Source of the DNA: Antedon mediterranea
Lineage: Eukaryota > Echinodermata > Crinoidea > Comatulida > Antedonidae
Length of the DNA: 64,000 bases
Direction: 5' to 3'
NCBI RefSeq assembly: GCF_964355755.1
Contig: NC_092674.1
Span: 29,624,001-29,688,000 of the forward strand
Part shown: positions 1-64,000 of the stretch, piece by piece
Numbering within the stretch: the stretch's first letter is position 1
Layout: each line of letters opens with the position of its first letter
Notes under the pieces: generated by a model
The model's database searches: none
Seen by the model: only the letters and a program-made list of their open reading frames with translations
What the model was told of the DNA's origin: nothing
Position numbers and translations under genes: made by a program

Positions 1-71
1 GCTCTCTGAAAAACCTGAGCCCTCTCATGTATACAAACAAAAATCATGCAATAGACACACTGCAAACTTAC

Positions 72-11373
<11,302 letters not shown>

Positions 11374-13535
11374 AATTATCAACAAATTCTACAGAATATA
11401 ATAATTATTAACAAGCCCAGCAAAGTAAATTTTTGCCAGATAAATGTGCCGTGCCTGTCCGTCAACTGACTGGTGGAAAATATTATAGAAAATCGACTCT
11501 GTTATTGTCAGGTGCCGCAAACAGCCACAATACACACGCTCCATCGATTCTGAATAAAAACCTATCGCCCACAATAATACATGATATAAATATAGAAGAA
11601 AGGTTTGAATGAGTCATATGTCGAACAAAATGTGTTTCAATATTAGGTTACTAAATTTAATTGAGGGTCATGTTTTTAATGGCGTAAATTAAACATTAAT
11701 GTTAGTGTTCCCTGTGTTTTGGCGCACTATTGGTTACTGGCTATTTGATGTGCCGTATGGACTGAACGCTTATGATTAGGCCTACATGATACAAGTATAT
11801 GCATATACTGTATTACATCTCGTTTGTTAGATTGAATAGGAGCCACGTACAGGCATGTACGCTCAACTAATAAACTGTATACACATTAGTGACGTCATTT
11901 TTCTTCAAAAGAACTTGGTTAAACATGCTAAAGCCCTTAAAAGTACAAGGCGTCCTTTTACCAGCTGCTGAACTGATAGATTGACGCGATGCGTCAAAAA
12001 CGCGAACTACGTCAAACGCGCAAATACTGGGTTAAAAAAGCGCGAACGAGCAAACTCAACAATTTGAAAAAAAGAAAGATGTCTACAATGGTTTATGTTA
12101 ATGACATTTTCGAAACCAATTATGGCATTTAGGCCTATAATATTAAGTATGTTATTATACATTTAATCATGACATTACGTAGCTGTAACAATCACGATTG
12201 AGTATACCACCAATATTTATACAAGGTTGACATAACAATTGTGCACATATGATATTTAATTCATGTGTTAACAAAATCAAAATAATTTAATTATATTTAA
12301 AAGAAAATGATGTAGAGCGCCGTTTAAGCTTGTGTTCACACTCTGAAGCAACGCACTATGAAGTACGCATCCAATTACAAGCGGCAGTTCGAATCTATCG
12401 CGTCGAAACTTGACTGTGTTGCGCTTACGTTACGTCCTTGCGTTTCATCCTAGTGGGGTCGGAAGCTTTAACTCGACAATGATAGTGGTTGATTTTTCAC
12501 TTTCAATGAAATTCAACCTGTTAAAATTATTCACTTGTCCATATATAGGCTTAAAACAGAATAGAAAAGAATAAGTCATTGTTTTCAAGTTTATTAAACC
12601 GTTGTTATTGTCAAACTACATTCCATACTTATGATTGAGCCAATTCAGCCTTTGAATTGTGGTATTAATACGTACACAAACGCGTGAGTGTATTGCGGAA
12701 GACCCCCGATACGCTTGGACGAATTGGTAACGGTCAGGTGAACATATTGCGGTTAATCAAAGTTAAATAAATATATCACAAAGTAGTGCCGATGTATAGA
12801 GGGCAATATTCGCACCTAATCCTACCGTCTATCTACAAACGTAATAAAGTTCCGAGTGTACAATCAATTCAACAATACAACGATAAATAGTAAACAGCTG
12901 TAGCACTATTTCGATATAAGTTAAGATATTGCCCCATTGAATAAAAATCTCGTTTTAAAAATGTGTTCTTGAATATTGAATACAAAAAAGTTGAACCAAT
13001 TTTGCGGAAGTGAATAACTTTATTAAAACTACAAAATGGTCTATTCAACAGTAGTCTTCTTTAACACCAAACATTATTTACTACCAGCTTTATAAGTGCA
13101 GAAAATGATTTATATTTTGCTATAATGGTAAACACTTCAGCTGCTGAACAAACGATTTTAAAGCTTGAACGCAACGCAAGAAAGTAAGCAGCGCATCGCG
13201 CGGTAATTTGACCAATCACGATGTGATCCAAAACTGTGATTGGTCAACTCAGTGAGTTGCGCTCCGTCACTGCGTTGCATCCAAGTCTACTAAAGCTTGG
13301 TTCCCACTAGAGACGCAACGCAAGGACGTAACGCAACATTAGTGATTTGTCATTGGTCAACTCACTCGTCAATACGTCACATCCTGTACGAACATAAGGT
13401 GAACGTACAGTTAGTCAATAATTATACTGAACCCTTGTTTATATCATTAATATTAGTTTGTGTATGCGGCGGAAAACAAATGAGTATTAGGCCTACTTAT
13501 CTTATCATCCGGGGTTACGTACGCTGATATAGGCA
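11374..13535. other. Intergenic region between divergent Mesh and sulfotransferase genes
   Basis: No coding exon recognised. It must contain the Mesh promoter, but no clear core element was found. Around 12330-12470 and 13145-13390 are eroded sequences related to the 130 bp TIR element at 16449-16578, recognisable by ACGCAACG words and CTTGGTTCCCACTAG. Confidence 0.5.
13285..13390. repeat. Partial copy of TIR family E
   Basis: CTTGGTTCCCACTAG followed by ACGCAACGCAAGGA matches the left end of the complete element at 16449-16578. The right end is missing. Confidence 0.55.
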
Positions 13536-13543
13536 TATAAAAG
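13536..13543 (+). promoter_or_regulatory. TATA box of the sulfotransferase gene
   Basis: TATAAAAG lies about 30 bp upstream of the inferred transcription start near 13565. A non-coding exon follows that ends at a consensus donor (AAAG/GTAAGT, exon end 13656). Position and downstream splice site support a genuine core promoter. The start itself was not observed. Confidence 0.6.
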
Positions 13544-13564
13544 AGCAAAGAAGTGAGCAGTTAT

Positions 13565-13656
13565 TGGTCTGTAGTCGTCGTAGTCGTTGGGTAAACTGAT
13601 AAAATATCACAGATAATCAAAGATCTAAGCCATTGGACTAGTCTTCATAGTTAAAG
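13565..13656 (+). other. Predicted non-coding first exon of the sulfotransferase gene
   Basis: It sits between the TATA box and a strong 5' splice site, and has no useful ATG. It would splice to the acceptor TTTTCAG at 14876-14882, leaving an 18-base leader before the ATG at 14901. Confidence 0.5.
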
Positions 13657-14018
13657 GTAAGTCTTTTTCAGTTTTTTCTTTTCTAAAATCATAATTTTGT
13701 AATGATTATTTCCATCTTTTTTAAACGGATAATTGTTTAATACTGCCATATAAGGCTTAGGAGTTATTGTTGTACTTTGGATTCAACAATACAGCAATGT
13801 ATAACAGAGATAATAGTGATTTTTCTTGATTCAGAAAATGAATGTCCTATGGATATTTTATAGTAATACACTGTATGCTTACAAAAAAAGTTCTTTAATT
13901 TTGGAAATTTCCAATAAGATTGTTATCATAGGTTCTCGCAAATTGGACACTGGCAAAATTAAAGATACAGCTTGTAACTGGTAGGCCTACACGTCACATC
14001 GGTTTATTTCATTTTTCT

Positions 14019-14190
14019 AAAGCTCTGCCATTATCAAACTTTATGTGGCAAAAAATGTGATGTGCCCATATATGGACATGATGATTTCATATCACTACCA
14101 TATTTAAGCATACCGCTACCATATTTGGGCACATCACACTTTTTTTTGTCAAACTAGTAGTACGGTATGAGTAGTTTGATAGTTTATTTT
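14019..14190. mobile_element. Family A MITE copy 4
   Basis: The left terminal repeat and core are clear. The right end is interrupted by about 20 bp before a final GTTTGATAGT. It lies in the predicted first intron of the sulfotransferase gene. Confidence 0.7.
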
Positions 14191-14900
14191 TACGAACATT
14201 CTGTGCTGCGCATACGGACGACTGAGGACTGACCGCCGGTATTTGTACGTGCGCGTCAACTTTGTGATGTCAATGACATGACCGTTTGAAGTTGCCATCT
14301 TGTTTGCGGTACGATTCGTTATCATTAATTCCATATATAACTATTGATAAAAGTAACGTATACTGCAAACAGTTTAGTATCATGCGATTCCAGTTTTAGC
14401 CGCTCCACCCAAAAACCTGCGGTCTATATTTGATTACATGCGACATTGGTTAGTTCTAAGGGGATGGACGCTGTGAGGTCATGGCCTTTAAAATAATAGT
14501 ATAATCAATTCTGGATAACATGATAATTGTGTTTAAATTTGGATCAAACAAATATTCAATGATTGATTGATATGATATAGGTCAATTCAACAGTGAAAGA
14601 TTTACTTTCTGGTGAACCGAGTTTTTTCCGTTGCAAAAATAAAAAAAAATTATTAACAGTCACGTATACCTGTAGTAGGCCTATACGGTATTCGAATGAA
14701 AATTCATAGAAAATCTAAAAATTACTTTATATGCCCACATTGAGGGTGAAAACAGTTCGCCAAGTAAAATCCAATAAATGTAATTGAAAACTAACTTATG
14801 CCACACGTAGTGGTTTATTGGTAAGCGAGTTTGAGTCGCGATTTAATGGAATTTTTGTTTGCTTTGTGTTTCAAGTTTTCAGTCCAAGTTTTCAATAACG

Positions 14901-17826
14901 ATGTCCGAGAAGAAGTCAATGCCAGATTACAGTGACCTAGAGTTCAAGGCTGGGTCAGATGTCCACGTCTGGGACGGTGTCATCTACCCCTGGTTCGTAC
15001 ACGCCAAGACCCTGGATGCCATGGCGGATTTTAAAGTTCGCACCGATGATGTTTATGTCGTTTCATTTCCAAAATCAGGTAAATATAAAATATAACCCAT
15101 TGAAGCACCACCGCTGTCAAAGGGAATCGTGATGAGTTAACTTTAGGGTGTGTATTATAACCAGACGTGTCTCGTTTGAAGGGCCTGTGTGTAAGTTAGT
15201 TACCATTACCAACAATTAAACTTAATATTGACTAAAATGTATCCACTTCATTTAGCTATATTCGGCTGACAAGAAGACTGGAGCATGCTCGTGGAAAGAC
15301 TTAACATTAACTCTAGTCCTAGTACTAACGTTAATGCGCATGCTCCTGTTTTTGTGTTACCTGCTCTATTTGAACAATGACAAACTTCAATTTTACTTGT
15401 TTTATGTAAAGATAATTTCATTAAAGTTTTATCGTATCGTATCCTGTCCTCATTCTGACGGTTCAAATATACCTGAAGGATGGTGGATTTCGATCCTTGT
15501 GGAAGCTCATGAAACTTCGGTATTCGAGCTGAGACAACGAGTATTAATAAATTGTGGCACACAGTTCCAACTTTTCTTGATGGTTACCCAAATATTATTT
15601 CAATCCAGGCACAACATGGACACAGGAGATTGTGTCGCTGATCAAAAACAATGGTGAACCAGACAACACGATAAAAAACAAACACGTAGAAGAGCGCGTA
15701 CCACATTTGGAAATGAGCACCGCAGTTCCCGGGACAATCTTGTATCCGCGCATTGCTGCGATGCCAGAAGACAAGCCTAGGCTCATCAAAAGTCATCTGT
15801 CGTACCAGCATATGCCAAAGGATTTCCTTGTCAAGAAACCAAAGGTAAGGTTCAACCATCAGTGTGGACGTCCGATAAGTTTTAAACGTAAATACACTTT
15901 TACTACCTGTACTACGTGCCATCGACCATCTATATAGTAATGTCACAGTGCGCCCCGTATTAGTAATGTCACAAAGTGCGCCCCAAATTAATAATGTCAC
16001 AAAGTGCGCCCCGTATTAAGACTTGTCAATTCTACGTAGTAGGCCTACTCGGCCGGTGTAATAAGTGGGGTTGTTATCAAGGAATAGAACAACTATACCC
16101 GGTGCTGAATTTTTAAAGTTTTTTTATTCGTCCACAGATTGTGTATATTGCTAGAAACTACAAAGATGTTTCTGTGTCTGGCTACAGCTTTCTGCGCATG
16201 TACAAAGCGTTCGATATTGGTTCGTGGAAAGAATTTTGTGAAGGTATTCTGATGAGAGAAATGAGTGAGTAAAATATTATTATAAACATGGAGCTATACA
16301 TTTTATAGACCCATGCTTTAAATTATAGTTCCGGCTATAAAATGTCTATTTTTATAATAAAATAGAAAAAATACGCCTCTTTAACACTAGGAAGTATTAC
16401 TTTAAAAGGAGTTTTTAACAATGTTTGTTTTGCTTAATCGTTGTAAATCTTGGTTCCCACTAGGACGCAACGTAAGGATGTAGACGCAACGACCAATGAC
16501 AAGCGACCGTTCGAATAATCCATCGGTTGTGATTGGTAAAATCCCTTACGTTGCGTTACGTCTCTAGTGAGAACCACGCATTAAAAAATGTTGGAAAATA
16601 AGTGGGATTATTTGTGGTTGTTCTGTCTTCACAGCGCCTTATGGTCCATGGGCAGCACACGTGTTAGGCTGGTGGCAACACAGACACGACGACAATGTTC
16701 TATTTTTAAAATACGAAGATTTGAAGAAGGTATTGTATGATAGGTCTTTGAAAATAATGTGTTCCCAAATTGATAGATTGAACGCAACCAACATATAGAC
16801 AGCATCGTACGACGAGGCCCGACAAGTTGTCGGGAGAAATTAAACATGTTTAAAGTTCTTCTGACGACCTAAAATCTCAAGACTACTCGTCTTGTCGGGA
16901 TTCAACTCAGACAGCACCGACGAGTCAAGACGTTTAGTCGTGCCTCGTCGTGTACGACGCTGTCTGAGTTGGTGAACATGGCAATCTAAACAAATAGTTT
17001 GCAAGAATGCGTGATGATTTGTTCATACAACCAAATCTGTTTTTTTGTTTGTAGGACTTGCGGGGTGGTATTGTTAGGATCGCAGACTTCTTGGGAAAGG
17101 ACCTCTCAGACGATGCCATAACAAAGACGGTTGAACACTGCAGCTTTGAGACCATGAAGAAGAATCCCATGACAAACTTCACAGGGTTGGATGCATTTGA
17201 TCACAAGGTGGCGCCGTTTATGAGGAAAGGTGAGTACTGTATGAATGTTAAATATAATATCTGGTTAATTGTACATAAATCAAATATTTGTAACAGAAAT
17301 CAAGACGAAAAAACAAAATTCTGCTATAAAAACCTGGAAAACTTTTTTTTAGTAGTTATGTAGTTTAACCTAATGTAACAACATGTCTGATGACTCCCTA
17401 GAAGGTGAAAAAAGATGCTGGATAAATTTTGCTATAGCATGAAAATAAAAATATGAAGTTGAATAAAAATACCAGAAACGTAAAATCCATGTTATATTTT
17501 TCCCCGATATTGCGATATTTTCCCCCAATCTTCAATTTAATTTTGTGTTTCTTAATGTCAACCATTACAGAGCGGCTGAGCTTTGACTGTTGCTTTTTAT
17601 CGTTTCACATTGACTGCACAGCAATATACACAAAAAAAAAACAAATGCTTATGATATATACAAAATATCACTGTATATAAAACTTTATTTGATGTTCATT
17701 TTACAACTTGCAGGTGGCACGGGAGACTGGAAGAATTGGTTCACAGTGGCACAGAATGAGACCATGACAAAATTGATCGACGAAAGACTTTATGGTACTG
17801 GCCTGGTGTTCGACTACGATCCATAG
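14901..17826 (+). CDS. Cytosolic sulfotransferase (SULT family)
   Basis: Six in-frame exons (14901-15078, 15609-15844, 16138-16264, 16635-16729, 17055-17229, 17714-17826) encode 307 residues, the usual length for a soluble SULT. These enzymes move sulfonate from PAPS to hydroxyl or amino groups of small molecules such as steroids, phenols and amines. Seen: the 5'-phosphosulfate-binding loop SFPKSGTTW (about 54-62, split by intron 1); the catalytic-His region LIKSHLSYQHMP; the 3'-phosphate-binding region YIARNYKDVSVSGY; FLKYEDLKK; and near the C-terminus RKGGTGDWKNWFT, the PAPS-binding and dimer-proximal signature. No signal peptide or TM segment, so cytosolic. The start is the first ATG after the acceptor at 14882. 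Substrate cannot be predicted from sequence. It is intact with consensus splice sites and does not depend on its neighbours. Confidence 0.95.
16449..16578. mobile_element. TIR element family E, complete copy
   Basis: It starts CTTGGTTCCCACTAG and ends with the approximate complement, CTAGTGAGAACCACG. Inner ACGCAACG words are mirrored. Size about 130 bp, in sulfotransferase intron 3. Partial relatives lie at 13285-13390 and probably near 12330 and 13145. Confidence 0.7.
16788..16972. mobile_element. TIR element family B, copy 1
   Basis: The ends are imperfect inverted repeats containing ACAGCATCGTACGACGAGGC and its counterpart. The core holds GTCGGGAGAA and TTAAACATGTTTAA. A degraded relative lies at 27300-27470. 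It sits in sulfotransferase intron 4. Confidence 0.65.
17236..17500. repeat. Fragment of repeat family D
   Basis: Shares a long, collinear, slightly diverged stretch with the 600 bp insertion at 39992-40591 (TTAAATATAATAT, then GGTTAATTGTACATAAAT, then CATGAAAATAAAAAT). It begins only about 6 bp after the donor of sulfotransferase exon 5. Confidence 0.75.
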
Positions 17827-18051
17827 ACACTAGCCACACACAGGAGTATTAATAGGTACTTGGTCCGAATGCAAACAATACGTTGATTATTACCCAGAGT
17901 GTGAAACAATGAAACGGTAATAAATATGATTCGTCAGTTTGGCAACGTTTTAAACATGTGGAAAACATGTGGACAATATGTGAACAACATGCAGACAATT
18001 TTAGATATAACGTTACAGGAAAAAGTAAACATTTCAATAGAGAGTATATGA

Positions 18052-18057
18052 AATAAA
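18052..18057 (+). terminator. Poly(A) signal of the sulfotransferase gene
   Basis: AATAAA, 226 bp after the stop codon. It is the most plausible polyadenylation signal for the 3' UTR; cleavage site not observed. Confidence 0.5.
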
Positions 18058-18540
18058 AACTTGTTATTAATGAACTACGGTTTCTCTTGTTGATATCATA
18101 ATCTCTAAAAAGTTTAAATTGAAATGTAGTTTGATACTAAGTTTTATAACGAAGTTAGTTTGGTCCCAGTAAAACAAAATTGTGCAGAGAGGAGAATTAT
18201 ATAAACTGCGCTCGACACAAACACGTCTGACTTACTCCATTAGGAACACACCTTAGCAATGATAGCAAAAATAACACAATTGAGTTAAGCATAACATATT
18301 TTATTTCATGATAAATACAGTAAAAACTCTAGCAGCATCAACAAATAAAGGCGGCAAAATGTACTGGGTTTGACGCTTATCACAGAAAACATGTATAATT
18401 TGTTCTGGGTACACACATACAATCCGAGCATAATTATAGTTTAACTAGATTTCTAAAAGCACCACTAATAAACAACAATAAACCAATATAAGGCCAACAG
18501 TTGCTTGGAAGTACAATACAGTACTGAAACATTTATAACA

Positions 18541-19005
18541 GTTATAGCCACGACCAGTTGTAGCCACGACCAGTTGTAACCCCAAACCAGTTGTAGCCAC
18601 AACCAGTTGTTGCCACGACCAGTTATAGCCACAACCAGTTATAACCACAACCAGTTATAGCCACAACCAGTCTGGCCACACCAGTTATAGCCACAAACAG
18701 TTATAGCCACAACCAGTTATAGCCACAACCAGTTATAGGAACAACCAGTTATAGCCACGACCAGTTATAGCCACGACCAGTTATAGCCACGACCAGTTAT
18801 AGCCACGACCAGTTATAGCCACAACCAGTTATAGCCACGACCAGTTATAGCCACAAACGGTTATAGCCACGACCAGTTATAGCCACAACCAGTTATAGGA
18901 ACAACCAGTTATGGCCACGACCAGTTATAGCCACGACCAGTTATAGCCACAACCAGTTATAGGAACAACCAGTTATGGCCACGACCAGTTATAGCCACGA
19001 CAGTA
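18541..19005. repeat. 16 bp minisatellite, about 28 copies
   Basis: Head-to-tail copies of a unit close to CAGTTATAGCCACGAC, with CACAAC and GGAACAAC variants. Some variant pairs recur at longer spacing, which suggests higher-order duplication. The left end is slightly diverged (TTGTAGCC). Confidence 0.92.
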
Positions 19006-21012
19006 CACAAGGTATAAGCCCATCTCCGAACCTTGCCGAAAAAAAAACCCCAATAAATAATGGGATTAATCGAGGGTGAGTTTATAGCATGTGTTAGCAC
19101 GGTCAACTTTTAAATTCCTGTCTTGTATCACATGGTCTAAGAATGTTCAAAAGTATCTAAAAGTATCATTCACCTATGATTTTACCCACAATTCATCTGA
19201 TTTCCTGACTCCGCCTCCTTCACCTGTACTCAAGTTTTTGTGATAAAACATCCCATACATTTCATTTAGTATTCCATTATCATACGGTTTACATTTAAAT
19301 ACATTTTTATCTATAAAATATTTTCACACAATTGGCATATCTTTACTAAAGACCTACAACAAGAATATGGAAGCAGGGAAGAGAATGTAACCTCACTCTT
19401 ATCTGATGCAAGGAAAAGAAATGAAAATACAGTAATCAGAAAATGCAACACACATAACAGATATACAATATACAGAGTCATGACTGCAGCAGAGCATCAA
19501 TACAATCAGTGTAAACATTCTATAAACTGACAACATATACCAAATACATGGACACAGTATCATGTCCATTGACAATAAACAGTCTGCAGTATCGTGTCTG
19601 TTGATGCCAACCTTCATCCCACATGGGCTGGTGTGAGAACCAAGACTATAGGTTAAATAAGTTAAGATTTAGGTGTCAGTCATAGATGGAGGTGTTGCTG
19701 TCAGCAGAGATGATACTACAGACTATTGTTGCTATCGTACGAGAATCGATTGATACTTGATAAATAAACTACTTGTCCTCCCTGCTCTCCTTAATATTAT
19801 TCTATTACAACTATTCACTACCCACTTCTCTTACCTCTTGCTTTATCAAATTAGCCTAACATATTTATTTACAGTATTATTGAAAATTAATTATTAACAG
19901 AATTACGAAAACTGAAAGAATAAACGTTTAGAGCAATTTAAAGTCAACAATATTTGTACAATATCCATCCTTGTTGAAAACATAAATTAATTGGTTCTCT
20001 AAAACATAAAACAATCATGCTAGTAGCTTAGTGATATTTCTCCATGGTGCTGGTAAACAACAGATAGTAAGCCTCTAAACCACTAGATTGGACCGCACTA
20101 TGTAGGCCTAACATTCAAACTCTCTTAACAATACAATATGAAATTGTAATTGTAAAAAAACGTCTTTGTTTTTTAAAACAATATACAACAAAAAATCAGA
20201 AACAGAACACTGTTAATTCCAAGGTAGAAACAAAATTTTAAGATAAAAATAAAATTGACAATATGGCATACAGATATTATATAGTGAACATCTCTATAAA
20301 CATATCCAACAAATATCCAGCAATACACTAATACACATGCCTACAAAACAAACAGCATTGTGATAGCTTCAGACTTGACCAAGTCTCTAGTTAGTGTTTA
20401 TTTTATAACTTTGTTTTGTATTCCTTTAAAAGTTAGTTCCATCAGTGGGCATTTTGATTGTTGTTGTTCACTTAAGTAAATACCGGCTCAAGTATAGGTA
20501 TGACACACCATGTGTGCCAAGGGCTTTTTAAAATGAGTATTAAACTGAATCGCCATCTAGACTCTATACTATTAAGATAGCTTCTGTAACTATACCTACT
20601 CTTCACAAAGGAAACAGTATTTCTGACTAATAATATCAAAAGCTTTTAAAACTTTTATAAAAAAATTAATTTATTTAGTAAATGAGTTTTCAAAAAATGT
20701 AATGCAAGACGAATAACACAAACATAGTGCAACACTATTAGTGTTAATGTATTAAATTAAATTAGAATACTTAGTTTATAAACTAAGTAACTAGAACCAA
20801 TACAAATGTAAAGATCTTAGCACACAAAATAAATTTATTGGTAAATTAGGGTTTAATGAGGCTTCACTCTACAATATTGCATCAAGCCACAGATAGTATT
20901 GATTTACTGCAAAACACCTAGACACAGAAAAACAAACTCTAAACCAAAATAATAAAATAAATAATTTTTAAATTGGAGACAAAGAACAAGACCTCCGGGA
21001 ATAACAAAAAAC

Positions 21013-21120
21013 AGGTACTCTTTCAAGACCAGGTACTCTTAAAGACCAGGCACTCTCTCAAGACCAGGTACTCTTAAAGACCAGGTACTCTTTCAAGACC
21101 AGGTACTCTCCAAAAACTTA
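21013..21120. repeat. Tandem repeat, about 18-20 bp unit
   Basis: Five to six copies of a unit close to AAGACCAGGTACTCTTTC, alternating in length. Just beyond the ATRX stop codon, perhaps in its 3' UTR. Confidence 0.8.
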
Positions 21121-21461
21121 GAATTCTACCAACTCTTTAAATGTAATCTGGAAAGTGTGAGTTTCAGTGCGAGTACAATACAGAGGTGATACGACACAAC
21201 TTATTACCCTTCAATAAAGTTAGGAATCATGTCAAAATTTCACCTACTGCATTTACTGCAGTAATTTTTTACTGTAATAAAGTATGGTTTAAGTTTGTTT
21301 CAATAAAAATGCAGTCAGTGCAATAAACAGTGTGTATGTGTATCAAAAACAAGCTTGCTAAATACTTGAGAGAGTAAACAAGATTAAAGGTGGTTTCTTC
21401 ATTTCTATAAGAATAAAAGGATGTTGTGCAATAAAGTGTTACAAAATTTGTTACAAATGTT

Positions 21462-24400
21462 TCATTTTGATTTCTTAGATGTCGGCCCATTACCTGCAGG
21501 AGGATCATCATCATCATCAATAATTTCTACAATGGTTGGACCGCTGGACGTTGACGACGACGCAAGATTCCTCATCCTACTGAACATGTTAGAAACGCTT
21601 GTCCCGAATTGTTGCTGTTGTTGCTTGCGTTGCGTCTCCGCAATAGCGGCTTGCATCGCAAGCAGGTTTTGTTGAACCGCGTACCTTTGTTGATTCAGAT
21701 CGTGAACACTCTACAATTAAAACAGATTTTGTTGAAAATAAATAGTTCCATTTGGGCAACATTAAAGCTCTGTCTACACTATCAAACTTTATGTGACAAA
21801 AAAATGTGAGGTGCCCATATATGGACATGATGATGTCATATCACTACTGTATTTGGGCATATTACTACCATATTTGGGTACATAATTAGTGCAATTACCA
21901 GAATTATTAACATACATTCAGCTATAAAATGTTCTCAGGAATGAAGTATAAAATAAGCAATACTAAATTGTAAAGCACTCGTACTTACAGGCATTGTATA
22001 CACACTCTGTTGAGCAGTGCGAGCATACTGTAACACAAACAACAACAACAAATGTTACAATAGATGCACTCATTATTTAAACATAATAACATTGTATAAA
22101 ACTGACTCCAAACTACAAGTGGGAAAACAGGATTCAACGTTTCGATCTAATTTGAACTATGGTATGTTAAAAACTGAATATTAAAAGGCTTTATTTGTCC
22201 ATTATCATCATAAAATAACAATAGAAATTCTTTTTAAATGTTACAATGGTGGTTTAAAAAATAAATATCAATACTTGCATGTAGATTTTACATTGGCAAT
22301 GTACAGTATGTAGAGGTAGAGTAACCAAATACATTACATATAAACAACTTACCTGTTGCTGCAATATAGGGTTCAACATCCTCTGGCCTGTTAATAGAGT
22401 ATTGTGACCCTGTTGATACAAGTGCTGAAAAAAATATTTTAAAATAAAAACTATGAAAATATTTAATTTAAGCTAGGGAATTGTATAAAATATTGAAAAT
22501 CTACCTCTTAATACAATTGCAAACCTATAAAAAATATCCTACCCCATATTGATGCATTACCTACAAAACTTAAGCTAGGAAAACCTATCAAATATCTAAA
22601 AAAGCCTACCCAATATTGTTGCATTACTTACAAAACTTAGGAAAGCCTATAAAATACGGAAAACCTATAAAATATTGAAAAAATCCTACCCCATATTGCT
22701 GCATAAACTGCGCATTTGCAGCCGCTACCCCAGGTTGCATATTATGCATTTGGAGCTGTACACGCCCTTCTTTCTCAGCTTCATAATCTTTCCACGCTTC
22801 CTTTCTTTCTTCTTCAGTCAATTCTTCCGCAATTTTGTTCTCCAAGAGGGAGTCATGTTCATGATACTTGACGATCCAATCAGCTTGGTTCTTTAGGAGT
22901 TCAGCAAGAATAAAATCCTGAAAGAGGGTTTTAAATTCTCAGAATATTTTTTTTATTCATATAAAAACTTATTTCATATTGTGTGACCTAGCCAAGCATG
23001 ATTGCAGTAGTTATTGGGGTAGTTTTTTTTCCAAATCTAAAGCTATGTCTACACTATCACACTAAGGTGTCCAAATATGGTAATGATATGCCATCATCAT
23101 GTCCATATATGGGCACATCACATTTTTTTGTCACATAAAGTTTGATAGTGCTTTACATATACAACAGATTTAAACATTCAATGAATATTTGAACATACTT
23201 TTGGCAGAGTTGGAGTGGGTCTTTCAGGCCGGTTGGGATCATCTAAACGATCTGGAGTAAAATTATACAGTTCAGAAAGATCGTTTGATGTGAAATGTCT
23301 TTCGATTTGATGTTCATCTACGACACGTTGGGATAAAGATTGCTTTGTAACCTATCAAAGAAAAATATATGAATATGGTTAAGTTTTAGGTTATTAGCTT
23401 ATCCAATTCTCTCCATTAAAACCGTTTCAGATAGACTATTCTGTACTTTAAAAAATGCTTTGCGTAACAAATTCTTACCTAAAATTTTTTCAAATACTAA
23501 AGTACAATTAGACATTTTTAACTTTAAAAAAAATCAATACACCTACCTGACGTTCATAAATTTTCTCTTCCATAGTACCCTAATATAAAGAATTAAAAAT
23601 ATGCATTTTAATAAATATATTAAATCAATATAAACGTTTTTTAATTGAATAAAAAATATGCATATTTTGTTGATTAATCTAATCAGCTAAGCCCCGACAT
23701 TGAGAGACTTCCAGAACCTACCTGTGCCACCAAACGGTATATATAGACAGCTTTCGTTTGGCCGAATCTATAAACTCTAAATATGGACTGTATATCATGA
23801 CTAGGGTTCCATGATGCATCAAATAAAATTACTCGATTTGCTGCCACCAGATTTGTGCCCAGCGACCCGGCTCTTGTTGAGATTAAAAATAGACGAGATC
23901 TAAAGAGAAGAAAATATATCATCACATCCACACTTCTTTGCTGTACTAATTTTTAATATCTTAAGCTCTGTCTACATTATCAAGTATAAGTGACAACAAA
24001 AATAAGATGTGCCCATATATGGACATGATGATGTCAAATCACTATCATATTTAGGCACATCAGACCTTTTTTGTCAAACTAGTTTGACAGTGTGGACAGA
24101 GCTTTATGAATGTCAATACATTAAATATCAACATGTTTACCTTAGGTCATCTGGGTCATTGAATATGTCAGCCCATCGCGCCCGCATTTGTGGGGCAGTG
24201 GATCCATCCATACGAAAGTAGTCTACTCCTTTGACCCATGACCCAGTTCCAGCAATCTAAAATGTAAAAAAAAAAGATGTATGGTATTGAGTTTTAGTTT
24301 TTTTGAAAAGGATTTAGTATTTTGAGAGGTTATTACTAATGAATGAATACACCAAGTTATTTGTGTATGGCTAACACCATTTTGAATGGCAGGCTCTGAC

Positions 24401-27400
24401 AAATTGAATAAGAAATGTGGAATTACATTTCAAACATTTATATTTTAAAACATATTATTATTATATTTTAAAATACTGTAAAGCCCTGTCTACACTATCA
24501 AAGTTAATGTGACAAAAAAAGTGTGATGTGCCCAAATATGGTAGTGATATGACATCATCCCATCCATATATGGGCACATCACATGTTCTTTGCCACAAAA
24601 GGTTTGATAGTGTAGACAGAGCTTAAGAATACAATGTCAATTACTTCTTCAGAATCTTCTTGTGGTTCTGCTTCTTCAATATGTTGAAGAAAGTCCTCAA
24701 TTAAATCCAGCGACAGTAAGCTTTGGCTAAATACCAGACTGAAAAGAAAAATAAATATAATACTTTGTTTGAATTCATGATATCTGATTTATCTGGTTGA
24801 TAGTTGGTCTATATTTCAGCTCGACCAGACAAAAAATAGTCTCAGACCATGCTCTTTAAGTTTATAGTGCTCAATTACTGTATGTGTTTGTATTCAGCAT
24901 GGATTGCATAATCATGGAGGGAGATGGGAGGAGGAAAGGGGGAGGGGAGGGAGGAAGGAAGAGAGGAGGAAGAGAGGGAGGGAGATTAGGAAGAGAGGAT
25001 GGGAGAGAGAAAAAGGGGAGAAGGGAGAAAGGGAGGAAAGGAAGAAGGAAGAGAGGAAGGAAAGGAAGAAGGAAGAGAGAGAGAGAGAGAGGAGAGAGGA
25101 AGGAAGGGAGAAAGTGGAGATGGGATGGAGAGAAGAGAAGGAAGGAGTAGGAGGAGGGAGTGGAGAGAAGAAGGAGGAGAGAAAGGAGAGAAGGAAGGGA
25201 GAGGAGGGAGGAAGAAAAGACCTTTAAATTGTCATTGGTTGCTTACACTTTATCCCCGACCATTTCAGCGAGTTTTAAAATCTCCATTAACAACAGTAAT
25301 TTTCCACTCATGTCCAGGTTGTTTTTACAATCTTCTGGTACTAATGTACTGTACCACTCATCATCCCCTGGAAGGCCTTGGTCCAATTCAACAAGTTCTG
25401 GCTCTGAAAATAAAATTGTAGAATTATTACTGGTTCTGTGTCTAGTAACCAACATTGTTTTTAATGTCATGTTTTTTCTGGCAATAAATGAGTAAATAAA
25501 AAAAAATGAATTGTAACAAAAGAAAAAATTGTCATCAAGTGCTTTTTGTAGTACAAACAAATATTAGCCAGGTGAATGTAGGATTTTCCAAATGAATCCT
25601 GCTACATTTTTAAATTTTTTATTTTATTCAATCGAAACCAACAGCGATAATTACCGCCACAGGTTTGATTGGTCCTAACATTGATCAAGGGCTTCTCTTG
25701 TCCAGTGCCCACCTTCACCAGAGGAAAGGCAGATACTAGATGCAGGGGCTGCCATAAGAGTCCACAATGCTGATTTAGAATGCCTAACGGGACCCCAGCT
25801 CCATATACAGCACCCGATATTCCCAGATGGTCTCCCATCCAAGCATTAACCAGGCCCAACGTTGCTAAACTTCAGTGATCTGACGAGAACAGGTGTAAAC
25901 GTGGTAAAGCCGTACCTTCATCGGCCGCTGCAGCACCGCTTCTTGTGTTTCTTGTCCGACTTCTCGTCTTCCAAGTGTTCACCACCTCTACACTACTGTC
26001 AGATTTGGCACCATCTGATTTCCCCCCCTTTTGTTTTCGTTTAGCTTTAGCTATCAATTCATCTCTAAAAATAGAAAAAGTAAATGTTTTTCATTAAGAA
26101 ATTCTTATACTATAAGTATTCTTGTCGGATAAATCTATTCCATTTGAGTGGTGTTAATAACTTCAAGCTCTGTCTACACTATCAAACTTTATGTAACAAA
26201 AAAATGTGATTTGCCCATATGGAGATGATTTTGTCATATCACTACCATATTTGGTGATAGCACTACCATATTTGGGTACCTACTCGCTATCACTGCGTCC
26301 ACTATTTCTCCATTCTTGTTCCTTTGATTTATTATCATCAATAAATTCAACCAAACTGTCGTCACTAGCCAATTCTTCACCAGATGTTATAAAGTCGGAC
26401 ATTTCATCATCATATCGGGCCTGCAAAATAAGAACTTTACATATTATTTTTAGGATACCATACCAAATATGCTCAAACGTATATAACAATATATTCAAAC
26501 AATATTATATACAGTAATGTATAAAATAATCTATCAATTAACTTCAAACATTCTAAATTGTTTACAATTATCATTACCTTTTTAATGTCACGGATCGTTG
26601 AAAGTCTAAGAACCCACGGATGAGTCCAAATTCTCATCAGTGCCTGATAGTCCGCGAACAGTCCCATACGTTGGTTCTCACCGTTTTGTGTTCGTGCATA
26701 AGAATCAAGATACTTCTCATACAACTCCACCTGTACTTTAGACAGCCTCACAGAAACAACGTACTCATGTTTTGGGGGCAAGTAATTAGCAAGAGCCGAG
26801 TAATCCCTTCGCTGAAATTATAAATTAACAAAAATGATAGTTATAGTTGGTTTATGAGAATGCACAAGCGGTTTGTTACGCTTCAAGGCATTTAAAATCG
26901 TCACCTACCTGCACGCATCCTGAAAGCATTTCGTGCAATACGTGAGCACGTCTTTTCATGACACGCACATCATGCCGACTTGCATCGGAGCTCTGTCCGT
27001 TAGTAATTGGATTCACAAACCGATTGCAAAACTCTTTCTTGGTTCCCAGTAGACTGGGTTTCACAAAGTCTACCATACAATGATCTACAATATAAAATAT
27101 AGATACAAAATAATTAATGTATGCTATTCTCTAGCCTGTATCCAAGCAGGGTTCAAAGTTCAAACTCTTTTTCCCTGGAGGTAACCTTTTCAAACTATAG
27201 GGCAGCAACAGAAGTGATGAAGTGGTATAGGCAAGCCTAGCTCACAGCCTAGCTCACTATATTGCTAACTATCCTTGATTCTATTCTATTTTGAATTTTG
27301 AAGGATGAGACGTCTTGACTTGTTGGTGCTGTCTGAGTTGAATTCCAAAAAGACTAATTGTCTTGAGATAGCATTGGGCGTAGTTTTCAGGTAGTCGGGA

Positions 27401-30400
27401 GAACATTAAACATGTTTAACTTTAAGATGACTCATCTGCCCTCGCTGTGCAACACTGTCTAAAACATAGAAAAAAACAGTCAGACTTACATTCTATTAGA
27501 TTATTTTGAAGTGGCGTTCCTGTCAAACATATTCTCCTTCGAGTCTTAATCTGATTCAATGCTTTAGAGATGGCAGTCTGTTCATTTTTTAACATGTGCC
27601 CTTCGTCACATACGACAATATCTGGCCCTGAAAAACAAAACAAAAAACCCAAAGTTTTTCACTTAACATTGCCAAATCATGTCAGTGTTAACTCATTCTT
27701 GAAACTATATCAATAGAAATATTTAAGTTAAGTAATCGCATTTTGTTGTCTTTTTTTGTACTGTTTGTTCTTTTTTGTTAGGGTTACATGTTTAAAGCAC
27801 TTGTGCTTATGTTGTATCCCATTCCACTTCAATTCTTTTTATGTTTTTATTTTGATTTTGGAATAAAAATGTCGATGATTTATTGATTTGCCATACAATG
27901 GCACAAATATTATTTAACTCAAATTTGAGAGGAAATAGTATAATAATATATAGAATAGTATAATAATATATAGAATAGTATAATAATATATAGAATAGTA
28001 TAATAATATATAGAATAGTATAATAATATATAGAATAGTATAATAACATATAGAATAGAATAGTATAATAATATATAGAATAGTATAATATATAGAATAG
28101 TATAATATATAGAATAGTATAATAATATATAGAATAGTATAATAATATATAGAATAGTATAATAATATATAGAATAGTATCATGTTTATTTCATTATTAT
28201 TTGTAATACTTGAGTATCAAACTGTTCTACCAGAGGGCTCAGAGATGTTAAATTGATGGCAATTACCTGGGTCAGTCAGAGCTTCGGAAAAAGTTTTCTT
28301 TTGTGATTTTTTGCGAATTCGTGCACCTGTGGCCAAATTACGATACATCGAGTATCCAATAATCATAACACCTCCATTTTTATGCCAAAAACGTAACGTA
28401 TCTGCACGGCCGTAATTATCTTTTATTGAAGACATCTCGTACACCTGAGGAAAAAAAGCAACAATACAGCTTATCATTGAATGAGTTTATGGTTCATTGA
28501 ATGAGTTTATGGTTCCTTGAATATCAAAATTGGGTAAAATTCTGTGGCATATTTGTAGTGGCTTAGCCTCTATTCACACACGTCATTTTCTATCAATATT
28601 GTGAGATCACCTGGAGGGTATTATATAAACAGGATATTTTGATGTAAAGCTCTGCCTACACTATCAAACTTTATGTGTGATTTGCCCATATACGACATGA
28701 TGTTGTTATATCACTACCATATTTAGGCATATCACTACCATATTTGGGCACATCACACTTTTTGTCAAACTAGTTTGATAGTGTAGACAAAGCTTAAAAA
28801 GAACTCATAAACAATTTAAATAAGTCACATATTAAGAGTCATACTTACAGGGATTTCACTTTCTTTCCCTAACCATTTGTCAAACTCGTTCACCCAGTTG
28901 AGCACTGTATTTAGTGGAGCTACCACAAGACAGTGCTTAGCTCCAATTTCTTCTGATGACATCACAGTATGAACGTAAGATATCACCTACAAAATAAAAG
29001 TCTTTTTGTTTCTTGCCATGATGGAAAAAATTCTTGGATCCGACAGGATTTTAACCTAGGTACTTCGGGATCAGTAGCATCAAAACCACCAAGCTACAAC
29101 CAAATTCTCACTATTCAGAAATGTATGTGATGATGGCCAAAAGCTTGTGAATTCTCCCATACAAGGCCCTCTATGATTTACACTACTAAGCTGTCTACAC
29201 TATCAAACTTTATGTGATGTGATGTGTCAATTATCAGACATGATGATGTCATATTACTACTATACATGGGCACATCACACTTTTTTGTCAAACTAGTTTG
29301 ATAGTGTAGACAGAGCTTTAAAGATTGTAGTTTATTTTACCTGTAGCGTCTTTCCTAGGCCCATACAGTGGGCAAGAATGCATCCTCCGCCATCATCTCC
29401 AATTTTATCCATATTTTCATACGTTGAATCCCACAGAAATTGTATACCCTTGACTTGATGTGGTTTCAGATTCTTGGATATAGCTTTGTCCACTTCAAGT
29501 ACTACTTTATCGTTTTTTTTCTTGTCATATTCAAGAACGCATGCGGTGACCTTGGAGCTCTCCTTTGGCTTGTCTTCATTCTCATCAATGACCTTAAACA
29601 AACATTGGACAATGAAACATAATCTAGGTAAAAAGGTACTCTGAGCAAGAAACTCTTTCTTTAGGAAGTATCTAAATGTAGGCCTCTCTTTTTCAAACAC
29701 TCCCATGCCAAGTTTCAACAAAAGATACTTATCTGATACTACTTTACCATTTTTTTCTATTTTCAAAAATTCTCTTGCATCTCTGCATTCCAACTGAGAC
29801 CCTACAGTTATTTTATTCTATTATACCTCTTTTCTTTTTTCTGCAACTGTTTTATGTCTCTCAAGTTCCACCTGAGACACTAAAGTTATCTTATTTTATT
29901 ATACCTCTTTCCTTTTTTCTGCAACTCTTTTACGTCTCTCAAGTTCTAACTGAGCTGCTGCTTTAGTTTCCTGCTTCAACTTGCTATCTTTCATTACTTT
30001 CCTTATGTTCCGACGTTTGCTCTTACTCGGTGTATCGGGATCTTCGACCTATCAAAACAGTGAATACAGTAGACATTTGGTCATTCTCATAATAATCCCA
30101 AATTTATTGTTTGAATGACATAATTTAATTCTAAATATTTTGGTTTCTGTATATTCGCTATTAGCTATACAATATCTTAATGTTAATGTAAAATTTATAT
30201 AGTGCTTTTACCAATCAACTGATTGTCCCCAAGAGCTTAACATTACATTTTCGTTTCTATGGCACCTTTACAATGATCATCAAAGCACTTTACAAGAGCC
30301 AATCATCTGGTGAACATTACTTTTTTGGAGGATTGAGTGCTTCTAAGAGTTTTTTAAAATGTGTTACTGATGGTGAATTGTGAAGGTTTTTTTATATTCT

Positions 30401-33400
30401 AGGACAAATTTTGAAAATGAATGCTAACCAGATCGGTGAAAGTACCATTACCTTTAGAAAGTTATTTGAAGGACATAAAGAATTGCAAACCTTTTTCTCT
30501 TTCTCATCGTCTTCATCAGAGTCTTTGGATGAATCTGATGCCAATTTGATTCTTCTTCGCCTTTTCTTCCTCTTTCTACCAGTCTCTTCTTTCCCAGAAG
30601 TCTGAGAGCTTTCACCATCCTTTTTTTTTCTACGCCTTTTCTTCTTTTGTTTCATTTTCTCGTCAGAGCTTTCCATTTCTTCAGAAGTGCTGCCTTCAGA
30701 GTTTTTTCTTTTAGATTTCTTTCCTTTGGATTTTTTCTTTCCAACTGAATCATCAGAACTAGTTTGAGAATTATTTGAATTCAGTTTCTTTCGTTTTCCT
30801 CTTTTTCCTTTTGTATCAGAATCAGATGATGAATCAGTTGAGCTGGAATTATCCTGTTTTCTCTTTCTTTTCAGCATTTGTGCTCTTCTGTTCGCTCGCT
30901 TTTCACGTTTACTCTGATTATCTTCATCACTACTGTCACTACTTTCTCTTAGAATTACTTTCATAAGTCGATGTGCTTTTCTTTTTTTCTTTTTTTTAGT
31001 ATCATCAGAATCGGTTTCTTCCTCAGAGGATTCTTCAGTCTCTTCCTCGGAAGATTCTTCCTTTTCTTCATCATCTTCATCCTCATCTTTCTCCGATTTT
31101 TCAGATTTATTTTTCTTCTTCTTATTATTACCATCTGAGTCAGATTCATCTTTTTTTTCAGAAGCATTTCTATCTTCCTTTTCTTTTTTGTTTGCATCTT
31201 TTTTAGATTTCTCTTTCGTTTTTTTTTTCTTATCCTTTTGTTGATCCTCATCTCCAGAGCATTCATCTGATGCGTTAACACCCTCTGCTGCTTCTTCAGC
31301 TTTGAGTTCTGCAAGCACTAACTTTTCAGCAAATTCATCAACATCCACATCACTTTCTTTGGAGATGTCTGACCCTAAATAGCCATTATCTGTAGGTTCT
31401 AAATCTATCATTTCTTGATCTGATCCACCCTTTTCTTTGGCTTCCAGAGCATGTTTTCTTCTTTGTTCTGTGTCGTCACTCAGATCAGAAGAGCTTACCT
31501 CTAGATCAGAAATAGAATTCTTGGTCTTCTTTGAATTGGATTTTTTCTTTTTCACTTTATCTTTTTTTTCTGGTGTTTTTTCTACATCAGATTCGTCAAG
31601 TTTGGGCTTCTTCTTTTTATTCCTTTTGGCAAGATTTGCTATCAATTTCTCTATCGAAGAATCTGATTGAGAATCTTCTTTCCTATCCTCCTTATCTTTC
31701 CTTTTCTCCACTTTGTCTGAACATTCTTTTTTTCTTACATCCTTTTTCTTAATCTTTTTACTTTTATTCTTGCAGTTTCCATCCCCTTTCTTTTTGCACG
31801 TTTCATCAATATCTAACAAAGAATCATCAGAATCATCTTCCTCTTCACTTGATGTTTCATTTGTGCTATTTTGATCTTCTGTTTTGACGTGTTCTCTTTT
31901 GGATTTTATATTTTTCACTTTATCTTTTTTTTCTGGTGTTTTTTCTACATCAGATTCGTCAGTTTCGGGCTTCTTTTTATTCTTTTTGGCAAGATTTGTT
32001 ATCAATTTCTCTACCGAAGAATCTGATTGAGAATCTTCTTTCCTATCCTCTTTATCTATTCTTTTCTCCACTTTGTCTGAACATTCTTTTTTTCTTACAT
32101 CCTTTTTCTTAATCTTTTTACTTTTATTCTTGCAGTTTCCATCCCCTTTCTTTTTGCGCTTTTCATCAATATCTAACAAAGAATTATCAGAATCATCTTC
32201 CTCTTCACTTGATGTTTCATTTTTGCTATTTTGATCTTCTGTTTTGACGTGTTCTCTTTCCTTTTCTAGTTTCTCTTTATCATCATCAGAATCTGAAGAA
32301 CTTTTGTCTGTTTCTGTTTTGATGTGTTCTTTTTCCTTTTCTATTTTCTCATTTTCATCATCAGAATCTGAAGAACCTTTGTCTGTTTCTGTTTTGATGT
32401 GTTCTTTTTCCTTTTCTATTTTCTCTTTATCATCATCAGAATCTGAAGAACCTTTGTCTGTTTCTGTTTTGATGTGTTCTTTTTCCTTCTCTAATTTCTC
32501 CTTTTCATCATCAGAATCTGAAGAATTTTGTTCTGCTTCTGTTTTGATGTGTTTTATCGCCTTCTTTATTTTCACTTTTTCATCATCAGAATCTGAAGAC
32601 ATTTTTTCTTCTTCACTTGACAAAACTTCTTCTCCATCTTTCTTAATTTGATCTTTTTCATTTTTTTCTTTATCCTCTTTCTTTGACTCAATTTCTTCTT
32701 CATCATCATCACTCGATTGCAGCAAATTATCATCCTCCTTGTCTCTATCTCCTTCATCTTCATTTCCAACTGACTCTGCTTTCTGCGTAACATCTTTTGG
32801 TTTATCTGTTTTTGCTTGTTTCAACGTTTCTGCCTCTTCTGAACTTTCATTTGATAAATCCTTTTGTTTGTCACCCTTTTTCCTATTTTTTCTCTTACTC
32901 TTGCTTTTTTCCTTGTTAAGCTCAAATTCTAATTCTGAATCAGAGCTACTATCATCTGATTCTCTTGATATTTTCCCATTCATTTCAGATGTTTCTTTCT
33001 GGACACTTTCTTTTGTTTTATCATCACCTTTTGATTTCTGATCAATTTCACAGATATCACTACTTTCATCGCTTTTATTACACAGTGCCTTTCTGCTATC
33101 ACGATTTAAAGTAGTTTTTAGTTTCCTTGGGGACTTGGAAAATCTTTTTGAATGATTTAGACTGCCATTTTGCAATGATTTTTTCTTCCTTTTCCTTTCT
33201 TTCTTGTAATCGCCATCAGACCATTCCGGTTCATCACTGTCATCAGATGATAAACTAACAAGAAAGTTCAAAACTTGTTTTTGTAAGGATTTAGCAACAT
33301 CCATAACAACATTCAAATTTCTAACAAATGTTTTTAAAGTTTTTGTTTCCATTCCCACAAATTCACTTGCTGGTGGTTTAAACTTTTTGCCTTTGAAAGG

Positions 33401-36400
33401 TTTTAGTTCATTTGATAAGTAGTCTGCATGTTTCTTTATATTTAACAATATTCTTGACATATCACTGCCAACCTCAGGATTTTTAGATGGTGTCTTTTTA
33501 TGTAAAATGCTAGAACACAACTGTTGCAAGTCAGCCAATTGAAATGGTTCACAGCCGTAGCATTTCCACTTGTAATCATCATCTGCATTTAGAATTCCAG
33601 ATAATTCTTCTCGTCCGAGGTTACGTAGTATACAAGACCGACAAAAAACTTTACAACAAAAGTCGCAACAGATAAGTTTGCCGCCCTCACCACACCAATG
33701 ACACTGCTCATCTATATCGTCTTCATCCTTAGTAAAAGATCCACTTGTATAAAAATTATAACATTTCTATTTGAAAGAAAAATTAAAATGGTTGAAAATT
33801 AATACAGATTAAAATCAATATGGTTTAAAAAACATTGTAAAGTACATTTGTACTAATTTTACTCTGGGGCTGATCCAGGATTTTGAACGGGGAGGACCAA
33901 CATATAGTATTAATAATCATAACTAGATATCAAAAGTTGTTAGTTTTTATCATCAAAAGTGGGAATTGCAATCTTGGATTTTATGAAATGCCTTTATATG
34001 GATATGATGATATCATATCCTTACCATATTTGGGCACATCACACATTTTTGTCACATAAAGTTTGATAGTGTAGACAGAGCTTTAGAAAAAGATCACGAA
34101 CTTGTAATCGTGTAACTTACTCGACAAATGAGAACTTTGAGAGAAGGATGCTCGTGAAGTTTCCACTTAATATCTGGATTTAATTGCGTATTGCAACTCG
34201 TACATCGTACAACATCCGAATCAGCTGAAATACAAACACACTGCTCTTTAAAAAACAATTTAAAATGTTCTTTCTCAATTAAAAACCACAGAGTAACATT
34301 CCACAGAAAATAATAGGCAATTTAAAAAAGAATTATTTTTGTCCCTTTTTTTGGAAACACCAATCGTGATATTCATTGTATACAGCAACATTGACAACAA
34401 ACACCTATACAACAAGGTAGACAATTGGTTAGCTCACCATATATGCTAGACTCCAATCCAGCAGCTTACAGAAATAAAGCAAAAACATTAATTACAATTA
34501 TGTTTGCAGATCACTAATTGACATGCAAGACATTTTTGCAGTGGCAGCACTTAAGGCTAGCAAACGTTACTCACTTCCTTTATTTCTTTTCTTTCTGAAC
34601 TCCGGCCCTTTGAATTCATTCTCACTCGCACTTTCTGGTTGGACAACAATAGTACCTTAAAAAGAAGCAATCAAAATATGATCTTACTATTTATATCGTT
34701 AACTGATAAGTATTTCTCATCACGGGACATCCACAGAGGAGGAGATCATTACAATCACCTTATGTTTAAAACCCAGCCGCCATTGTGATACATTGTGAAG
34801 ACATGATGTCATATCACTACCATATTTGGGTATACTGTATCACTACCATATTTGGTCACATCACACTTTTTTTGTCAAACTAGTTTGATAGTGTAGACAG
34901 AGCTTAAGACATATTGTACAATGAGGCAATTCTTACCATCTTCCAGAGTAGAGACACCTTCACTGTTTGTTTGAATTAACAACCCTTCTTTCTTCTTCTT
35001 TTTACTCTTCTTATCTTTCTGTTTCTCAGAATCACTACTTTTTTCAGAATCATTACTTTTTTCAGAATCACTACTTTTTTCAGAATCACTTTCTTCTTCC
35101 TCTTTCTCACAATTGTCGTTTGCTTTACCATTCTTCTTTTGTAAGTTTGTCTGTTCTTTTTCCTCTTTTATCTTATTAGATTCTTCAAGATTATGTTCAT
35201 CTTTCATATCATCATTACTGATATCCATACTATCACATTCATTTTTGTCATTATTATTCACTTTTCCTTTAGTTTGCTTTTCATCAACTTGCTCCACATT
35301 AGTTTCATCCTTTTCTTTTTTATTCAATGGTTTATCTTCCTTTTCATCACATTTGTGAGTGACATGTCTGGTCACAATTGGTTTCCTAATAAGGAAATAG
35401 GACGAGTAACATATTTTAAGAAAAAAGACAATAAATCGTTTGATAACATTTCTAAATTAGCTCCAAGTCATATTGACATCTGGTTTTGATTCAGCACTTA
35501 TGAGCATAGTTACGGGCTTGAGCAGAATGTATGATAGATTGCATAGCTCTGTATAGTCTAGTCACCACTAATATAATATCTGTAGCAACTCCAGGCAAGC
35601 TCAGTATTAAAATCGGATCACTTTAGGTCAATTATGTGGAAAATTTATGGAAAATCAAGTTAAGTAACTCAAAAAGAATGCATACCTTCTTGATCTTCTT
35701 CTGCCTTGATTGCTTTCTTCCTAAAAAAAGAGGAAAATGAAAATGATTAACTTAGTTGAATCCGAATACAGTAATAGTTACAATAAAAATAAAAATAGTC
35801 AAAGACATTTTTAGAGACATTTATTGTCAAGAGTAAGGTTTTGATAAAATGAGATATTACTGTATATCCTACTGTAAACTATTTATCCACTATACTAATA
35901 AATAAATTGACACCTTAATATTATTATCACACACATATGTATGCATTCATATTGTAAGTCTGAAACTGAAGAGAAAGAAAATTGTAGTATGTATACTACA
36001 ATTTACATCAATTTGCATAATATGTACATATTTATTATTACTATTTTAAGTGAAAAGATACAATCCTTTGTTTACCTCTTTTTTCTCTTGTGGATCTTCA
36101 TTATCCTCTTCTAGGCAATCTTTTTTTCCTTCAATGACTTCCATCATTTCATCCTTTGCCACTTCATTTTCTTTCATTTCATCGTGTGATTCTTCTGTGA
36201 CTTTATCTTTTTTTTTGTTGCTTTCTAAAACATCCTACAATAGAAAAAATCAAACATTTAAATTCAATCCTCTTTTATCTTATTAGATCTTCTAGATTAC
36301 TTTCATTTTTCATATCTTCATTACTGATATCCATACTATCACATTCATCTTTCATATCTTCATTACTGATATCCATACTATCACATTCATCTTTCATATC

Positions 36401-39400
36401 ATCATTACTGATATCCATACTATCACATTCATCTTTCATATCTTCATTACTGATATCCATACTATCACATTCATCTTTCATATCTTCATTACTGATATCC
36501 ATACTATCACATTCATCTTTCATATCTTTATTACTGATATCCATACTATCACATTCATCTTTCATATCATCATTACTGATATCCATACTATCACATTCAT
36601 CTTTCATATCATCATTACTGATATCCATACTATCACATTCATCTTTCATATCTTCATTACTGATATCCATACTATCACATTCATCTTTCATATCTTTATT
36701 ACTGATATCCATACTATCACATTCATCTTTCATATCTTCATTACTGATATCCATACTATCATCATTACTGATATCCATACTATCACATTCATCTTTCATA
36801 TCTTCATTACTGATATCCATACTATCATCATTACTGATATCCATACTATCACATTCATCTTTCATATCTTCATTACTGATATCCATACTATCACATTCAT
36901 CTTTCATATCTTCATTACTGATATCCATACTATCACATTCATCTTTCATATCCTCATTACTGATATCCATACTATCACATTCATCTTTCATATCTTCATT
37001 ACTGATATCCATACTATCACATTCATCTTTCATATCTTCATTACTGATATCCATACTATCACATTCATCTTTCATATCCTCATTACTGATATCCATACTA
37101 TCACATTCATCTTTCATATCATCATTACTGATATCCATACTATCACATTCATCTTTCATATCATCATTACTGATATCCATACTATCACATTCATCTTTCA
37201 TATCTTCATTACTGATATCCATACTATCACATTCATCTTTCATATCCTCATTACTGATATCCATACTATCACATTCATCTTTCATATCTTCATTACTGAT
37301 ATCCATACTATCACATTCATCTTTCATATCATCATTACTGATATTCATACTATCACATTCATCTTTCATATCTTCATTACTGATATCCATACTATCACAT
37401 TCATCTTTCATATCTTCATTACTGATATCCATACTATCACATTCATCTTTCATATCATCATTACTGATATCCATACTATCACATTCATCTTTCATATCTT
37501 CATTACTGATATCCATACTATCATCATTACTGATATCCATACTATCACATTCATCTTTCATATCTTCATTACTGATATTCATACTATCATCATTACTGAT
37601 ATCCATACTATCACATTCATCTTTCATATCTTCATTACTGATATCCATACTATCACATTCATCTTTCATATCTTCATTACTGATATCCATACTATCACAT
37701 TTATCTTTCATATCTTCATTACTGATATCCATACTATCATCATTACTGATATCCATACTATCACATTCATCTTTCATATCTTCATTACTGATATTCATAC
37801 TATCATCATTACTGATATCCATACTATCACATTCATCTTTCATATCTTCATTACTGATATCCATACTATCACATTCATCTTTCATATCTTCATTACTGAT
37901 ATCCATAGTATCATCATTACTGATATCCATACTATCACATTCATCTTTCATATCATCATTACTGATATCCATACTATCACATTCATCTTTCATATCATCA
38001 TTACTGATATCCATACTATCACATTCATCTTTCATATCATCATTACTGATATCCATACTATCACATTCATCTTTCATATCATCATTACTGATATCCATAC
38101 TATCACATTCATCTTTCATATCATCATTACTGATATCCATACTATCATCATTACTGATATCCATACTATCACATTCATCTTTCATATCTTCATTACTGAT
38201 ATTCATACTATCATCATTACTGATATCCATACTATCACATTCATCTTTCATATCTTCATTACTGATAGTGATATCCATACTATCACATTCATCTTCCATA
38301 TCTTCATTACTGATATCCATACTATCACATTTATCTTTCATATCTTCATTACTGATATCCATACTATCATCATTACTGATATCCATACTATCACATTCAT
38401 CTTTCATATCTTCATTACTGATATCCATACTATCACATTCATCTTTCATATCTTCATTACTGATATCCATAGTATCATCATTACTGATATCCATACTATC
38501 ACATTCATCTTTCATATCATCATTACTGATATCCATACTATCACATTCATCTTTCATATCATCATTACTGATATCCATACTATCACATTCATCTTTCATA
38601 TCATCATTACTGATATCCATACTATCACATTCATCTTTCATATCATCATTACTGATATCCATACTATCATCATTACTGATATCCATACTATCACATTCAT
38701 CTTTCATATCATCATTACTGATATTCATACTATCACATTCATCTTTCATATCATCATTACTGATATCCATACTATCACATTCATCTTTCATATCATCATT
38801 ACTGATATCCATACTATCACATTCATCTTTCATATCTTCATTACTGATATCCATACTATCATCATTACTGATATCCATACTATCACATTCATCTTTCATA
38901 TCATCATTACTGATATTCATACTATCACATTCATCTTTCATATCATCATTACTGATATCCATACTATCACATTCATCTTTCATATCTTCATTACTGATAT
39001 CCATACTATCACATTCATCTTTCATATCTTCATTACTGATATCCATACTATCACATTCATCTTTCATATCTTCCTTACTGATATCCATACTATCACATTC
39101 ATCTTTCATATCTTCATTACTGATATCCATACTATCACATTCATCTTTCATATCATCATTACTGATATCCATACTATCACATTCATCTTTCATATCATCA
39201 TTACTGATATCCATACTATCACATTCATCTTTCATATCATCATTACTGATATCCATACTATCACATTCATCTTTCATATCTTCATTACTGATATCCATAC
39301 TATCACATTCATCTTTCATATCATCATTACTGATATCCATACTATCACATTCATCTTTCATATCTTCATTACTGATATCCATACTATCACATTCATCTTT

Positions 39401-42396
39401 CATATCATCATTACTGATATCCATACTATCACATTCATCTTTCATATCATCATTACTGATATCCATACTATCACATTCATCTTTCATATCATCATTACTG
39501 ATATCCATACTATCATCATTACTGATATCCATACTATCACATTCATCTTTCATATCATCATTACTGATATCCATACTATCATCATTACTGATATCCATGA
39601 CATTTTTGTTTATTGTTATTTACTTTTCCTTTAGTTTGCTTTTCATCAACTTGCTCCACATTAGTTACATGCTTTTCTTTTTTATTCAATGGTTCATCTT
39701 CCTCTTCATCACATTTGTGAGTGACATGTCTGGTCACATTTGGTTTCCTAATAAGGAAATAGGATGAGTAACATATTTTAAGAAAAAAGACAATAAATCG
39801 TTTGATAACATTTCTAAATTAGCTCCAGGTCATATTGATATCTGGTGTTGACTCGGCACTTATGAGCATGCTCAGAAAGTTATGGGCTTAAGCAGAATGT
39901 ATGATTGCTTAGCTCTGTATAGTCTAGTCACTACTAATATAATATCTGTAGCAACTCCAGCAAGCTCAATATCCAAATTAGATTACTTTAAACCTCAGGT
40001 ACAGGCATGAAGTTTAAATATAATATTTGGTTAATTGTACATAAATTAAATATTTGTAACAGAAATCGAGACGAAAAAAAATGAATTTCCCTTAATATGG
40101 TCAAATACAAAATTTGGTAAAATTCTTCCATAAAAACCAGGAAGACTTTTTTCAGTAGTTAGGTAGTTATAGCTAGGTAGCTAATGTAATAACATGTCGG
40201 GTGACTCCCTAGACGGTGAAAAAAGAAAGGTGGATATACGGTGGATAATTTTTGCTATAGCATGAAAATAAAAATCTGAAGTTGAATAAAAATATCAGAA
40301 ATGTAATATTCAAGTTATATTACCTATATTTAGTCATCTGATAACATTTTTTACCACACCATTTATTTTTCATAGGTTTTTAAAATGCCTCGCTATTTAC
40401 AAAATTTGTGTACAAAAGAATAGAGATTTTACTGTGTAATTTGAACTATCCCCCCACTGATAAGAAAGTGCTTATTTCCAACAAGCTCGTGTAACACAAA
40501 TAAAATCCCAAAAATTATGAAACATAGGGGAAACTATAGATCGATAATTATTGGAATGTATGATCAATAGAAATTTTTTGCCCGCACCTGGACTTTAAGT
40601 CAATTATGGGGAAAATTTATGGAAAATCAAGTTAAGGAACTCAAAAAGAATGCATACCTTCTTGATCTTCTTCTACTTTGATTGCTTTCTTCCTAAAAAA
40701 AGAGGAGAATGAAAATTATTAAATTAGTTGAATCCGAATACAGTAATAGTTACAATAAAAATAATCAATGACATTTGTTGATAAATAATTAAACTTAAGA
40801 GACATTTATTGTCAAGACCAAGGTAGCATTATTTTCATAAAATAGATATTATATTACTATCAGCTATTCATCCACTATACTAATAAATAAATAATTAGTA
40901 CTTGGAAATGTACATCTTAATAATATTACGACACACAAACGTATTTATATTGTGATTGAATAAAAAGTCTGAAACTGAACAGAAAGACAATTATAGTATG
41001 TATATACTACAAATAATGAATACATTACTTTGCATAATAATTAATATGTACATATTTATTATTACTAAAGTGAAAAGATCCAATCCTTTGTTTACCTCTT
41101 TTTTCTCTTGTGGATCTTTATTATCCTCTTCTAGGCAATCTTCTTTTCCTTCAATGACTTCCATCATTTCATCCTTTGCCACTCCATTTTCTTTTATTTC
41201 ATCGTTTGATTTTTCTGTGACTTTATATTTTGTTTTTTTGCTTTTTAAAACATCCTACAATAGAAAAAATCAAACATTCAAATTCAATTCAAAATTTATA
41301 AAGCGTCTAATGTTGTGAAATCTTCAACTGTTGTGAAATCTCCAACGATGTACATACAAAAAAACAACCAAATATATATAACCGTTGCTAACCAACTCGG
41401 TCTAGATTTAACTCTGGTCTGCACCAATAGAGAGAAATGGCGAACCGACGTCTAAAATCTGAGTGGGTATAAAATCATAACAAACCGTTGAGGGCGACAC
41501 ATTTCTTATGTTTATACACGTGAATCATGGCGTCGTCTAACCAATGTTGTTGCTGTAACGCTCATAATTCTTATTGTATTTGTGTATTTACACAATAAAA
41601 CAATGAAATATGTATAAAAGTCATCCATCATTCACAATCATCATAATACTCCTAAAATATCTCATATCTGTAGGTCTACATTAGACTAGGCATAGTATTA
41701 TAGTAGAATGGTGTTATCAAGCATTCATTACTGCCACTGGCGGTAGCCCCCCCCCCCCCTCCCCTGCAGGAAGCATCACGACACTAGCCACATAACAAAA
41801 TGGCAGTTGTCCAGCTGAAACTAATGCTAGGCCTACATCTACTACTAGAGATGCTCTACATAGTCTTACTACCTAGCTAGGATAGGCCTAGCAGTACCCT
41901 AGCTAAAGTAGTAGTAGTAGTAGTAGTACAGTATGCAATAACCAATTTCCAATATTATTATTATTATAATAACCGATAATCCGTAGGCTCGAGGTACTAC
42001 AGCATACATACAGGCCAACTATCTAGGGCCTAGAGCTGGGTACAGTATATAACAAAACGCGTCTTAATTCAATCCAAATTAAAATAAAATATGTTAAGAT
42101 TTGCCCATATAACATTAAAATTGTTAAGGGTGTTGCAAAAAAAAAGATACTGCTATTATGTGTGTTTTAAACCTTCTTTTCTACCTTCCTTTTTAACTCA
42201 ACCCATCGGAATTTCCCATACAATAACATGTGGCGAAATGGTTTGTTTACAATCTATACCCACTCGGTGAAATTTGAGTGACGTCATCGCGGTTCGCCAT
42301 TTCTCTCTATTGTCTCTCAGCCATCCCAGACTTGGGGACTCCTACCCTAGTGTGAAGGAAAGTAGATTAGAAAAAAAGATTAATACTTACTTCCAT
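21462..42396 (-). CDS. ATRX: ATRX chromatin remodeller (ADD domain plus Snf2 helicase)
   Basis: Exons in transcript order: 42391-42396 (Met-Glu), optional 41096-41254, 36076-36234, 35686-35720, 34937-35385, 34575-34655, 34121-34224, 30491-33766, 29905-30048, 29341-29592, 28849-28986, 28267-28444, 27490-27627, 26909-27084, 26578-26811, 26284-26420, 25916-26064, 25247-25403, 24645-24738, 24141-24256, 23722-23899, 23547-23579, 23199-23351, 22690-22917, 22353-22424, 21989-22027, 21462-21710. Without the optional exon they sum to 6975 nt, exactly 2325 codons (human ATRX is about 2490). Seen: ADD zinc domain (about 244-350, with [16 protein letters not shown] and [11 protein letters not shown]); a charged K/E/S/D region (about 350-1370); and helicase motifs [10 protein letters not shown] (I), APLNTVLNW (Ia), DEGH (II), LTGTPLQNN (III), [18 protein letters not shown] (IV), [18 protein letters not shown] (V), [13 protein letters not shown] (VI). 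ATRX is a nuclear ATPase that reads H3 tails and, with DAXX, supports H3.3 deposition at repeats. The use of duplicated 5' exons is uncertain. Confidence 0.95.
21764..21888. mobile_element. Family A MITE copy 5 (right end truncated)
   Basis: Left terminal repeat and core present; it stops after TTTGGGTACATAATTAG. In the ATRX intron before the last exon. Confidence 0.75.
23039..23153. mobile_element. Family A MITE copy 6
   Basis: Shortened copy with both ends recognisable. It ends about 45 bp downstream of the donor of ATRX exon 23199-23351. Confidence 0.75.
23963..24104. mobile_element. Family A MITE copy 7
   Basis: Full-length, both terminal repeats. It ends 36 bp from the donor of ATRX exon 24141-24256 and fills most of that 241 bp intron. 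Confidence 0.85.
24481..24624. mobile_element. Family A MITE copy 8
   Basis: Full-length, in the opposite core orientation to copy 7. It ends 20 bp from the donor of ATRX exon 24645-24738. Confidence 0.85.
24905..25222 (+). repeat. Long polypurine tract (G/A only on plus strand)
   Basis: About 310 bp are almost wholly A and G (GGAGGAAGG, GAGAGAGA and similar), just inside an ATRX intron. On the ATRX sense strand it is a polypyrimidine (C/T) run ending about 25 bp from the donor of exon 25247-25403. Such tracts can form triplex DNA or R-loops. The open frames here are a by-product of composition. Confidence 0.9.
25610..25914 (-). mobile_element. 5S-rRNA-derived SINE (SINE3-like)
   Basis: On the minus strand, 25914 down to 25804 reads as a degenerate 5S rRNA: TACGGC at the start, GTTCTCGTC, GGGCCTGGTTA, TGCTTGGATGGGAGACC, CTGGGAATA, CGGGTGCTGTA. 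About 190 bp of unrelated tail then runs to an A/T-rich end. A 5S head with a foreign tail is the SINE3 layout. It is too diverged to be a working 5S gene. Its first base lies directly next to the donor of ATRX exon 25916-26064. Confidence 0.75.
26165..26279. mobile_element. Family A MITE copy 9 (truncated)
   Basis: Left terminal repeat and core present. The copy breaks off after TTTGGGTACC, about 5 bp from the donor of ATRX exon 26284-26420, so intron bases next to the splice site come from the element. Confidence 0.75.
27300..27470. repeat. TIR element family B, degraded copy 2
   Basis: Shares GCTGTCTGAGTTGAATTCC, GTCGGGAGAA and TTAAACATGTTTAA, in order, with the element at 16788-16972. 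It lies beside ATRX exon 27490-27627. Confidence 0.6.
27940..28180. repeat. 20 bp tandem array, about 12 copies
   Basis: Head-to-tail copies of ATATATAGAATAGTATAATA with a few shortened units. In an ATRX intron; the open frames across it come from the repeat. Confidence 0.92.
28645..28795. mobile_element. Family A MITE copy 10
   Basis: Both terminal repeats present, with one extra CATATCACTACC unit in the core. It ends 53 bp from the donor of ATRX exon 28849-28986. Confidence 0.85.
29035..29110 (-). repeat. tRNA-like SINE remnant
   Basis: On the minus strand, GTAGCTTGGTGGTT resembles a pol III A box. About 35 bases on, CTAGGTTAAAATCC resembles a B box. Too diverged for a tRNA gene; in an ATRX intron. 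Confidence 0.35.
29187..29318. mobile_element. Family A MITE copy 11
   Basis: Both ends recognisable; the left repeat has lost a few bases. It ends 22 bp from the donor of ATRX exon 29341-29592. Confidence 0.85.
29827..29871 (-). other. Candidate extra ATRX mini-exon born from a tandem duplication
   Basis: A unit of about 77 bp covering the 3' part of exon 29905-30048 and its donor is repeated next to it. The copy has an AG before it (TCTCAG) and the same GTATAAT donor after it. It reads 15 codons in the same phase as the real exon ([14 protein letters not shown]). A third, more diverged copy lies further on, near 29745-29800. It may be spliced in without breaking frame; no evidence of use. 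Confidence 0.45.
30491..33766 (-). other. ATRX giant exon: ADD end plus charged low-complexity region
   Basis: This 3276 bp exon encodes the PHD half of the ADD domain at its start, then over 1000 residues rich in Lys, Glu, Ser and Asp. It contains internal repeats. A block of about 117 residues is present twice (around 31530-31880 and 31885-32240). A unit containing [18 protein letters not shown] occurs about five times (32244-32620). Acidic serine clusters alternate with lysine runs, typical of CK2-type sites and nuclear localisation signals. Antisense open frames here are mirror effects of composition. Confidence 0.85.
33990..34083. mobile_element. Family A MITE copy 12 (left end missing)
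   Basis: Core and right terminal repeat only. It ends 37 bp from the donor of ATRX exon 34121-34224. Confidence 0.75.
34121..34224 (-). other. ATRX exon encoding the GATA-like half of the ADD domain
   Basis: Reads [18 protein letters not shown], then [10 protein letters not shown]. This aligns by eye with the first zinc-binding half of the vertebrate ADD domain, where the CTAC...HPSLQVLICKNC pattern is invariant. It joins in frame to exon 30491-33766. Confidence 0.9.
34796..34905. mobile_element. Family A MITE copy 13 (left end missing)
   Basis: Core and right repeat, ending 31 bp from the donor of ATRX exon 34937-35385. Confidence 0.75.
35162..36268 (-). repeat. ATRX tandem segmental duplication, copy 1
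   Basis: It runs from inside exon 34937-35385 through the 35 bp exon (35686-35720) and the 159 bp exon (36076-36234) to AATTCAAT at 36261-36268. The same order of sequence recurs in 36269-41288. The join at 36268/36269 brings CCTCTTTTATC, found in copy 1 at 35162, directly after AATTCAAT, found at the far end of copy 2 at 41281-41288. This is the signature of a direct tandem duplication. Copy 1 keeps every reading frame open. Confidence 0.85.
36303..39598 (-). repeat. Coding-derived 42 bp tandem array inside the duplicated ATRX exon
   Basis: About 70 units of 42 bp (reading [14 protein letters not shown], with D/E variation) are mixed with about 15 shortened 24 bp units (SMDISNDD). One such unit occurs, single copy, in the intact ATRX exon at about 35195-35240, so the array grew from a piece of real coding sequence. 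All units are multiples of three, so a 1107-codon frame stays open. It is not in phase with the flanking exon at either end. Confidence 0.95.
39992..40591. mobile_element. 600 bp insertion of repeat family D with target duplication
   Basis: Flanked by ACTTTAA at 39985-39991 and at 40592-40598. The matching place in duplication copy 1 (35620-35626) has a single ACTTTAG and no insert, so it is an empty site. The ends are short imperfect inverted repeats (CAGGTACAGGC against CAGGTGCGGGC). A 7-8 bp duplication and CAGG-type ends fit an hAT-like non-autonomous element. A fragment of the same family lies at 17236-17500. Confidence 0.75.
41425..42312. mobile_element. Inverted-repeat element in ATRX intron 1
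   Basis: A perfect 23 bp inverted repeat occupies 41425-41447 and 42290-42312; it contains ATAGAGAGAAATGGCGAACC. Further inward, a second matched block GAGTGGGTAT is also mirrored. The 888 bp between the outer ends holds no ORF, a poly-C run and a TAG triplet run. No clear target duplication was found, so it may be an old non-autonomous DNA transposon. Confidence 0.65.
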
Positions 42397-44160
42397 AGTT
42401 AGGACAACAGCAATACTACAGTAGTAGTGAGGTGTTTTAAGTTTCAGAATTCATAACTTGGTATCTAAATGATAGAAAAAGATAGCATCAGTCAATAATT
42501 CTCAGAGAGTATGGTTTTGTAGAGTTTGTGACATTCAGCAAGTGTTGGGAGATTCAGCGAGTATATTCAAGCCATGTATGTACGGTACAGCTCCCATTTT
42601 TAACTTGTCATCTGATAAGACTTGTTCCACCACCAGAACTATTAGCGGTAATCATCAAACCTGCACAGATTTTAAGGCCTAGGTTACTGTGCCTCTGTAA
42701 CCATCCCTTAATGCATCAACCTTGATCACCTATATTAGCAGAAATTATCTTATCTGGTTTTCTTCTTCCCATTTTCTCAACTTCTCACACGAAATGTGAC
42801 ATTAAATCCCGCATTAAATATGCTGTAGTTGACCGTGTGCCAGTGGTTTGTACTGTGAGTTTGTGGCTTAATACTTAATATTGGAAGCACTACAGAAAAC
42901 CTTATCTGTTGTACATGTTGATATGTTGTACATGTTGATGTTCAACATGAATATTCATCACATTGAATAAATTATGCAAATGAGAATGTAAAATTTGACA
43001 AATGCTATCTTATTCTTAAAACAATATTTCGATGTAAACAGATTAATTATTATAGAAGAGGTTAGCATACAGTAAATAATATTTATTACAATTGATGTTT
43101 TATAAATAATTATTTTAAAAATTAAAACTTTTTCAATCAATAATGAGGTCATCTTTACTGATTGATGTTTTGAACTTACTCCCTCTGCTGTGAGAATTAA
43201 ACTTTTTTTAAAGAAATTTCTTTTGAGAAAATTAAAACCATACACTGATTATTATCAACAAAAACAAATGAGATATATATATTTAAGTATAGTAGTATGT
43301 GATTGTGTTAGTTTAAATTAAATAATACATCAATCCTACTCTACAAGTAGGGGGTGAGTACAATAAAGGCAAAAGCGAGACACACAATAGCATAGCGGAC
43401 TATTCTATGATGATGCATGTGAAATGTTGACATTTTCTTATTTCAGTTTCCGACTAGAAAGAACTAGGCCATTATTAGACCTGGGCTAGTAGCATAGGTT
43501 TTAACAACAGAAGAAAACATTAGAAGATTAAATTCTCTTTCCGAAGTTGTATCGATTAATCAAAACATTAGCCTACCCCACTAACTACACACATCATGAA
43601 TGAATGACCCTCTGAACGTAAAATTCACCGGCAGTAAATGCAGTGAGTGTCCACTGTGCATGCTGCGTCGAGCACCCGTCTTCTCTATCTAAATTGGACG
43701 CCTTTTACGTTAGTTTTAGGGCAATACTAATCTAATGTATTCAAAAGAATGTCGACTAACTTACTTAGTAGTACCCTTGTAAACAGGAATTCAATCTTAC
43801 TATAATAAAGTCTAGAATTTGATTAAGATTCGATGAGGCTGACAAAGTAGTCGCGAGAAAAGGTACAAAAGCACTGCGGATGAAAGACAGACAGCGCCCC
43901 CAATAATTGCTTGTTTTTCGCGCGTGATTTTAATAGTTCTCAGCTAGCTCTCTCTCCCCTCCCTAGAATCTAGATGGATGATGACATAGGCCTAGGCCTA
44001 GGCCTATAGTTAGTTCGAAGGTCCCTCTCTTTTTTCACCCTGAGCCATTTATTTATTTAAAAAAAAACATTTATTAAAACACAAATGAATTGCAATCAAT
44101 TCAACAACTGTTTAAAAAAAAATTTATTTAAACAATTTGATTATTTACAAAGGTGGTCCA
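42397..44160. other. ATRX upstream region
   Basis: Between the ATRX start codon and the Academ-like element. It should hold the ATRX 5' UTR and promoter on the minus strand; no convincing TATA box was seen. No coding exon recognised. Confidence 0.4.
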
Positions 44161-44591
44161 TAGGCCATCGGGTGAAAATCCTATCGTTCAATCCCGTTCC
44201 AGTCTCATTAGCCTAAAAAAACTCTACATGATAATTATGTTAATAATATTTTAAAAGTAATAACACAAAGTTTCACCTAAAAAACGTATCATATAACAAG
44301 GAAATCACATTTCAACGTCAGTATTTGAAAATTTTTTTACATTGTGTTGACCCATGACCTTTTCCACACGAAACTCTTTTAGCCAAAAAATGTTTTTTTT
44401 TCATTGAGGTTTTATTCATTAAATAAAATATTTATTCACAAAAACTACATTGAAGAAGCTCAGTGATATTTAGTATATTAATTATAACAGAAAACTTGAT
44501 AATAAAACAGTATTATCGTAATTTTAGTACAACAATTGTTAACGATTTGGTGAATATGGACGCGTGACATGAACTGTGCACAAACAACAGC

Positions 44592-47500
44592 ATGGCTTCG
44601 ATTGATGAAAGCCACGTTTGTGATCTTCAAATAAAATGTTGTTTTCACCATGAAAACATTACTGATAAAACGGCATTTCCAATTACGGAAGTTCGATTTT
44701 ATAAGGTTGTTGCTTGTACCAAGTTATGGGTAAACTTAGATGGTACCTGTAAAGATATTGCTAATAAACTAGTATCCGAGCTAGATATTCTTAATGCGTC
44801 ATATGAAGACATAATAACAAAGCATCCATATTTTGGATTTCATCACCATTGTTATCGTAAATACATCAACACAAGAACGATAGAATTGGTAAGTTTAACA
44901 CATTCACTAGCCTAGGTTTATTTCCTTTAGTGCAAACGATTCAAACCAAAATATATAAAATTAGGCCAACAGAAGAGTACCCTCCTCCTACCTTTCCTCC
45001 AAAATAAGGTCCTTATCTAGTCCTAGCTAGGGCCTGGCCCTAGCCTAGGCTATAATGTATACGCCCTGACAGTGACTCGAACAATGAAAGTAACTAGACT
45101 AAAAATTAGAAGTAGGCCAACAAATAGATATAATATACAACTGTGCAGTGGTAGTAAACTGAGAAACTCTACATTGCCAGTTAACAAAATTATTCTTAAT
45201 TTTTCATTCAGGCTGAAAATCGTGTGTCGAAAAAACGAAAAATGGAAAGTTCCCAGCCAACTGACCTTGCTAGTACTAGTAGTACTGCTAGTGATCCTCC
45301 ACCTACTAAGAAGACAAAACATTTGTTACGGAGCAAGACCCGTATCAGTCAATCAGGGACTATTTTACCTAAAGTATGTATCATTTGTAAAAAGGCACAG
45401 AAGCAGATTAGAAAAAATTACAAAACCTGCAACCAGAAATTGAGAAAGGCTCTCACAGATGATGCAGGTAAGAGCCTTTTAAAACAATTAATACAATTTT
45501 TTGTACGTGGTATAGATTATGTACATATATAACTTATTAACCATTTTTTTATGCTGTATATTTAAAGGATTCCTAAGAGCAGCTGCTGAAATGAAAAATG
45601 ACCAAGAAATGTTGAAGGACATACACGGAAAGAGCTGTGCTTGCATTGAAGTGAGGTACCATGACTCATGCTACAGGGAATATATAAAAATTGTGCACCG
45701 AAAGAAACATATTCATGCAAAGTATGTTTAATTTTATTTATGTTAAGTTATTGTATGTAAGCCTTATTATTATACATATTATTATTACTGTATATATTAA
45801 TTTGATATATATCATATACCAACCAAGAGATTTGTCATTATTTGTTCAGGTCTTCAACAAAGTCATTTTTTGATGAACATAAAAAAGGCTACAATGTGTT
45901 TTGTGAAACAATTATTAAAGGAAGAATGAAAACCGGTCAAGAAATCATCAGATTAAGTAAACTTCAGAAGTACCTTGACAAGTATATTCAAGAAGAGGAA
46001 CATATTAATTTGGGATATGTAAGGTACTGTATGCAGTTTGATTAATTTTCTTACCTTACAATGGAACATATGCGTAATAATGATATTGTTAATTTAATTT
46101 ACCTTCACAATAAGTTATAGCTTCTAATGCAATATTTTGTTTTATAACAGGTCAGATTTACTAAAAGCAAAACTCGAAAAAGATTTTCCAGAGCTTGTAT
46201 TCCATTTACCAAGTAAAAGGTTAGTAATTACAAATTGTAGATATATAGATGGTAACCCATAACAAATTGGAATGCTTTTTTTTTTAACAATTTGAATGTA
46301 TGTATACTATATTATAATAAAGTAATTATACTTTTTTTGGCATTTTTTAGGAATGAGGCAACCATGGTTTATTTTGCTGACATATCCACAGGCTCTTTTG
46401 CTGAGCAATTTTTGGAATCAGAAGAGAGTACTGACCTGTCATCAGATGCATCTGTTAATCCTGATATATCTACCACTACAAATAAAGAGGAAAGATATCA
46501 TTTGCAAGATGAATCACGAACAATTCACTTAGCAGGTAAACCATATTGTATAATTGTTTTAGACAACATATGAATTCATTAAAATAATAGCCTATTTAAT
46601 GGTAACTTTATTTGTCTTTACAGGCCTGATTTTAAAGAATGCAATCAAGACATCAGAGTCAATGGACTATAAGTGGCCTCCACGAGCAAGTGATATTAAC
46701 AATGTAGTTATGAGTGACATCATTCCATTCCACCTTTTTAATATCTTGGCAATATGTACCAACACAGTACAGGAACACATTGATCCATCGATGGCAAGTG
46801 TTCCAGAAGAAATCCGAAATAAACTTGAGGCAATCTGTCAAGACATTGTGTACTTAGCTTCAAGAGGCAGGCGACAAACACCAAAATCCTTAGCACTTGG
46901 TCTTACTGTTAGGCATATGACTGGTTCCACGCACCTCTTAGATATATTAAGTAAATTTGGACATTGTAGCTCTCCAGACACTATTGTTTCATACGAAACA
47001 AGTCTTGCGATGTTTCGATTGTCCACTGCTAATGCTGTTCCGGATGGTTTCAGGCGTGGGGAACTTGTTACTATGGTTTGGGACAACATTGATTTTAATG
47101 AAGAAACCACAAGTGGCCAAGGCACAACACACCACACCAATGGCATTATGCTTCAAGTGCAAAAAGATGATCCATTGCCAACTTCAGAAGAACGTCCAGT
47201 CATTAAAAAAGGTATCCGTAAATTTAAACATGTGGAAGTTGAGCTGAATGAATACAATCGTGTAAAGCGTGTTGGTCCATCATGCAATGTTCACGATCCA
47301 GAAAGCTTGTCTGTTGATAACTGGAAATCACTTCTCACTCCTTCCCAAGAAGCAGATTTCAGATTTTTGATGGCAAGGCTATATGGCGGTGCGTCCATAC
47401 CTGGATGGACAGGCTACAACATCACTACCCACAACTACAGTATCCAAAAAACTGCAATTCACTACTTACCTGTGATAGAAGCCTCTGCTACAGAATTGAC

Positions 47501-50306
47501 AACTATTAATACTGTGATATACAAAAGTATTGATATGGCAAATAGGTTCATGTTACCGCATATAGTCTGTGTCTTTGACCAGGCTATTTATGCAAAAGTA
47601 CAAGAAATTCGATGGGCTGATGACAATTTGAAGAGTAGACTCGTTGTTCGCCTAGGTGAATTTCACACCTGCATGTCCTTTATGTCCATTATTGGAAAGA
47701 GATTTAGCGATACCGGTTTTCAAGATATTCTTGTTGAGGCAGGTGTTGTTGCTGGTGGATCGATAAAAGGAGTTCTTTCAGGTCATCACTACAATCGAGC
47801 CATACATACTCATAAAATTATATTTGAGACATTTGAACAACTGAGATTCCATGCCTATCTTGATTCACTTGAAGAAGGTCAATATGACACTACCATTTCC
47901 CAATTGGAAGGAATTGATTGGAAAGATGTTCAAAGTCATAGAGATGATATTCAAGACATTTACGGCATGTATGAATGTTACATAACGATGAAGAGGAAAG
48001 ATGATCCAACTTTTGACTTTTGGAGCTCTTACCTTGATATGGTTTCGTTGCTGTTATCGTTCATACGAGCAACTAGAACGTCTGATTGGCAACTTCATCT
48101 AGCCACAATCAGGATGATGCTACCATGGTTTTATTCATATGACCGAACCAACTATGCCAGGTACCTGCCAGCCTACTGGGTAGAGATGCTAGAATTAGAG
48201 AGGACCCACCCGAAAGTCTACAAAGACATATGTCAGCAGGGAACATGGACTGTTCAACGACAAGACAGATATCCATTTGCATCTATAGCATGTGACCAGA
48301 CTATAGAAGAAACCTTAAACCGAGATTGCAAAATACAAGGAGGTATCAAAAGGTTCACATTGAACAGATCTGCAGTTCAACGTTGGTTGCTAGCCCAACC
48401 TGAACGTGCGGAGATTGCCAGATCCTGTGAGAGGATGTGCGGATTTGAAACTGAATTTCGTAATTCAAAAGAACTTGATGGCACACGAATCAAAATGATC
48501 AGGGACTTAGTGGAATCTGTCAAGTCTACAACCTGTAGCATGGTCAACCCGTTTACATGTTCCAGTGAAGAATTGTTAAACATAAGTTCAGGTGCAGTGG
48601 CTATTGAAAAAGTCCGTTCAGATCTTCTGACAGCGTATGATGTTGGGGAGAAAGAAGCAGATGAATTCTTAAAAAGCAGGATCTGCAGTACTGGAACGAC
48701 CTCATTGTTTGCAACAGTTAAGCAAAAGAAATTGAAAACCTTTCAAGACAACTACAAGCAAACAAAAATAAGTTCTACAACTATAGTGAAAGGGAATAAA
48801 GAGCTGTACTCCCGACTGCTTGTTGTTGGGCAAACTCGTGGCATTAACATGAAGGAGGTTATGTCATTCTGTCTGGGTGATATTCCCTTTCCATTGGCCA
48901 ACGGTCCGAAATCCTTGGTAAAGACAGACAAAAGTTCACTGCTAAAGATTTTGGAAGGCAAAGGTGACAACTCAATTTACACATCAAAACCTGATCCAAA
49001 TAGTGCACTCATGATTGATGCAATGGCACTACTTCAAGCTATTAGTAAACGCAACATACCAAATACACTTGAAGAATTAGCTATGAACATTTTGAAGCAA
49101 CTACAGTTTATTGCCTCATCATACAAATGTTCGCGGGTGGATTTTGTTTGTGACAAATATCCAATTGTCAGCATTAAAAATCTTGAACGTGAAAAACGAG
49201 CTGGAAAGGGATCAGAGGTCATCAAAATCTATGGACAAGAACAGAAAACCCCAAAGCAATACAAGAAATTCTTGTCAAATGGACAAAACAAAGAGGCTCT
49301 TATAGAATTTATTTTTGAAACTTGGTCAAAATCAACAGGTATCACAATATCATTTCCAGTCTATGTTACTCATGGAAGTCATTGCCATAAATTGACTTGG
49401 ACAGATGGTGTTTGCAATGCTGTTAATGTGCCGGAATTGTTTTGTGACCATGAGGAAGCGGATACTAGATTAATTCTACATGCTGAGCATGCCAGTTATT
49501 CACACTCAAGTATAATTATCAAAAGTCCTGACACAGATGTGGCCATTCTTGCTTTAAGTCATGCCGAAACAATTCAGTCGCAGGTATTTTTTATGACGGG
49601 ACACAACAACACAAAACGGATTATCAAGATCAACAAGCTAGCTGACATCCTAGGATTGCGCTTGTGCAGAGCTCTTATTGGGCTACACGTGTTCACGGGT
49701 TGTGATTCCACAAGTGCTTTTTATGGAAAAGGCAAGAAAAAAGCAATGGAGGTGATGTCTAATGCTGATGAGTACCTTGATGTTTTTCAAGAATTAGGGT
49801 CTTCATTTTCTATGTCTGACCAGCTGTTAATTTCACTAGAACGATTTGTTTGTTTGCTTTATGGTCATAAAAATGTAAGTCTTATCAATGAAGCAAGGTA
49901 TTTGTCATTCTGCAAAACAGCATCTGAGAAATGTTTGCCACCATGTCAGGATGCACTTCTACAGCACATAAAACGGTGCAATTATCAATCTACAATTTGT
50001 CGTATGGCAACAACTCCTGTAGTCAACGCACCATCACCAAATGAACATGGATGGACAGTGGATGATTCAAAAATTAGTGTAAAATGGATGACTCAGGACC
50101 CAGCACCGCAGACATTATTAGAAATAATAAAATGTGGTTGTAAGTCTGGATGCAACCAAGGAAGGTGTCAATGCAAAAAATCAAGTATGAAATGCTCTGA
50201 TCTCTGCCGCTGCACCAACTGCGAGAATAGACTGGAAAACAAAGCTGATGATGAATCAGAAGATGAAGAGCTTGATGATATCTGTTTGGATGACCTCTTT
50301 GCATAG
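44592..50306 (+). CDS. Academ-like transposase with XPG/FEN nuclease and CXC domains
   Basis: Seven exons (44592-44888, 45212-45467, 45568-45721, 45850-46023, 46151-46219, 46351-46535, 46624-50306) join in frame to 1605 residues with no stop or frameshift. Seen: an N-terminal Cys/His-rich region over exons 1-3 (CCFHHENITD, VCIICKKAQKQ, CYREY), probably zinc-binding; a central region with WDNIDFNEE (about 530) and VCVFDQAIYAKV (about 694), candidate DDE acidic positions; an XPG/FEN-like fold from about 1170 to 1430 (LMIDAMALLQAI, VDFVCDKYP, DHEEADTRL, SPDTDVAIL, TGCDSTSAFYGKGKKKA, matching the acidic metal-binding order of that nuclease family); and a C-terminal tesmin-like CXC motif (CGCKSGCNQGRCQCKK, about 1550-1582) before an acidic tail. 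It would excise and reinsert the element in the nucleus. Alternative: another DDE superfamily with a captured nuclease. Confidence 0.85.
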
Positions 50307-50470
50307 GCTTTTTAATACCTTTTACTTACTGTATTTTACTTGTGACTTGTTTAATGCACTGTATTATTTTGCCTAACAATAATCATTGTTTATAATGAAG
50401 GGATAAATTTTGTGTCATGTTAGAGCATTAAAGTACTTTCATGCACAATTTCATATTCCCTACATTTATA

Positions 50471-51030
50471 ATGTAGTATTTGTTATGTAAGCTGTAGAAG
50501 TTAACATACTACATTAGTATGGATTTTGACCACAGCCCTGGTTTTTGACTTGTGACTTGACTTGAACTTGGTTCAAAATGCCTACAATAATAAAGGGATC
50601 AATGTTGTGCCATGTTAGAGCAATTGTGCTTCCATGCATTATGTGCCTCATCCCTACATTCAAAATGTAGTATTTGTTATGTAAGCTGTAGAAGTTAACA
50701 TACTACATTAGTATGGATTTTGACCACAGCCCTGGTTTTTGACTTGTGACTTGACTTGAACTTGGTTTAAAATGCCTACAATAATAAAGGGATCAATGTT
50801 GTGCCATGTTAGAGCAATTGTGCTTCCATGCATTATGTGCCTCATCCCTACATTCAAAATGTAGTATTTGTTATGTAAGCTGTAGAAGTTAACATACTAC
50901 ATTAGTATGGATTTTGACCACAGCCCTGGTTTTTGACTTGTGACTTGACTTGAACTTGGTTCAAAATGCCTACAATAATAAAGGGATCAATGTTGTGCCA
51001 TGTTAGTCTAGAATTGTACTCTCATGCATA
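50471..51030 (+). repeat. 194 bp tandem repeat in the transposon 3' region
   Basis: ATGTAGTATTTGTTATGTAA recurs at 50471, 50665 and 50859, giving a 194 bp period and nearly three almost identical copies. Each copy carries AATAATAAAGG, so a poly(A) signal is repeated. Confidence 0.92.
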
Positions 51031-51905
51031 CATTATATTCCCTACATGTGGGAAGAATGACAGAGAACCTTCACGTGGTCCTTCCTGTTATGCCTTAGGG
51101 TAACCGATCTCTGCAACTATACCAATATTACTTACCGTATGTTCATTCATGTTGAATTATATAACGGATAAAATATATAAATCTGATAGCATTAGTATCC
51201 TTTTATTTTTGTAATTTGTAAATTCTGTATATGCATCTTATCTGTACATATTTTACAGTACTGTGTATTTTACTTTGTGTTTTAACATTTAAATGATTTT
51301 ATTCTATTTTTATATTAAGTTGCCATGAGAAAAACCAATTTCAAATCTTTCGTTGATGAAGTTATCTTGTATCTTGTAAATCTAAACATTAAAATTTAGT
51401 TGAAATGTGTTGTGGTCTTAATTAAATGGTTTAATTTTCAAAAGTATTGATAGAAATAAAGAAATAATTCAAATGCTTTTAGAATTATATATATAACGTG
51501 TATTTGATGGCAGACACTCGTTTATAATTGTAAATTAAATAAACTACAGTAATTTAACTTATGACGCGACTTGACTTAGCCTGACGCGTTTTACCTTGAC
51601 AGTGACGCGATTAGATTTTAATTGACGCGATCTAACGAGTCGGGACGTAACAACGTACAATTACCACGGTACTCGTCCACGCTTTTTGCCTGTTACTTCA
51701 GCGGGATGTTTTTAATCTTTCGGGCTAGCGATGGTCTTTTATCAAGATAATTGTGCTTATGTGATACGGTATTTTGGTGAAAAAGTTCAAATTATTACTT
51801 AAAACATGTTAATAGATTGATCTATGACAATTTTTTGTATACTAAAGAGGTTGGAGCGAAAAGTGTTTTCTAGTGGCTTTTTTTTCTTCACCCGATGGCC
51901 TACCA

Positions 51906-53441
51906 CCCAGAATGATCATTCTCAGACTATATATAGCTAGTTAGAGGTGCTGCAGCTGGTCGTTAAATTTATCTTTTTTTTTACTCCTCGCCTCCTAAAC
52001 AATGTTGTTAATAATTATTCAGATGTCATATGTACTGTTGTGACGTGCTTTACTATCATCTGAAAAAAAAGCATTCACGAACATTTAAAGATAATTAAGT
52101 CTATATCGTGTCCATAAAAAAATATTTGTTTACAATTGTTGTTGAATATGCCATTTTAAAAAGGTCACAAAATCAAGTTTCACTTTGACCAACAATTGGA
52201 TCAAAAGAATATTTACCTGAAAAACTGTAATTTAAAGAAAAATGATAGTTAGATTTTGGTTAAAACCGGTTTTCAATTTTGTCTGAAATCTTTGTTCTTG
52301 TTTGACGTGTAAAACTTTATAACAAAAAACTGCAACGACGCAAAGTCTGATTTGATTAGTATTTCTCGGGCATATGTTTTTGCGGGACATTTGCTGCTGT
52401 TATAATTTTAGCCAATCATAGGCCGTGTGACGTAATTGAATATCGTATGGTTATTCCATTTTTAAACAGAGGTAATTCCATTTCAGAAAACAATTTTAAA
52501 CCAACAGTTACCGTATAAGCTTGGCAAAGGACCACATGAAATTAATTTGATAACATTTCAATTATGCCTCTAATAAATTTTAAAAATCAATTTTGCTATA
52601 TTACTGTTTAATAATCAATGTCAAATTAGGCGTATTACCCAAATTCACAATTCGTTCGCCACATTACAAATGTCTTTTTAAAATCCATTAGGGAAATTCC
52701 CAATGTTTATAATAGACATTTCTTTCTCAAATTGTTAGTACAGTCGTCGTCGAAGGATCTGTCAAAGTAAACGTCGTAATTGATTTAATTTACCGTAATG
52801 AACCATTAATTAGTTTAAAATATTAATTGTTCTCTCTCATTAGTTGTATCTGCTGTCTAATGTAGGCATACTAATAGTAATAGTGTGATAACGAAGCAAA
52901 CCAAACAGTGCAGGTTCGTCACTACCCATTGAGCTTTCACAAACCAGCCAATATAGTCCGCTGCTGCATACAGGAGGGGCACCCATACAGACCTGTGTTA
53001 AGGAGAATTGTAATTTTCTGGGTAAGTTTAGGTAGGTAGGTAGGTAGAAACATAGCACTTTTCACAATTAGGAGAATTATGAATTAGTAATATCATAATA
53101 ATAGTAGGCCTAGTAGTATGAATTATTATAGCATATTATTATAATACCATGGGACATGTTTGGAGGTATTTCATTTTTTCCATTTTGTTTTAACCATAGA
53201 GATATTCTCTATGTTTTAACACACCTTTTAATCAATCCCCTGTTTGTATTGTTTGAGGATCCCTAATGATCAGCTGATGCTGGATGAACCACCCTCATAA
53301 AATATTGTTGAAATTAATTTTAAAAAAAATAAACCTCAAAGTGATAGTCATAGCAGGGAGCTCAACTCCCTGAGTCATAAATAGGCCTATAAAACATTAT
53401 TTTTTAAATATTTTTTTAGAGTGAGAAAATCTAGATACAAG
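51906..53441. other. Intergenic region between the transposon and the TNF receptor gene
   Basis: No coding exon recognised. A copy of dispersed repeat family C lies near 52145-52335, and a GTAG tetranucleotide run near 53030-53046. Confidence 0.5.
52145..52335. repeat. Dispersed repeat family C, copy 2
   Basis: Shares CACTTTGACCAA, TTGGATC and TTTTGGTTAAAA, in order, with 6405-6630. Confidence 0.4.
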
Positions 53442-56400
53442 ATGGAAAATAGGCTTGCTATGCAGCTGTATGCTACTGTTGTAGCAATATCCATGGTAAG
53501 AAGTATAAAACAGCTTATTAAGCGCAGCACCTTTACTCCTCTGGAGATGATGAATCAGAGTAATTGCCATTTGATTCAGATTTAATCCCAACCTGAACGT
53601 ATAAGCCCACTCTAGGTTATAATAAGCAACAACTTTTGTGCATCAGTCCATGACATACTTGTTGTCTATGACAACAAAAACCAGTATGTCGTGCATTTTG
53701 TGTTCACAACTACCTTGCAACTTGTATTTAAATTCCTTTGTGTGTGTTTTGATACCTGAGTATAAGCCCACCCATGTTATATAAGCCCATCCTAGGTTGT
53801 GTACCAGTTCAAAAAGTTTCCATGACATTGTTGTTAAGAGACAACAACCAGGATGTCGTTTGTGAATTGTGTATTCACAGTTTCCCTTGCAATTTGTATT
53901 TCAATTGTTTGTATTTGTATGAAAACCTTTTAACGGTGATTCCAAAATGAAAGTAAGCCATTTTCCTTGTCAAACGACAAATACTTTCTAAATGCACAAT
54001 ACTGATTGCTTAAATAATTGTTTGACACTAAAATCTTTTACTTTGGTAGTCAAGGATATGAATATTGTAAAAAATAAGGGCAGATCCACTGGTTTTTTTT
54101 TTTTGCTGGGTGCAGAGAATTACTAAGAGCAAAGCTCCAAATCTCGGGGGTGTCTCCCCTCCCACATAATATTTTTGTATACAACAATTCAATCCTGTTG
54201 TCTACCTTTTGGACAACCATCCTTTTTAGTTAGTTGCGTAGTTTTTTCCGGAGAGACATTTTTGGAGGAATAGTAATGGATGAAAATTGTGTTAGTTCTA
54301 GAATCTTTAATTAACATATTTCTGTTTTACAGGTGAATGGTGCACCTGCTATTAAAAAGAGCGAGTGCAATCTTCACTCAGATATGTTTTGGGACAAAGC
54401 AAGTAAATCCTGCAAAGTGTGTATTTTTTGCGGACCTGGATATAAAAGATCCGTAAGCTATCAACAATTTAATTTCTATGAATTGGGTTTTTTTTATTTG
54501 ACATTTGAATAAGGAAATAATGTTTTGTTATGGCTATATGTCTATTGTCAAACCCTTGGTGGATTTTGAAAGAGGTTTTAAACTCTGTCTACACTATCAA
54601 AGTTTATTTGACAAATGTGATGTGCCCTGTGGACACGATGATGTCATACCATATTTGAGCATATCACTACCATATTTGAGCACATCACTACCATATTTGG
54701 GCACATCACTACCATATTTGGGCATATCACTACCATATTTAAGCATATCATTACTATATTTAAGCATATCACTACCATATTTAAGCATATCACTACCATA
54801 TTTTGGCACATCACACTTTTTTGTCAAACTAGTTTGGTAGTGTAGACAGAGCTTTTAGGCTTAAAAATGGTAACAAATAAAGTGCTGAACTACGTACTAT
54901 AATTATTTTACATTGTAAATTTCAAAATTTGGAACACAATGTTGTATTGTTCTTATATTGATCTTCTGGTCAAAAAATAAATATATGAACAAAATGAATT
55001 CATACAAGTTCCTACTATTTCAACAGGTTAATTGTGGATATGGGGATGGTGGATCAGTAATATGTGATCTATGCCGTTCTGGTACCTTCCAAGATAAGTA
55101 TCATAGTCGCATCACAAGATGCACTATCTGCAAACTTTGCTCCAACCACAACCAAGTTGAATTGGAAGCCTGTTCCTCCACTTCTGATACAAAATGTGGA
55201 GAATGCAAATTAGGGTAAATAAATTAAGATGTTGTCATAGAAATTGAAAATGTGTAAATGTGGTTGATAGACTACATAGATATACTTATTAAACCACTTC
55301 AAAAAATCTTCTTTGGCAAAATAGGATATTAAAATTAAATACAGTATATTAAAAGTACATTAAAATACAGTGAAACAACAAAATAAATAAAATTCTCTTG
55401 AATTTCTAATTAGTGTAGTGAGAATTGACTATAATCTACAATAATAATATTTTTGGTTTGTTTCAAATTAAGACATTTAAAGACTTTTTTAAAGGTTTGC
55501 ATATGACCCACAACAATCACGTGATGTAGGGTGCGTATCATGTGAATATCTACCCTTGGACACAGAAGGTTGTCAAACCGCCAAGGCGACAACTACTGCC
55601 AAGGCGACATCCACAGTCAAGGCGACAACCACAGCCAAGGCAACAACCACTGCAAAGATGCCAACCACAGCCAAGGCGACAACCACTGCAGAGATAATAA
55701 CCTCAGCCAAGGCGACAACCACTGCAGAGATGACAACCTCAGCCAAAACCACAACAAATGCATCTAAATCACCTTCTGTCCATTCCTCAATCAAGCCATC
55801 TTTATCAACACCTTTGTTGTTATATTCTACCCAGACCTCTTCAACTGAGGTAATATTTTATTTTTCATAACTCCTAAATAAATGTTATCATTGTCATTAA
55901 ATACCCAAAAAGTACCTATTTATTACAGTACTATTAACAATTGATGCAATCAAAGAAATGTTTTTTGTTAGTTCTTCTAATTTGTGGTGATGTATATTTA
56001 CAGAAAACCATCATAGGCCCTGAGATATCCGAGACAGTCTCTCATTGTAAGTTTTGAAGTTAATTTAAAGTGTCCTTATTTTTTTATTAGCATTTCAAAC
56101 TAGGCCTTATATATATCTTTAACTTAGTCTTAGTTTTGCCTAAATTGTCTACATTTTAAACGTGCAAATAATAGGCCTAGGCAAATCAAAGGGGGCCTAG
56201 CCGTTACATTAGTTTCATGTTCAGCACTTTTACCATTTTTATGCTCTGGCAGGCCTTATTTCAAAATCCTGGATTCACACTTGGCCTAAACATCATCATA
56301 ATATCATCAAATGGTATAATTGCTGTTGTTTCACACTACTGTGTACTGCAGATACCTTTAATTTTTATTTTATATTTTAAGAATAATTAATAACCAAGAT

Positions 56401-58453
56401 CTCTTGTTTAATATTTCAGCATATGAGGGCAGATACTTGACAATAGAGGCGTTTATTATTATAGCTGCAGTGGTGGTGGGTGTAATAGTAGTAAAGTTCC
56501 TTTGGAAGAGAAGAAAACGGATAAAAAAATCACTAATATCAAAAAGTTTTTCAGCTCAAAATGGTAATCGAACATGTTTTTCAGTGATACTGTATAAAAG
56601 ATTATAATACGTTTTGAATAGGATTTTGTGTTTTCACAAAATGACATGTTTAATTTTGTTTTAGGTGTAATTGACCCAAATGACGGAAATGTAGGATTTC
56701 ATACACCATCAACACTCCCTAGGTATGTATTAAATGTGTGTGTTCATTATAGGTGCTCTTTTAACACTAAACTTGTGGTCTCCCAAATCAGACTCCCCTT
56801 GAACTGAAGTTTGGAATAAGTCCCCTGTTTAACTCGAATGTGCTTAATGAAAAAATAATCCTGACAGAAAACTTGACACCATTGTGCTGGTGTATACCAA
56901 TTTTGTTTTTCAAAGTCATGTTTAAGAGCCATATTTAATTTTTTTTACAAAGTAACAGATTGTTTTCGATATCTGAAGAGCCTAACGACAGTGGCAGCGG
57001 AGAAGAGGACAGACTATTGATATCCAATCGACCACAATTTAATCGATCAGTTTCATTGCCAGCAAAATTTGACCAACCAACCGCTCCATTACCAGCTAAA
57101 TTTGTCCAACCATCCGCCGTTGATCTAAATATACACCGCAAACTTGCACGCTACAAAAATCCAAAAACAAAGGTACAGTAGCTGTGCTGATTTTTCATTG
57201 TTGAGATTAATACTGCCCTCTTCTGTTATTCCTGTATAACTCAAACTTATTATGTTAAGTACTATGTCTATGAGCCATATTCAATTCAATTCAAATTTAT
57301 TCACTTCCCTTAGGAGAAACATATAAAAACTGTACAATAAAACACATCAAAATGAAGATTCACACAAATCAAAAGATTAAAATGGTTTTAACAAGTTAAA
57401 TAAAGTGTCAAAATCATTGTGAAAAGGACAGACTTAACGCTATCACAGATACCATGATTGACACAATCCACAGATTTGGTTACAGTTCATATTCTAAAGT
57501 TTCCCCAGATCTAAGGGCGGACCATCTTAGATTAGTGGCACTAAAGTGAAGACATGGCTTGTTTGAGATTATGTGAAATCTTTGGAAGAGATTTCCTGAC
57601 ATTTTCTTTTTAAGATTTCTTTTTTAAGATATGAACTAAAGCTTTTTCATATTTACAACCCAATTCTTGTGTTTCAGAAGCCTAAAGTGACAACATTGAC
57701 TGAGGATGAACTGTTTGAAAAGGCTGTGACCATCTGTAGGAGTAAAGGTAAAATACATGTACTTTAATGTAATAAAGTGCCACAGTCAATAAAGTGTTGT
57801 CAAACTATTATGCTCCTTTCAATGTATATGCTCGAGTATAATCCCATGCTCAAGTATAATTGCCTGCTCAAGTATAGTCCCATGCTCGATTATAATCCCA
57901 TGCTCGATTATAATCCCATTTTTAAGTTTCCCACCCTTATTATTAGGCTAAATTCTTGGATAAATTCCATTGCTAATGCAATCCAAGTATAATCTTACAA
58001 CCCCCTAATTTTTTACGGATTTCAGTAATAAATGTACTTATATTTATTTTGGCATATTACTCAAGGGACACCCCTATTATAATAAGACACTATGTTGGGT
58101 ACAAAGTTTTTCTGTTAATGGGGATCTACTGTATTTTAATCAATGATTTTGTAAATTTAGGTGAATTACTAATCAACTTAAGTCAAGATATACAGATGCA
58201 AATATGCATGGCACTAAATCCAGACAAAAGTTCATCGACCCTACAAAACTGGAGAGAACTGGCACTCCTTCTTGACATAGCTAAACTCAAAGTGGACAAT
58301 TTCCAAGAAAAAATGAAGTCTGTATTTGAATACATGTCTTGTATGAAAGGTGATACGTCAATGGAAACATTTTTAGATTCGGTTAAGAAATTAAATCGGC
58401 CAGATGTTTTGAGGATGATATGTAGTTATATTATTGAGAAGAATGGGATATAG
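53442..58453 (+). CDS. TNF receptor superfamily protein with death domain
   Basis: Ten in-frame exons (53442-53495, 54333-54452, 55027-55214, 55495-55849, 56004-56046, 56420-56563, 56665-56722, 56959-57172, 57678-57747, 58161-58453) total 1539 nt, 512 residues plus stop. Seen: a short signal peptide (1-18); Cys-rich repeats of TNFR spacing (about 28-135, with CKVCIFCGPGYK, CDLCRSGTFQDK, CTICKLCS, CGECKLGFAYD); a Thr/Ala/Lys stalk of short repeats (about 140-220), likely O-glycosylated; a TM helix (about 263-282, FIIIAAVVVGVIVV) followed by KRRKRIKK; a linker with the internal repeat LPAKF.QP; and a C-terminal death domain (about 416-512, with NWRELALLLDIAKLKVDNF and SVKKLNRPDVLRMI). Such receptors bind TNF-type ligands and signal through death-domain adaptors to NF-kB, JNK or apoptosis. 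The layout recalls EDAR and NGFR types; which one cannot be decided. Confidence 0.87.
53595..53935. repeat. Tandem duplication, about 172 bp period
   Basis: CCATGACAT...TTGTTGT, GACAACAA, ATGTCGT and TTGCAA.TTGTATTT recur in order, first from 53648 and then from 53820, with moderate divergence. First intron of the TNF receptor gene. Confidence 0.7.
54578..54856. mobile_element. Family A MITE copy 14, internally expanded
   Basis: Both terminal repeats are present. The core unit CATATCACTACCATATTTGG has multiplied to about nine copies, making the element about twice normal length. In the second intron of the TNF receptor gene. Confidence 0.88.
55560..55755 (+). repeat. Coding minisatellite of the TNFR stalk
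   Basis: Repeats close to AAGGCGACAACCACTGCC encode Lys-Ala-Thr-Thr-Thr-Ala units. It is in frame in the receptor exon 55495-55849, so copy number changes lengthen or shorten the extracellular stalk. Confidence 0.85.
57250..57400 (-). repeat. Possible LINE 3' tail, minus strand
   Basis: TTCAATTCAATTCAAATTTATT is the complement of an AATAAA-type LINE end with a short tandem run. It resembles the stretch at 7520-7550. In a TNF receptor intron. Confidence 0.3.
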
Positions 58454-59319
58454 TAGGAAGGTGAACTACTCCAAGCAATGGCTACATTAATTGTTTTAAA
58501 ATGTTGACATTTACAGTATTATGTCATCATAAAGATATAGTGTAGATCATCAAAGTGTTGCTAGGGCACAAGTTTTGCTGGTGGCACAAGTGTTGCTAGT
58601 ACTGTCTCATCCAAGCATAGACAGTTGAAATAATGTGATTTTTCTGTAATTTAATACTAGAAAATAATCACAAGTTAATTTATTTTATAAATAATACATA
58701 TGTTTGTTGTACAAACATTAAAATACAATGTGAAGTGAAATTCATTCTTCATGATACAATAATGTACTGTAATCACATTTTTTAGGGTAAGGTCTATGCA
58801 AATATTTTATTCATTTTTGACTGGAAATTAATACAAGTGATAATGTATTTGCTATGCAAAAATCTAGTTTTGCATGTGAATTTAATAGATTCTTTTTTAA
58901 AAATAGATTTGTATTCATCTCCTTTTAGTATAGTAGCGGTGAAGGAGGAGGATTATAACGATAATAATTGTTTTTATAAATGATTCGGATAAAACCTTGA
59001 TTTAGTTAATACCTTTCTCTGATTGTGTAAATTATTTTATTTTACAAAAAATATTACATGTACAAATTGTATTATAAAATTATAATATATAAAAATGCTT
59101 TCTTTACTTAGTTAATTAAGATATCATATAACTATACCTGATAACTTTTATTTGACCAGATGCGGATTCAGGATTTTTCAAACAGGGAAGCGCTAACAAT
59201 AACATATAATATTACTTTTTTTAAATATAATTTTAGCTGTCAAAAGCGCAAACCCCTCTGGATTCACCACTGGATTGAAGTTTTACAAAAAACAAAAAAT
59301 TACTTATATATTTAAACGA

Positions 59320-59690
59320 TTATATTGTACGGTAGTTTTAATTAGAGAAACTGTTCTATTTGTGGCGTCTGTATTTAAAAAAAATGTTTTCATTAGTTGT
59401 ACTTACGATATCTTACTGCAGTAAAAAAAGAAGTATTAAATTATATTATGAAATGGAAGCACATTATTTTTAAAATATTGTACGGTAGTTTTAATTAGAT
59501 TAGATAAACTTGTCTATTTGTGGCTTCTGTATTTAAAAAATATGTTTTCATTAGTGTTGTACTTACGATATCTTATTAATTAATAAATATTAATAAACGA
59601 TTACAGTCCATATGAAATGGAGGCACATAATTTTGTTAATAATTAATTAATTAGATAAACTTTTCTATTTGTGGTATGTTTTTAATAAAT
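59320..59690. repeat. Tandem duplication, about 155 bp period
   Basis: ATTGTACGGTAGTTTTAATT recurs at 59324 and 59477, each followed by CTATTTGTGG and TTGTACTTACGATATCTTA. A partial third copy starts near 59640. Confidence 0.75.
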
Positions 59691-59919
59691 GTATTTTCTC
59701 TTCTAAATGTCTGTTTCAATTCTGTGATGTCCAATGTTTCATGAGGGATGCTGTTTAATATCATAAATCACAATGAATTTATCCAACTATACAATATATC
59801 ACAAAAGCCCCAGTGGTCTGACAGTAGGGTGTCAGCATATCAATCAGAAGAGTTTAAGTTCTAATCTAGTGGAGTCTTTCAACATGTACCTTCTGAGTTT
59901 ATCTTCTGCAAGCAACGAA

Positions 59920-60055
59920 AGATCTATCTACACTATCAAACTAGTTTGACAAAAAAATGTGATGTGCCCATATATGGACATGATGATGTCATATCACTAC
60001 CATATTTGGGCACGTCACACTTTTTTGTCAAACTAGTTTGATAGTGTAGACAGAG
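59920..60055. mobile_element. Family A MITE copy 15
   Basis: Well-preserved copy with both terminal repeats. It is the only clearly intergenic copy in the window. Confidence 0.85.
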
Positions 60056-60395
60056 CTTTACATTGGTAGACTTGCCACAAGTCTCACAGCGTCCTGATGT
60101 TTTTCTCCCTGAAAATAGAGATTCCAGGATACTTGACATGCCAGTGTGCCAAAACTGTTTTAAACGAACTGTCTACAGACAGTATAAACATGATTTAGGC
60201 TAGATATAGTTTACAAGTCAAAGGTGATAGTTATGCAAAAGTCAGTTTACATAGAAATAAGATATACACATGCAAGAGATTGCCAAGGGTTGGTTTGTTA
60301 TCACATGTGCTAGTATCAAAGTTCATTTTCCAATATAGTTATTTATAATTCTGTATAGTCTTTCTAGCAAAGTTTAAATGGTGACTTGAAAGACT

Positions 60396-63300
60396 ATGTC
60401 AGAAGTCCCATTGACAGAAAGGCTGGTGTTGCTAGGAAATAGATGGATGGAATATGGCAGCAAAGAACTGCTGCCATTGGTTGATTCTTCACATCTCCTT
60501 GGTGACGGAAATGCCATGAGAAGATTGCTAGAAACAGACGGGTAGGTGGCATACTGACAGAACCTTCAAAATAATGTCACCTTCGTTACTGTCAAGTACC
60601 CATATTATCTCATAGTCTCTAACATTGAGGTTGAGATATACTCATATACAATATAATTTTATAAAATAATTCAAATCAGTAAAATAGGCAGATAAGCTTT
60701 CATCTTGGTTCCTAGGTATCTACTGATAAGAGGTCTTCACGACAGGGATGAGGTCCTGGGGGCTCGATTAAGAGTATTGGAGCACATCCAGAATAGTGGA
60801 GAGGACCAACTAAACAGAACCTATACATTAGAAGAGGGAGTGCTCAATCATGACTGTCGTGCCGGATGTGTGCCATTCATGGAAGTAGGTGATAAGGCCA
60901 TATACACCCGCATATACAGTAGGTGATAAGGCCATATACACCCGCATATACAGTAGGTGATAAGGCCATATACACCCGCGTATACATTACAATAATTTTG
61001 CTGGGTCTTTTTATTCTATTAGTATTACTATTAGGCTATTTTATTTGCAGTATTTAAAAACATATTAATAGGGTAACAGGATATCATATTTGATTATTGT
61101 AGTTGTGTCTGGTCAAATTGTAAAGTAAACTTTTCAGATTCTCTTTTTTTATTAAATAGATTAGGTAGAATATTATTATCTGTAGATATCAAAACTCATG
61201 TTAGTGATATCCTAAATTCACTTGGTTGGAGTACACTAAAGGACAAATGGAATGAACATATTCTAATATTACTTTTCAAGTGCCTAAATGGACATGCACC
61301 ACCCTATTTATCAACTCAATTTATATTTACTGAAGATAGTCACACTAAAGGTACACGAAGTCAAAGTAACAACACTTTGATAACACCTAAATGAAATAAT
61401 ACTCAAGGTAAAAGAACTTTTAATTACAGATCTACAAAATTATGGAACTTTCTACCTAACAAAATAAAAAATGATCTTTATGATATGACAGTATCAACTT
61501 TCAAATCACAAATTTCAAAACTTTAGTTTTAATTCAAAACTAAATCTAATTAATGCTCAATAATTAAAACTTCTTTTATCTTGTTTAAAAATCTCAATTA
61601 TTTATGTTTTTACCTTTAAATGTGCTTACTTTAATTGTGTTAATTTGATTTTGATAATTTTAGGTTTAATTTTATATTTTCTTTTGTCCATTTATATACT
61701 GTATTTTGTTTACATTTATGTAGTTAAGAACTGAACTACTTTGGAAATCAGTACATTGTATTGAAAGTGTATTTCAGAATAAAGAAAGATTAAATAAATA
61801 AAATATCAGGTATAGATATTGCAAACATGTTTTACATATGGTATGGTTCTGTTTATATTAGGCTATAGGTCTCGGATATTAATTTTCCCATGATCTTTCA
61901 AACTTTACTCTAAATGGCCAAAAGATCTTAACCATTCCATTTTTTAACAGGGTGCAAACAATTTAACTCAATGTGAAGCTGTGAAGAGAGTAATAGAAGG
62001 TAGAAGAGGTACTGTAGAGTAACCCTTTCTAACATTGTCAAAGTAAAACTTAATAATAGACATAGTCATAAAACAATCCTTTTTGTCATGTTTAAAGGCC
62101 TCTTTACTAGACTTTGTTTAAACCTCATAAACAATGCGATCCTTTTCTTTTTGATAGCTGTAGATTTTTTCCGAACATTATTTCAAGAGGAACCTAGAAC
62201 ATTTGATTATAAGTGGTTAAGGTACTATTTACAGATTGATAAACTGTATGTGTCAAATTTGTATATGGTTTATCATTTGGCAATATCAAATATGGTATTT
62301 ATTATTTCATCTATCCATGCCATCCTTTCTTTTTCTGGTAAAAATCAATCATTATAAAATGAGAAAAAAAATCCATCAATCAATAAAAATGATTTTATTT
62401 TTATGTATTTTTACTACACTAGAGCCATGTACTCAGAGGGGTTTACAGGGGCACATGTGGACAATGTATATATGGGAAGGGGAACAAATCAACTATTGAC
62501 GATGTGGACACCATTTGATGATGTTAACATTGAGAAAGGAACATTGGCCATATGCGAATCATCTCATCGACTACCATCGTGAGTAAAGCTCAAGATCAAA
62601 TTTATGTAACAAAAAGTGTGATGTGCCCATATATGGACATGATGATATCACTACCATACTTGGGCACATCAAACTTTTTTTGTCAAACTAGTTTTTTGAT
62701 AGTGAAGACTGGGCTTAAGAGGTCAACCTGATATTTAAGCTTATCCAGAACATCATTCATATTAATATACAATGTACAAAATTAATTTATGTTTATAGTT
62801 TCAGCCATTTTCAAGAGACGTATGGAAGCTTTGACGTGGAAGAAGGGGGACTAGAAGGCTCTGGTTGGTTCACAAATGATCCACTAGAAATCACTCAACA
62901 ATTTGGAGGACAATGGAGGACTAGTGACTTCCAAGCAGGCGATGCTCTAATATTCACTATGAGGTACAGCGTTCTAAAACTCTGTCCACACTATCAAACT
63001 AGTGAGATGTGCCAAATATGGTAGTGATATGCTTAAATATGGTAGTGCTATCATCATCATGTCCATATATGGGCACATCACATTTTGTTGTCACATAAAG
63101 TTTGATAGTGTAGACAGAGCTTAAAAAAATCAATTTAACCAGAGAGATTATAATGTCATCTGAAATACAGTACTTTTAAACGATCACATTGTCATGCACT
63201 TGGCTTATGAACTTAACATACATCTCAATGCTTGACTGCAAATTCTAAATTTGTGATTGTCACAAATTTAAATCTTTATCCTTTATGCAAATAGTGAGTG

Positions 63301-64000
63301 CACCTAACAAGTTGTTACCCGTTTATTGTGAAAACGTGATACAATAGTAGTGCATATAAGTTGCCATTTCATTCAATTCTAATCAATAATCCATTCATTC
63401 ATATCTAGTTTGAAGAATCAATATAGAAAATAAACGAATATTGATAAGAAAAACAAGTTTCAACTTGGAATGTGCTTTTTTAGTCGCTACACTTATTACA
63501 GCTGTTCACATTTCAACGATTCACCTCTATTCACTAAATAACTTCCTTCTCCTCTTATCTTTAAAGCAAAATGTTAAACATGAAATAATATGATTATTTA
63601 TACAGGACTGTGCATATGTCAACAGTGAATACAACACACTATGCAAGAATAAGTTGCGACACTAGGTAAAGTAATACAGTAATGATCATTTCATTAACTA
63701 ATCATATCACAATATCATCAAATTAGCAACATAGAAACGATATACAACTAGTCAACTCCCAAATTCTCCCAAAACCAGACGTTTCTTGAGGTTAAAAAGG
63801 TCCCAAATTGATTTTTACCAATTAAAAACACTTTCTCAATACCAGACTTTCTGGAAAACCAGACATATTTGGCCCGCCCAAAGGTATTGGGAGAGTTGAC
63901 TGTAATAACACCAGTCATTTCTTGTAGGTGGCTTCCAGCCTCCCACCAACCAGACCCAAGATATGTAGGGGAAATAAAAAGTCAGGTTATGCCCAAATAT
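60396..64000 (+). CDS. Phytanoyl-CoA dioxygenase (PhyH) family protein, 3' end outside window
   Basis: Eight in-frame exons (60396-60541, 60716-60884, 61951-61999, 62158-62221, 62423-62578, 62799-62963, 63606-63665, 63928-64000+) give 294 residues to the window edge. These are Fe(II)- and 2-oxoglutarate-dependent oxygenases; members hydroxylate phytanoyl-CoA or other small substrates. Seen: the iron-binding HxD pair in GFTGAHVDNVYMGRG (exon 5); LLTMWTPFDDVNIEKGTL and ICESSHRL, the family's core strand and loop; GDALIFTMRTVHMSTVN (exons 6-7), supplying the distal His; and ARISCDTRWLPAS, supplying the Arg that holds 2-oxoglutarate. The N-terminus has YLLIRGLHDRDEVLGARL, typical of the family start. 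No peroxisomal or secretory signal was recognised at the N-terminus. Start chosen as the first ATG that opens the frame. Substrate unknown; it is not necessarily PHYH itself. Confidence 0.88.
60885..60985 (+). repeat. 34 bp tandem repeat carrying a 5' splice site
   Basis: GTAGGTGATAAGGCCATA recurs at 60885, 60919 and 60953. The first GTAGGT is the donor of PhyH exon 2, so two more identical potential donor hexamers follow at 34 bp steps. Confidence 0.9.
61095..61800 (+). mobile_element. LINE (CR1/jockey-like) 3' fragment
   Basis: An eroded frame reads VWSNCK, LLNRLGRILLS, LGWSTLKDKWN, FKCLNGHAPPYLS, TRSQSNNTLITPK, KLWNFLPNKIKN. This is the conserved tail after the reverse transcriptase of CR1/L2/jockey-type retrotransposons. 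An in-frame stop follows TPK, and the rest of the element is missing, so it is 5'-truncated and dead. An A-rich end with AATAAA-like words lies near 61780-61800. In PhyH intron 2. Confidence 0.8.
62586..62716. mobile_element. Family A MITE copy 16
   Basis: Somewhat diverged ends with a clear core. It starts about 7 bp after the donor of PhyH exon 5 (62578). Confidence 0.75.
62976..63122. mobile_element. Family A MITE copy 17
   Basis: Both terminal repeats present. It starts 12 bp after the donor of PhyH exon 6 (62963). Confidence 0.85.

Follow-up and report, generated by a model that had tools for sequence, protein, structure and literature searches.

The array at 36296-39601 on the minus strand, which is the direction of the gene, consists of 85 head-to-tail units and is best read as a minisatellite of coding origin, young and specific to this locus, within a duplicate ATRX exon that is decaying. 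From the sequence comparisons below, we put the probability of this reading at about 0.83. Most likely, the array itself is functionless, and it is an unusually clear example of minisatellite origin that is otherwise ordinary.

Tandem Repeats Finder called the array at 36302-39520 with a period of 42, 76 copies and a score of 3477, by far the top-scoring repeat of the window (the whole stretch of 64,000 nt that was analysed). The units were split at the conserved ATG(G/A)ATATC on the minus strand, from 39598 downwards. Of the 85 consecutive units, 69 are 42 bp long (68 regular ones and a divergent one at the terminus), 15 are 24 bp long and one is 48 bp long. These lengths lie within the roughly 10-100 bp of minisatellite units, and the units fell into 13 sequence types. 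The first-pass annotation had counted about 70 repeats of 42 bp and about 15 short forms of 24 bp and had called the units near-identical; the splitting bears out both statements, since the mean pairwise difference among the regular 42-bp units was 2.1%. The 42-bp unit translates as MDISN(D/E)DMKDECDS and the 24-bp short form as MDISNDDS. The sixth codon separated the two dominant unit types, GAT (26 copies) and GAA (27 copies). The GC content of the array was about 28%, and the longest exact repeat inside it was 310 nt. Judging from the array as assembled, length polymorphism between individuals is plausible.

The gene had been named as ATRX, and the domain matches agree. The ADD domain, encoded by exons near 34.1 and 33.7 kb, matched solved ATRX ADD structures (4e-39), and ATRX was the best match of the first SNF2 helicase exon, in an open frame at 29332-29817 on the minus strand. 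All further exons lie on the same strand. Exon joining placed A1 (36076-36234, 159 nt) and A2 (35686-35720, 35 nt), both with splice sites present, the intact exon A3 (34937-35385, 449 nt) and, after A3, E4 (34575-34655), and the A1-A2-A3-E4 join is one open frame. The first ADD-domain exon, E5, was placed by its ADD match at 34121-34224 with boundaries drawn by eye. The large exon E6, placed by its open frame and ADD match at 30470-33766 with an approximate 3' limit, completes the ADD domain and contains a long stretch that is charged and rich in repeats. A search of the assembly with the helicase exon returned a single full match, plus a weak one on another contig (52% over 42 residues, with an in-frame stop); therefore, ATRX is apparently single-copy in the 354 Mb assembly. 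The charged region of this ATRX gene gains repeats readily. The large exon contains in-frame coding repeats at 31536-32259 (a 360-bp unit, two copies, 95% matches) and 32237-32599 (a 75-bp unit, 4.8 copies), and an 18-bp repeat is also found in exon A3 at 35022-35090.

The array had been proposed to derive from a coding unit that occurs once in the intact ATRX exon, and sequence comparison located this unit at 35197-35241 on the minus strand, within A3. There, 45 bp (GAATGTGATAGT...AAAGATGAA) were identical to the common array unit of the GAT type, and because of this identity the GAT unit is taken as ancestral. As A3 itself lies within the open ATRX frame, the array is coding-derived. In a search of the 354 Mb assembly with a three-unit probe, matches, whose counts are lower bounds, were confined to this array and exon A3, which argues against the same array at many sites, as a dispersed satellite would show. 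The viral contigs scanned for the array unit gave no match.

About 1.1 kb of the gene is present twice in tandem. Block alignment placed the intact copy at 35166-36271 and the second copy from 36272 to about 41288, the latter being longer because it also contains the array and an insertion (about 39991-40591). The duplicated segment spans two small exons, the 5' portion of the next exon and the introns. The blocks align across exons and introns, the junctions are seen at 36269-36271 and about 41288, and either copy starts, in the gene direction, about 35 nt ahead of exon 1. The duplicate exons, all on the minus strand, are B1 (41096-41254, 159 nt, phase 0-0, open, splice sites intact) and B2 (40658-40692, 35 nt, splice sites kept), both placed by exon joining, and B3 (36269-39745), placed by alignment and exon joining, which is the duplicate of A3 that holds the array. 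The insertion of about 600 bp at 39991-40591 occurs in one duplicated block only; its part at 40007-40321 matches 17241-17498 at 73% and is probably a dispersed repeat.

B3 kept its acceptor and lost its donor. With its 3' part missing, it borders directly on the short stub of intron ahead of A1, and only about 35 nt of intron lie between A1 and the B3 relic. A frameshift sits at the array entrance, where a reading from B2 into B3 meets a stop after 54 codons. Given the truncation, the lost donor, the frameshift and the stop, B3 is most likely a pseudo-exon that is removed with intron sequence, and the other copy gives the intact ATRX frame. By any ordinary route, B3 would be unusable as an exon. 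Thus, the host of the array is a duplicate exon, as the first-pass annotation had stated, but not an intact duplicate. B1 and B2 could be used in transcripts. The possible in-frame joins are B1-A1, B1-B2-A3 and B1-A2; B1-B2-A1 is out of frame. Inclusion of B1 before A1 could add 53 residues and would stay in frame. B1 and A1 differ at 10 positions, of which 10 are replacement and none is silent.

The divergence of the copies bears on their constraint and on the age of the array. Exons and intron 2 differed alike between the copies (6-7% each; about 6.5% between blocks), and intron 1 differed by 17.6%, with several gaps and a poor alignment there. Exons 1-3 showed 17 replacement and 2 silent differences. 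Since divergence is as fast in the exons as in intron 2 and shows this mix of changes, at least one copy looks unconstrained; purifying selection is not visible between the copies, although the numbers are small and assigning each change to one copy would take an outgroup. The mean difference of 2.1% among the regular 42-bp units, against about 6.5% between the blocks, is in line with the recent expansion that had been proposed, and homogenisation would look alike. An array older than the duplication, in which exon 3 was already arrayed and A3 contracted to one unit, is distinctly unlikely. Array contraction is common, and the single unit in A3 is compatible with it; however, the units are more alike than the blocks (2.1% on average against 6-7%), a comparison in which homogenisation could hide age, and neither a second nor a partial unit is present in A3. 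That the array was invented or misjudged in assembly is extremely improbable. Long arrays are hard to assemble, but 13 unit types in irregular order between two continuous flanks are unlike a stuttered consensus, even if the exact copy number may be off.

The array frame is open from 36275 to 39619 (1114 codons), and the unit lengths of 42, 24 and 48 bp all preserve this frame. Together with the retained acceptor of B3, these features would suit an array translated as a long acidic repeat domain, from some ATRX isoform or an independent transcript, and a functional coding array would likewise show an open frame and length changes in multiples of three. We nevertheless consider translation very unlikely. 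The array is out of frame with the remainder of the protein. At the entrance, the frameshift disrupts the normal reading and brings an immediate stop; the exit is truncated and without a donor. In addition, the open frame is what chance predicts. A stop arises from only 3 of the 126 possible single-base changes in the unit. For the roughly nine distinct substitutions, which were counted by hand, the absence of any stop has a P of about 0.8 without selection. Finding no more than one silent change among the nine has a chance P of 0.6-0.75, so the replacement/silent mix is also as expected. Because stops are this rare by chance, the open array frame is not evidence of a protein; the openness of a coding-derived array is inherited by descent, and 1114 open codons are expected without selection. 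The same caution holds for a long open frame in any repeat array. The Pfam matches obtained with this frame (DAN, ATG16, dynein light chain) are rejected, since no stretch passed alone, as is typical for a repetitive query. The GTAATG in each unit was considered as a cryptic donor; by eye it looks like a weak one, missing the G that donors usually carry at -1 and +5.

In an established model of their birth, minisatellites arise when short flanking direct repeats (5-10 bp) undergo slippage or unequal exchange (PMC3389668; PMC6162428); it is credited to Haber and Louis (described in PMC3389668). The model fits the present case because two copies of ATGAA, exactly 42 bp apart, flank the single unit in A3; by eye, the match extends to AAAnATGAA. 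Similarly, taking the 18 bp between two copies of TGATA out of the 42-bp unit gives the 24-bp unit. The 5-bp direct repeat can account for the origin of the unit, and the TGATA repeat for that of the short form. We suggest the following course. First, as the sequence shows, the segment of about 1.1 kb with exons 1 and 2 and the beginning of exon 3 was duplicated in tandem. The upstream third exon lacks its 3' part and donor, and with them any normal exon role; transcripts presumably skip it in splicing. The 42-bp stretch between the ATGAA copies would have doubled by slippage or unequal exchange, and the array would have grown, with partial homogenisation of multi-unit blocks through gene conversion or unequal exchange, as the recurrence of such blocks suggests. 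The 24-bp form may have arisen as a side deletion of the 18 bp between the TGATA repeats. All 15 short units are of the GAT type, which is consistent with a single origin and later spread. The unit block BBBBGAAC recurs in the array, and a match of 8 or more units was reached in only 2 of 300 shuffles; block-wise spread, which we infer from few blocks, would produce such a pattern. The array now probably lies within intron sequence just upstream of A1. As in the model of Haber and Louis, the 5-bp repeats are one unit apart and the unexpanded state is kept beside the array. Unlike in their case, we infer the mechanism from the anatomy of one genome, which supports it well, rather than observe it.

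The first-pass annotation had also speculated that ATRX could target the array. Minisatellites and other tandem repeats, as well as the 3' exons of zinc-finger genes, are among the reported sites of ATRX (PMC9203812), which would favor a functional target, with the protein bound to the array and silencing or regulating its own gene. Known ATRX repeat targets, however, are largely G-rich, quadruplex-prone or CpG-island sequence (PMC9203812), whereas the 3296 bp of the array contained 0 CpG, 0 GGG or CCC runs and 0 quadruplex motifs, and the DNA fold of the unit was no better than that of shuffles. The psi-zeta VNTR and other ATRX-bound repeats (PMC9203812) are likewise tandem arrays in a gene region, but they are G-rich and quadruplex-prone, in contrast to the low GC and missing G-runs here. 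These results speak against the proposed link, which we regard as highly improbable. The array ends about 60 nt upstream of the splice acceptor of A1. It is very doubtful that the array, probably variable in length, modulates the use of B1 versus A1, or is bound by ATRX with feedback on the gene.

The human MUC1 and DRD4 VNTRs are coding-derived minisatellites, or protein-coding tandem repeats. The coding repeats of Candida albicans are comparable (PMC6162428). The ATRX array resembles all of these in its multiple-of-three unit, its growth inside an exon and its near-identical units, and differs from them in that its host is a broken duplicate exon, so that the array is probably untranslated. 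A literature search for arrays in pseudo-exons found none. With the single unit, the freeing duplication, the short direct repeats and the expanded array side by side, the locus is a clean natural case of a minisatellite start.

Other repeats were observed in the window. Elements of about 150 bp lie at 1510-1663, 4247-4403, 23952-24107, 24476-24630, 28642-28799, 59914-60070 and 62972-63140; they occur in both orientations, are 72-88% alike and likely represent a small dispersed element. Tandem Repeats Finder also called a 194-bp unit in 3.2 copies at 50392-51029, with 95% matches.
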